A stretch of 47,096 nucleotides of DNA, from positions 1 through 47,096 of IMG/VR virus record IMGVR_UViG_3300044858_002674; one strand, written 5' to 3'. The notes beneath the pieces are model-generated. The model did not search any database, was not told the origin of the DNA, and worked only from the letters and a program-made list of their open reading frames with translations. This document shows, one piece after another, positions 1-47,096 of the stretch (position 1 is its first letter; every line of letters starts with the position of its first letter). Source of the stretch: a virus. The translations under genes were made by a program, and so were the position numbers.

Positions 1-426
1 ATAAGCTCAGTATTATTAACACAAGCTTATATACTAACAGTTAATAATTTAGCTAACGCTAAAACAATTGATAATGTACTATTAAGTCAAGCATTAACAT
101 TACTAACTAATAATTTAGTTAACAGTAGTTTAATTACTACTACTAATTTAATACAAGCTAATACTTTAATATTACAAAGTATAGCTCAAGGTAATTCAAT
201 AAGTCCAGTATTATTATCACAGGCTTATATACTAACAGTTAATAATTTAGCTAATGCTAAAACAATTGATAATACCCTATTAACTCAGGCATTAACATTA
301 TTAACCAATAATTTAGTTAATAGTAGTTTAATTACTACTACTAATTTAATACAAGCTAATACTTTAATATTACAAAGTATAGCTCAAGGTAATTCAATAA
401 GCCCAGTACTACTATACCAAGCTCAT
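1..426 (+). repeat. 198-bp in-frame tandem repeat
   Basis: Unit 1 spans 1-198 and unit 2 spans 199-396. Unit 3 begins at 397 and diverges after about 30 bases. Units 1 and 2 differ at only a handful of positions. The period is a multiple of three, so each unit adds 66 residues without breaking the frame. More units may lie left of the window. Confidence 0.9.
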
Positions 427-876
427 AATTTACTAATTAGTAGCATAAATGTAAGCTCTAGTACAGAACAACTATCTTTAATACAAGATATAACTATAAA
501 TATACTAGATCTATTAGTAAGTAATTTTAGTAGCACATTTAGCATAAGTCAAGGCCATGTACTACTAGCAGATTACTTATCTGTTTCAAACTATATTACT
601 AACGCTACACTAGATGTACAAGTACATCTAATTGTATCAGATGTATTACATAGTAGTTTTATTCAGCATATACTCTGGATCAATAGTATTATTCCAGAAG
701 CTAGAATAATAAGTACTTCAGAAGATAATAGGTATATAATACTACCACTAGAAGATAGACTTTTAATAGTATCTAAGGATGAAAGAGATACTACGTTTAT
801 TTTTGATACTAGAGTACTATATATTAGTAAAGATAATAGAGATATACTTATTAGTAATACCTCAAGATCAGTCTAA
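1..876 (+). CDS. Repeat-rich phage structural protein (5' end outside window)
   Basis: The reading frame is open from base 1 to the TAA at 874-876, so the gene starts left of the window; 291 residues are visible. The first 132 residues are two near-identical 66-residue units rich in Leu, Asn, Ser and Thr, followed by the first residues of a third unit. The C-terminal 50 residues contain a run of EDR/DNR-type beta motifs (EDNRYIIL, EDRLLIV, KDNRDILI). From memory, such motifs occur in phage virion proteins encoded just before small Ig-like proteins, as here. The position upstream of the head-tail connector supports a capsid, decoration or neck role. No enzymatic motif was seen, and the exact function is unknown. 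Confidence 0.6.
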   Translation: MSSVLLTQAYILTVNNLANAKTIDNVLLSQALTLLTNNLVNSSLITTTNLIQANTLILQSIAQGNSISPVLLSQAYILTVNNLANAKTIDNTLLTQALTLLTNNLVNSSLITTTNLIQANTLILQSIAQGNSISPVLLYQAHNLLISSINVSSSTEQLSLIQDITINILDLLVSNFSSTFSISQGHVLLADYLSVSNYITNATLDVQVHLIVSDVLHSSFIQHILWINSIIPEARIISTSEDNRYIILPLEDRLLIVSKDERDTTFIFDTRVLYISKDNRDILISNTSRSV

Positions 877-896
877 CTAGCATATGCTAGTTAGAC
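871..896. promoter_or_regulatory. 26-bp perfect palindrome at gene end
   Basis: The half-site GTCTAACTAGCAT is followed directly by its exact reverse complement, and the palindrome covers the stop codon of the upstream gene. No T-run follows, so it is not a classical Rho-independent terminator. It could be a processing hairpin, a weak terminator or a protein-binding site. It lies 20 bases before the next start codon. Confidence 0.5.
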
Positions 897-915
897 CCCA
901 AATTGGAGAAATTTA

Positions 916-1242
916 ATGGGAATAAAGAAATTACAGAAAGATCCTGAGGCTAAGCTAGACTACTTAATGGACTTTGCTGCTAAAACTAATAATAGACCTG
1001 GAGCTATTTCAGACTATCTACAAGTAGTAGGTGGTGAGTCAATCGTATCTGCTACAGTAGTTTCTAGTAAACCAGCCGAATTAGTAGTAGTATCATCAGC
1101 ATTAACTGATGCTAATACATCTGTTACTTTTTGGTTAGATGGAGGAACTGTTGGAAAAGAATACATAGTTGTAGTGTCTATTATAACCTCTATGGGTAGA
1201 GAAGACGACAGAAGCGTAAAAATTCAGGTGGTTAACAAATGA
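916..1242 (+). CDS. Small Ig-like virion protein
   Basis: This 108-residue protein opens with a KDPEAKLDYLMDF segment. It ends in a beta-rich stretch (VTFWLDGGTVGKEYIVVVS, then GREDDRSVKIQV). That pattern matches a widespread group of small phage proteins with a KDPDAxLDY start and a 'VWLSGGTxGxxYxV' core, usually encoded between capsid and head-tail connector genes. The fold is inferred to be Ig-like; the role is perhaps decoration or neck. The start has a GGAGAAA ribosome site upstream. The gene overlaps the next one by four bases (ATGA), so the two are probably co-translated. Confidence 0.6.
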   Translation: MGIKKLQKDPEAKLDYLMDFAAKTNNRPGAISDYLQVVGGESIVSATVVSSKPAELVVVSSALTDANTSVTFWLDGGTVGKEYIVVVSIITSMGREDDRSVKIQVVNK

Positions 1243-1808
1243 GAAACCTAATTACAATAGATGATTACAAGGTATATACTGGAATTAGTAGTACAGATCA
1301 AGATGAACGTATTGAACTACTAATACCTTACGTAAGTCAACTAATAAAAAACTACTGTACTAGAAGTTTTATTGATAACTATGATGTAGATGCAGAAGCA
1401 TTTACTGACATTATTCAGTATTATAATGGTGGAGATGACTATTTATATACTGAGGAATTTCCTATAGTTAGTGTAGAAGAAGTAGCCTACTCAATAGATA
1501 ATGGTCAAACATATACTGCTCTTACTGATTATACAGACTACCTAATAGATAAACAAAATGATAGGCTAGTTATATTTGGTGCTGCCGATATTAATTACCC
1601 AAATTACTTTAAGATTACATATAGAGCAGGCTACTCAGTACTTCCAGGTGACTTATATATTGCAGCCCTAGACCTTCTAGAATACTACATGAAGCGTGAA
1701 GCATCGCCTAGAAAAACTCAGGGTTCAGTTAGTATTGAGTACATTCGTAGCTCTGACTTCCCTCACCATATTAAACGTGTTCTAGACTTGTATAGGGTTA
1801 TTAGATGA
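1239..1808 (+). CDS. Head-tail connector (adaptor) protein, gp6-like
   Basis: This 189-residue protein starts with an ITIDDYKVYTGI segment and continues DERIELLIPYVSQLIKNYC. This is the helical N-terminus typical of phage head-tail connectors (HK97 gp6 / phi-E125 gp8 families). Its later part has the usual DRLVIFG and PGDLYIAALDLLEYYMKR segments. In the virion such proteins form a ring below the portal and receive the tail. The gene overlaps both neighbours by four bases, consistent with a structural operon. The family call rests on pattern recognition only, but order and size fit well. Confidence 0.75.
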   Translation: MRNLITIDDYKVYTGISSTDQDERIELLIPYVSQLIKNYCTRSFIDNYDVDAEAFTDIIQYYNGGDDYLYTEEFPIVSVEEVAYSIDNGQTYTALTDYTDYLIDKQNDRLVIFGAADINYPNYFKITYRAGYSVLPGDLYIAALDLLEYYMKREASPRKTQGSVSIEYIRSSDFPHHIKRVLDLYRVIR

Positions 1809-3337
1809 GTATTTCAACATTAGATAAGATAAAATCATCTGCAGACAAAATTGCTAGAAAAGAATTCTTTGATACTATCGGAGCTGCTTTAAAACCTAAA
1901 ACAGATAAAAGTACAGGAGCTATTTTTAGATCAGAAGTATTAGATAAAGCACTACATGTATTAACCTTAAGTGCTACAATTAAGTTTCTAAAAGAGTATA
2001 ATCCGAATGCAACCGAAGCAGAAGGCACTATTTTATTTAATAAGTATAGAAGTGTTGCTGGAAAGTATTATTCCACAGATTCAGCAATTTATACTATAGA
2101 AAGCAGCAAATTATCTTCTAGTTATATTATAAGCTCATTTAATAAGTTTATATCAGGACAAGCTTTAACCACCAATGCTTTAGTATTACTAAATAGTTTA
2201 TTTGCTACTAATGGATTTAATGTTATATCTACTATAAAAAAGAAAGTAGTTCCTTCTAATGAATTTACTGATACTATAAATGATTTTTTAAGCCAACAAT
2301 TAGACATTGGACATAGCAATATGTCTAATATAGAATATTTAACAAATATTGCTACTGTATCCGGATTCATGGATACTAGCCCAACAGAATTAGCAAACTT
2401 ATATGAGTTAGCTAATTCCACTGAAATAAAGGCTAAAGTATTAAACTTCTATAAAGATGAGTTATTGACAAATGATTCTAAACTTAATTCAATAATACAA
2501 GAAAAAATATTTGAATATATATATGAGTCACAACTAACGTTGATTAGAAACTATTCCAAAAAAGAAGGATTTAAAGGGTTAGTATCCCTTGAGTTAACTA
2601 AACAAGGAGCTTTACAAAAAATCTCACAAAAAGTTATACAAAATATAACTAAAACAGCCTTAGTGGAAGTTGGAATACAAAATGCAAAAATTAACCAGGA
2701 AATTGGTAGAACTATAGAGGCATATTATAGAAGACATTTACCAATTATATATGGTAGCTTATTAAGAGTATTCAAAGAAGAGCTAGAGAAACAGGATGTT
2801 GTAACACTACGCGGCTCAAAAAATATGGTAGAAGTTATAGGAGATATTCTAGAGCAAACTATATTAAATGCTAATAGTATTAAACCTATAAATATTAGAA
2901 GTAGTGTAAAAAGTACTATATCTCCAATAAAGAAAGGTGGAAAACCTATCTCTATAAGAAAAAGTATTACTAAGTCAAAAAAGACCTCTATTACTAAACT
3001 TCGCTCAACCTCAGGAGCTTTTCAATCAGTAGCAAGTCTACAAAGCCTATTAGCTTCTAGACTACAAGAAGTTATACGTAAGAATATGGCGCCTCCGGCG
3101 CTAACTTATCAAACAGGTAGGTTTGCAGAATCAGTTAAACTAAACTCAGTACAGTTTGATAGTAGACAAAATGCTATAACAGCTTTTTTAAGTTATATGA
3201 AGTATCCTTATGCAACTTTTGAAATAGGTGGAAAACAGGGTAGTATAGATAAGAGCCCCTATGCTCTTATTGATCGATCAGTAAGAGAAATAGCAGCACA
3301 GCTAACTAAGTCTAGGATGAGAACCATAGTAGTATAA
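1805..3337 (+). CDS. Neck / tail-completion protein with long N-terminal extension
   Basis: This is a 510-residue protein. Residues 1-400 are mostly helical, Lys/Ser/Asn rich, and not recognised. The C-terminal ~110 residues (ASRLQEVIRKNM, TGRFAESVKL, SYMKYPYATFEIGG, SPYALIDRSVREIAAQ) resemble the conserved core of HK97-gp10-type head-closure or tail-completion proteins. There a 'TGRF' and a 'YPxYxFExGG' segment precede a terminal helix. The place between connector and tail terminator supports a neck role. The length is far above the usual gp10 size (~130-200 residues), so the N-terminal 400 residues are probably an added domain. Confidence 0.5.
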   Translation: MSISTLDKIKSSADKIARKEFFDTIGAALKPKTDKSTGAIFRSEVLDKALHVLTLSATIKFLKEYNPNATEAEGTILFNKYRSVAGKYYSTDSAIYTIESSKLSSSYIISSFNKFISGQALTTNALVLLNSLFATNGFNVISTIKKKVVPSNEFTDTINDFLSQQLDIGHSNMSNIEYLTNIATVSGFMDTSPTELANLYELANSTEIKAKVLNFYKDELLTNDSKLNSIIQEKIFEYIYESQLTLIRNYSKKEGFKGLVSLELTKQGALQKISQKVIQNITKTALVEVGIQNAKINQEIGRTIEAYYRRHLPIIYGSLLRVFKEELEKQDVVTLRGSKNMVEVIGDILEQTILNANSIKPINIRSSVKSTISPIKKGGKPISIRKSITKSKKTSITKLRSTSGAFQSVASLQSLLASRLQEVIRKNMAPPALTYQTGRFAESVKLNSVQFDSRQNAITAFLSYMKYPYATFEIGGKQGSIDKSPYALIDRSVREIAAQLTKSRMRTIVV

Positions 3338-3351
3338 CTAATAAAATATAG

Positions 3352-3380
3352 TTGAAATTATTTTTCTACTATTATATAAT
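3352..3380 (+). promoter_or_regulatory. Sigma70-type promoter for tail genes
   Basis: A TTGAAA box (3352-3357) and a TATAAT box (3375-3380) are separated by exactly 17 bases. They lie in the 72-base gap between the neck gene and the tail terminator gene. Downstream, GAGAGGAATTATG gives a good ribosome site for the next gene. Host RNA polymerase would be expected to use it; activity is inferred. Confidence 0.65.
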
Positions 3381-3409
3381 GTGTGGGTTAATATAAAAAG
3401 AGAGGAATT

Positions 3410-3841
3410 ATGAGTGCAAGAAGCTCCATAGCTAAAAAATTAGCTGAAAAGATTACAAGTATAAATGGGGCCTCTCCATTTAAGAGTACTCTGTTTCCTA
3501 GTAACATACTTACTAAGCTTGTCTTCTGGGATGAAATATCCGACTTTCCAGCAGTATGTATAGTTCCTGGTAGTGAAACTAGAGAATACCATCCAGGGGG
3601 ATTTAAGTGGGGATTTTTAAATGTCTCACTTAAATTATACGTCAACTCAGAAGACCCAACTAGCAAACTAGAAGATCTTCTACAAGATGTAGAGCAGGTT
3701 GTTACAAATAATGAGCTGCTAGAATATGAAACTGGTAAGAGTACAACAGAGATTCTTATCACTTCAATAACCACAGATGAAGGATTACTAGCACCTTTTG
3801 GTGTTGGAGAAATGAATTTATCAATAAGATATGAAATTTAA
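3410..3841 (+). CDS. Tail terminator / tail completion protein
   Basis: This 143-residue protein has the features of phage tail terminators (lambda gpU, T5 p143-like). It has a helical start (IAKKLAEKI), a 'DFPAVCIVPGSETREY' strand segment and a 'LNVSLKLYVNSEDP' strand. A 'LEDLLQDVEQVV' helix and a final beta segment follow, ending LSIRYEI. It would cap the tail tube and stop its growth. The gene lies directly before the tail tube gene, as in most siphophages, and has its own promoter and an AGAGGAA ribosome site. Catalytic residues are not expected. Confidence 0.7.
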   Translation: MSARSSIAKKLAEKITSINGASPFKSTLFPSNILTKLVFWDEISDFPAVCIVPGSETREYHPGGFKWGFLNVSLKLYVNSEDPTSKLEDLLQDVEQVVTNNELLEYETGKSTTEILITSITTDEGLLAPFGVGEMNLSIRYEI

Positions 3842-3895
3842 TACAATGCTAGTAAATACTGACTACGTTATTAATTTCGTATATAGGAGAATTTT

Positions 3896-5311
3896 ATGGC
3901 AGTAAATTTAAGTAGAAATACAAAGGTTTTCTTTACAACCTTTAATGCGGATAACTTAGCGACGGATACTTTAGCAGGACATACTCCTGCTAATACTTTT
4001 GAAATCCAAGTATTGGCTGGATATTCATTCACACAGAATACAGAACAGCAAACTATTACTCTATCTGAGGCAGGCACTGCACCTGTTCGTGGTGAACGCT
4101 CCTTCAATAGTAAACTAAATCCAGTAGATTGGAGTTTGAGTACATATATTAGGCCTTATCTAGATACTAACATTCAAGCCCCCGAAAAATATTTATGGAA
4201 TGCACTATTAGGAACTAAGCCAGTATTTACAGGTGCCGCATTAGCGTGTACTAGTGCTACAGTTGGTGGTAATACGACGGATGGTTTTACTCTACTAGTA
4301 GTTCCGACTGTGGCCCATACAGTAGTAGTAGGTGATTCTGTACAGCTATCTGGCATAACTGGTGTAACTGGTGGTAGTACAGGTAATGGTATTTTTAGAG
4401 TTACTGCTATTACTGGTACTACTAATTTCACAGTAGATCTAGATACTAAAGTAACTACTACAGGACCTGCAGGTGGTACTATAACTTATAAAACTGGTCA
4501 GTGGTATGAATCTGCCTCTTCAGCAATTGTTACTGCTCAAGGCTCTAATAAAAACGCTCTACAGAATTTTGCTCTAATTTTCCAAGTTGATAATGTATAC
4601 TATAAAGTATATAATTGCGCAGCTAATCAGGCAGATATTCAATTTGACCTACAAGGCATTGCAATGATAGCTTGGAGTGGTTTTGGTACTCAAGTACTAC
4701 AATCTACAACTATTACACCATCTACTCCACTAGTAGCTGGCACAGGTACCACACCAGGCTGTTTCTTAACCTCCCCACCTCTAGCTACTAAGTATATTAC
4801 TAATAAACTTAGTACAACTACATTAATGGCTAATATTGGTGGTACTGGTACTGGTAATACTACTTACACTGTACCTATTACTGGAGGAAATATTACTATC
4901 AATAATAATATTGAATATGTAACTCCAGAAAACTTAGGTGTTGTAAATCGCTCGATTGGTTACTTTACTGGTACACGTAGTATTAGTGGTTCACTAAATG
5001 CGTATCTAAAAACTGGAGCAGCTAATGAGTCAGGAAAACTACTATCAGATATTTTAGCAGGGCTTGTAACTACTTCAGAAACTAAGTTTAAACTTCAAAT
5101 CGAAGTAGGTGGTGCATCTAATGCTACTCGTGTAGAACTATTAATGAATGCTGCTCAGTTAGGTGTTCCAACTATTGATATTCAAGATGTGGTTTCGACA
5201 GCAATTACATTTAATGCTCAAGGTTACAGTGCAGTAGGTTTAGCAGCTGATCCTGGTAGCTATGAAATTAGTAAAACAAATAACCTAGTAGTTACTTACT
5301 ACGGAGTTTAA
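3896..5311 (+). CDS. Major tail tube protein, T5 pb6-like, with inserted beta domain
   Basis: This is a 471-residue protein. Conserved T5 pb6-type segments are visible: SRNTKVFF near the start, RGERSFNSKLNPVDWSLSTY at about 65-84, and YLWNALLG. Later ones are ANQADIQFDLQGIAMIAWSG, YTVPITGGNITINNNIEYV, YFTGTRSISGSLNAYL and the end region LGVPTIDIQDV. It polymerises into the non-contractile tail tube. Residues ~113-200 form an insertion (VVVGDSVQLSGITG, GNGIFRVTAITG, GGTI) absent from T5 pb6 as I recall it, likely exposed on the tube surface. The gene is preceded by an AGGAG ribosome site and followed by a hairpin that may lower downstream expression. Confidence 0.88.
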   Translation: MAVNLSRNTKVFFTTFNADNLATDTLAGHTPANTFEIQVLAGYSFTQNTEQQTITLSEAGTAPVRGERSFNSKLNPVDWSLSTYIRPYLDTNIQAPEKYLWNALLGTKPVFTGAALACTSATVGGNTTDGFTLLVVPTVAHTVVVGDSVQLSGITGVTGGSTGNGIFRVTAITGTTNFTVDLDTKVTTTGPAGGTITYKTGQWYESASSAIVTAQGSNKNALQNFALIFQVDNVYYKVYNCAANQADIQFDLQGIAMIAWSGFGTQVLQSTTITPSTPLVAGTGTTPGCFLTSPPLATKYITNKLSTTTLMANIGGTGTGNTTYTVPITGGNITINNNIEYVTPENLGVVNRSIGYFTGTRSISGSLNAYLKTGAANESGKLLSDILAGLVTTSETKFKLQIEVGGASNATRVELLMNAAQLGVPTIDIQDVVSTAITFNAQGYSAVGLAADPGSYEISKTNNLVVTYYGV

Positions 5312-5317
5312 TAATTA

Positions 5318-5340
5318 AGGAGGAGCATTATGCTCCTCCT
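5318..5340 (+). terminator. GC-rich hairpin after tail tube gene (attenuator candidate)
   Basis: AGGAGGAGCAT and its perfect complement ATGCTCCTCCT are separated by one base, giving a strong hairpin seven bases after the tail tube stop codon. Only a poor T-run follows (ATTTAAA), so termination is probably partial. A partial terminator between the abundant tube protein and the scarce assembly chaperone would make sense. The stem also buries a perfect ribosome-binding site. Confidence 0.55.
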
Positions 5341-5362
5341 ATTTAAAGGAGATTTAAAATAA

Positions 5363-5785
5363 ATGGTTTCACTACAATCACTATTAACCCCTTCTAAAGT
5401 AGTTGAGGTTGATTTTCAAGACAAGACCGGTTTCAAAGTTAAAGTCGCTTTCCTTTCAAGAGAAGAACTAATTAAGTTACGCAAAGCTTGCGTTACTACA
5501 AAATTTGATAGAAAGACTCGTCAGTCTATCGAAGAATTAAATGAAGAACTATTTACTAAGAATTATGTAGCAGCTGTAGTAAAAGGATGGACAGGTCTTA
5601 AGTACTCATACTTACAAGACCTAATGCTAGTAGATTTAGCTAGTATTAAAGATTTAAACGAAGAATTAGAGTTCTCTGAAGAAAATGCTCTAGTACTTAT
5701 GAAGAATTCAACAGAATTTGATGGTTTTATCTCAGATGTTACGAGTGACCTAACAAATTTTCAGAAGTTCAGTTCGAAGAGTTAA
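5363..5785 (+). CDS. Tail assembly chaperone, short form (G-like)
   Basis: This 140-residue protein sits between the tail tube and tape measure genes, where siphophages encode the chaperone that coats the tape measure during tail assembly. It contains KVVEVDFQDKTGFKVKVAFL, then a lysine-rich helix (SREELIKLRKACVTTKF). A segment like those of lambda G-type proteins follows (KNYVAAVVKGWTGLKYSYL). The start follows an AAAGGAGATTTAAAATAA leader; the TAA of a ten-codon mini-ORF abuts the ATG. Near its 3' end lies a slippery heptamer that should send a fraction of ribosomes into the -1 frame. Confidence 0.8.
   Translation: MVSLQSLLTPSKVVEVDFQDKTGFKVKVAFLSREELIKLRKACVTTKFDRKTRQSIEELNEELFTKNYVAAVVKGWTGLKYSYLQDLMLVDLASIKDLNEELEFSEENALVLMKNSTEFDGFISDVTSDLTNFQKFSSKS
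5755..5761 (+). promoter_or_regulatory. Programmed -1 frameshift slippery site
   Basis: The heptamer A AAT TTT is read in the zero frame as ..ACA AAT TTT CAG. It has the X XXY YYZ form that allows both tRNAs to re-pair one base back. The zero frame stops at 5783-5785. The -1 frame is open from 5749 through to the stop at 6121-6123. This layout is the classical tail assembly chaperone arrangement. Confidence 0.75.
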
Positions 5786-6123
5786 TTAATAAAGTAAAAA
5801 ACTTCTCTCAAAATAGGCATGCTAATATGTCTAGAGAGACGTATTTAGATATGTGTGAACAGTTAGGTTCAGAACCTATAGAGGAAGAAATCCCTGTAGA
5901 GTTAATGGACTTACCTGAGGAAGCTCAAGAGGCTTGGACAATTTATTGCTACTTACCTGATAGGTATGATTCCTTCAGCGGGCATTATTTTGGTAAAGCT
6001 ATTGAAAACATATCTAATCTATTCGAACTGTTTGGTGTAACAGATAGGATAACTGTATTAAGAATAGTTACCTTATTTGATCGTCAGGAAACTGAACAAA
6101 TAAATAGTAAGAAAAAGAAATGA
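5761..6123 (+). CDS. Tail assembly chaperone, -1 frame extension (GT-like)
   Basis: This is the downstream part of the frameshift product. After slippage at 5755-5761 the ribosome reads SEVQFEELINKVKNFSQN, then continues through NMSRETYLDMCEQLGSEP to the stop at 6121-6123. The long form would be about 253 residues (133 from the first frame, 120 from this one). An internal ATG at 5827 has no convincing ribosome site and is unlikely to be used. In lambda the T part of GT contacts tail tube subunits and recruits them to the tape measure; the same role is inferred here from position and frame layout. The tape measure gene starts nine bases downstream. Confidence 0.75.
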   Translation, partial: SEVQFEELINKVKNFSQNRHANMSRETYLDMCEQLGSEPIEEEIPVELMDLPEEAQEAWTIYCYLPDRYDSFSGHYFGKAIENISNLFELFGVTDRITVLRIVTLFDRQETEQINSKKKK

Positions 6124-6132
6124 GGATAATAA

Positions 6133-9100
6133 ATGTCTAATACTAGAAAAGTGACAGTAGAAGTAACTGATAATGGCACTCTAAAGCAGGTAACTGCTAG
6201 TGCAGATAAGCTTAATAGTTCCTTAGACAAAGTTGCACAGCCTAGAAAAGTAGTGCAACAACCTAGGGCGGCTTCGGCTGCCCTTTCTGCGTCTGGTGCA
6301 ACAGCAAGTGTACCCACATCTGAAGGTATCACAAGAGGTACCGCAGGTAGTCAGTCTAGGGGAGATGCTCGTGACTTTGGCAGACAAGCCCAGGGGCTAG
6401 GTGGCCTAGTTCACTTATACGCCACATTCGCAGCTAACATATATGCGGTGACTGCGGCATTTAATGCTATGAGTAAAGCAGCTGATTTTACTAATATGCA
6501 AAAAGCAGCAGATATACTTTCTCTAAAAGTAGGTGTCAGTATAAATGGTTTGGCTAAAGACATGCAGGGACTAACTGACGGCGCAATATCTATGGCTGAC
6601 GCATTGTCTAGCGCATCTTTAGCTACTTCAGCAGGTCTAAATACTAAACAAATAAAAGAATTGACCACTGTTGCTAAAGGTGCTTCCATAGCCTTAGGTA
6701 GAGACCTTACAGATGCTATGACTCGTGTATTTCGTGGTACTATTAAAATAGAACCAGAACTACTAGATGAATTAGGTCTAATGGTTAAAGTAGATGACGC
6801 TAATAAGAATTACGCAAAAAGTCTAAATAAAACTGTATCTAGCTTAACTGACTATGAGCGTAGACAGGCATTCGTTAATGCAGTTACGGAACAAGGTATT
6901 CGTAAGTATAAAGAATTAGCAGATGAATCAGCTAATCCATTCTCTAAACTAGCTGCCTCATTAAAAGATATAAGTACTGATGTACTAACTACAATTAATA
7001 GTGTTTTAGGACCTTTGGTAAGTATCTTATCACAATCACCAACGGCTCTATTACTTGGTATGACGGCTATAGTAGGTTTACTACTAAAACAAGCTATACC
7101 AGCCGTTGGTAATATGCAAGCTGCTTGGGAGGCTACAGATAAAGCAGCACAAGAATCTCTAACAAAACAAAGAAAAGCTCTAGAAGACCAGAAGAGTGCT
7201 GTATTAGCCCTAAATGAAGCAAAAGTAAAGGCTGCACAGCAAAAATTCGTAGAAACTAGAGATACAGCTATACAAGGACTAGAAAGTTCTGGTATTAAAA
7301 AATCTAAACTTAAAGGTATTGATGATGCTGCCAAATTAGGTAACTTTATAGGCTTATCAGAAGAACAAATTAAGGCACAGACAGAAATTGTACGAAAAGA
7401 ACTTGAAAAAGCTAGGGGTACAATTGTAAGAGAAATAGCCAAAACTCAAGATATTTTAGATAGACAGGGTAAAAAGAGTGGTAAAACATTTTTAAATGCG
7501 CAGGCTGAGCTTGGTCGTCTAAATAGTCAGTTAGCTGCTATAAAGAACTTTGAAGAAAAAGGACTACAGTCTATTTCTGGTGCAGCAAGTGCACAGGCAT
7601 TAGTTCAGAAGAACTTAATGACTACTGATACTGAAATTACTAGTCTTACACAAAAGATTGGTAAATTTGAGCAGATGGGTCAAAGACTAGCTGTAATTCG
7701 TGGAGCCGTTCAAGCTACAGAAGCAGGTGGTTTTAGATTAGGTTTTACTGATTTATTTGACTCTATTAAAAAGGGTACTGGTACTTTTGACGAGTTTGGT
7801 AATGTTGTAGAAGGAACAGGTAGAAAGTTCAGTACTCTAGAGAAAATTAATATGGGCTTGAAGGGCTCTTTCCAGGTACTAACTGTAGGTATATCTCGTT
7901 TATTAGGTACTTTTGCAATTTGGGCAGCTGTATTTACTGTCCTTATTCCACTACTAGGGGTATTAGCAAATGCATTAGGACTAACATCAGATGCTATGGC
8001 TAAGCTAGATGAAGCTACAGAAAAATTAAATACTACAAATAAACTATTTCTAGATATACAGGAGAAGTTAGGTAAAACTGGTAGTTTATCTGAACAATAT
8101 GACTTACAAGGAGCTTCAGCTACTGCTTTAGCAAATAGTATAGGTGAAGTTATAGAGCAGCAGCAAAAGCTAGATAGTTTACGAGAAAAAGGAGCTTTTC
8201 TAGATAATGTTGAGGGAGGTTTTGATCGCTTTTTTGGTTTAGGTGCTTTTGATAAAGAGAGCGAGTTATCCACTGTAAAGGTTTATGAGGATTTAGTAAA
8301 AAAGGGTCTAATAGATAAAGGCTCTGTTGGTATTGACAATATGTACGCTAAACCAGGCTCTAAGGCAGGAGCTTATAAGATGACTTCCGTAGGTTTAACT
8401 ACAGAATCATATAATAAAGCCAGTAGTCAAGAGCAGTCAAGAGCAGTAGAATTAGCTAGACGAGAAATAGCTGCAATGGATCCTGCAGTAAAGAAATCTT
8501 TTATAGAGTTTGGAGAATCTACAATAGCTATGAAGAATAATCTAAAAGATTTAGATACTATATCTTCAGAGCACCTACTTACATTACAAAATCAATCTAA
8601 GCACCTAAAAGCACTAAATAGTTTAAGTGCTAGTACCTCTAACTTATTTAAACAATTAAGTAGTCCTTCTGGTGGCTTAGCTAATATCTCTGAATACTTA
8701 GATGGTATTACAGATCAATTTCAGGAAATGGCCCAAATAAGACTCGACCCCAAATTGGAGAGTTTTAAGCAAGGATTAAATACTAATGAAGCTGAGGTAA
8801 ATAAGCGCTACGACGACAATGTTCGTAAAGCAATGGGGGATAAAGATCTTATCTCTAAAGCCGAAGATACTAGAACACAGGAATTGAAAGAAGGTTCTGC
8901 TAAAGCTGCTGAAGCCGCAGGATACAAAAACTTAAAAGAAGCAAATATTAGTATAGCTAAATACAGCGTAGCTGCAGCAGAATCATTAGCTAATCTAGCA
9001 TCTGCTGCTGCAAATGCTTCTGTAGCACAAGCAGCTCTAGCTGCTTCGCTAAAGAAAACTCAATTTTTAGCAGGATTATCTTCTCGTAGCAGTGGTATAC

Positions 9101-11610
9101 TAGCTTCTGCAGAATATAAAACTGAAGCAAGAAAAGTAGCTATTGATAACGCAGCTAAGCAGACTAATATAAAAGCGCTACAAGAACAGAGAAGAGTAGA
9201 TACAGAAAACCTGAGAGGTATATTGGGTCCCTTAGCTAATTTTGCTAATAGCGCTCAATTAAAGGACCAAGCATATAGTAAGCTGACTAATCCTACTACT
9301 CAAGAAGATAAACGCGGAAATATTGCTGCTGCTTTAGGAAGACTTGCTGGTGTAGAAGGTGCCATATCTATAGCTCAAGCAGATATTAAAGTAAATACAC
9401 TAAGCTTACCTTCTAGGTTACAAACTAGACTCGACCCAAAACTAAAAACTATTAATGATGATCTAAATGCTGAAGTCTCTAGAACAGATATAGAAACAAC
9501 AGGTAAATCAATAAAGTTAGAGACAGAATTCGCCGGTTTGGTAGGAGTTGGCTCAGAAGTAACTGATTCTTTATACGCATACAAAGTAGCCTTAGGTGCA
9601 AATGAGGCAGAAGCAGCTAAGCTGAAAATTACAACCAGTGCACTAGAACTTTCCCTTAAGGCCCTTAATGACGAAATTAAAGCAGATAAAAAAGCTGGCA
9701 ATCTGAAAGAAGGTAGTGATGAAAGAAGGGCTGCTGACAAAGCTGTAGGAGAGGCAGAAGATAAGTTAAAAGCCTCACAACAAGCAAAAGAGAAAACTAC
9801 TTTAGAACGTGCCAAATTAGATAGAGAATTTGAATTAGAGGAAAATCTTAAGAAACTAAAAGAAACAAATATACTAAAAATTAGATCTAGTGAAATAGAT
9901 GAAATTTCTGGTAGAACATCTAGTGAAGCAAATAGTATATTACAAATCAGATTAGCATTAGAAGAAGATATTTATAAAGCCCAAGAGCAGGCTTTTGCAA
10001 CTCAAAATGCAACACTACTATTAGAAATAGCTAAAAAAGAAGCTGCTGCTGAACATAACATAGCTGTTATTAAGCTGAATCAAGAACTAAGGATTCAATC
10101 AGAAACTCTTGAAAGAATTGATAGCCTATTTGGCTCTAATAAAGCATCTACAGGTCTACTTAATGCAGATCAGATTAATACTATAAACCAAGCATATACT
10201 GAAATTTTAGCTAAACAGCAACAAATTTCACAGGACAAAATTGATAGAGAATTAACTGGTAATGAAAAAATTATTGCTCAAGAAGCTCTAAGAGTAGAAT
10301 ACCTAGAAAAAGCACTTGCTCTAAAAGAAAAAACTTTAGAAGCCAAAGAAAAAGCTACACTACCTTATCAGTTAGATAAAGATTTATTAGCAGAGAGATT
10401 TGAATTAGATGCTAAGAAATTTAGAGATACACTCGACTCTTATAATAAAACCGTAGTAAATGCATCTTATAAAGCTGTTGATACTTTTGTTGATGGCATA
10501 GGTAATGCAGTTAAAAACTTAGACTTCAACCTAAAAAATATTATTAGAGATACAATCTTCGCTTTTGATGATATGATGATGGAGTATGCAGGTAATCAAC
10601 TTAAAGCTATGATGAAAGATGCTATAGCGGGTATGTTCGGTAAGCCTGATATGTTTAAATCACCAGCAGAAATTGCAGCGGCTAAAGCTACTGCTGAAGC
10701 TAAAGCTATTGCTCAAAAACAATCAGCCGATATTAGTACTTTAAAAGATGAGGCAGTAAATAAACATACTACCTTATTTGATAAGATGGTAAATTTATTA
10801 CAAAGAATAGCGGATGCTATTAGTGGTAATAAAGCTCAACCAAATACTAATGCGTTAGCTGGTATTGGAGAGGGAGCTCTTCAGCAGTTAGACTACAAAT
10901 TTAGTGAACAAGGAGCTATGCTAGCGTCACAGACAGCTGGATTTACCCCTTCAGAGCTATTTGCTGCCGGCGGAACTCAAGCTGATATTATAGCAGCTCA
11001 AAATGCAGAGTTCGATACTTTAGCATCAGTAAGCTCAACTTTTTCTGATAGTACAGAAAACTTTACTACAGGCACCCTTAGTATTACTGAAGCATTTGGT
11101 GGCCACATGGATAGTTTTGGTGGCTATATGGATAGTTTCAGAGATACTACACAGCTTATAGGGCAGAACTTAGACTCTTTCACACAATCTTTATTTTCTA
11201 GTAGTGGTGGAGGTAGTGGTGGTGGTGGATTACTTGGTGGACTTGGTAGCTTATTTGGCATGGGTGGTGGTACTACATCAGCATCAATGTTTGCTAGTCA
11301 AGAAGCTGGATTTTCAGCAGCAGATTTAGCTAGCTGGGGTGGCTCTATGATGGGATTCGCAAATGGAGGCGCTTTTGATGTTGGTGGTCAAGGTGGGACA
11401 GATTCTAAACTTGTACAGTTTATGGCTACACCAGGAGAACAAGTAATTGTTAAAACTCCAGAACAACAAAAAGAAGCAACTACTGGTGCTACTACAGTTC
11501 ACGTAGTTAATCACTTCACTATAAATGGCCCAACTTCTAGGGAAAGTCAGCAACAAATTAGCAGTAAGGTTGGTGCTTCTATTCAAAGAGCTATGGCAAG
11601 GAATAATTAA
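6133..11610 (+). CDS. Tail tape measure protein
   Basis: At 1825 residues this is the largest protein in the window. The N-terminus has the common VTVEVTDNGTLKQVTASADK start. Hydrophobic segments lie near residues 95-115, 295-325 and 585-620 (for example LLGTFAIWAAVFTVLIPLLG). They are separated by long Ala/Lys/Glu-rich coiled-coil regions from about 340 to 560 and 640 to 1500. The C-terminus carries a Gly-rich run and the typical tape measure ending (FANGGAFDVGGQGGTDS, ATPGEQVIV). It sets tail length and is ejected during infection. By the usual rule of ~0.15 nm per residue, a tail near 270 nm is inferred. No lysozyme or peptidase motif was recognised inside it. Confidence 0.92.
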   Translation: MSNTRKVTVEVTDNGTLKQVTASADKLNSSLDKVAQPRKVVQQPRAASAALSASGATASVPTSEGITRGTAGSQSRGDARDFGRQAQGLGGLVHLYATFAANIYAVTAAFNAMSKAADFTNMQKAADILSLKVGVSINGLAKDMQGLTDGAISMADALSSASLATSAGLNTKQIKELTTVAKGASIALGRDLTDAMTRVFRGTIKIEPELLDELGLMVKVDDANKNYAKSLNKTVSSLTDYERRQAFVNAVTEQGIRKYKELADESANPFSKLAASLKDISTDVLTTINSVLGPLVSILSQSPTALLLGMTAIVGLLLKQAIPAVGNMQAAWEATDKAAQESLTKQRKALEDQKSAVLALNEAKVKAAQQKFVETRDTAIQGLESSGIKKSKLKGIDDAAKLGNFIGLSEEQIKAQTEIVRKELEKARGTIVREIAKTQDILDRQGKKSGKTFLNAQAELGRLNSQLAAIKNFEEKGLQSISGAASAQALVQKNLMTTDTEITSLTQKIGKFEQMGQRLAVIRGAVQATEAGGFRLGFTDLFDSIKKGTGTFDEFGNVVEGTGRKFSTLEKINMGLKGSFQVLTVGISRLLGTFAIWAAVFTVLIPLLGVLANALGLTSDAMAKLDEATEKLNTTNKLFLDIQEKLGKTGSLSEQYDLQGASATALANSIGEVIEQQQKLDSLREKGAFLDNVEGGFDRFFGLGAFDKESELSTVKVYEDLVKKGLIDKGSVGIDNMYAKPGSKAGAYKMTSVGLTTESYNKASSQEQSRAVELARREIAAMDPAVKKSFIEFGESTIAMKNNLKDLDTISSEHLLTLQNQSKHLKALNSLSASTSNLFKQLSSPSGGLANISEYLDGITDQFQEMAQIRLDPKLESFKQGLNTNEAEVNKRYDDNVRKAMGDKDLISKAEDTRTQELKEGSAKAAEAAGYKNLKEANISIAKYSVAAAESLANLASAAANASVAQAALAASLKKTQFLAGLSSRSSGILASAEYKTEARKVAIDNAAKQTNIKALQEQRRVDTENLRGILGPLANFANSAQLKDQAYSKLTNPTTQEDKRGNIAAALGRLAGVEGAISIAQADIKVNTLSLPSRLQTRLDPKLKTINDDLNAEVSRTDIETTGKSIKLETEFAGLVGVGSEVTDSLYAYKVALGANEAEAAKLKITTSALELSLKALNDEIKADKKAGNLKEGSDERRAADKAVGEAEDKLKASQQAKEKTTLERAKLDREFELEENLKKLKETNILKIRSSEIDEISGRTSSEANSILQIRLALEEDIYKAQEQAFATQNATLLLEIAKKEAAAEHNIAVIKLNQELRIQSETLERIDSLFGSNKASTGLLNADQINTINQAYTEILAKQQQISQDKIDRELTGNEKIIAQEALRVEYLEKALALKEKTLEAKEKATLPYQLDKDLLAERFELDAKKFRDTLDSYNKTVVNASYKAVDTFVDGIGNAVKNLDFNLKNIIRDTIFAFDDMMMEYAGNQLKAMMKDAIAGMFGKPDMFKSPAEIAAAKATAEAKAIAQKQSADISTLKDEAVNKHTTLFDKMVNLLQRIADAISGNKAQPNTNALAGIGEGALQQLDYKFSEQGAMLASQTAGFTPSELFAAGGTQADIIAAQNAEFDTLASVSSTFSDSTENFTTGTLSITEAFGGHMDSFGGYMDSFRDTTQLIGQNLDSFTQSLFSSSGGGSGGGGLLGGLGSLFGMGGGTTSASMFASQEAGFSAADLASWGGSMMGFANGGAFDVGGQGGTDSKLVQFMATPGEQVIVKTPEQQKEATTGATTVHVVNHFTINGPTSRESQQQISSKVGASIQRAMARNN

Positions 11611-11612
11611 AA

Positions 11613-12536
11613 ATGACAGCGTTTATAGAAGATGCACGTTTTCCTACTAATATATCTAAGGGGGCCCTTGGTGGCCCTCAGTTTAGTACGGATATAGTAA
11701 GTACAGCCTCTGGCTTTGAGAAAAGAAATATTAATTGGGCTAAGTCAAAAGCTAAGTACGAGGTGTCTCATGCAGTTAGAACAGAGGCTGAGTACGCTCA
11801 GCTTCTAGCTTTCTTTAATATAGCTAGAGGGCGCGCAAATGGTTTTAGGTTTAAAGATTGGATGGACTATAAGGTATCAAGTACAGAAGGTAGAGTAACT
11901 GGGGCTTTAGAGGCCTTAGATGGGTCTCTAAACTCTTTACAGGATGGTTATAAGTATTATCAACTTGCTAAACTATATAAATTTGGTATTGTTACTTCTG
12001 ACTACTATTTAAGAAACATACGTAAACCTATAAGTACTATAACAGTAAGTAGAAATGGTACTCCAATTGCTATACATGGTAGTACTGCTGGTTTAATAAA
12101 TAATATTAATTATGCAACTGGTGTAGTCACTTTCAATCTTAGTAATAGTTTTGTACTTCAAAATAATACTATTACTAAAGGAGCTACAACAAAAGTATAT
12201 CTACAAGGAAATCAAGTCAGTACATTACCAATAGGTTCTAAACTATACTTTGAATCTGATGTAAATATACCTGAATTAAAAGATACACGACATGTAGTTA
12301 GTGGAGTTTCATATACAACATATACTGAAGTTACATTAAGTACTAATAGTACTAATTATACCGGCACTACTATTAGCGGTAGTTTAAGTAAATATCAACA
12401 AGGTAATGAAATACTTACCTGGACTGGTGAATATGATATACCATGCAGGTTCGATATAGATTCAATGGAAGGATCATTAGATACTCACATATCTAGTTCC
12501 TGGTCAAATATCCCAATTGTGGAGTTAAGAGTATGA
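11613..12536 (+). CDS. Distal tail / baseplate protein, DUF2460 (GTA gp12-like)
   Basis: This is a 307-residue protein. The start (DARFPTNISKGALGGPQF), the segment EYAQLLAFFNIARGRANGFRF followed by KDW, and YLRNIRKPISTITVSRNG are hallmarks of DUF2460. This is the baseplate family of gene transfer agents and lambda-like phages of Alphaproteobacteria. The C-terminal YDIPCRFDIDSM is also typical. Residues ~178-258 are an extra beta-rich insert (LPIGSKLYFESD, VTLSTNST) between the usual 'TGVVTF' and 'DIPCRFD' segments. Family members are usually near 200-210 residues, so the insert explains the extra length. The gene overlaps the DUF2163 gene by four bases. Confidence 0.85.
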   Translation: MTAFIEDARFPTNISKGALGGPQFSTDIVSTASGFEKRNINWAKSKAKYEVSHAVRTEAEYAQLLAFFNIARGRANGFRFKDWMDYKVSSTEGRVTGALEALDGSLNSLQDGYKYYQLAKLYKFGIVTSDYYLRNIRKPISTITVSRNGTPIAIHGSTAGLINNINYATGVVTFNLSNSFVLQNNTITKGATTKVYLQGNQVSTLPIGSKLYFESDVNIPELKDTRHVVSGVSYTTYTEVTLSTNSTNYTGTTISGSLSKYQQGNEILTWTGEYDIPCRFDIDSMEGSLDTHISSSWSNIPIVELRV

Positions 12537-14119
12537 AAACTATACCAGTAGCAATGGATACTCACCTATTAGGTGATGTAACCACTTTAGCATGGTGCTG
12601 GAAAGCAACTAGAAAAGATGGTCAAGTATTTGGATTTACAACTCACGATGTAAATTTAATTATAGACGGAGTAGTTTACTATGCTGAAACTGGATTAAAT
12701 GCTACAAATGCTCAAGCAAAAATAGGTACAAGTGTTGATAACTTAGAAGTAGCTGGTATGTTAGATTCTAGTACTATTACTGAGCAAGATTTAAGATCAG
12801 GCATGTGGGACTTATGTAATATAGAAGTATTCATAGTAAATTGGAAAGATGTTACTCAGAAATTAATTATACAGGCCGGAACACTAGGCGATGTAACAAT
12901 TAAGAAACAGCAGTTCATCGCTGAGATGCGTAGTTTATCACAATTTCTACAGAATACTATAGGTAGAATTATGACTAAGAGGTGCGATGCTAGCTTTGGA
13001 GACTCTAGATGCAAGATGCCACTAGCTACATATACACGTACTTCTTCAGTTTCTGGTATAGTTGATTATACTACCATTAATACCCCGGACAACTTAAGTA
13101 TTAGCGGGTCAATAACAGATTCCACATTTACTAATGCTATTTTAGCTATGCCTATGGATGGTGTAGATAACGGCACTTCTTTTACAGATAATATAGGAAA
13201 GATTATTACTAGAACCGGTACTGCTATAGTTACTAAAACTAGTAATAAAGTATTTGGTACAGCAGCAGCTTATAACCCAGGTAATGTTACTGGTAGTTAT
13301 TTAAGTGCGGCTGCTTCTACTGATTTTATACTACATCCTAGTGACTTTACTATAGAATTTTGGTTAAATCCATTGAGTAATCCACCTGTAGCAGGTGCAT
13401 TACTTTGTGCTGGCGGCGGGGCTGTAGCTTGGAATTCTACTACGGGTATTCATTGGTATGTACAAACTTTACCCGGAAATTTATTACAGTTTTATTGGTA
13501 TGATGGTAGTGTTGGTACATACTCAGTAGCTACACCTATTACGCTAAATACTTTTCAACATATAGCTATAGAGAGCTATCTAGGGACTACTACAATATAT
13601 TTAAATGGTATAGCACAACAATCTAATACTAATCCTATGCCAATTATACCAAGTACTACGCCTTCTTTACATATATTTAGTATTCCAGGCGAAAATGCGG
13701 CCAACTATATGCCAAATTGCTATTTAGACGAACTCAGAATTACGAAGGGAGTAGCAAGATATCAAGGTCAGTTTATACCCAAGTACTACCCCTACACTCA
13801 GTCTACCAACACAGTACCCCAAATTATAGCGAATGGAAAATTGACCTGGGCTTCAGGATTAAATAGGGGGGCTAGTATGGAAGTTAAATCTGTTGGTAGT
13901 TCCACTATATCACTAGCTTTGCCAATGGCTAATGATGTATCAATAGGAGATACTTTTACTATAAGTTCAGGTTGTGATAAAAACTTTGATAGTCCTGCTG
14001 GATGTAGCAGTTTCATATTATCTCCAGGTAATGCTACCACAGGAAATCAGATAAATTTCAGGGGTTATCCACATATACCAGGTATGGACAAAGTAATGGA
14101 GTATCCAAATGCAAAATAA
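12533..14119 (+). CDS. Tail tip protein, DUF2163 with inserted LamG-like domain
   Basis: This is a 528-residue protein. Residues 1-165 match the DUF2163 N-terminal half (FGFTTHDVNLIIDGVVYYAE, DLRSGMWDL, then RCDASFGDSRCKMPL). Residues ~425-528 match its C-terminal half (SGLNRGASMEVKS, SGCDKNFDSPAGCSSF, NFRGYPHIPGMDKV). The two halves are normally close together (family length ~290 residues). Here they are separated by a ~220-residue concanavalin/LamG-like domain (residues ~201-423: AILAMPMDGVDNGTSF, FTIEFWLNP, LDELRITKGVARY). LamG folds often bind glycans, so a surface-binding role of the insert is inferred. The protein belongs to the hub/baseplate complex with its neighbours. Confidence 0.85.
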   Translation: MKTIPVAMDTHLLGDVTTLAWCWKATRKDGQVFGFTTHDVNLIIDGVVYYAETGLNATNAQAKIGTSVDNLEVAGMLDSSTITEQDLRSGMWDLCNIEVFIVNWKDVTQKLIIQAGTLGDVTIKKQQFIAEMRSLSQFLQNTIGRIMTKRCDASFGDSRCKMPLATYTRTSSVSGIVDYTTINTPDNLSISGSITDSTFTNAILAMPMDGVDNGTSFTDNIGKIITRTGTAIVTKTSNKVFGTAAAYNPGNVTGSYLSAAASTDFILHPSDFTIEFWLNPLSNPPVAGALLCAGGGAVAWNSTTGIHWYVQTLPGNLLQFYWYDGSVGTYSVATPITLNTFQHIAIESYLGTTTIYLNGIAQQSNTNPMPIIPSTTPSLHIFSIPGENAANYMPNCYLDELRITKGVARYQGQFIPKYYPYTQSTNTVPQIIANGKLTWASGLNRGASMEVKSVGSSTISLALPMANDVSIGDTFTISSGCDKNFDSPAGCSSFILSPGNATTGNQINFRGYPHIPGMDKVMEYPNAK

Positions 14120-14501
14120 TCTAGTAGAAATAGCTAGAGGATGGTTAGGAGTTCCGTTTAGACACCAAGGTAGAAATCGCTTAGGAGTAGACTGTGGTGG
14201 TCTACTAATTTGTGTTGGTGAAGAAGCAGGAATGCAAATTATACACCCTGGTGCTTATAGTATGAGCCCAGACCCCAAATTGATAGAAGAGACACTATTA
14301 TTGCATTGTACTAAGATACCTAATAGTGAAAGGCAATCTGGTGACGTATTATGGTTTTCTTTTGCTGGCGAGCCTAGGCATGTAGGGCTGTGCTCAGATA
14401 TAGGTGTAATTCATGCGTGGGCTAAACCAAATAAAGTAGTAGAACATAGACTAGATGATATATGGCTTAGTAGACTAGTTGGAACTTATAGGATAAAGTA
14501 A
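14109..14501 (+). CDS. NlpC/P60-family tail peptidase
   Basis: This 130-residue protein has the NlpC/P60 layout: RGWLGVPFRHQGRNRLGVDC contains the catalytic Cys in VDCGG. The catalytic His lies in PRHVGLC, and an HAW strand follows. It corresponds to GTA gp14 and to lambda gpK-like tail peptidases, thought to cleave peptidoglycan locally as the tail penetrates the envelope. The gene overlaps the DUF2163 gene by 11 bases and ends four bases before the first hub gene, the standard order of this tail module. Both key residues are present, so the enzyme is probably active. Confidence 0.88.
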   Translation: MQNNLVEIARGWLGVPFRHQGRNRLGVDCGGLLICVGEEAGMQIIHPGAYSMSPDPKLIEETLLLHCTKIPNSERQSGDVLWFSFAGEPRHVGLCSDIGVIHAWAKPNKVVEHRLDDIWLSRLVGTYRIK

Positions 14502-14505
14502 AACT

Positions 14506-16389
14506 ATGGCACAAATAGTATTGGTAGCAGCTGCAGAGGCTTTTGCAGTTTCAGCAGGTCTTGGTTACTTAGCCACTACAGCTTTAACAGTTGCTGCTAC
14601 GTATGTTGGTAGCGCAGTAGATAGAATGCTGTTCGGTAGTAAAGTAAACGTACAAGGCCCTAGACTACAAGATTTAAGTCTGCAAACTAGCACTGAAGGT
14701 GCTAATTTACCAATAGTATATGGCACAATAAGAATAGCAGGTAATGTTATCTGGAGTACTGGATTAACAGAAACTTCAACTACTGAGAGTATTGGAGGCG
14801 GAGGTAGCGGTGGTGGAGGGGGTAGTAGTTCTACTACGTATAGTTATAGTACTGATTGTGCTGTAGCCTTATGTGAAGGTACTATAACTGGAGTACGTAG
14901 AATATGGGCAGATACTAAACTTATATATGATGTTGGTAGTAGTGCTACATTAGAAACTCTACAGGCTAGTGCCGTAAATAATATTCGATTTTATACTGGT
15001 TCGGAAACACAACTCTGCGATCCTTTAATTCAAGCAGTTGAGGGTACTGATTTAGCATACAGGGGTACTGCATATGTAGTATTTGAAGACTTTCAATTAG
15101 CTAACTATGGTAATCGTCTACCTAACTTTAGTTTTGAGGTTGTTAAGAATGGTACTACTAGTTATAAATCTAGTAAAAGACACAATACAGCCAATAGTAT
15201 TACGTTTAGTAATAAGTCTACAATGACTAAAATTGATGAATATAATAATATGCATATAGTAGTACTAGGTACTAATAATTATTACTATTACTACTTACTC
15301 GGTACTAATGATAGTCAGATTAAGCTGCAAAAATCATTTATAAATAATGGTGTAGCACCACCCGCTAATTTTCCCTTAACTCAAAAGTCTTACAGTAGTA
15401 CGCCAGGAATATTTTATCATCCAGGATGGAATAGCTCAGTGCTAGCTTTTTCTAGTACAGATGAGAGTCCAGTAAGAGCAATATATCTACCTAACGAGAA
15501 TAACTGGTATACTCGTATTACTGGAGTATGCGAAAAAAACGGTATAATATACATTATAGGTAAAAGCACCACAAGTGGTAATTCTCCCCAGTATCTAAGA
15601 GTATACGTAGGTACATTAGGTACTTATACTACGTCTTATACGGATGTCAATACTATAATTACTGCTAGTAATCTAAATACTATGCCACAAACAATTAGTA
15701 GTAGTAACTATGGAGACATAATTGATGTATATGATGAAGGTATTATATGTTTTAATACTACAAATAATACTGTATATCGCTTTGATAGTAATAACATATA
15801 TGTAGATTCTATCAGTCTTAGTCCTTATGTAAATGGTGCTAATCCAATATTAATAGGGTTCGATTCATATTATTCTGCTATATATATACCAGGTACAGGA
15901 GACAGAATAAAAAGATTAGACTTTAAAAATCCATATTCTATCGTTGATCAAGCAGTATCTGCGCCATTACCTTCTTATTTTGTATTAAATAACACTCTTA
16001 TAGTACCATCCCTAATATTTAAGGATGATATATATTATGTTTATTATATAGGTAGTAATGACTCAAATTCAGGTAATACCGCAACTTTTAGTACCATACC
16101 TTTAGTAGCCACAAGTAGTCCTACGCTAAAATCGGTAGTTGATGATATTGTTACCAAAACTCCAATATCAGCAAGTAAAATTAACTTCGCCGCTCTTAGT
16201 GGTGATACACTTAGAGGCTACGCTAGTAGAACATCTACAAATGCTGCTGGTATGTTAGAGTCACTTATTACAGGGTATAATTTTGATTTAGTAGAAGAAA
16301 ATGGTACTCTAATGGCTAAAAAGCGTGGTACTAGTACATCCTCAAGAAGTATAAATAGTAATGATTTAGGAGCTACAATAGATGGCTAG
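14506..16389 (+). CDS. Tail tip hub paralogue 1 (gp15/J-like, C-terminal half missing)
   Basis: This is a 627-residue protein. Residues 1-222 are the N-terminal module of gp15/J-type tail tip proteins: an Ala-rich hydrophobic start, QGPRLQDLSLQTSTEGANLP, VYGTIRIAGNVIWSTGL and a Gly-rich linker. Then come SYSTDCAVALCEGTITG, RRIWADTKLIYD and PNFSFEVVKNG. Residues ~223-535 are a repeated beta pattern like a propeller (IIYIIGK, GIICFNTTNNTVYRF, AIYIPGTGDRIKRLD). The last ~90 residues (SSPTLKSVVDDIVTKT, then YNFDLVEENGTLMAKK) form a module shared with the next two genes. The canonical C-terminal half is absent. The stop overlaps the start of paralogue 2, so the two are likely coupled. Confidence 0.82.
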   Translation: MAQIVLVAAAEAFAVSAGLGYLATTALTVAATYVGSAVDRMLFGSKVNVQGPRLQDLSLQTSTEGANLPIVYGTIRIAGNVIWSTGLTETSTTESIGGGGSGGGGGSSSTTYSYSTDCAVALCEGTITGVRRIWADTKLIYDVGSSATLETLQASAVNNIRFYTGSETQLCDPLIQAVEGTDLAYRGTAYVVFEDFQLANYGNRLPNFSFEVVKNGTTSYKSSKRHNTANSITFSNKSTMTKIDEYNNMHIVVLGTNNYYYYYLLGTNDSQIKLQKSFINNGVAPPANFPLTQKSYSSTPGIFYHPGWNSSVLAFSSTDESPVRAIYLPNENNWYTRITGVCEKNGIIYIIGKSTTSGNSPQYLRVYVGTLGTYTTSYTDVNTIITASNLNTMPQTISSSNYGDIIDVYDEGIICFNTTNNTVYRFDSNNIYVDSISLSPYVNGANPILIGFDSYYSAIYIPGTGDRIKRLDFKNPYSIVDQAVSAPLPSYFVLNNTLIVPSLIFKDDIYYVYYIGSNDSNSGNTATFSTIPLVATSSPTLKSVVDDIVTKTPISASKINFAALSGDTLRGYASRTSTNAAGMLESLITGYNFDLVEENGTLMAKKRGTSTSSRSINSNDLGATIDG

Positions 16390-18934
16390 CATGGTATTAT
16401 CAACAGTAGGCAATATTCTTTTACCTGGTATAGGTGGTATCATTGGGGGCTATATTGGTGGTATTGTAGATAGGAAGCTATTTGGGCCTAAAGCACCAAA
16501 AACTTATGGACCTAGATTACAAGATTTAATCGTGCAAACTAGCACCGAAGGTGCAAGTTTGCCAATAGTTTATGGTACAATGAGAATAGCAGGTAATGTT
16601 ATATGGAGTACTGGGTTAACTGAGTCTTCAACTACTGAGAGTAGCGGTGGAGGCGGTGGTAGTGGAGGCGGTGGTGGAGGCGGTGGCAGTCATACTACTT
16701 ATACATACAGTAGTGACTGCGCTGTAGCTATATGTGAAGGTACTATAACTGGAATACGTAGAATATGGGCTGATAGTAAACTAATTTATGACGTTGGTAA
16801 AGCAGTATCCCAAGATCCGTACTGGGACAATGTAGTTCTAGCGATGCACATGGATGGAGTTGATAATGCTACTTCATTTATTGATGAAAAAGGCAAAGTA
16901 GTTGCTAGGTATGGCAATACTGTTACTAAGACTAGTGTAGCTAAGTTTGGTACTGCGGCAGCTTACTTTGATGGAAATGGTGATTATCTTACTATACCTG
17001 ATAGTATGGATTTCAATTTTGGTTTAGGAGATTTTACAGTTGAGTGTTGGATAAATATTCAAGCAATTGGTCCAGGCTACCAAGCAATTTTATACAGAGG
17101 ATCAAATGGTGTAACATATAATTGCTTCTACATTCAGATAGATCCTAGCGGTACTGTGGCTGGATCAATTGGTGACTCTCTAGGGGTAAGTGCTACGGTA
17201 GTAAGTTCATCTAATGCTATTATAGCAGGGGCTTGGATTCATGTAGCCTTAGTTAGGTATAGTGGTACTTTACAGCTATTTATAAATGGTATAGGTACTA
17301 ACACAAGTAGTGCATCATCAGTTGATATACTTTCACCCTCAGGCCCCGTATTTAGTATAGGTGCTTTATACGGTGGATCAGCTTGGTATTTAAATGGCTA
17401 TATTGATGACCTACGTATCACCAAAGGTGTACCCCGCTATACAGCAAATTTTACACCACCAACTAAAGCATTTCCTGGAGCACCCACTGATAATATAGAA
17501 AAGTTACAGGTTAGTGCAAAAAATAACATTCGATTCTACACGGGTTCAGAAACGCAGCTTTGTGATCCTTTAATTCAAGCAGTTGAAGGTACTGATTTAG
17601 CGTATAGAGGTACCGCGTATGCAGTATTTGAAGACTTCCAATTAGCTGATTATGGTAATCGTTTACCTAACTTTAGTTTTGAGGTTATTAAGAGTGGTAG
17701 TATTTCTGGGCTTGCTAAAGGGTTTGAAAGTGCTACGGCTCCAACATCCGGGCAGATAGTTAGCGTAAAGCATAAATCAGGCGAAATGATTAAGGTTATT
17801 ACGGTTGGCCCGGTGTATCCCTGGAACGGAACATCCTACCCAACAGAATTAAATTATTGGTACATTGATAGTAATGGGGTTTGGATAAATAGATTTAAAA
17901 CATACTTACATTATATATATGGGTTTTATAATTGGGGTACATCTTTTGGATTTACAAATACGTATGACTATGAGGATGACACCTTTGTTTTATGTTACCC
18001 GGAGTCTACTTCTAAAGCATTTTTAATTACACTTAACGGTGAAAGCCTAATTATAAAAAAACTTCACCAAAGCGGTCTTAGCAACAACTACAATTTTGTT
18101 AATGCTGATTATGTTGCCTACGCAACGTACTCAACATTTAATATTAGCAAGCGTGCCAACCTTACCCCGGCAACGGTCACTATGGGATCATGGGGTGGTT
18201 ATGCAGGATATGGTCTATCCGACAGTATGGAATTTTTCGAGGCTGGTCATTATGCAACGATTACACTAACTGGTGAAGCCTACCGTGGCGCTATTGTTAT
18301 ATCGGATGATTATATTTACGTGCTAACACATGGAGCTCCCGGATACACGTACCGTATAAATAAGGCCACCGTTTTAACCACCGGTGGAACATTTACCGAA
18401 GCCGCGCTATCACCTGATATTTATCGATATGGTGGTTTTATTGGCATAAGACTAGGTCAAGGCCTTGAGCCAAATAGTGTCTTATTACTAAACGATACGA
18501 CGATAGTAAAAACACTAGACTTTGTTACGTGGACTACTATTGGCACAAGCCCTTATGCATTTAATGATACAAGACATTCGCTAGGTCAAATAGCTGACAA
18601 TCTATATTGGGTAAATAACGATACAAAGACTGCAATATTAAGCAAGGGTTTGATAACTAAATCAACAGTAGCCCTACAATCGGTAGCAGAGGATATAACT
18701 GCAAAATCAAAACTTCCAAGTACTTCTTATACTTATACAGCTTTAAGTAATCAAAATGTAAAAGGTTTTGTAGTATCTAAAGTTATGTCAGCCAAAGCAG
18801 CTTTAGACTCCTTACAGGCTGGATATAATTTCGAGCTAGTAGAAGAAGCTGGGAAAATAATTGCTAAAGATAAGTCTATAGCAACTAATAATGCAACTTT
18901 AACAAATAGTACCCTAGGTGCTGAGCAGATCTAA
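16382..18934 (+). CDS. Tail tip hub paralogue 2 with LamG insert and foreign-looking centre
   Basis: At 850 residues it has the same N-terminal module as paralogue 1 (GPRLQDLIVQTSTEGASLP, YGTMRIAGNVIWSTGL, Gly linker, SDCAVAICEGTITG). A LamG-like domain at ~150-365 (VLAMHMDGVDNATSF, FTVECWINI, YIDDLRITKGVPRY) is spliced in just after KLIYDVG, exactly where paralogue 1 runs straight on. The module then resumes (IRFYTGSETQLCDP). A central domain (~437-760) follows, with codon use unlike its surroundings. The C-terminal shared module is ALQSVAEDITAKS to the end. It lacks the canonical C-terminal half of gp15. It overlaps paralogue 1 by eight bases. A third hub gene follows after 11 bases. Confidence 0.82.
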   Translation: MASMVLSTVGNILLPGIGGIIGGYIGGIVDRKLFGPKAPKTYGPRLQDLIVQTSTEGASLPIVYGTMRIAGNVIWSTGLTESSTTESSGGGGGSGGGGGGGGSHTTYTYSSDCAVAICEGTITGIRRIWADSKLIYDVGKAVSQDPYWDNVVLAMHMDGVDNATSFIDEKGKVVARYGNTVTKTSVAKFGTAAAYFDGNGDYLTIPDSMDFNFGLGDFTVECWINIQAIGPGYQAILYRGSNGVTYNCFYIQIDPSGTVAGSIGDSLGVSATVVSSSNAIIAGAWIHVALVRYSGTLQLFINGIGTNTSSASSVDILSPSGPVFSIGALYGGSAWYLNGYIDDLRITKGVPRYTANFTPPTKAFPGAPTDNIEKLQVSAKNNIRFYTGSETQLCDPLIQAVEGTDLAYRGTAYAVFEDFQLADYGNRLPNFSFEVIKSGSISGLAKGFESATAPTSGQIVSVKHKSGEMIKVITVGPVYPWNGTSYPTELNYWYIDSNGVWINRFKTYLHYIYGFYNWGTSFGFTNTYDYEDDTFVLCYPESTSKAFLITLNGESLIIKKLHQSGLSNNYNFVNADYVAYATYSTFNISKRANLTPATVTMGSWGGYAGYGLSDSMEFFEAGHYATITLTGEAYRGAIVISDDYIYVLTHGAPGYTYRINKATVLTTGGTFTEAALSPDIYRYGGFIGIRLGQGLEPNSVLLLNDTTIVKTLDFVTWTTIGTSPYAFNDTRHSLGQIADNLYWVNNDTKTAILSKGLITKSTVALQSVAEDITAKSKLPSTSYTYTALSNQNVKGFVVSKVMSAKAALDSLQAGYNFELVEEAGKIIAKDKSIATNNATLTNSTLGAEQI

Positions 18935-18945
18935 ATAGGAAAATT

Positions 18946-20889
18946 ATGGCAAGTTTAGTATTATCTCAGGCAGCTACTAGTGCCTTAGCTCCTTCATTGT
19001 ACGGGGCTATGGCTAGTGGGGCTAGTGTGGCAGCTTCGGGGGCTTTATGGTCAGCTGCTCAGGCTATAACTGGAGCACTAGGTACTATAGCAGGTAGCGC
19101 GTTAGATAGAATGCTATTTAATGAAAAGCAAGACTACCAGGGGCCACGCCTAGGAGATTTAAGTGTGCAAACTAGCACCGAAGGTGCAAGTTTGCCACTA
19201 GTTTATGGTACAATGAGAATAGCAGGTAATGTTATCTGGAGTACAGGGCTAACGGAAGCTTCAAAGAAAAAAGATGTAGGGGGAGGTAGTGGAGGGGGTG
19301 GAAATAGCTATACTACCTATAGTTATAGTACAGATTGTGCTGTAGCTTTATGTGAAGGTACTATAACCGGAGTAAGTAGAATATGGGCTGATACTAAACT
19401 TATTTATGATGCATCATACACAGCTAAACTAGAAGCTCTACGGGCTAGTAACAAGAGTAAAATTCGAGTTTATACTGGATCAGAAACACAACTCTGCGAT
19501 CCTTTAATTCAAGCAGTTGAAGGTACTGATTTAGCGTATAGAGGTACTGCATACGTAGTATTTGAAGATTTACAGTTAGCAGATTATGGTAATCGTTTAC
19601 CTAACTTTAGTTTTGAGGTTGTTAAGAACGGTAGTTTATCAGGGTATAACATTAATTCTACTAGCGAATTAATATCTTCTAGAATATTTAATACTGGATA
19701 TGATATTTATGGTAATCTTTATGGGTACTCTGTAGTAACTAATATAGCTAGTTATGTTGCACCAACTTATGGAAATGCTTCTTATTATAAAATTAATACT
19801 CAAGGCATTAAAACATTAATGTTTAGTGCCGATTTAAGTGTAATAACAGATGGCTACATGAATATACTTACAAGCCAGGGTACCTCATACACCACTTCAC
19901 TAATTTTATATAAAGCACCGGAAGTACACATAATAATTAGAGAATTCTATGGAATAAAATCCTCTACTGGTACTTATAATGTTGGATGTTTAGTTCATAT
20001 TGGTAATACAGAGGGTACTAATTTTCCTTACTACCCAAGTTATGCGATTTCAGGACCTGGGGCCCCCGGGGGCTGGGGGGCTACCATAGCTTTTAAAAGT
20101 ACAACAGAAGGTATCTGTTCCTGTGGTATAGAGGGCCCACTTGTCTATTTTAATGGTTCGGTATCTACTACAATTTGGCCATCATATTCTTATGGTCTAG
20201 GTGTAACAGCAATAGCATTTTTTAGTAATAAATTTTTAGTAGTAAGGGGTAGTTGGGGTCCAAATACTTTTTATTGGTATGACTATAATTTTAATTTAAT
20301 TGAATCAGCAGTATCGACAGTTGTAGGAGGTAAGAACTACTTTACATTTAATGATAAAGATAACTGTATTTATAGGATAAACTCATTTAATAGTCTATTA
20401 AAGGTAGGACCAGTAGATAGCCTTACTACATTTAATAATTATGAGATAATAAGTATAGGTGGTAGTATTAGTTTACCAGGAAGTCTGGTAATGTCTGATA
20501 ACTCAACAACCTCTGTATATAGCGAAACACCAAATATAATAAAATTCAGCCAAAATTTTCATACACCTAATGTGTTCAGAGAACTAATAGCTACTACGAA
20601 TACTGTATCTAGTAGTAGTCCCACACTAAAATCGGTAGCAGAGGATATAACTGCAAGATCAGGATTACCTATTTCAAAATATAGCTATTCCAATCTTACT
20701 GATGTAGTAAGAGGGTATCACATAGCCAAGAAAATGCCAATCAAGGATGCACTAGAACCCTTGACCGCAGCGTATAGATTTGATATAATAGAAGAAGATT
20801 CAAAAATAGTAGGAAGACCTTATTTACCCTCTAGCACTAGTGTTAGAACTCTAACAATACAGGAAGTTGGTACACAAAATTATGATTGA
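18946..20889 (+). CDS. Tail tip hub paralogue 3 (N-terminal half of the complete gp15/J-like protein)
   Basis: This is a 647-residue protein. It carries the shared N-terminal module (QGPRLGDLSVQTSTEGASLP, VYGTMRIAGNVIWSTGL, a shorter Gly linker, STDCAVALCEGTITG). A third, unrelated central beta-rich domain (residues ~230-555) and the shared C-terminal module (SSPTLKSVAEDITARSGLP, AYRFDIIEEDSK) follow. Its stop codon overlaps the start of the next gene. That gene encodes the region which in ordinary gp15/J proteins follows directly on the same chain. A GGAAAATTATG leader precedes the start. Of the three paralogues, this is the one physically adjacent to the C-terminal half. Confidence 0.82.
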   Translation: MASLVLSQAATSALAPSLYGAMASGASVAASGALWSAAQAITGALGTIAGSALDRMLFNEKQDYQGPRLGDLSVQTSTEGASLPLVYGTMRIAGNVIWSTGLTEASKKKDVGGGSGGGGNSYTTYSYSTDCAVALCEGTITGVSRIWADTKLIYDASYTAKLEALRASNKSKIRVYTGSETQLCDPLIQAVEGTDLAYRGTAYVVFEDLQLADYGNRLPNFSFEVVKNGSLSGYNINSTSELISSRIFNTGYDIYGNLYGYSVVTNIASYVAPTYGNASYYKINTQGIKTLMFSADLSVITDGYMNILTSQGTSYTTSLILYKAPEVHIIIREFYGIKSSTGTYNVGCLVHIGNTEGTNFPYYPSYAISGPGAPGGWGATIAFKSTTEGICSCGIEGPLVYFNGSVSTTIWPSYSYGLGVTAIAFFSNKFLVVRGSWGPNTFYWYDYNFNLIESAVSTVVGGKNYFTFNDKDNCIYRINSFNSLLKVGPVDSLTTFNNYEIISIGGSISLPGSLVMSDNSTTSVYSETPNIIKFSQNFHTPNVFRELIATTNTVSSSSPTLKSVAEDITARSGLPISKYSYSNLTDVVRGYHIAKKMPIKDALEPLTAAYRFDIIEEDSKIVGRPYLPSSTSVRTLTIQEVGTQNYD

Positions 20890-22384
20890 TGAAACGAAAG
20901 AACTAATAACCTCAGTTAGAAAAAATGAACTAGAATTCCCATCAGAAGTATCTGTGAGTTATTCTAATGTAGATAATGACTATCAGATTGGAACAGAGTA
21001 TGCTAGAAGACTTACTGCTACTCATGAGAATAAAGTTGCAATAAGCCTACCAATTGCGCTAACTTCTTCTGAAGCGGCTAAAATTGCTGATATAGCATTG
21101 AATTCTGCATGGTATTCTGGAAGATATTCTTATAGTTTTTCTACAACTTATGTACACTTAAAGTTATCACCAGGAGATTTAATTACTATACCGTTAAATA
21201 CTGGTAGAACTGAATTAGTAAAGATAACCAGTATAGAGTATGGCCCTACCGGTTTAATAAACTATGAAGCAGTACCAGAAATACCTTCTTTATATAACTC
21301 TTTAGTTTCTGGTAATAATACTACATATACACCTACTACGTTAACTATAGCGGGTCCAAGTATACTATCAATGCTGGACTGTTGTATTCTAAGAGACGAA
21401 GATAATAGCCTTGGATGGTACTACGGTATTGGTGGATATTCGACTGGTTGGGCTGGTGCCACACTATTCAAATCATTAGATGGTGGAGCTACGTATCTAA
21501 CCTCTGGTTACGTACCTAGTTTATTAGCAACACACACAGGATCTACTTCAAATGCACTACCTAGTGGTAGTACTACTTGTTGGGATAATATAAATACACT
21601 AACCGTAAGTATGAATACTGGTTCATTATCTTCTGCTACTGATTTAGCGGTTTTGGGTGGAGCAAATTCTATTTTAGTTGGTGCTCCAGGTAGATGGGAA
21701 TTAGTACAGTTCAGAACAGCTACTCCAGGGGCTTCTGCAGGAAGTTATACATTAAGTGGTTTATTGAGAGGTAGAAAGGGTACAGAATGGGCTGTAGGTA
21801 CTCATCAGGCTACAGATACTGTAGTTTTACTTGGTGCTACAATTAATAATCTAATAGTACCTTCTGCTGAATTAAACTCATCTATAGCATATAAATGTGT
21901 ACCAGTTGGTGAAAGTCTAGAGGGTTCTGCTACAGTTAACAAAACTTATGTAGGGGAAAGATTAAGACCTTTAACACCTATTAATATTAGTGCGTATAGA
22001 ACAGCCACTACTGGAGCATATGATATAATTATTAAATGGGTACGTAGAGATAGAATAAACGCTGGTTGGAATGACTATTCTGACATACCACAGAGTGAAG
22101 TGGTAGATAAATGGAGAATAGAATTTTTTAAAACTAACGCTTTTGATACAATTGCAAATAATAGAACTGATTTTTATAATACTAATAGTACTACACTAGA
22201 TGCATTAGTAAGCGGTTCACCTAATTTTACAATAGTTGGAGATGGTTCATATAAGTATAACTATACCTCTGCTAGTCAATTAATAGATGGTAGTCAAAAA
22301 ATTACTATCTATATAAGAATATCACAAGTTTCAGCTACGGTAGGTTTTGGCAGATTCCAAGACATAATGCTAACAGTAGCATAA
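20882..22384 (+). CDS. Separate C-terminal half of gp15/J-like tail hub
   Basis: This is a 500-residue protein from the ATG at 20882. A TTG at 20867 is possible but sits too close to the AGGAAG motif. It shows the second half of GTA-gp15-type proteins: EFPSEVSVSYSNVDNDYQIG, YARRLTATHENK and LKLSPGDLITIP. Then come YTLSGLLRGRKGTEWAVGTH followed by DTVVLLG, and a fibronectin-like tail (LRPLTPINISAYR, IIIKWVRRDR). In most relatives this is one chain with the N-terminal module. Here the split is an ATGATTGA overlap with paralogue 3, in the +1 frame relative to it. It is likely made by coupled re-initiation and assembles with one or all of the three N-terminal paralogues. Confidence 0.82.
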   Translation: MIDETKELITSVRKNELEFPSEVSVSYSNVDNDYQIGTEYARRLTATHENKVAISLPIALTSSEAAKIADIALNSAWYSGRYSYSFSTTYVHLKLSPGDLITIPLNTGRTELVKITSIEYGPTGLINYEAVPEIPSLYNSLVSGNNTTYTPTTLTIAGPSILSMLDCCILRDEDNSLGWYYGIGGYSTGWAGATLFKSLDGGATYLTSGYVPSLLATHTGSTSNALPSGSTTCWDNINTLTVSMNTGSLSSATDLAVLGGANSILVGAPGRWELVQFRTATPGASAGSYTLSGLLRGRKGTEWAVGTHQATDTVVLLGATINNLIVPSAELNSSIAYKCVPVGESLEGSATVNKTYVGERLRPLTPINISAYRTATTGAYDIIIKWVRRDRINAGWNDYSDIPQSEVVDKWRIEFFKTNAFDTIANNRTDFYNTNSTTLDALVSGSPNFTIVGDGSYKYNYTSASQLIDGSQKITIYIRISQVSATVGFGRFQDIMLTVA

Positions 22385-22393
22385 AGGATAAAA

Positions 22394-23593
22394 ATGGCAA
22401 ATTCAACATTAACAGCGCAGCTAACGGAGATAGTATCTTCTCAAGCTCAAAAAGAAATAACAGCTAATGCTAATTTCAGAGCGGCTAGTCCATCTATGTC
22501 CTTTGCGAGAAAGGACATACCTACATCTGGTCTTAGCTGGCAATATTATGGTGGCACTATACTAGTAGATAATGCGTCTACTCAAGTAGCTGATGGCACT
22601 ATAACAAGTATACCTCCTAATAGAGCTGCGAATATTCATCTAGAAATAGGTAGAGTAAGTGCTACTACTACTAACATTACTGGTTTTAGTATAGCAGCGG
22701 CAGCACAAATTACCGTAGCTACTAATAGTTTCGCTATTGGAGATGTAGGATATTTAAGTACAGGAATTGCTTCTCCAACTAATGCGCAAGGTACTTTTTT
22801 TAAGGTAACTACTATAAGTGGATCTGGGCCTTATACATTAACTACTGATATAGTTTCTACTGGATGGAATGCATGGACTTCTGGGGGCACTATAGCTAAA
22901 GTTACTCCGTGGGAAGGTACTGCTATAGTAGGTAAAACTCATGTGTTCCACTTCCCAGTGTGTATGCCCTTATATACGCTCACTACAGATGCGAGTAATG
23001 TAACTACGTGGACTGACTATAGAGGAGCATTCCCTATAGCATTTAACTTAAACTATGCACTGAATAGCTATAACTTTCTACGAGTGAATGGTGTAGAACA
23101 AGCAGCTAACCTTGGAATAGGAAGACAGGCTCCAGGCCCTATGTTAGCAACTTATAATGCTAATAGTGTTCAGGCAGATGGTGGTGCAGATTATTATGGG
23201 GCTAGAGCACGTGGTACTTTATCCTCACCAACAATAGTATTGAATGGAGATACTTTATCAGCTGATTTTGCTGCTGGATATGATGGAGTAGACTATGCTT
23301 TAGGTGGTTCTGCTAAATTTATTGTAGATGGCACACCAGGTGCAGATGATATGCCTACTAGATATGAAGTAGCTATATCTAACGATGGTTCTCAAACTCC
23401 TACTACTAGATTTACTTTAAAGTCTACTGGTCCTATATTTAATAGTGATAATATTAATATAGCTACTGAGAAAACCCCAGCCTCTGCAACTGCTACGGGT
23501 ACTAAAGGACAAATATGTTGGGATGCTAGCTATATATATGTATGTATAGCTACTGACGTATGGAAACGCGCAGCTATAGTAACATGGCCATAG
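22394..23593 (+). CDS. Tail fibre / receptor-binding candidate
   Basis: This is a 399-residue protein. The start (AQLTEIVSSQAQKEITANAN) is like DUF2793-type tail proteins that follow gp15/J genes in phages of Alphaproteobacteria. Residues ~100-170 contain the same small beta pattern as the tail tube insert (FAIGDVGYLSTG, GTFFKVTTISGSGPYTLTTD, GGTI). The C-terminus (TGTKGQICWDASYIYVCIAT followed by WKRAA) is the standard end motif of many phage fibres and spikes. The placement just after the hub genes supports a receptor-binding or shaft role. No chaperone or peptidase domain was seen. The next gene starts inside its last codons. Confidence 0.7.
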   Translation: MANSTLTAQLTEIVSSQAQKEITANANFRAASPSMSFARKDIPTSGLSWQYYGGTILVDNASTQVADGTITSIPPNRAANIHLEIGRVSATTTNITGFSIAAAAQITVATNSFAIGDVGYLSTGIASPTNAQGTFFKVTTISGSGPYTLTTDIVSTGWNAWTSGGTIAKVTPWEGTAIVGKTHVFHFPVCMPLYTLTTDASNVTTWTDYRGAFPIAFNLNYALNSYNFLRVNGVEQAANLGIGRQAPGPMLATYNANSVQADGGADYYGARARGTLSSPTIVLNGDTLSADFAAGYDGVDYALGGSAKFIVDGTPGADDMPTRYEVAISNDGSQTPTTRFTLKSTGPIFNSDNINIATEKTPASATATGTKGQICWDASYIYVCIATDVWKRAAIVTWP

Positions 23594-23838
23594 TAGACAT
23601 AGTTAAGGATGAGCCTGGTGGCAAATTATCTAGTTCAAGAGTATGGTTTAATATAGCAAATACGGCTGCAACAACTGTATTTCTATATGCTTCATATAAG
23701 GCATCATTAGCTACCACAGTTAATTTAGAAGGATTAGCGTGGTATACACTAGCTTATATGGGAATAGTAACCGGCAACAAATTTGCAAATAAATTTCTAG
23801 GAGCTAAGTATGGAACTAATAACAATACTGAAAAATAA
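23584..23838 (+). CDS. Holin candidate (small membrane protein)
   Basis: This is an 84-residue protein from the ATG at 23584, chosen because it overlaps the fibre stop (ATGGCCATAG). An upstream TTG would add eight residues but no better ribosome site. Two hydrophobic stretches are visible: VWFNIANTAATTVFLYASY and LAWYTLAYMGIVTGNKFA. A lysine-rich end follows. Size, two membrane segments and position just before the spanin and endolysin genes suggest a holin. The family was not recognised by sequence, so the call rests on context. Confidence 0.55.
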   Translation: MAIVDIVKDEPGGKLSSSRVWFNIANTAATTVFLYASYKASLATTVNLEGLAWYTLAYMGIVTGNKFANKFLGAKYGTNNNTEK

Positions 23839-24163
23839 ATACTTCCAAATACTTATGTCAATATTAGTAGCTTTAGTATTAGGGTTCACTAGTGGTTATA
23901 CTTATAAAGCAGATAAGGTCGAACTAGAAAGACTACAACAATTTGAACTTATTCAAGGTAAGCTAGATAAAGTCCGCCAATTTTCAGAAACAGAAGCTAT
24001 ACTAGCACATACTAATATGCTGGAAATAGACTCTAGACTTTCTGTTATTATGGGTAAGGTAAAACAGAAACCACTTACCAATGTACCTTGTACACCTTCT
24101 GAGGACTTTTCAAAAATATGGAGTGAAATAGATAATGTTACTAAAAAGCCTGATACTGAGTAG
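23810..24163 (+). CDS. Inner-membrane spanin (Rz-like)
   Basis: This 117-residue protein has a short N-terminus, one membrane span (FQILMSILVALVLGFTSGY) and a long periplasmic helix with coiled-coil character (ADKVELERLQQFELIQGKLD onward). This is the design of Rz-type i-spanins. The start codon lies inside the end of the holin candidate, with GGAG six bases upstream. The o-spanin gene begins inside its last 29 bases in another frame, the typical Rz/Rz1 overlap. The pair would span the periplasm and fuse inner and outer membranes at lysis, which points to a Gram-negative host. Confidence 0.82.
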   Translation: MELITILKNKYFQILMSILVALVLGFTSGYTYKADKVELERLQQFELIQGKLDKVRQFSETEAILAHTNMLEIDSRLSVIMGKVKQKPLTNVPCTPSEDFSKIWSEIDNVTKKPDTE

Positions 24164-24392
24164 TGCATTACTTGCTGGCTGCTGTGCTCCAGTACCTAAA
24201 GCACCACAATTTGATTCTTACCTAATCTCTAGCTGTACACAGTCTATATTAGAAAAACCATTTACTAGTTGGGAGGATGTATTAGCACAAAAGGCTAAAG
24301 ATAGGAAGGCTTTTGAAGAATGTTATGGTAAGCATGAAGGTTTGGTAAACTCGTACAAAAATTATTTAAAGGAATTCAATGCAACTAAGTAA
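24135..24392 (+). CDS. Outer-membrane spanin lipoprotein (Rz1-like)
   Basis: This is an 85-residue lipoprotein. A signal peptide with a clear lipobox (LLAG followed by Cys16) begins MLLKSLILSSALLAGCC. The mature part starts with a Pro-containing linker (APVPKAPQF) and ends in a charged helix. It starts inside the i-spanin gene and ends 14 bases into the endolysin gene. It would be lipid-anchored in the outer membrane and bind the i-spanin in the periplasm. The mature protein is longer than lambda Rz1. Confidence 0.85.
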   Translation: MLLKSLILSSALLAGCCAPVPKAPQFDSYLISSCTQSILEKPFTSWEDVLAQKAKDRKAFEECYGKHEGLVNSYKNYLKEFNATK

Positions 24393-24831
24393 AAACTTCA
24401 CATTAAAAGAGTTGACTAAAAGTGATTATGCTAGTCGTAATAGTATAGATAATACACCATCTAGTTTAGTAGTTAATAATTTAATGCTACTAACTACGAA
24501 GCTATTGCAACCTATTAGAGATGAATTTGGTACAGTTATAATTAATAGTGGATATAGAAGTCCACAATTAAATGTAGCTATAGGTGGGTCAAAAACTTCT
24601 GATCATGTACTTGGTCTTGCAGCTGATATTGAGGTACCTAATTTATCCAACTATATGTTAGCTAAGTGGTGTGAACAAAACTTAAAGTTTAAGCAACTTA
24701 TACTAGAATTTTATACTCCTGGTGATGTAGAGTCGGGATGGGTACATATCTCTTATGGTAGTAAACAGCAAGTATTAACAGCAGTAAAAGAAAATGGTAG
24801 TACCATTTATAAGATAGGTCTTGTAGCATAA
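24379..24831 (+). CDS. Endolysin, M15-family peptidase
   Basis: This 150-residue protein has the M15 zinc-peptidase pattern: INSGYRSPQLNVAIGG, then SDHVLGLAADIEV with the first His and Asp zinc ligands. WVHISYG near residue 128 holds the last His. FTLKELTKSDYA at the N-terminus is common in this family. The enzyme would cut peptide cross-links in peptidoglycan (L-Ala-D-Glu or D-Ala-type peptidase). No signal peptide is present, so release through the holin is expected. It is the last gene of the + strand block and ends at the bidirectional terminator. Confidence 0.88.
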   Translation: MQLSKNFTLKELTKSDYASRNSIDNTPSSLVVNNLMLLTTKLLQPIRDEFGTVIINSGYRSPQLNVAIGGSKTSDHVLGLAADIEVPNLSNYMLAKWCEQNLKFKQLILEFYTPGDVESGWVHISYGSKQQVLTAVKENGSTIYKIGLVA

Positions 24832-24868
24832 AAAAAGCCCTAACAGAATAATCTGTTAGGGCTTTTTT
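24831..24868. terminator. Bidirectional Rho-independent terminator
   Basis: An 11-bp perfect stem GCCCTAACAGA / TCTGTTAGGGC with a four-base loop is flanked by an A6 run on the left and a T6 run on the right. It therefore works on both strands. It lies exactly where the + strand lysis operon and the - strand replication operon converge. Confidence 0.95.
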
Positions 24869-24869
24869 A

Positions 24870-25052
24870 TTACATCAATTCTAGCTCAGCTTCGGGCCAC
24901 CACATTGTTTGTACACTACCATTTTCTGTAACATATTCTATTTCTGATACTAGTGCACCTGTTCTATTCTGATATAGACCAATCACATAGCCACCAATAC
25001 CTGTACGACCATGATATACTTCACTACCAATATTAAACTTAAATTCTACCAT
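24870..25052 (-). CDS. Small SH3-like hypothetical protein
   Basis: This is a 60-residue protein from the ATG at 25052, chosen over a GTG at 25058 because GGGAG is well spaced from it. The sequence is beta rich: FNIGSEVYHGRTGIGGYVIG, then IEYVTENG and MWWPEAELELM. The spacing recalls small phage proteins with a KOW/SH3-like fold (xxxGxxVxxxxxGxxGxV), but no function is known. It is the last gene of the - strand operon, ends directly at the shared terminator, and overlaps the previous gene by seven bases. Confidence 0.55.
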   Translation of the reverse strand: MVEFKFNIGSEVYHGRTGIGGYVIGLYQNRTGALVSEIEYVTENGSVQTMWWPEAELELM

Positions 25053-25276
25053 ATACACTCCCTAGATTCAATACTTTTTAAATAATTAATATCATTAGAC
25101 GTTAGTTCAGAACTATACATTTCTAATAACTCTTTTGGTGTCATACATATATCATAATCTGCATGACTCGGCAGCCTTGTTTCTAGCTTGAAACACCAGC
25201 AATTACTACTACCAGTACAGTACAAGGCTTTCGGCCTTAACTGTAAAGGTTTTAGTTCTTCAAGTAACTTATCCAT
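25046..25276 (-). CDS. Hypothetical protein with CWC-like cysteine cluster
   Basis: This is a 76-residue protein. It contains YCTGSSNCWCF, which resembles the cysteine-rich CWC motif, and a further Cys in YDICMTP and RECIW. It may bind a metal, but the family match is weak. The start overlaps the stop of the ribonucleotide reductase gene (TAATG), so it is translationally coupled to that gene. A link to reductase function, for example redox partnership, is only a guess from the coupling and the cysteines. Confidence 0.5.
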   Translation of the reverse strand: MDKLLEELKPLQLRPKALYCTGSSNCWCFKLETRLPSHADYDICMTPKELLEMYSSELTSNDINYLKSIESRECIW

Positions 25277-25863
25277 TATCTAATTGGACAAGCACCGGTA
25301 GCACACCCCTCATCACGTAATTCATCAAAGGAATTAGCTGACTCCAAGTCCACTTCTAGTAATGTAGCAACGTACCTATTATACTCGTCTTCTGTTACTA
25401 CCTCTTGAGGTAGATATAAATAACCAAGATCTTTTGCAGTTTTAGTTGGGTCAGTTCTATATAAGAAGCTAACACCTACATAAATATCCCAATTATCAAA
25501 TAACCAATGTACAATATCCTCAACTTCACTAGGATCATAACTAATAGTTACAGAAGTATTCTGCTGCGTCCAATTCTTCTGTAGCAGTTTATAACGCTCT
25601 AGCTGATCAATAGCACTTTCTAGATTTACTTCTTTTCCATTTACTTTATGGAAAGGAACATCATCCCAGCGAACTGGAAAGGTTACTAGAACACCTGAAT
25701 CATCAGTTGGGTGATTAATAACGTTATAGTTAGCCTCACGTAACTTTTCTACTACAGGGTCGAATTTACTAAATTGTACATTATTAAAAATGTACTTACC
25801 TAAAGGCATATGGGCACCTTCTGTTGTGTCCATAATCTTACTTAATGTACCGCTTGGTTTTAC
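25276..25863 (-). CDS. nrdJ: Class II ribonucleotide reductase, exon 2
   Basis: This is the 3' exon (195 codons plus stop) of the reductase that begins at 28406. It resumes with VKPSGTLSK followed by TEGAHMP, a conserved block near the substrate phosphate site of monomeric class II triphosphate reductases. It ends in GCATGACPIR, whose two cysteines form the C-terminal redox pair that re-reduces the active site. An in-frame ATG at 25833 could look like a gene start, but it lies inside the conserved block and is not expected to be used. Splicing of the intron at 25864-27026 restores ..VTT-VKPSG.. without a frameshift. The spliced protein would be 655 residues. Confidence 0.9.
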   Translation of the reverse strand, partial: VKPSGTLSKIMDTTEGAHMPLGKYIFNNVQFSKFDPVVEKLREANYNVINHPTDDSGVLVTFPVRWDDVPFHKVNGKEVNLESAIDQLERYKLLQKNWTQQNTSVTISYDPSEVEDIVHWLFDNWDIYVGVSFLYRTDPTKTAKDLGYLYLPQEVVTEDEYNRYVATLLEVDLESANSFDELRDEGCATGACPIR

Positions 25864-26020
25864 CAGTTATGTTACGAATAAGTCGATTCCACTTATTCTC
25901 TATATATCTCTATATAGCTCAGACTATATCATCTACTACTTGAGTAGTTACCCGCTTCGAGTCTCTTGACCCTACTCCATAATGGATAGTCGTTGAAGCT
26001 TACCCATAGATTAATAATCC

Positions 26021-26956
26021 TTAGGGTCTTGCCTGCTGATTGTCTGTTAGTCCAAGTTGCTTTTCTACTACCTTATATGTTTCCATTAAGGAGTCTGGAA
26101 CTTGGCTCTTGAGAGTTTCCAGCAATTCGAGTAATTTGCTATATTGAGTCGCCTCAATATGGACCTTAATACTTGAGTTTTTTGTATGAATAAGACCATG
26201 ACATGGCCTACATAATGTTAGTAAGTTTACCTCTTTATTAGCATCAATATAGTTTATAAATAAATTATAGTTAATTACATGATGTACTAATAAATCCTTA
26301 GTGCTATCACATATAGCACACTTACCATCTTTAGCAATTTTTAATTTTGATATAGAGTTCCAACCACCTAGCTTAGGTCTACCAGACATACCATGTAGAA
26401 ACTGTGGATTATTATCTCCAAGCATACTATCACTTCTATGCTTAACAGTCTCAACCACAGTTAAGTTATCTTCAAGCAGATTTAAGTAGTTACCATCTAT
26501 AGCTATTACTCTATAGTTATCAGGCAGATAACATTTATTATAAATCTCCCAAGCTACTATATGAGCTTTTACCTGATTAGAATCCTTATTACTTCTAGGA
26601 TGCCTAGGAAAGTTTATAACATATCTAATGTTAGTACCTGATTTATTAATCGTAGGCTTACTTAGTCTATCTAGTAGGTTTTCTACTAGATAGAGATTAT
26701 TCCAATATTCAGGCATACTTCTATCTAGCTGTAATTGAAATTTTCTATCTTTAGAAGACAATCTACTGTATGGTAGCTCACTTATTCCTAGAGTTTTATA
26801 AATCCTACTATAAACTGAACTATTTAACCTACTATCAGAAGTACTTAACCCTAATAGTTTGTGTAACTCAACTTGAGTTAACCCTTCACTAAATATTAGC
26901 TCCAGAACTCTATCTTTACCAAAATTGTTTATTGCTTTATCTACATTATACGTCAT
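26021..26956 (-). CDS. Intron-encoded HNH homing endonuclease
   Basis: This is a 311-residue protein wholly inside the group I intron. The N-terminus (residues ~10-50, including LTQVELHKLLGLS) is helix-turn-helix-like. A central DNA-contact region with HIVAWEIYN and DGNYLNLLEDNLTVVE follows. The C-terminal HNH zinc finger has CAICDSTKDLLVHHVI and LLTLCRPCHGLIH, with both CxxC pairs and the HH motif intact. It should cut intron-less nrdJ alleles near the insertion site so that repair copies the intron. A TTGAAA-17-TATAAT promoter and a GGAGG ribosome site precede it within the intron, so expression need not depend on nrdJ transcription. Confidence 0.88.
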   Translation of the reverse strand: MTYNVDKAINNFGKDRVLELIFSEGLTQVELHKLLGLSTSDSRLNSSVYSRIYKTLGISELPYSRLSSKDRKFQLQLDRSMPEYWNNLYLVENLLDRLSKPTINKSGTNIRYVINFPRHPRSNKDSNQVKAHIVAWEIYNKCYLPDNYRVIAIDGNYLNLLEDNLTVVETVKHRSDSMLGDNNPQFLHGMSGRPKLGGWNSISKLKIAKDGKCAICDSTKDLLVHHVINYNLFINYIDANKEVNLLTLCRPCHGLIHTKNSSIKVHIEATQYSKLLELLETLKSQVPDSLMETYKVVEKQLGLTDNQQARP

Positions 26957-26982
26957 AAAATTTTATTACCTCCATAAATATA

Positions 26983-27011
26983 ATTATACTTATAGTGGTT
27001 ATAAATTTCAA
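26983..27011 (-). promoter_or_regulatory. Sigma70-type promoter inside the intron
   Basis: On the - strand, TTGAAA (27006-27011) and TATAAT (26983-26988) are 17 bases apart. They are followed by GGAGG ahead of the endonuclease start at 26956. The -35 box begins 15 bases inside the intron, so the promoter travels with it. Confidence 0.6.
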
Positions 27012-27026
27012 GTACTTTTTTCGTTA

Positions 27027-28406
27027 AGTCGTGACATTCTTTGGATGTGGAAGCCTAAGCTCATCTGCCATCCCAATAGCCGCAGAAGTAGCTGTACGCT
27101 GTAAATATTGGTAGTCATACGCCTTCATATCAGGTCGCTTAGCAATACCAGTTAGTCCAACCCCACATAGTCTTAGGAAAGCATTATTAAGATGCCATGA
27201 TTCTTGTAAAATTCCATCTTTAAGATTTACACAAGTCTGTCTATAGTTAGCTCTAGCAGCTAAGTAGGCAGCTCTATGTAGTCCAGATGCATTCTTCTTG
27301 AACTTACCTATATCAATTTCTGTTAGGTTACAGAAGGATTTAGACCCAAGTAAAATCTCTACACATGGATTACAGCCTTGGAACCAAGGAGCACGACGCA
27401 GAGCCTCTTCACCATTAATAAATCCAGGCTCAGAACCACCTGCTTCTTCCATAATCTGGAATATATCGCGCAGTTCTTTAATTGTTGGTTTTTCCTTGAA
27501 TAGTAGAGAGTTATTAGACTGCGTTCTATGCGCATTATCATGTAGCCACCAATCTTTTTTAGCTACTGCGAACTCTTGCCACTCTGGTTGACCGTACTCA
27601 AAAATAACAATTTCAGCACTTCTACGACTACTAAGAATAGTACCTAACCAGTTAATAATATCCATAATATCTATTCTGGATAGTAATGAGTCTGCTTTAG
27701 AAGATAAAATCTCCGCTATAGCTTTGTAAGCTTTAGCAATAGCGTGATATCCAGAGCTAATCCATCCGTAACCCTTTAACCGCTCACCTGCTGGGCGCAA
27801 CTCAGAAAAATCTAATATTAAAGTTTTTGCAGGATATTTTCCAGCAATTAACTTGCCAATAGACTTGGCCCATGCTTCAGCAGAGTCACCAATTTTAATA
27901 CGCCAAACCCTAGTATCAGCATCCCAGAATTCCTCGTTGTATTCAAGCCCACCTTTTGCAGTTCTAGTGCTAGGAACGATACGAATATCATCAATAGGGT
28001 TAACAAAGCCATTCAGAGTTCCTACAATAGGTCGTACACCTAGACCGCAACCCTGTAGTAGTAACCATAAACTATCTACTATGTCATAAACAGTTTCAAT
28101 ATTAGTATAAGAGCAGTTAAATTGACTGGCTTCCCTGTACTTTGAAATATCAGTACCACCTAACCATAGAGTTCTGCCACTCATTGAAAGCTTACGATCT
28201 AACATAAGCTCTTCTAGCTCATATAACTCTGCAAATTCTTTATCGTTTAAATCAGAACCTTTAGCCCGTTCCCACAACCATTGTTGATGGTCTATAACAC
28301 GTGCTACAGTTTGTTTCCAAGTTTCGAATATCGTACCTTTATCATTAAGTGGTCTATTATAAGTCCTTCTAGTAATTACACTAGCCCTAGTTGATGCCTT
28401 ATACAT
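27027..28406 (-). CDS. nrdJ: Class II ribonucleotide reductase, exon 1
   Basis: These 460 codons of an adenosylcobalamin-dependent (class II, monomeric) ribonucleoside-triphosphate reductase supply dNTPs for replication. Cys98 (QFNCSYTN) and Cys359 (SKSFCNL) are the redox pair. NPC348VE holds the thiyl-radical Cys with Asn346 and Glu350. The 11-residue gap between Cys348 and Cys359 equals that of the Lactobacillus enzyme (408/419). The frame runs into TAA at 27024-27026, which is intron sequence and not a real end. The gene overlaps dUTPase by one base (TAATG). The oxygen-independent chemistry needs host cobalamin. Confidence 0.92.
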
Positions 28407-28834
28407 TAATTAACTCCAGTACTTCCAAAACCACCTTCTCCACGTTCAGTTTCATCCAATTCTTCAGATAGTACGAAATCTGGTAATAGGCATGGAATAA
28501 GTACTAGCTGAGCTACACGATCAAGACGTTTAATAACAAAGTCAGCATCCCCCAAGTTTTCTAGTCTGACCATAATATTACCTCTATAGTCAGAGTCAAT
28601 AATACCTACACGATTTGCTAATGAAATGCGATGCTTCCCGTGACCAGACCTACTTACTACCATTCCAAAATACCCTGGGGGTATAGCTACACGAATTCCA
28701 GTATCGATTAGTTCAGCAGTATGTGGTCTAATAATATAGTCCTCCGCAGCACGTAAGTCGGCACCAGCATCCGTTTCATGAGCTCTACATGGTACTAGGT
28801 CAACATCATCTGTATTATATTCAATTAGTAGCAA
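28406..28834 (-). CDS. dut: dUTPase
   Basis: This is a 142-residue trimeric-type dUTPase that hydrolyses dUTP to dUMP and pyrophosphate, keeping uracil out of phage DNA and feeding dTMP synthesis. All five motifs are present: AGADLRA (I), VVSRSGHG (II), GIIDSDYRGNI with the catalytic Asp (III), RVAQLVL (IV) and the C-terminal RGEGGFGSTG arm (V). Motif II has SRSGHG where most have PRSG. The gene lies between the flap nuclease and nrdJ, overlapping both. T5 also encodes a dUTPase near its flap nuclease. Confidence 0.95.
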   Translation of the reverse strand: MLLIEYNTDDVDLVPCRAHETDAGADLRAAEDYIIRPHTAELIDTGIRVAIPPGYFGMVVSRSGHGKHRISLANRVGIIDSDYRGNIMVRLENLGDADFVIKRLDRVAQLVLIPCLLPDFVLSEELDETERGEGGFGSTGVN

Positions 28835-29687
28835 TTTTTAATCTCCGTTTAATGTCTTGAATGTTATCTTCACCTATAGCTTCTTCGCAATATGTAGGCA
28901 AATCCATTAATTTTAAGTTAAGTTCTAGCAACGTACCAGACGCATTGAGGTTTTGTATAAATTTTTGTTTACCAGGTAAAGGTAGAAGGTCAATAATACT
29001 AAAAATATCATCATATTGTTCCAATAGTGTAATAGCTCTTTTTGGCCCTATGCCATCTACTCCTAGTATATTATCTCCAGAGTCACCTTGTAAACATTTT
29101 AGTCCTAAGTAGTTTTCTTTTGAACAATCATAGGGCCAATTATCTTCTGTTATTTCTTTTCTAGTTACATAACTAAACCTTGAAACGGAAGGGGATATGA
29201 GTAAGTCCCAGTCCTTGTCAGAAGATATAAGCCAGATATGCTCATAATTAAGAGTAGCCACAATATAAGCTGCAATATCATCCGCTTCAACATTTTCATA
29301 GCGTAGTACCTCATAATGCTCTGCTAGAAGTAAAAGTGTATCTTCAAAATCTTTAAAAAATCGTTCAAACTTAGCTTTTTCTTCTTCAGTTTGATTCTTA
29401 TATTTTTCTTGTCTATTTGCTTTATATTCTGGGTATATAGCTTTACGGAAAGAAGATGATCCCTGATCACAAGCAATAATTACTTTACCAGCACTATAAC
29501 TTTGAGCTAAGCTCTGTACTGTTTTTAAGTATTCTTCAGCAAAATTTAGTTGCCCATTATGAAGATAGCGGAAAGCTAAGTTTAGAGCATCTACTACCAT
29601 TACTATATTTTCATCTCTTTTAGCCATAGATGCAAAAGATTTGGTAGATTTTACACTAAGCTGTTCTAACTCGTCAATCTCTTCCAT
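28821..29687 (-). CDS. 5'-3' flap endonuclease/exonuclease, T5 D15-like
   Basis: This is a 288-residue protein from the ATG at 29687. An ATG at 29699 is four codons earlier, but TGAGGA lies at the right distance only for 29687. It shows the FEN/PIN-type pattern: VVDALNLAFRY with the first acidic residue and SSSFRKAIYPEYKANRQ. EADDIAAYI, SSDKDWDLL and QGDSGDNILGVDGIGPKRA (metal-binding Asp cluster and H3TH DNA clamp) complete it. It should remove RNA primers and flaps during replication and process recombination intermediates. It overlaps dUTPase by 14 bases and a small gene upstream. Confidence 0.93.
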   Translation of the reverse strand: MEEIDELEQLSVKSTKSFASMAKRDENIVMVVDALNLAFRYLHNGQLNFAEEYLKTVQSLAQSYSAGKVIIACDQGSSSFRKAIYPEYKANRQEKYKNQTEEEKAKFERFFKDFEDTLLLLAEHYEVLRYENVEADDIAAYIVATLNYEHIWLISSDKDWDLLISPSVSRFSYVTRKEITEDNWPYDCSKENYLGLKCLQGDSGDNILGVDGIGPKRAITLLEQYDDIFSIIDLLPLPGKQKFIQNLNASGTLLELNLKLMDLPTYCEEAIGEDNIQDIKRRLKIATN

Positions 29688-29847
29688 TAATATCCTCATT
29701 TAATTTTTTAAGTGCTAGTTTTAAGGTAGCATTAGCATATTTCTCTAGATACATTTTAAAACAGTCTTTATCATTTGTATCCTTTAGGCCCCTACAAGAA
29801 CAAAATTCCTCATATAGCTCATCCAACAACTTCTGCTTTTTACTCAT
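29674..29847 (-). CDS. Small charged hypothetical protein
   Basis: This is a 57-residue gene between the nuclease genes, read from the ATG at 29847 to the TGA at 29674-29676. It begins MSKKQKLLDELYEEFCSCRG and continues with a helical, Lys/Glu/Leu-rich stretch. The start overlaps the stop of the Holliday-junction nuclease gene, and its 3' end overlaps the flap nuclease gene by 14 bases. The tight packing argues it is real. CSC and a later Cys might form a metal or redox site. No family was recognised. Confidence 0.6.
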   Translation of the reverse strand: MSKKQKLLDELYEEFCSCRGLKDTNDKDCFKMYLEKYANATLKLALKKLNEDINGRD

Positions 29848-30302
29848 TTAGTCCACTCCGGCTTGCAAAAATTAATCCATTGTTCTAATCTAGTAATATA
29901 GAAGCCCTCATGACTATATAAATAACGATGTGGGTAATCTTTCTGCTCTACAAGTAAATCATCCATACAAGCATATAGTTTTGATCTATCGTATTTATAT
30001 ATTAATAATGGTTTCTTATTAACTTGACCAGATTCTCTAACTGTTTGTTCCCAAAATTGAGAAAGCTGCGGATTCACACCAGTTAAATAAGTAGATGATA
30101 AAGAGTCTTCTGCATAATGTTTGACTTCTACACAGTAATGATTATACTCCCCCGGTACGTATAAATCACCCTTAAGTTGGTGAACTGCCGAAAGTGCTCC
30201 TGAAGCAGGAATTCTTTCCCACTGTAATCCAGTAAGTTTCCGTAGTTCGTCTCTAACCGTAGTCTCTGCTCTAGCGCCTTTAGCTCTACTATCAACTGCC
30301 AT
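29844..30302 (-). CDS. Holliday-junction resolvase-like PD-(D/E)XK nuclease
   Basis: This 152-residue protein shows the archaeal Hjc-type nuclease layout. An N-terminal helix carries Glu (KGARAETTVRDELRKLTG) and RIPASGAL follows. GDLYVP holds the metal-binding Asp, and YCVEVKHYAE holds the E-x-K pair. Later segments (PLLIYKYDRSKLYACM) complete an alpha/beta core. It would cut branched DNA during phage recombination or before packaging. It sits between the SbcC-like gene and the flap nuclease, the region where T5 encodes D13-D15. It overlaps the SbcC-like gene by 11 bases. Confidence 0.78.
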   Translation of the reverse strand: MAVDSRAKGARAETTVRDELRKLTGLQWERIPASGALSAVHQLKGDLYVPGEYNHYCVEVKHYAEDSLSSTYLTGVNPQLSQFWEQTVRESGQVNKKPLLIYKYDRSKLYACMDDLLVEQKDYPHRYLYSHEGFYITRLEQWINFCKPEWTK

Positions 30303-32100
30303 AATTCAATCTCGATATTCCATCTTCTTTTATAACTTCTAACCTCTTAACTAGAGGGTGTGAGTAGGAGTGAGAGATTAAGAAAGTATTTAATCCATCC
30401 TCTTTTAATAATACTTCAATTAATTTCTCTTTTCCATATGTATCAAGTACATCAATAACTTCATCAAGAAATAAAATATTGATACGAGACTTAGACAAAC
30501 TGGACATTAACTTTCTAATTGCAAGCAAAGTGCTAGTAGTTACTCTAGCTAACTCACCTGCAGAAAGTGCAGTAATTTCAATTTCTTTTCCATTATCCAC
30601 AATCACTATATTAAGCTTATCTTTTTCTAGAACAAATAGTAACTCGAATCTTCCATCACTAAGTTCGGATAAGTACTCATTTGTAAGAGCTTCTAGTTCT
30701 TTTACAGAGTTTTCAATCTTGTAAGCAATTAGTCCAGTTGTACTGAATGCCTTCTTTAGAACTTCTAGTATTGAAAAAGTTTTCTCTAGTTCTAGAGTTT
30801 CTTTCGATAAAGTATCTAACTCTTTTGTATAACTATCTAATTGCTCTTTAATTGCAGAAATTTTAGCATTAGTAGCTGATGCAGAATTATTAGCCTTAGT
30901 AACTTTAGTAATAGCAGAATTTATAGAGTCAATATAGTTCTCAAGCTCTACAATTTTAGCGTCAAGTTCTTTTTTATCTAAAGTTAATTCCGGTAAAGAC
31001 TTATCAATTAATATAGATAATTGTTCAAACTCTTTCACCAAAGCTTGGTGAGCAGAAACCTCTCTATTATTAGCTTCTGCTAATGCTATTTCTTCTAATA
31101 TACGCTTTTCGGTAGCTTTTTTAATTTCTGATATACCTAAAGCAATATCTACAATACTCTTTATTTTATGAGTATCAATTGGTTGTGTACAAGTAGGACA
31201 TTCACCAGAATGTAGTCCACTATACTTTTTTACAGTAGCTGCATACTGCTTTAATTCTAACTGAACTTCAGCACGTTGTTGCTCTAGTGCTTTTGTAGAA
31301 ATGGTCGCTTTTGTACTTACTAACGCTGCGGAGTCAATAGACGAAATTTTTTGTTTGTATAAGTTATTAGCGCTAATCTTAGCATTTATACTATTAATTT
31401 CCACTAGTTGAGCTTTTAAAGCCCCTAATTGGGTCGCTTTTGTACTATCTAAGGAAGGTACTTCCGCGAGTGGAATTTCTGTTAGGACTGTTTTACCTGC
31501 GCTCTCTAACCAGCTACGTACGGTAGATTCTTTAGCACCTAACTTTAGTAACTTGTCCGCTAACTCTTTATGAGCTACTTTTACGCGCTCGAAGATAGTT
31601 ATATACCTATCTAGGGATAGTAAATCTATAAGAAATTTTTTTCTATTACTATCAGTCGCAGTAAGAAATTGTAGTGACGATCCAGAATTTTGATATACTA
31701 ATTGGCTAAATGTCTTAGCATCTACACCGAATAACTCCTCTAGTTGCGAAAAAGTAGCAGTAGCTGTATGGCTAGAAATATCTGTTCCGTCTTCAATAAG
31801 TTTAACTTTTTGAGTAGCACCTGACCTATCAATGGACATTTGATAATTTTTATCAAATATTGAGAACGTACAAACTCCTGAATACTTAGTAGTATTCAGC
31901 TGCCTATTTACCACATCACCCTTTTTAATACCCTTAGAATTTTTATTAAATAGTACTTCTTCCAGTATAAGAGGAATACTGGATTTACCATGACCATTTA
32001 ACCCAACTAGCTGCGTAATTGGTTCTTCATCTAAAGAGATTGTATTTCCGGCGCCATAAGAAAATAAGTTACTCCATGTTAGCGTCTTTAATGTAATCAT
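30292..32100 (-). CDS. SbcC/Rad50-like ATPase (T5 D13-like)
   Basis: This is a 602-residue protein with the SMC/Rad50 layout. The Walker A motif lies at residues 33-41 (GLNGHGKSS). Two long coiled-coil arms are joined by a zinc hook near residue 300 (CPTCTQP). The C-terminal half carries the signature LSAGELARV and Walker B (ILFLDEVIDVLD), then an H-loop (FLISHSY). With the SbcD-like nuclease it forms a recombination endonuclease acting on DNA ends and hairpins. It overlaps sbcD by 32 bases. At 602 residues it has short arms, as in phage versions (T4 gp46, T5 D13). Confidence 0.92.
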   Translation of the reverse strand: MITLKTLTWSNLFSYGAGNTISLDEEPITQLVGLNGHGKSSIPLILEEVLFNKNSKGIKKGDVVNRQLNTTKYSGVCTFSIFDKNYQMSIDRSGATQKVKLIEDGTDISSHTATATFSQLEELFGVDAKTFSQLVYQNSGSSLQFLTATDSNRKKFLIDLLSLDRYITIFERVKVAHKELADKLLKLGAKESTVRSWLESAGKTVLTEIPLAEVPSLDSTKATQLGALKAQLVEINSINAKISANNLYKQKISSIDSAALVSTKATISTKALEQQRAEVQLELKQYAATVKKYSGLHSGECPTCTQPIDTHKIKSIVDIALGISEIKKATEKRILEEIALAEANNREVSAHQALVKEFEQLSILIDKSLPELTLDKKELDAKIVELENYIDSINSAITKVTKANNSASATNAKISAIKEQLDSYTKELDTLSKETLELEKTFSILEVLKKAFSTTGLIAYKIENSVKELEALTNEYLSELSDGRFELLFVLEKDKLNIVIVDNGKEIEITALSAGELARVTTSTLLAIRKLMSSLSKSRINILFLDEVIDVLDTYGKEKLIEVLLKEDGLNTFLISHSYSHPLVKRLEVIKEDGISRLNYGS

Positions 32101-33019
32101 TTGCTCCCTTCAATATTTCGTCAATATTTGATATTTCTAGTACTTCGTCTAAGTATAGTCTTAACTCCTCTTCTATACTTAGATTATTGAGAGAGAGTCT
32201 TGACTTATGCTCGCGTTTAACAATTTTCTTATCTAATAATTCAGAATTCTTAATGTTAGCTAGATCACCAACATCTCCTTCCAGCTCATATATAGTATGA
32301 TGAAAGTCAGTAGGTATCATTTCATCAGGGCTAGTTACAGTCTTTCTAATTAATTGAGGTAACCATAGGTTTTCAAATTGCCAAGTAGCATCTTTTGAGT
32401 CTAAAATTATTACACCAGTCTCTACTTCATTTCTATGAAAACTTGTAGTTAGTGGTGAGCCAGGATACGCAATATTACGTTGGCAGTTACTATGACTATG
32501 CAAATCCCCTGCCAGTACTAACTCCCATCTATCAAATAAGTCTAGATCAATTTCTGGCTTAACGTGAGGGGGTATTTCACCTCTAACGTGGGTAAAACAA
32601 ATATTACCAGTAAACTCTGGCCATTTATCTTTTAGTCTATTATATGGAATAAAGTCCATATTCTCTAGTGTATAATAATCATCAAGAATAATAACTCTAG
32701 AATTAATAGTTGAAGTTATAGCTACTAATCTAGATAGAAAAGTAGTATGTTTTTTGACTGCTTCATGATTACCAGGATAAATAATTATATCTATTCTTGG
32801 ATTTAATGCAGCTATCATTTCAAAATACAACTCAAGTTCTTCAATAGTTGGGACTCTATCGAATATATCCCCACCAATTACTAATAAATCTATAAATTGT
32901 CCTACAATAATCTTATTAAGTTGCTGTATTAATTCTAAATACCTATTCCTTTGCCAGTCGATAGGTACGTTTTTCTGATTAAGTTTAATGTGCAGATCAG
33001 CAGTAAAAAGCACCTTCAT
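32069..33019 (-). CDS. SbcD/Mre11-like nuclease (T5 D12-like)
   Basis: This 316-residue protein has the calcineurin-like phosphoesterase motifs in order: FTADLH (residues 6-11), IGGDIFDR (48-55), YPGNHE (81-86), FTHVRGE (~140-146) and GDLHSHS (~171-177). These bind two manganese ions for 3'-5' exonuclease and endonuclease activity. The last ~60 residues are helical and should contact the Rad50-like partner encoded next. The start overlaps the stop of the HNH gene (ATGA). That suggests sbcD is now translated by coupling to an inserted endonuclease gene. Confidence 0.93.
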   Translation of the reverse strand: MKVLFTADLHIKLNQKNVPIDWQRNRYLELIQQLNKIIVGQFIDLLVIGGDIFDRVPTIEELELYFEMIAALNPRIDIIIYPGNHEAVKKHTTFLSRLVAITSTINSRVIILDDYYTLENMDFIPYNRLKDKWPEFTGNICFTHVRGEIPPHVKPEIDLDLFDRWELVLAGDLHSHSNCQRNIAYPGSPLTTSFHRNEVETGVIILDSKDATWQFENLWLPQLIRKTVTSPDEMIPTDFHHTIYELEGDVGDLANIKNSELLDKKIVKREHKSRLSLNNLSIEEELRLYLDEVLEISNIDEILKGANDYIKDANME

Positions 33020-33540
33020 ACCCTAGTATCCTTATAGAATTCGCCGTGTAGTTCTTTAGCTGCTTTATTATAGATTTTACTTGCTTCTTCAGAAGTACTA
33101 AACATACCAAGGTATATCTTTTTTCCTTTTACATTTATATTAGCAATATACTTATTATTAGCGGAGTTCCAGCTAACACCCTTATACCCAGAAGTATTAG
33201 TTACAGTTATGCCAGTATTATAACTATTTTTGAGTATAGTACCCACCCTTAGGTTCTCAATCTTATTGTTAGATTTATTACCGTCTATATGGTCAATAAT
33301 ATCTATAGGCCATTCTTTATAATATAATAACCAAGCTAGCCTATGTGCTAAAAATCTATTTTTATTTACACTTATTCTTAAGTACCCATTTGGTTGTTTA
33401 GAACCTGCTGGCATACCTATCTTAGTTCTAGCTCCGGAAACTACTTTCCAAGATATAATCCCTGTATCTGGGTCATAGTTTAGTAAACTACTAGCTAGCT
33501 CATAAGATAAAAGTAACTCCTTTTCTTTATTGATCCTCAT
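33016..33540 (-). CDS. Free-standing HNH endonuclease with AP2-like domain
   Basis: This 174-residue protein has an N-terminal segment LLNYDPDTGIISW followed by YLRISVNKNRFLAHRLAWLL. The HNH core is IIDHIDGNKSNNKIENLR. A C-terminal AP2-like DNA-binding domain follows (NTSGYKGVSWNSANNKYIAN, GKKIYLGMFSTSEEASKIYN). This is the common HNH_3+AP2 type of phage homing endonuclease. It is not in an intron: the gene sits as a separate unit in the operon, with a four-base overlap at each end. It probably spreads by cutting phages that lack it. It is not related to the intron-borne HNH in domain layout. Confidence 0.9.
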   Translation of the reverse strand: MRINKEKELLLSYELASSLLNYDPDTGIISWKVVSGARTKIGMPAGSKQPNGYLRISVNKNRFLAHRLAWLLYYKEWPIDIIDHIDGNKSNNKIENLRVGTILKNSYNTGITVTNTSGYKGVSWNSANNKYIANINVKGKKIYLGMFSTSEEASKIYNKAAKELHGEFYKDTRV

Positions 33541-33728
33541 TGTCTATACGTAGTAAGCTTTTCAGCTCTTATCTTATTTACTGTAGTAATAAGATAGTTG
33601 GTAAACATTTCACCCCAAGTATTACCAGTAGGTCTCTCTGGTACCTTATCTTGTTCTAATATTTTATTCCACTGATTAAAAGCTTCAATTAACTCTCCGT
33701 AAGTAAAAGTTATCTGTTTATCTAACAT
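33537..33728 (-). CDS. Small hypothetical protein
   Basis: This is a 63-residue protein. The ATG at 33728 is chosen because GGAG lies seven bases before it; an earlier ATG would put the ribosome site inside the gene. Sequence: MLDKQITFTYGELIEAFNQW then a PERPTGNTW stretch and a helical end. No domain was recognised. It lies between the SSB terminator and the HNH gene. It may be the first gene of the recombination sub-operon. Confidence 0.55.
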   Translation of the reverse strand: MLDKQITFTYGELIEAFNQWNKILEQDKVPERPTGNTWGEMFTNYLITTVNKIRAEKLTTYRQ

Positions 33729-33744
33729 AGTTTCTCCAGGCAAT

Positions 33745-33766
33745 AAAAGCTCCCTAAGGAGCCTTT
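33745..33766 (-). terminator. Rho-independent terminator after SSB gene
   Basis: On the - strand, AAAGGCTCC, a short TTA loop and GGGAGCTTTT form a hairpin of about nine pairs, including one wobble. A T-rich tail (TTTTATT) follows. It starts eight bases after the SSB stop codon. It would limit read-through from the highly expressed SSB gene. Confidence 0.7.
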
Positions 33767-33773
33767 ATTTCTT

Positions 33774-34415
33774 TTACATAGGAATATCGTCTACTTCTTC
33801 CTTGACTTCAGCAGGAACTTCATTAGCTGAATCAGAGTCAGACTTCAAGCTATCTAGGAAGTTCTTTTGATCTTCTGGAGTTAAACGTGGCACAGATTCA
33901 TCTACAGTCTTTGCTGTAGCAATCATAGCGCGTTCTTCTTCTGATAGAGGACGAGCTTTGCAACGTAATACACTAAGAGTGTACTCTACATTGAAGGTTT
34001 GAGCACCAGTTTTGGCACGCTTAAAAACAATATCCCATCCAGTATCTGGATCGGTTGGGTCACCAAGGTCTTCAGCAGCACTAAGAATCTGTTCGAATAG
34101 TTTTTTCTTCAGATTAATAACAACTGGTTTCTTATCTGCTAGAGAGTAACCCATTACACAGTAAGCCCAGCCGCACTTAAGTTCTGGATATAGCTCTTTT
34201 ACCCAGTCTTTTTCTTTATTAGTAAACTTTTCTTTCTCGCGGTCAAAAGATAAACATTCTAGTGGAATATCTTTATTGTTTGTGCCCTTAATCCAGTAAA
34301 GGTAACGCGGTAGAACATCTCCAAAGATACGGATAGTATTCTCGCCATCTTTGTAAGTATAAGCTTCTGCGCCTTTAATTGCAGCGCCTTTAGTATTAGC
34401 AAATTTAAGTGCCAT
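33774..34415 (-). CDS. Single-stranded DNA-binding protein candidate
   Basis: This is a 213-residue protein from the ATG at 34415, chosen because GAGGAA precedes it at a proper distance; a longer frame upstream overlaps the previous gene. The body has alternating strands (NTIRIFGDVLPRYLYWIKG, KPVVINLKKKLFEQIL, FNVEYTLSVLRCKARPLSEE). The tail is acidic and ends EEVDDIPM, like the acidic tips of bacterial and phage SSBs that recruit replication partners. Its own terminator and location between D10-like helicase and SbcCD genes suit a core replication protein. No OB-fold family was identified for certain. Confidence 0.65.
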   Translation of the reverse strand: MALKFANTKGAAIKGAEAYTYKDGENTIRIFGDVLPRYLYWIKGTNNKDIPLECLSFDREKEKFTNKEKDWVKELYPELKCGWAYCVMGYSLADKKPVVINLKKKLFEQILSAAEDLGDPTDPDTGWDIVFKRAKTGAQTFNVEYTLSVLRCKARPLSEEERAMIATAKTVDESVPRLTPEDQKNFLDSLKSDSDSANEVPAEVKEEVDDIPM

Positions 34416-34764
34416 TTTGTATTTCCTCGTGTTTAAATCGTATGTAGTTGTCGCAAATTTGCAATAGCCTATTTTTAGAAATTTTAACTGTATCAATAGG
34501 TGAATAAGGAAGCCATAGGCCTGCTTCATGTTGATACTCGTAATCGAAATAGTTTCTGATTGCAGCTAAGATAATGTAGTCAAACTTTTCAGAATCGAAA
34601 CCTCCTTGATTCATCAAATCTTGTACATTTAAGATAAAGCTGTTTCCAGCTAGCTTTGGTGGTACTCCCTCTTTTGAGAACTGCTTAAACATATCCAATA
34701 TTTTATATTGATTATGTTTAGCAGTCTTTATAATTTTATCCCAGTCAAAATATATGGGTTTCAT
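34405..34764 (-). CDS. Hypothetical protein upstream of SSB
   Basis: This is a 119-residue protein from the ATG at 34764; a GTG at 34779 would add five residues. It reads MKPIYFDWDKIIKTAKHNQY, later AGNSFILNVQDLMNQG and FDYIILAAIRNYFDYEYQ. It is a mostly helical, aromatic-rich protein with no recognised domain. It is the first gene after a promoter at 34791-34819, and its end overlaps the SSB start by 11 bases. It is thus co-expressed with SSB and may work with it. Confidence 0.6.
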   Translation of the reverse strand: MKPIYFDWDKIIKTAKHNQYKILDMFKQFSKEGVPPKLAGNSFILNVQDLMNQGGFDSEKFDYIILAAIRNYFDYEYQHEAGLWLPYSPIDTVKISKNRLLQICDNYIRFKHEEIQNGT

Positions 34765-34790
34765 AGGTTGATTTCTCACTGAGAAATAAT

Positions 34791-34819
34791 ATTATACTGT
34801 AATTGAAAAAGAAAATCTT
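34791..34819 (-). promoter_or_regulatory. Promoter candidate before SSB operon
   Basis: A perfect TATAAT (34791-34796, - strand) sits in ACAGTATAATATT, the same string found in the promoter between the ligase genes. The -35 region at 17 bases is AAGATT, a weak match. The site starts one base after the stop codon of the D10-like helicase gene. The conserved context around the -10 box may mark a phage-specific promoter class. Confidence 0.5.
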
Positions 34820-36118
34820 TTACTTTTTTAATATTCTCACCTGGTAACCTTGTCTAATATAGTGTCCCATCCTAGTCTGGGCTTGTGCTCTAGTAGAATT
34901 ACCTTTTAAATGTATATCTAGTACTAATGGTTGCTTTTTACCAGGGGCTTCTCTAATAATACGACCTATTAACTGAGTAAGTAATGGCTCATTATTAATA
35001 GGGGTAGCTAGAATTAAACAACTCAAGTCATTCTGTGAAATTCCTTCTGAAAATATGGACATAGTACCATATAATATGTCTACATCTGGAGTTGATAAGC
35101 TTTTTAGAGCTTGTGCCCTCATTTCTGTAGATTTCATTTCTCCAGTAATACTGATCGCTTTATTACTTTGTTCGGCCGCCCACTTCAAGAACTCAACCCT
35201 AGAACCAACTACTAGTACTTTATAGCCCTTACTAGCAGCATTATTGGCTAAATCTACAATCATATGCCTATACTCTTCGTTGTAAACTTCTAGGTCGGTT
35301 ACTCTGTTACTCCAATGTTGAGAAGGCTTTAATACTATGTTAGTATCAACTATTACAATCTGAGGAGTTAAAGAGTTTTCTTTCTCTGGCTTAAATATAT
35401 TAAATCCAAAGTAATCTTGGAATATAATATGCTTCTTATCTTTACGAATTAGAGTTCCAGAAAGTCCTATTTTATATCTAGCTTTAGACTTATCAACAAT
35501 TTTGGAAAATGTAGCAGCACTAACGTGGTGCATTTCATCAAGTATTAATGTGCCAAAGTCATCTCGAACTTGATCAATTACTTTTACTATAGATTGAACA
35601 TTACCAACAACAATCATTGGTTTGATATTATACTTACCACTACCAATAATACCTGCCTCAATTCCAAATACCTTTTCAATCTCAGAAATCCACTGATCAC
35701 GAAGTCCTGTAGTATGTGTAATAACTAACGTCTTCTGGCCTAGTTTTGCTGCTATAGCTAGAGCAGAGTATGTTTTTCCCCAACTTGGAAAGGCATTAAT
35801 CATGCAGGATTCTTCTACTGCATCATATACCTCCTGCTGAGACTCCCTAAGTTTACCTCTAAATTCTGGGAACTCTACTGGTTTTAAAACTCTTTTATCA
35901 ATAACTTCATAATCTACATTAATTAAATCAATTCTACCAGAAGGTACAGAGCACATAGTTGGGGTTATTCTTCGGAAATTATTAATAATCTCTCTGAAGG
36001 TATTATTACCAGCTCTAGCTATAATCTCATATGTTGTCTGAGCCTCTAGTATATCCATTTCTTCTGGTGTTACGTTATCCAAATATATTCTATCGCTTAA
36101 AACTGCCTTACGTGCCAT
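34820..36118 (-). CDS. SF2 DNA helicase, T5 D10-like
   Basis: This 432-residue protein has superfamily 2 helicase motifs: FPSWGKTYSALAIAA (Walker A, Thr/Ser variant), LILDEMHHVSA (DExH box) and KIGLSGTLIRKD (motif III). The second RecA domain has SITGEMKSTEMR, ILYGTMSIFSEGI and QLIGRIIRE (motif VI with arginine finger). The layout resembles T5 D10 and T4 UvsW, helicases that unwind branched DNA and promote fork reversal and branch migration. The Walker A has SWGKT in place of the usual GxGKT. It follows the polymerase gene with two small genes between. Confidence 0.9.
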   Translation of the reverse strand: MARKAVLSDRIYLDNVTPEEMDILEAQTTYEIIARAGNNTFREIINNFRRITPTMCSVPSGRIDLINVDYEVIDKRVLKPVEFPEFRGKLRESQQEVYDAVEESCMINAFPSWGKTYSALAIAAKLGQKTLVITHTTGLRDQWISEIEKVFGIEAGIIGSGKYNIKPMIVVGNVQSIVKVIDQVRDDFGTLILDEMHHVSAATFSKIVDKSKARYKIGLSGTLIRKDKKHIIFQDYFGFNIFKPEKENSLTPQIVIVDTNIVLKPSQHWSNRVTDLEVYNEEYRHMIVDLANNAASKGYKVLVVGSRVEFLKWAAEQSNKAISITGEMKSTEMRAQALKSLSTPDVDILYGTMSIFSEGISQNDLSCLILATPINNEPLLTQLIGRIIREAPGKKQPLVLDIHLKGNSTRAQAQTRMGHYIRQGYQVRILKK

Positions 36119-36203
36119 TCAGAAACCTTAAAATATTTGCTATATACAGTGCCAACAATATGCTTCCCAAAATGGATAATACTACAATTAGTAATTCATA
36201 CAT
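36108..36203 (-). CDS. Tiny single-span membrane protein
   Basis: This is a 31-residue gene from the ATG at 36203 (TAATG overlap with the gene before) to the TAA at 36108-36110, overlapping the D10-like helicase start by 11 bases. Almost the whole protein is one hydrophobic helix: YELLIVVLSILGSILLALYI followed by a short RFLNGT tail. A TAGGAG ribosome site lies about ten bases before the start. It has no recognised family. It could alter host membrane function or anchor replication proteins, but this is unknown. Confidence 0.6.
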   Translation of the reverse strand: MYELLIVVLSILGSILLALYIANILRFLNGT

Positions 36204-36724
36204 TATATTAATCTCCTAGTATCTGCTAATTTAGACTCCTCTAATGAATAAAGAACATACCCCCGGCCTACGTGTAATAAACCTGCGTATTTAACCTCTA
36301 AGGCTGGTTCATAATTTATGTAGAAAGGACAATGTATTCCATATAGATGTACTAAGTAGCCGTGGTCTACCTGAGTATATTTAGTAATTCTATGATATTT
36401 TAGTGGTACGCGCATACTCTTTACATAGTTGAATATTCTTCCAGAAAAGTCTATAAACTTAGTAGACTTATATGTTAGCAGTATTAAACTAGAGTATTTA
36501 TATATGGGTGTGGATAGCTTATATAATTTGTACCCTTCGATACTTGGGCTTGATTCATACTTGATTCGGCGCAATCCGAGGGAACTAGCTTCCCTCGATT
36601 TATCGTCTATTAATTTGAAGTCCTCTTCTGCGGAGTTACGCCCAAGGAGCATACTATTATACTCCTTGGTCTCTATATACTTACTCAGTTGATAAACCGG
36701 CCACACTACACTGGATAAAATCAT
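36203..36724 (-). CDS. Hypothetical protein between polymerase and D10-like helicase
   Basis: This is a 173-residue protein from the ATG at 36724, chosen for the GGAGGGAG ribosome site eight bases upstream; this start overlaps the end of the polymerase gene by 44 bases. It begins MILSSVVWPVYQLSKYIETK. Its later part is tyrosine- and histidine-rich (YHRITKYTQVDHGYLVHLYG, then HCPFYINYE). No motif was recognised. The end overlaps the tiny membrane protein gene by one base. Confidence 0.55.
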   Translation of the reverse strand: MILSSVVWPVYQLSKYIETKEYNSMLLGRNSAEEDFKLIDDKSREASSLGLRRIKYESSPSIEGYKLYKLSTPIYKYSSLILLTYKSTKFIDFSGRIFNYVKSMRVPLKYHRITKYTQVDHGYLVHLYGIHCPFYINYEPALEVKYAGLLHVGRGYVLYSLEESKLADTRRLI

Positions 36725-38996
36725 CGTAGCACTCCCTCCACTCGTCTCCCCAACCTTCAAATGAGTAGTCATCACCAACTTCTTGATCAATACCAATTGG
36801 ACAGCCTGGGATAGAGAAACCTCTGTCTTTCTGAGTACATTCAGCTAGTAATTCGCAGTACTTTTCTACATCATCAGGGTGTACAATAGCTACAATTGAG
36901 TCATGTACCATCATAAATATTTCTGCGCGTAGCTTATGCTTCTTGATAGCTGCCATCATATCAATAACAGCAAACAGATTAATATCGGATGCTAGTGATT
37001 GTACTGCGGCATTAATACCGCTTCTAATCTCATGTGATGCAATACCTTTATCTGGGCTAAATACATTTTTAAGCCTACGTTTACGCCCAACTGATGTATA
37101 AAGGAAACCTTGCTGCTTAATTAGTTCCTCAGTTCCCTTTAGCCATTTCTTTAATTGACTGAACGTATTGAAGTATAAATCAATAGCTTCCTGAGCATCA
37201 TCCAGAGAGAAATATGTATCTGAATCTTTAGAAACTGTATCAGATACTTTACGAGCACCCGATCCATACAGGATTCCGAATGAGATAGCCTTAGCAGCTT
37301 GACGCTTATCTTTGAAGAACTTTTTCACATCAGAAACAGCACCTGGCAGCGAAAATACTTGCTTTGCAATAGAACTATGGAAGTCTTCCTTATCTTGGAA
37401 AACCTTTTGTAGTTTCTTATCTCCAGATAGAACAGCAGCATAATACATTTCTGCTGTGGCCAAATCCTGAGAAACTATCTTCCAACCTTCATGTTTTCCA
37501 GAACCCTTAATTGCACCTTTAACACGCTTCTCATCTCGTGGAAGTTGTTGAGCATTAAATTTTCCTGAACTTGATAGTCTACCGGAGGTTGTACTAGTTA
37601 AATTGAAGCCTGTTCTAACTCTACCATCCGAGTCTAGATTACGAAGTAGATTATCTACATAAGTATTCTTAATCTTACCTAGTTTTCTAATAGAAACAAT
37701 ACTATTCACTACCTCATGCTGACCATCTAAACTTTCTAGAACTTCAGCATCTGTACTTTGTAGTCCAGTCCCAGTTTTCTTAGCTAATGGTTCTAATTGC
37801 AGTACATCAAACAGCAGCTTTCTTAGTTGAAGCACACTATTTGGATTAAATTCCTTACCTTGATCTTTCTCGAACTGCTTAACTTCTGGTAAATTATACA
37901 GATGTATCTCTGCATCCCTAATTGCTTTATCAATGGTAGCTTTAGCAAACTCTAAACGCCCTCTATGGAAAGGAACACCTACAAGCTCAATTTTAATCAA
38001 GGCTGTTAAAGCTGGAATAAGAAGATTATTATACAGATTTAACAATTTGGGGTTAGCATTAATAATTGGCTTAAACTTATTATACAGAACTAGAGTAACA
38101 CCAGTATCTTTAGCGGCGTATGGAACCATAATTTCAAATGGAATCAAATCATAAGTAAAGTCTGATTCTAAAACTCCATGTGACCTACAATACTCTTTCT
38201 TGTAAGAGTCTAGGTCATCGTCATACGCGCCGAAGTCTGTATATTTAAGTGCCAAACTTTTTAGTCCATGACTACCCTGTGTCTCATCTAACACATAGTG
38301 TAGTACCATTGTGTCTTCATAAGAAGGGAATTTGAAATTAAAATGATAACGTAACATTTTAATATCGAATTTTGCATTATGAAATACTATAGTGTACTTA
38401 TTAAATAAATACTGAAAGAATGCTTCAACTTCTTCGTTTACGCACTCAGTAGAAATATAAGCAGCATTACCCAATTTAGCACAGATACTTATCCCTAGGA
38501 CGTAGCCGTCAGTCGGATAAAGTCCTGTAGTTTCAGTATCTAGTGTTATTACTTTAGTCTCACTAGCCCATTCATCAATCTTTCTCAAGTATTCTAGTGC
38601 CTCATTAGAGTCTGTAATACCTATCCAACTGCCAGTATTATTAACTAAATTCTCACCGGAAACTACTTTATGTAACCTCTCAATAGATTTTTCAAATGCT
38701 GGTTTACCTTCTGGTTTGAAGGTAATCATCATTGGATTAATAATTGGAATATATTTACCATCTATTAAGTGTCCTGCTAAATCAGTAACACTAGTAATCT
38801 TGGCGAAATACTTTGCTGCTTCGCTCCCTACTGTAATTATGTAGTCGTATTTAGACTCATCGATTACAATATCAACATCTTTCTTTAAAACTTTTGGTAG
38901 TTTTACACTACATAATTGATACTGGTCAAATTCAAACTGAAAATACTGATTAAACCTTATATTACTAGGGCCTTTTTCAATTACTGCTATTTTCAT
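36681..38996 (-). CDS. DNA polymerase, family A (Pol I-like) with 3'-5' exonuclease
   Basis: This is a 771-residue protein from the ATG at 38996, chosen for AAGGAG six bases upstream; an earlier start in frame lacks one. Residues ~150-330 are a DnaQ-like proofreading domain (VITLDTETTGLYP, VFHNAKFDIKML, YAAKDTGVTL). The polymerase domain has SGRLSSSGKFNAQQLPR, motif A (SQDLATAEMYYAAVL), motif B (RQAAKAISFGILYGSG) and motif C (MMVHDSIVAIV). The N-terminal ~130 residues resemble the extra domain ahead of the exonuclease in T5-type polymerases. Motif A has DLATAEM, close to the usual D-YSQ/A-IE. It is the replicative polymerase of the phage. Confidence 0.95.
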   Translation of the reverse strand: MKIAVIEKGPSNIRFNQYFQFEFDQYQLCSVKLPKVLKKDVDIVIDESKYDYIITVGSEAAKYFAKITSVTDLAGHLIDGKYIPIINPMMITFKPEGKPAFEKSIERLHKVVSGENLVNNTGSWIGITDSNEALEYLRKIDEWASETKVITLDTETTGLYPTDGYVLGISICAKLGNAAYISTECVNEEVEAFFQYLFNKYTIVFHNAKFDIKMLRYHFNFKFPSYEDTMVLHYVLDETQGSHGLKSLALKYTDFGAYDDDLDSYKKEYCRSHGVLESDFTYDLIPFEIMVPYAAKDTGVTLVLYNKFKPIINANPKLLNLYNNLLIPALTALIKIELVGVPFHRGRLEFAKATIDKAIRDAEIHLYNLPEVKQFEKDQGKEFNPNSVLQLRKLLFDVLQLEPLAKKTGTGLQSTDAEVLESLDGQHEVVNSIVSIRKLGKIKNTYVDNLLRNLDSDGRVRTGFNLTSTTSGRLSSSGKFNAQQLPRDEKRVKGAIKGSGKHEGWKIVSQDLATAEMYYAAVLSGDKKLQKVFQDKEDFHSSIAKQVFSLPGAVSDVKKFFKDKRQAAKAISFGILYGSGARKVSDTVSKDSDTYFSLDDAQEAIDLYFNTFSQLKKWLKGTEELIKQQGFLYTSVGRKRRLKNVFSPDKGIASHEIRSGINAAVQSLASDINLFAVIDMMAAIKKHKLRAEIFMMVHDSIVAIVHPDDVEKYCELLAECTQKDRGFSIPGCPIGIDQEVGDDYSFEGWGDEWRECYDDFIQCSVAGLSTE

Positions 38997-39015
38997 ACTA
39001 CTCCTTTTATTAAGG

Positions 39016-39879
39016 CTAGGTTTGCCTTCCATTTATATAGTCAATGACCCAGGCAACGTCAGACTTACTTAATTCACCTGGGTCACTATCATCTTCTAAT
39101 TCTATTACACCAACATAAAAACCCTCGGCTTCTAGTAAAGGTTTTAATTCTTCGGTAGCTTTTCTACCGGCATCATCGCCGTCTAAACATAAAAATATTC
39201 TGGTAGTACCACTCATCTTGAATAGATTTACCTTGTCTTTATTTAAACCCTTTTTATTATATAAAGTAATTACCCCTAGAAGGGCTACAGCATTAGTTAG
39301 TCCCTTATCGTATAAATTTAAAAAGTCAAATATACCTTCCACTAGAACTAGTGTAGAGTTGATCGGCTTAGGTCTGCCTGGGAACATAGGTAATTCTATC
39401 TTAGAAGGATATATATCGTACTTAGGACTTTCATTACCCATAGCTCTACCATTAAAGCCTATAATCTTACCACTAGCAGCATACATAGGAAATACTAGGC
39501 GATTTCCAAAATCAGTAGGATATGTGAAAGCACCAAATTCTCTGAAGGTACTAGCCTTTATATTCCTATAATCTTCGCGCCAAGGAACTGCTTTACTTGG
39601 TATTTTTAATCCTACACTATCTGACATACATTTCGCAATTTTCTCCTTTAAGGAGGCAATTTGCGCAGACTTACCGTCTGTGAATACATCAAAGTGTTTA
39701 AATAGGTTGACTTTATAACCACAGGATAAACATTGGCCGATACCTTTTAGTTTATCAATCCTTAGCGAGGGATTTCTATCTGGATGCTCTGGGTTTAAAC
39801 AATGTATCAAATAATCCCTACCACTAGGGATATACTTAATATCAAAATTATCAAGTAGGTTTCTTACTTCATCTACCAT
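39016..39879 (-). CDS. DNA primase (zinc-ribbon + TOPRIM)
   Basis: This is a 287-residue protein. The N-terminal zinc-binding region shows HCLNPEHPDRNPSLRI and QCLSCGYK, a His/Cys cluster as in DnaG. The centre has WREDYRNIK and NRLVFPMYAASGKIIGFNGR. The TOPRIM domain has STLVLVEGIFDFLNLY with the catalytic Glu and LDGDDAGRKA with the DxD. It lays RNA primers for lagging-strand synthesis together with the DnaB-type helicase encoded just before it (seven-base overlap). A C-terminal helicase-binding domain is short or absent. T5 encodes a primase at the same place. Confidence 0.92.
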   Translation of the reverse strand: MVDEVRNLLDNFDIKYIPSGRDYLIHCLNPEHPDRNPSLRIDKLKGIGQCLSCGYKVNLFKHFDVFTDGKSAQIASLKEKIAKCMSDSVGLKIPSKAVPWREDYRNIKASTFREFGAFTYPTDFGNRLVFPMYAASGKIIGFNGRAMGNESPKYDIYPSKIELPMFPGRPKPINSTLVLVEGIFDFLNLYDKGLTNAVALLGVITLYNKKGLNKDKVNLFKMSGTTRIFLCLDGDDAGRKATEELKPLLEAEGFYVGVIELEDDSDPGELSKSDVAWVIDYINGRQT

Positions 39880-41297
39880 TTGTCACCTTTTATTTTAGTA
39901 GCTCCAGCAAATGGAATATCAATATCATTTGCATCTTCTTTTCCAGTATAGGAAGATTCCTCTTCCTTTTCTTTCTTTGCTTTCTTTTGAGGTTTATCTG
40001 TTTCTGCTGGATTAATTTTCAAAGTTTCCCAATTAATACCATTACTAAATGCAAGAGGTGGACCACCACGAATCTTAGTAGTATCGAATGATATAGTATT
40101 ATCTGACTTATCATGTGCATCTAATAGCATTGCAATATCACAGGAGTCAAGAATACCCTTGGCGAAGCGTGTGCCACCATTATCATCAATTTGATAAGGA
40201 GATACAATGCATATATCGTGCTTTCTAGCTAACTCTTTCAGTTTTTTACTGACAAAAATCTGTGTGGTCCATTCATACATGCCACCTGGAATTCCGGGTA
40301 CAGTAATCTGGTTCAAGTAATCAATAACAGCTAATTTAAGACTATCACCAAACTTAGCTTTCAGCTTTTGAATATGTAAATCAATTGCAGTAATACTTAG
40401 TTCTCTATCATCAATAATGATGATCTGATTATCGGGTTTTAGAAATTTAGTCCTAACTAAATCACTTTCGAACTTTAAGTTATCTCCACTTAATACGAAT
40501 TCCTCTACCAGATCATCTGCATCCAGATACATAGCTGCCCTGGCTTTTACTAACTTTAAGATTTCTGATTCTGATAAAGAATTTTGCTTTAGTAATGAAT
40601 GAGATATTCCAGCATTAATACCCATAATACGCTGGAATGTTTCTCTACCAGTCATTTCAATGGTAAAATATACTGAAGTATTACCCATAGCATACTGTGC
40701 TTCTACTAAGTTAGCACATACAATAGATTTACCGGCACCACGTTTCCCACCAAGTAGGATAGTTTCTTGTCTAAACAATCCACCCAGTTTGGCGTCTATT
40801 GTATTCGAAATACCACTAGGAAACTTATAATGTTCATTATCTTCTACGGAAGCAAACAACATAATATCGCTAGCACTCAAAATAGCCTCGCTAGTATGTG
40901 TTTTTTCATCTAAATGCATTACTGCTGCTGACAGAGAGTCTTTAATCTCCTGACTATCCATCAACGTAATATTATCTACGAATTTATCTAATAACTTTAG
41001 TGCTTCACTTTGTGTGTAGCTATCAATTAAAGCATCCACAGCTACATCTATATCTATGTCATCTTCAATTTCAAGACTTTGAAGCGTTGTTAAAGCGTTC
41101 GTTAATGCACTACTTCTAGCAGTTGTTAGAAGCTCAACAAAATTAGGTATAGCACCATACTTGTCATAATGGGTCGTAATAGCACTATATACGCTGGTGT
41201 AAGAAGAGTCGAAAAAAGCTAACTTCAATCTTGAAAATGCAGATAGATCTTTACCCTCCAATACTTTATGTAGTACTATTGCGCCAATATCTGCCAT
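39873..41297 (-). CDS. Replicative DNA helicase, DnaB-type
   Basis: This is a 474-residue protein. The N-terminal ~130 residues are a helical DnaB-like domain. The RecA-like motor has Walker A LLGGKRGAGKSIVCANLVEA, then YFTIEMTGRETFQRIMG and IIIDDRELS. LKLAVIDYLNQITVPG (Walker B) and VSPYQIDDNGGTRFAKGILD complete it. The C-terminus is Lys/Glu rich (KPQKKAKKEKEEE). It should form a hexamer and unwind the fork 5'-3'. It overlaps the primase gene and follows a 99-residue unknown gene by one base. Confidence 0.93.
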   Translation of the reverse strand: MADIGAIVLHKVLEGKDLSAFSRLKLAFFDSSYTSVYSAITTHYDKYGAIPNFVELLTTARSSALTNALTTLQSLEIEDDIDIDVAVDALIDSYTQSEALKLLDKFVDNITLMDSQEIKDSLSAAVMHLDEKTHTSEAILSASDIMLFASVEDNEHYKFPSGISNTIDAKLGGLFRQETILLGGKRGAGKSIVCANLVEAQYAMGNTSVYFTIEMTGRETFQRIMGINAGISHSLLKQNSLSESEILKLVKARAAMYLDADDLVEEFVLSGDNLKFESDLVRTKFLKPDNQIIIIDDRELSITAIDLHIQKLKAKFGDSLKLAVIDYLNQITVPGIPGGMYEWTTQIFVSKKLKELARKHDICIVSPYQIDDNGGTRFAKGILDSCDIAMLLDAHDKSDNTISFDTTKIRGGPPLAFSNGINWETLKINPAETDKPQKKAKKEKEEESSYTGKEDANDIDIPFAGATKIKGDKW

Positions 41298-41298
41298 T

Positions 41299-41598
41299 CT
41301 AAGTTACCTTTATTTCATTATCCTTAATTACGGATGATAATTCCTTTTGTACTGCTGCCAATGTTTCAGAACGTAGTTTAGCTAGTCTAGTAGGGTACTG
41401 GTTCTTGTCATCAAAAAATATTGATAGCTGTTCGTGAGTTAACATTTGTTGCAAAGCAAAGTAAAGCATATCTGAAGGCTTATTGCTTGTTGGTTGCACG
41501 GAAACTTCAACAAAATCCCCGTAAGCGTGTTTGGCGCGAGCAACGACTTCTTCGATAGTGAGAGAGTCGTTGTCATAATAAGTTATTGTTACCTTCAT
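41299..41598 (-). CDS. Hypothetical protein upstream of DnaB-type helicase
   Basis: This is a 99-residue protein starting MKVTITYYDNDSLTIEEVVA, followed by ASNKPSD-like and MLYFALQQMLTHEQLSIFFD segments and a helical end. No family was recognised. It has a GGAG ribosome site and lies just downstream of a terminator, so it may be transcribed mainly by read-through. The stop lies one base before the helicase start, so the two are likely coupled. A role as helicase loader or fork factor is possible from position only. Confidence 0.6.
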   Translation of the reverse strand: MKVTITYYDNDSLTIEEVVARAKHAYGDFVEVSVQPTSNKPSDMLYFALQQMLTHEQLSIFFDDKNQYPTRLAKLRSETLAAVQKELSSVIKDNEIKVT

Positions 41599-41611
41599 TT
41601 ATTACTCCATG

Positions 41612-41645
41612 AAAAAAGGCGATTTAGAGGAATCCCTAAACCGCC
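41612..41645 (-). terminator. Rho-independent terminator after D5-like gene
   Basis: On the - strand, GGCGGTTTAG, a GGATTCCT loop and CTAAATCGCC form a stem with one mismatch, followed by T6. It lies about 20 bases after the stop of the D5-like gene. It would insulate high D5-like expression from the downstream helicase operon. Confidence 0.85.
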
Positions 41646-41664
41646 TTAATTACCTATTTAGGTA

Positions 41665-42402
41665 TTACTCAGCTGTTTTAGCTGCGTTCTTTGCTTTCTT
41701 TGCAGCACCATCATAGTCACTAGCAACAAGTCCACGACGCGTTAGCAATGTCTTAATACCACGTTCAGTCTTACCAGACTTTTCAGCAATCTGAGCAACT
41801 GTTAGTTTGCTTAAGTCGCCTAGAGTATCAACTACGTCGGCTTCTGCCTTAGCATGAGATTCCTTCTGAGCAGGCATCTTTACAATGTCGCCGCTACGTA
41901 GTAGGCTAAGTGCCTTTCCGCGAACTGAATTAATAGTCTTATTCAGAGCAGTAGCAATATCTTCCACGAAGGAACCATCTGCACACATGCTAATGAAAGT
42001 AGTTTCTTCCGCTTCTGTATATGTACGAACCGCTTCTACTTTCTCCGTAGGCTTAACACTAGCGGTAAGTTCCATTGATAGAATCTTACCTTGTACTTGT
42101 TTAGCAGAAAACTCGCCATCTTGGAAAGCTTCAGCAATCTGAGCATAAGTCATATTGCCGCTATTGGCAATAACAAACTCTTTGAGAGCAGTAGCTTCAT
42201 CCTCCGTGAAAGTTGGTAGAGCTGATTTCGCCATTGAAGCAACTTCGTAACCCATCTTACGCAGCTTAGCTGCTACTGAGCGCTCACTACAAACTAACTC
42301 TGTAGCAGCAGTTTTTACAGTATCTGCGCTAACCGGAGTAGCAACACCTGCAAGTGCGGTTAGTTGAGCGGTACGTTCGTCGGTCCATTTTTGAACTGTC
42401 AT
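41665..42402 (-). CDS. DNA-binding protein with four helix-turn-helix repeats (T5 D5-like)
   Basis: This is a 245-residue, Ala-rich protein. Four similar modules can be picked out: residues ~5-55 (WTDERTAQLTAL to SVAAKLRKMGY), ~63-112 (TFTEDEATALKEF to KQVQGKILSM), ~125-172 (TYTEAEETTFISM to SVRGKALSLL) and ~185-230 (VAQIAEKSGKTERGIKTLL). Each looks like a Myb/SANT- or HTH-type unit, and the end is basic (AAKKAKNAAKTAE). T5 gpD5, a DNA-binding regulator encoded in a matching position, is the likely relative, though the match is from memory. A strong terminator follows, which fits high expression. It overlaps the ligase C-terminal gene by four bases. Confidence 0.65.
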   Translation of the reverse strand: MTVQKWTDERTAQLTALAGVATPVSADTVKTAATELVCSERSVAAKLRKMGYEVASMAKSALPTFTEDEATALKEFVIANSGNMTYAQIAEAFQDGEFSAKQVQGKILSMELTASVKPTEKVEAVRTYTEAEETTFISMCADGSFVEDIATALNKTINSVRGKALSLLRSGDIVKMPAQKESHAKAEADVVDTLGDLSKLTVAQIAEKSGKTERGIKTLLTRRGLVASDYDGAAKKAKNAAKTAE

Positions 42403-43160
42403 TTATTTATTTCCTTTTCTAAGTCTTTGATAGTAGTTACCCTAATTCCTAGGGATATAGCTTTTGTTAGCTTTGAACTTTCTCTATCTTCTTCGTTAAT
42501 TAAAATGTTGGTAGCTTTAGTTACACTATCGACTACCGTAAACCCTAAACTACTAAGATACTTAGCAGCTTCTGATCTATTCTTGTAATCATCAAGTTTT
42601 CCAGTAATACATACTGTAATACCTAATGATGGTGTTTCAACTTTCTTATTACTACCTACTTTAAACTTCCTAAGAAGCTTTTGTAATCTACTAAATTCCT
42701 CTGAATTAACATACTCTAGTAGATTATTTGTTACTTTCTCACCTAGTCCAGCCATAGAGCAAGTCTCCTCGTTAATATCATCTACACTGTCAATAAACTC
42801 ACATAGTTTACTAGCAGCAGTATTGCCTACTAAAGGGATGCTTAAACCAGCAATAACTTGTTCTAAGTCAGTGTTTTTTTCACTGAGTCTGACTTCTTTG
42901 AATAGCTTTGCTCCAATAGTGTCTCCAAGTAAATTCTTATAGGTTGACTCACTAAAAGTATAAATATCTAATATTGATTCAAAATCAAGCTTACTTAGTG
43001 CTACTGGGCCAAAACCTTTCATCTTTACAGTTTTGCAGAAGTGTTCTAATTTCTTTGCGGTCTGCGCTGGGCATTCTTTGTTCCTACAAAATAACTGATC
43101 TTTTACTAAAATCAATTTGGAGTTACAAACAGGACAATTTTCTGGTTGGGTTATTTTCAT
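42399..43160 (-). CDS. NAD-dependent DNA ligase, C-terminal subunit (Zn, HhH, BRCT)
   Basis: This 253-residue protein carries the C-terminal part of a bacterial-type LigA. It has a four-cysteine zinc finger (CPVCNSKLILVKDQLFC then CPAQ), helix-hairpin-helix units (MKGFGPVALSKL, GLSIPLVGNTAASKL, MAGLGEKVTNNLL) and a BRCT domain (ITVCITGKLDDYKNRSEAAK). It has no catalytic lysine and needs the N-terminal subunit encoded just upstream. T5 also splits its ligase into two genes at this point. The gene has its own promoter, which overlaps the end of the upstream subunit gene. Confidence 0.92.
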   Translation of the reverse strand: MKITQPENCPVCNSKLILVKDQLFCRNKECPAQTAKKLEHFCKTVKMKGFGPVALSKLDFESILDIYTFSESTYKNLLGDTIGAKLFKEVRLSEKNTDLEQVIAGLSIPLVGNTAASKLCEFIDSVDDINEETCSMAGLGEKVTNNLLEYVNSEEFSRLQKLLRKFKVGSNKKVETPSLGITVCITGKLDDYKNRSEAAKYLSSLGFTVVDSVTKATNILINEEDRESSKLTKAISLGIRVTTIKDLEKEINK

Positions 43161-43185
43161 TTGCTTTTCAACTGTGTAAGGAAAT

Positions 43186-43214
43186 ATTATACTGTAGTTA
43201 CTCTACAAAATCAA
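43186..43214 (-). promoter_or_regulatory. Sigma70-type promoter between ligase subunit genes
   Basis: On the - strand, TTGATT (43209-43214) and TATAAT (43186-43191) are 17 bases apart. The -35 box lies within the last codons of the N-terminal ligase gene. The -10 context (ACAGTATAATATT) is the same as at the SSB-operon promoter. Transcription would begin just before the C-terminal subunit gene. Confidence 0.65.
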
Positions 43215-44196
43215 TATCATTTTCAGGCAACCTACGAATAATGCCGGGAATAATATCACCCATTTTTTGTACCTCAACTTTACAGCCAATCTCAAGTCCT
43301 AGAGAGTCAATAAAAGCTATATTATTAAGGGTAGCCCTGGCAACTGTAGAGTCTCCAATCTTACAAGGTTCTAAAATAGCTACTGGTGTCACTTTACCAG
43401 ATTTACCAACTTGCCATTCTACATCTAGTAGAGTAGTAATAGCTCCGAATTTACGCTCTTTAATAGCATAAGCTCCGCGTGGATGCTTAGCAGTAAATCC
43501 TAGTGCATTATAGTCCAGGTTATCATTTATTCTGATTACTCGACCATCAGTATCAAATTGATTACACCAATCTTCATCAGCAACAGTTTTAAATCCATTT
43601 AATCTCAAAGTCTCTAAGTCTAACTCATAAGTCATAGTTTGTGGAAACAAACCATAAGCAGTAAAGTATAAATCCCTAGAATTAAACTCATTTATATCAA
43701 TAAGATTTAGAGCACCAGAAGCATAGTTTCTAGCATTCTCAACATCCGATAAAGTAGTAATCTCTCCAGTTATCTGGACTACCCCGTCTAAGTTGATCTT
43801 TTTAGGTAATATTGATTTACTACTGAATAGAAACTTTTCAGTAATATCCCTACCTTCAAAGCCATCACCTCGTGTTAGAACCTGTACTAAATGTTGGTCT
43901 ATATAAAGAGCAGAAATAGCAGCACCGTCTAGCTTCGGTGACTGATACTTAAAACCCAAATAATCTGCTAGAGGTACTTTACCTTCTCCCGCGTAGTATT
44001 TCTGTAAAGAGAACATACGCTTATAGTGCTTCTTTACGTCACCTGTAGGTTTAGCACCCAAACCTTTGAAATCTACTAAATCAGCTAAGTAATCAAACTG
44101 TTCGTCAGATAAAATTGGGTCACCGTCGTAATAAGCTTTTGAAGCTCTTACCAGTAAACTATCAATTAATTCGGCTTTCGCAGTTTCAAATTTCAT
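43198..44196 (-). CDS. NAD-dependent DNA ligase, N-terminal catalytic subunit
   Basis: This is a 332-residue protein. Residues 1-50 are domain Ia, which binds NMN (YYDGDPILSDEQFDYL). The nucleotidyltransferase domain has the adenylation Lys in YQSPKLDGAAI, then LTRGDGFEGRDITEK, ITGEI and NYASGALNLID. The OB-fold follows (VEWQVGKSGKVTPVA, NNIAFIDSLGLEIGCKVEV, MGDIIPGI). It ends where a normal LigA continues into its zinc finger, which is encoded by the next gene. It seals nicks using NAD+. It overlaps a tiny membrane protein gene by one base (TAATG). Confidence 0.93.
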   Translation of the reverse strand: MKFETAKAELIDSLLVRASKAYYDGDPILSDEQFDYLADLVDFKGLGAKPTGDVKKHYKRMFSLQKYYAGEGKVPLADYLGFKYQSPKLDGAAISALYIDQHLVQVLTRGDGFEGRDITEKFLFSSKSILPKKINLDGVVQITGEITTLSDVENARNYASGALNLIDINEFNSRDLYFTAYGLFPQTMTYELDLETLRLNGFKTVADEDWCNQFDTDGRVIRINDNLDYNALGFTAKHPRGAYAIKERKFGAITTLLDVEWQVGKSGKVTPVAILEPCKIGDSTVARATLNNIAFIDSLGLEIGCKVEVQKMGDIIPGIIRRLPENDIDFVE

Positions 44197-44303
44197 TATA
44201 ATACCACAGTAAATAGATATGTTAAAGCACCACCAACTAGCATACTAACTACAGCCAAAACAATAGCCAGCTTAATAAGTTCTTTAGCTAAATGATCACC
44301 CAT
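44196..44303 (-). CDS. Tiny single-span membrane protein
   Basis: This is a 35-residue gene from the ATG at 44303 to the TAA at 44196-44198. It starts MGDHLAKELIK and continues as one hydrophobic helix (LAIVLAVVSMLVGGALTYLF). The start overlaps the upstream gene's stop by eight bases and the stop overlaps the ligase start by one, so it is embedded in a coupled series. An AAGGGGAA ribosome site precedes it. No family was recognised. Confidence 0.6.
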   Translation of the reverse strand: MGDHLAKELIKLAIVLAVVSMLVGGALTYLFTVVL

Positions 44304-44550
44304 CTTTTTGTTCCCCTTCAGAAACTAAACGTTTTAACCCTTCCAGCAAGTTAGCCGTGAAAGTCATCTCTAGTAAGAGAGAAATACCTTTCTTAGTTGG
44401 CTGCCACTCACTATCGAAGTCTAGAAAATACTCTCTAATATTAAGATACTGCTCACCCCTAAATTCAGTAACTGTCAATCTCCATTGTGAGAAGTCATCT
44501 AGATTTTCTTTTAGAGTATGAGTAAATAAAACCTCAGAATCGTTGCTCAT
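44296..44550 (-). CDS. Hypothetical protein
   Basis: This 84-residue protein contains DDFSQWRLTVTEFRGEQYLN and LLLEMTFTANLLEGLKRLVS. It looks like a small alpha/beta protein resembling accessory proteins that many phages encode near replication genes, but no family is certain. Both ends overlap neighbours (17 bases upstream, 8 downstream). It is probably a real, coupled gene of unknown role. Confidence 0.55.
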   Translation of the reverse strand: MSNDSEVLFTHTLKENLDDFSQWRLTVTEFRGEQYLNIREYFLDFDSEWQPTKKGISLLLEMTFTANLLEGLKRLVSEGEQKDG

Positions 44551-44830
44551 CTGGTTGTCTAATTACCTTATTGGTAGGTAGTACACTAATAACCAGAGCA
44601 GTGTCTACCGGCTTAAAGGTATCCATATCATAACAGAATACCAATACCTGACTCTCAGTCATTTTCGGCCACGTATAGCCATCTAGTTTCTTAGCAATAT
44701 ATGGGGAGATTGCGGCAGAAAAGTTCGTAGTACCAACATGGTACTTTTGCTTCTTAGAGACTGGTGAAATATAGTTGATGTAACAGTCTCCACCTTCATT
44801 CATAGAGTGAAGAAAAGCATTTTTGTTCAT
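44534..44830 (-). CDS. Hypothetical protein
   Basis: This 98-residue protein begins MNKNAFLHSMNEGGDCYINY and has a beta-rich centre (QKYHVGTTNF, VLVFCYDMDTFKPVDTALVI). The pattern suggests a small beta-barrel or sandwich. No known domain was identified. It starts directly after the HTH-like gene's stop and overlaps the next gene by 17 bases, so it belongs to the same transcript. Confidence 0.55.
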   Translation of the reverse strand: MNKNAFLHSMNEGGDCYINYISPVSKKQKYHVGTTNFSAAISPYIAKKLDGYTWPKMTESQVLVFCYDMDTFKPVDTALVISVLPTNKVIRQPDEQRF

Positions 44831-45454
44831 TTAAATTGAAACTCCGTATTTAGTTAAGTGTTGCAAGGAAGCTAATTCCTCGGCTGGTTGGTACGCTGAT
44901 TGCTGCCAAGACTCATCTTCTAAATATACACGATATACTTTAGATGGATGTGGTTGGTTTGTTACTTCTGATTTAATCGTTGCTAGAGATTCGTAACGTG
45001 CTGACCATACTTTCTCCCCGATCTCAAAAGAAGTTCTAATTGCTTCTTCTGGAATTAGTTGAGGACGTTGGTATGACCATCCTGTAGCCCTACGAGGTAC
45101 AGCACATCTTTCTAGAACTTTGTCTACAAAAGATGCTGATCTGTAAAGAGACTCTGAAATTGCAGAAACTGTGGCACCCCCCAGGTACTCCATAATAGAG
45201 TACTGAATCTCTGCTTCTGTGGCAGGTTTGTGCGCTTTCTCAGCTCTAAGCTTCGCAGTTCTATCTTTCTTTTCTAGAAAGTTATCAATGATAGTCTGCA
45301 ATCTAGTAGTATTATAAGTAATCCTTAGAATACTACAAGCCTCTTTTTTGGTACAAGGCTTTTCTGCTGAAAGAAGTGCAATTACTTTCTCAATATTAGA
45401 ATCGGATAAATCTTCCGTATCTTTTACTTTAACTGACTTCTTTGCAGCAGCCAT
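44831..45454 (-). CDS. HTH-containing putative regulator
   Basis: This is a 207-residue protein. The first third is basic and helical (PCTKKEACSILRITYNTTRL reads like an HTH, then a KKDRTAKLRAEK linker). A second HTH-like part lies at ~90-120 (VSAISESLYRSASFVDKVLE). The C-terminal part has SFEIGEKVWSARYE and KVYRVYLEDESWQQSAY, which looks like a small beta domain. A DNA-binding regulator role is inferred from these modules and from its place beside another HTH-type gene. It has a GGGGAG ribosome site. Confidence 0.55.
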   Translation of the reverse strand: MAAAKKSVKVKDTEDLSDSNIEKVIALLSAEKPCTKKEACSILRITYNTTRLQTIIDNFLEKKDRTAKLRAEKAHKPATEAEIQYSIMEYLGGATVSAISESLYRSASFVDKVLERCAVPRRATGWSYQRPQLIPEEAIRTSFEIGEKVWSARYESLATIKSEVTNQPHPSKVYRVYLEDESWQQSAYQPAEELASLQHLTKYGVSI

Positions 45455-45455
45455 G

Positions 45456-45839
45456 TTACTCCCCTTCTGCGGTAATTACGAAAGCAGCCTTAATTACATT
45501 GGTAAAGTAGATTGCCTGCTTACCAGTTAGTTTGTCGATAATATCGTTATCAACAGTATAGCCAACTTCTTCGACTGCCTTGATTAGGGCAGATAGAGAA
45601 TCAGCCTTTGATACACGAGCAGTTGCACCTTCTTTAGTTGCAGTAGTTTTCTTAGTACCGGCAACTTCTTCTTTCTTAACATAGACTTCTGCTTTGCTAA
45701 GAATCATGCGGACACCATTTGGTGTTTCACCAAAATCTTCTGCTAATTGCTTAACAATCTCAATAGAGTTTGCACCTGTAGGCTTTGCATCAGTGTATGC
45801 CTTAATTACTTTAGCTTTCTTGTCGTCATCCCATGCCAT
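45456..45839 (-). CDS. HTH-type putative DNA-binding protein
   Basis: This 127-residue protein has an N-terminal HTH (residues ~5-55: WDDDKKAKVIKAY, EIVKQLAEDFGETPNGVRMI). A Lys/Thr-rich linker (EEVAGTKKTTATKEGATAR) and a C-terminal helical domain ending LTGKQAIYFTNVI follow. The layout is common in small phage DNA-binding proteins, and its N-terminus resembles the first repeat of the D5-like protein at 41665-42402. GGAG precedes the start. It may act as an early regulator. The family match is from memory only. Confidence 0.6.
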   Translation of the reverse strand: MAWDDDKKAKVIKAYTDAKPTGANSIEIVKQLAEDFGETPNGVRMILSKAEVYVKKEEVAGTKKTTATKEGATARVSKADSLSALIKAVEEVGYTVDNDIIDKLTGKQAIYFTNVIKAAFVITAEGE

Positions 45840-45851
45840 ATTTGTTACTCC

Positions 45852-46094
45852 TTAATGAACTTTAAAAATTTGATGTTTAGCAGACTTCTGACTAGGCAAA
45901 AGTCCGTGGTCTAGTACAGCCTGATATAAGAATAAATAACCTGTCGCTAAGGACATTAAATGGTCAGCTCTTACACCTACTGCTTTGTCTTCTTCCAGTG
46001 CTTTAATAGCAGATTCATCTCGCATAATTTGCATTGCACGATCTGCCACAGTATTTACTGCTTCTAGGTTTTCTCTACCTACAATTGTGTACAT
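45852..46094 (-). CDS. Hypothetical protein
   Basis: This 80-residue protein is mostly helical (NTVADRAMQIMRDESAIKAL, then LMSLATGYLFLYQAVLDHG). No domain or membrane span is certain. It starts at the stop codon of the gene before (TAAATG) and ends 12 bases before the HTH-type gene. It is probably a real member of the early operon. Confidence 0.55.
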   Translation of the reverse strand: MYTIVGRENLEAVNTVADRAMQIMRDESAIKALEEDKAVGVRADHLMSLATGYLFLYQAVLDHGLLPSQKSAKHQIFKVH

Positions 46095-46340
46095 TTAAAC
46101 AATCCAGTCTACTCCCTTTAGTTTGAAGCGTTTAAGATAAACGTCTAGTTTGTACTTTTTGAATAGTTCAGTTCTCTTTTCAAGAAAATCTTTAAGCTTT
46201 GCTTCTACTAACTCAATTTCCTCAACATCTAGATCAGATACATCTAAAGCCATCATACTATCTACTGGTTCAGTTAATGGATAAACAGAGTACTCTTTAA
46301 TTTGACCATTAACTTTAGTATAACGAATTTCACGAAGCAT
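46095..46340 (-). CDS. Hypothetical protein
   Basis: This 81-residue protein contains MLREIRYTKVNGQIKEYSVY, then MMALDVSDLDVEEIEL and a Lys-rich helical tail (FLEKRTELFKKYKLDVYLKR). It may contain a small WYL- or SH3-like beta start, but this is not clear. An AAGGAAG ribosome site supports the start. It overlaps the membrane protein gene upstream by 11 bases. Confidence 0.55.
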   Translation of the reverse strand: MLREIRYTKVNGQIKEYSVYPLTEPVDSMMALDVSDLDVEEIELVEAKLKDFLEKRTELFKKYKLDVYLKRFKLKGVDWIV

Positions 46341-46605
46341 TGTACTTCCTTTTAGTAATAGACTCGATAACTGATATATTCTTCTTTTCAGAGAATATTG
46401 TAAATATTCCTAGAATAGGAAAGGTTACTGAATGCATAATTGCCCACACAATAAAAGATGTTAATGGTCTTTCAACAAAAGTATGGGTTATGTTCTTTTC
46501 TTTTTCTATCTTTTTTAACTCTCTTAATGCTGGAAGAAAGGATATTATAGCAGAAGTGATGCCTCCAGACAAGCACAAAATTATATACCACTCAACCCAT
46601 GTCAT
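46330..46605 (-). CDS. Two-span membrane protein
   Basis: This 91-residue protein has an N-terminal span (WYIILCLSGGITSAIISFLP), a charged cytoplasmic-type loop (RELKKIEKEKN) and a second span (FIVWAIMHSVTFPILGIFTI). A basic tail follows. It is the first gene after the promoter at 46634-46662 and has an AAGGAAA ribosome site. The function is unknown; an early host-takeover or superinfection role is possible. No family was recognised. Confidence 0.6.
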   Translation of the reverse strand: MTWVEWYIILCLSGGITSAIISFLPALRELKKIEKEKNITHTFVERPLTSFIVWAIMHSVTFPILGIFTIFSEKKNISVIESITKRKYNAS

Positions 46606-46633
46606 TTGTTTCCTTTCTCAACCGTAAGATAAT

Positions 46634-46662
46634 ATTATACGGCATATAGTGAAGACATTCAA
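46634..46662 (-). promoter_or_regulatory. Sigma70-type promoter at head of - strand early genes
   Basis: On the - strand, TTGAAT (46657-46662) and TATAAT (46634-46639) are 17 bases apart. The -10 box lies within an interrupted inverted repeat, CCGTA..TACGG (46622-46642). The promoter occupies the 67-base gap between two gene groups and should drive the genes from 46605 leftward. Confidence 0.65.
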
Positions 46663-46672
46663 GTCTATTATT

Positions 46673-46867
46673 TTACGCTAGAACTGGTTTTGCTACCGTT
46701 ACAACCTCGAATAGCATAGTTGCTACTGGTTTACGCAACATATTTTCAATATATTCTGCAAATTCTTTCCTGTATGCCATATCTGTAATGTTAGTTGAAT
46801 TATCATCATCAACGTGGTCATCTAGTAAATTTTTTGAACCATCTTTAAATCTAACTGCTATTTTCAT
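46673..46867 (-). CDS. Hypothetical protein
   Basis: This 64-residue protein begins MKIAVRFKDGSKNLLDDHVD. Acidic and helical segments (YRKEFAEYIENMLR) follow, ending VVTVAKPVLA. No domain was recognised. It overlaps the hydrolase gene by four bases (ATGA), so it is coupled to it, and it ends just before the promoter at 46634-46662. Confidence 0.5.
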   Translation of the reverse strand: MKIAVRFKDGSKNLLDDHVDDDNSTNITDMAYRKEFAEYIENMLRKPVATMLFEVVTVAKPVLA

Positions 46868-47096
46868 ACTGGCCTCTCTAGTGTAAAATAAAACCTATGT
46901 TTTCCTATAGTAGTTCTATATATAAACTTTTTTGCCCAATTAGGTCTAACGTCTATATGGTGGTAGAACGTAGCTCCACCTGTAAAGTCTGATACTTTGC
47001 CGGTTAGAACATCAATTGCAATCTTTTCAGCCAATTTATACGATTTGGGGTCGGTTGCCTTTGGCTTATATATCGTCCAGGAAAACTGCTTAGGAC
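46864..47096 (-). CDS. Cell-wall hydrolase, SleB-type, C-terminal part (5' end outside window)
   Basis: The frame is open to the window edge; 76 residues plus stop are visible. They match the end of the SleB/CwlJ hydrolase family: QFSWTIYKP, LAEKIAIDVLTGKVSDFTGG, ATFYHHIDVRPNWAKK and IGKHRFYF. SleB enzymes act on peptidoglycan (lytic transglycosylase activity is reported for family members). The N-terminal part with the catalytic Glu lies beyond the window, so activity cannot be judged. It sits in the early - strand block, far from the lysis cassette, and overlaps the next gene by four bases. Confidence 0.8.
   Translation of the reverse strand, partial: PKQFSWTIYKPKATDPKSYKLAEKIAIDVLTGKVSDFTGGATFYHHIDVRPNWAKKFIYRTTIGKHRFYFTLERPV

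What the first reader, a model, noticed from the sequence alone, without database searches (positions are those of the whole stretch)
14506..22384. Three tandem tail-hub paralogues with one shared C-terminal partner: a possible heterotrimeric receptor-binding tip
Three consecutive genes carry the same N-terminal gp15/J module and the same ~90-residue C-terminal module, but have three unrelated central domains. The canonical second half of gp15/J is encoded only once, as a separate gene after the third copy. In lambda-like phages and GTAs this hub protein is a homotrimer. Three paralogues of one N-terminal module suggest either a hub built from three different chains or alternative hubs sharing one C-terminal half. 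Each chain could show a different receptor-binding face. I do not know of a described phage with this layout.
Basis: partly seen in the sequence, partly recalled or inferred. Interest (0 to 1): 0.85.

Follow-up and report, generated by a model that had tools for sequence, protein, structure and literature searches.

The report
Triplicated, split phage tail-tip hub
This phage encodes the protein that closes the tip of its tail in two pieces, with three different versions of the front piece and only one back piece, so its normally uniform three-part tip may be built from different chains with different host-touching faces.

Summary
Genes g1, g2 and g3 (14506-20889) are tandem paralogues of the front half of the RcGTA "megatron" hub. 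g4 (ATG 20882) is the only copy of the back half. All three front chains end at the same loop inside the central (PF13550, gp27-like) domain. An AlphaFold2 model of g3 joined to g4 shows one domain built from both chains. A second IMG/VR contig carries the identical layout. The N-modules form one clade (100/100), are under purifying selection (dN/dS 0.18-0.26) and score like functional megatrons, so none looks like a pseudogene. Of 250 distinct sampled loci, 198 are single-chain. The 3 front: 1 back layout was found only in this phage, but a 2:1 split family (7 contigs) and tandem full-length duplicates occur elsewhere. Sister phages with 82-99% identical early proteins carry a lambda-type tip instead, so the whole tip was exchanged. 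The mechanism is inferred: three interchangeable front chains share one back chain, giving mixed tips. Obligate 1:1:1, separate homotrimers, and a g3-only hub with accessory g1/g2 remain open.

The parts
14506..16389 (+). g1, front chain 1 (627 aa): N-module (iris + adhesin-like) 14506-15162, central/peripheral domain about 15163-16104, T-module (first part of central domain) about 16105-16386
   Evidence: NF048004 GTA_megatron 1-205, 1e-71; phrog_4271; T-module HMM 54 bits; weak beta-propeller hint for the middle
16382..18934 (+). g2, front chain 2 (850 aa): N-module 16382-16837 and 17486-17707, T-module about 18650-18931; 8-nt overlap with g1 (16382-16389)
   Evidence: NF048004 3e-65; N-module HMM hits; T-module HMM 51.5 bits
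16814..17485 (+). LamG-like (concanavalin A-like) domain inserted inside the N-module of g2
   Evidence: PF13385 Laminin_G_3, 5e-21; insertion in the alignment
18946..20889 (+). g3, front chain 3 (647 aa): N-module 18946-19641, middle about 19645-20604, T-module about 20605-20886
   Evidence: NF048004 8e-75; T-module HMM 62 bits; PF13550 positions 3-50 at 20731-20880
20882..22384 (+). g4, single shared back chain (500 aa from ATG 20882): rest of PF13550 central domain (about 20885-21241) and fibre-binding part with Rcc01698_C (about 21536-21826); 8-nt overlap with g3
   Evidence: PF13550 48-164 and PF23666 4.5e-28; NF048004 842-1265; aligns to RcGTA megatron 846-1249, PDB 6tba
11613..12536 (+). 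Distal tail protein-like (DUF2460), same tip module
   Evidence: PF09343 1.5e-46
12533..14119 (+). Hub protein (phiJL001 Gp84-like), with a LamG insertion; expected neighbour of the megatron
   Evidence: PF09931 4.8e-54, PF09356, PF13385
14109..14501 (+). NlpC/P60 tail peptidase, directly upstream of g1
   Evidence: PF00877 3e-8, phrog_329
22394..23593 (+). Probable tail fibre downstream of g4
   Evidence: phrog_18345 / phrog_17312 tail fibre, tail protein

Best explanation
This is a split and triplicated megatron hub. The ancestral single-chain RcGTA-type megatron was cut in a loop of its central domain into a front gene and a back gene (g4), and the front gene was then duplicated twice. Each front chain brings the iris helix, the adhesin-like domain, its own peripheral domain and the first strands of the central domain. 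One g4 chain completes that domain and brings the fibre-binding part. In the C3 hub each of the three positions is then one front chain plus one g4. The most likely working is that g1, g2 and g3 are co-made and compete for three equivalent positions, so that tips carry mixed front chains (random mixtures or a preferred 1:1:1), each showing a different peripheral domain and so offering several adhesion surfaces on one tip. Shown here: the anatomy, the common descent, the common end point and the selective constraint. Inferred: the pairing with g4, the C3 symmetry (from homologues), mixing within one hub, and the adhesive role of the peripheral domains.
For: All four pieces match NF048004 GTA_megatron: 1-205 plus a second stretch for g1-g3, 842-1265 for g4. 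AF2 of g3 joined to g4 models the T-module and g4 with pLDDT mostly above 90 and puts the break in a strand-free stretch, residues 626-653. The model matches RcGTA megatron 6tba_8A at Z 29.2, rmsd 2.6 over 358 residues spanning 76-791, and gp27/VgrG-type hubs at Z 8-11 over about 82-786, so the hub fold is made of front chain plus g4. The T-module is complete in all three paralogues and ends at the same point. N-modules are one clade, 100/100, and T-modules one clade, 98/91. N-module dN/dS is 0.18-0.26, the HMM score is 249-253 against a family median of 258, and 37-39 of 42 conserved residues are kept. T divergence is normal for the N divergence when compared with different phages. g1-g2 and g3-g4 overlap by 8 nt and g2-g3 are 11 nt apart, so all four are likely on one message. 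RcGTA and R4C hubs are trimers of three megatrons.
Against: No multimer prediction, virion proteomics or structure is available. g4 has a poorly placed ribosome site (13 nt from the start) and overlaps g3. If it is made at or below the level of g3, it cannot partner an equal total of g1+g2+g3. g2 carries a large insertion and the three iris segments differ in length, which may favour one chain over another. Only one phage (two contigs) shows the 3:1 layout.
Confidence: 0.5

Rival explanations
1. Alternative homotrimeric hubs: each virion carries three copies of the same front chain with g4, so the burst is a mix of three virion types with different faces.
For: All three chains are intact and can supply the same half-domain. 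In Serratia T6SS, VgrG1 and VgrG2, which have a gp27-like hub fold, do not mix (PMC4924876).
Against: The N-modules are 74-78% identical and are encoded on one apparent operon, which makes mixing hard to avoid unless self-recognition exists. No switch was found (no invertible element was sought beyond repeats; the only group I intron is elsewhere).
Confidence: 0.2
2. g3 plus g4 is the only central hub. g1 and g2 are accessory tip proteins that dock around it (extra adhesins or a second layer) without needing g4.
For: g3 is next to and overlaps g4 and has the best T-module score (62 bits). In the 2:1 family of L135 the two N-modules are only about 39% identical and lack the T-module, which suggests two different places.
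Against: g1 and g2 keep the whole T-module up to the split point and the iris segment, neither of which an external adhesin needs.
Confidence: 0.2
3. g1 and g2 are redundant or decaying duplicates, or a recombination reservoir from which g3 is re-assorted.
For: Exact repeats of 23-50 bp between the paralogues would allow recombination.
Against: Purifying selection and full family-like scores in all three; the two contigs are identical, with no rearranged form seen.
Confidence: 0.08
4. The split between g3 and g4 is a programmed frameshift or a sequencing error, so g3-g4 is really one full-length megatron and g1, g2 are truncated copies.
For: g3 and g4 overlap in different frames and a one-base change would fuse them.
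Against: g1 and g2 end at the same homologous position. A second contig has the same junction. An ATG and an overlapping stop give an ordinary coupled start. No slippery site was seen by eye.
Confidence: 0.02

Closest known systems
RcGTA megatron (Rcc01698, g15; PDB 6tba/6teh) and phage R4C megatron (8gtc)
   Same: Same domain order: iris/penetration, adhesin-like, peripheral, central (PF13550), fibre-binding; same neighbours (DUF2460, Gp84-like hub, NlpC peptidase).
   Different: There it is one chain in a C3 homotrimer. Here it is cut inside the central domain, with three front genes and one back gene.
2N:1C split hubs (L129, L135, L137, L143, L145, L147, L149, IMG/VR)
   Same: More than one N-module gene followed by one back gene.
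   Different: Two front genes that are only about 39-40% identical; the first is the N-module alone (205 aa), the second has a Vgb-like propeller; neither carries the T-module; PF13550 is whole in the back gene.
Tandem full-length hubs: CcrColossus gp122/gp123, Erythrobacter phage XM05, and two hits per record in Caulobacter and Brevundimonas jumbo phages
   Same: Tandem megatron paralogues in one phage, N-modules 58-74% identical.
   Different: Each copy is complete with its own back half, and there are two, not three.
T6SS VgrG spikes with several VgrG paralogues
   Same: gp27-like hub fold; hetero-trimers proposed in V. cholerae and A. dhakensis (PMC8668125).
   Different: A secretion spike with whole single-chain VgrGs; later work ascribes the requirement to the effectors rather than to hetero-trimers as such.
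Lambda gpJ-type tail tip
   Same: PF13550 hub domain and distant fold match (8xcg, Z 17.7).
   Different: No FNIII-A_GpJ domain in g1-g4. Sister phages G001 and G003 carry this type of tip instead.

Membership tests
GTA/phage megatron (NF048004) | N-terminal iris + adhesin-like module | tested here: met
   g1, g2, g3 match positions 1-205 at 1e-65 to 1e-75; profile match to 6tba 1-204 at 2e-51
GTA/phage megatron (NF048004) | Central PF13550 and Rcc01698_C domains | tested here: met
   Met over two chains: PF13550 3-50 in g3, 48-164 in g4; PF23666 in g4
GTA/phage megatron (NF048004) | One polypeptide over the curated cut-off of 800 bits | tested here: not met
   g1-g4 score 242, 221, 252 and 221 bits each. 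So it is a split derivative, not a megatron gene as curated.
GTA/phage megatron (NF048004) | Gene context DUF2460 - Gp84-like hub - NlpC/P60 - megatron | tested here: met
   11613-14501 upstream of g1
GTA/phage megatron (NF048004) | C3 trimer in the baseplate | not testable with these tools
   No multimer prediction or particle data
Lambda gpJ | FNIII-A_GpJ domain (PF24801) and gpI partner | tested here: not met
   No PF24801 in g1-g4; present in sister phage G003
gp27/VgrG hub fold | Structural match over the two tube domains | tested here: met
   Mu gp44 Z 9.6-11.2, VgrG1 Z 8.3-9.9 over model residues about 82-786; gives fold, not function
Hetero-trimeric hub | Different chains in one trimer | not testable with these tools
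   Needs proteomics, pull-down or cryo-EM

The most novel reading that the evidence does not exclude
An obligate 1:1:1 hetero-trimeric siphophage hub: three non-identical front chains, each completed by the same g4, give a tail tip with no true threefold symmetry and three different receptor-binding faces.
Probability: 0.2. Interest if true: 0.8.

Novelty: new variant of a known kind. Interest (0 to 1): 0.55.

Why it matters
Hubs of long-tailed phages are known as homotrimers made from one long gene. A hub cut inside its structural core, with three front genes for one back gene, is a natural test of whether a phage can build a mixed tip and so carry several adhesion surfaces at once. Together with sister phages that carry a lambda-type tip on nearly the same genome, it also shows how freely whole tail tips can be exchanged and then diversified.

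Tried and rejected
Assembly or frameshift artefact: rejected, because a second contig is identical and all three paralogues end alike. Pseudogenes: not supported. Gene conversion of the N-modules: first suspected because N is 74-78% and T 30-42% identical, but dropped, since other phage pairs with the same N identity show the same T identity (median 0.42, 5-95% 0.30-0.69). Separate origin of the T-modules: first suspected from similar phmmer scores, but dropped because the T tree gives one clade, 98/91. Intron or trans-splicing of the hub genes: the only Rfam hit is a group I intron elsewhere. A closer relative with the 3:1 layout: not found in viral contigs, genome contigs or the listed phage records. 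Central domains: no family by Pfam, PHROGs or NCBIfam; AF2 of the g1 middle alone is poor (mean pLDDT 40) and its propeller-like matches are weak (E at best 1.5e-3), so the propeller is only a hint. Alignment A1 was too diverse for a contig scan.

Full report
Observation. The window is a 47,096-bp virus record. Genes g1 (14506-16389), g2 (16382-18934) and g3 (18946-20889) are tandem paralogues, and g4 (ATG 20882-22384) follows with an 8-nt overlap. The N-modules are 74-78% identical and the terminal T-modules 30-42%; the central stretches of 314, 314 and 320 aa share nothing detectable. A second IMG/VR contig, IMGVR_UViG_3300042556_001648, is identical over 10882-29354 with no gap.

Identity. 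All four proteins match the GTA megatron model: g1-g3 at 1-205 plus a second stretch, g4 at 842-1265. In RcGTA this protein has iris/penetration (1-46), adhesin-like (47-229), peripheral (230-744), central (745-984) and fibre-binding (985-1304) domains and forms a C3 core (PMC7296036); R4C has three hub and three megatron copies (PMC10276861). g4 aligns to RcGTA 846-1249, so the cut lies inside the central domain, about 100 residues from its start. The N-module aligns to 1-204. Upstream lie DUF2460, a Gp84-like hub and an NlpC/P60 peptidase, the expected neighbours.

The split. A profile of the T-module, made from single-chain homologues without the window, hits g3, g1 and g2 at 62, 54 and 51 bits, each almost full length and each ending at the same point, where the single-chain homologues have a loop of variable length. 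g3 and g4 were read as one chain through the junction and modelled with 80 relatives. The T-module and g4 come out as confident structure, with the junction at 647/648 in a strand-free stretch between strands 620-625 and 654-658; the central region (238-546) is not modelled. The model matches RcGTA megatron at Z 29.2 and gp27/VgrG-type hubs at Z 8-11 across residues 82-786, that is, across both chains. This is a single-chain model of a joined sequence; it shows fold compatibility, not that the two proteins bind.

Are all three real? N-module dN/dS is 0.18-0.26 with dS 0.64-0.70 (Nei-Gojobori). Scores against a family profile without the window are 249-253, against a family median of 258, and 37-39 of 42 conserved residues are kept. 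N-modules form one clade (100/100), T-modules too (98/91), so whole front genes were duplicated. T divergence for a given N divergence is that seen between hubs of different phages. The paralogues have therefore diverged as working hubs do.

How common? Of 250 distinct loci with an N-module, 198 have one chain; 11 have one N with the back part wholly or partly in another frame or gene; 29 show the N part only (24 of them cut by a contig end); 7 have two N genes and one back gene; 4 have two N and two back parts; one, this phage, has three N and one back gene. Some of the 11 may be sequencing frameshifts. The seven 2:1 loci are one family with a 205-aa N-only protein, a 543-aa N plus propeller protein, a 370-aa gene and a 545-aa back gene with whole PF13550. 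Tandem full-length hubs occur in CcrColossus and Erythrobacter XM05, and two hits per record in other Caulobacter and Brevundimonas jumbo phages; none of the phage records listed has three. Sampling is by pattern scan and is not exhaustive.

Setting. The early half of the window is most like T5-group phages at the DNA polymerase (44-45% identity). Contigs G001 and G003 have early and lysis-side proteins mostly 76-99% identical to the window (polymerase 98% and 94%) and similar head-side tail genes, but between the middle of the tape measure gene and the lysis genes they encode a lambda-type tip (gpJ with FNIII-A_GpJ in G003). The GTA-type tip was thus exchanged as a block.

Mechanism. In a C3 hub each position needs one N-module, one T-module and one back part. 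Three front genes with one g4 fit a hub in which front chains are interchangeable. Random mixing or a fixed 1:1:1 cannot be told apart here. Against equal use, the ribosome site of g4 is poorly placed and g4 overlaps g3, so g4 may be limiting. VgrG paralogues are a guide in both directions: hetero-trimers were proposed in two systems (PMC8668125) and excluded in another (PMC4924876).

Verdict. The anatomy is solid and unusual; the hetero-trimer is a good, untested hypothesis. It is filed as a new variant of the megatron hub, not as a megatron gene in the curated sense, because the one-chain criterion is not met.

Noticed in passing
window 6133-23593; L287-L290 (G001, G003): Sister phages share most early, head and lysis proteins with the window but carry a lambda-type tail tip in place of the GTA-type tip; the tape measure protein matches only over its first ~1030 residues (41-45%), so the block swap includes its C-terminal half.
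   Followed up: partly
window 25276-28406 (-): A ribonucleotide-reductase-like gene is interrupted by a group I intron (Rfam RF00028 at 25900-26180) that carries an HNH-type endonuclease gene (26021-26956); in sister phages G001 and G003 the gene is one 655-aa frame.
   Followed up: partly
L290 (G003) 1321-5871 (-): The gpJ of sister phage G003 contains a Hint/intein-like domain near its N-terminus (residues about 13-145).
   Followed up: no
window 12533-14119 and 16814-17485; G003 22215-25328: LamG-like domains are inserted in both the Gp84-like hub protein and g2, and related ones sit in a tail protein of G003 (31% identity), as if this domain moves between tail proteins.
   Followed up: no
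window 42399-44196 (-): A NAD-dependent DNA ligase-like protein appears to be encoded as two adjacent genes (252 and 332 aa); judged from the translations only.
   Followed up: no
L146 8896-15308: Two tandem hub genes that both have N-module and PF13550 but no Rcc01698_C domain; the second has an extra insertion next to the loop where the window's hub is split.
   Followed up: partly
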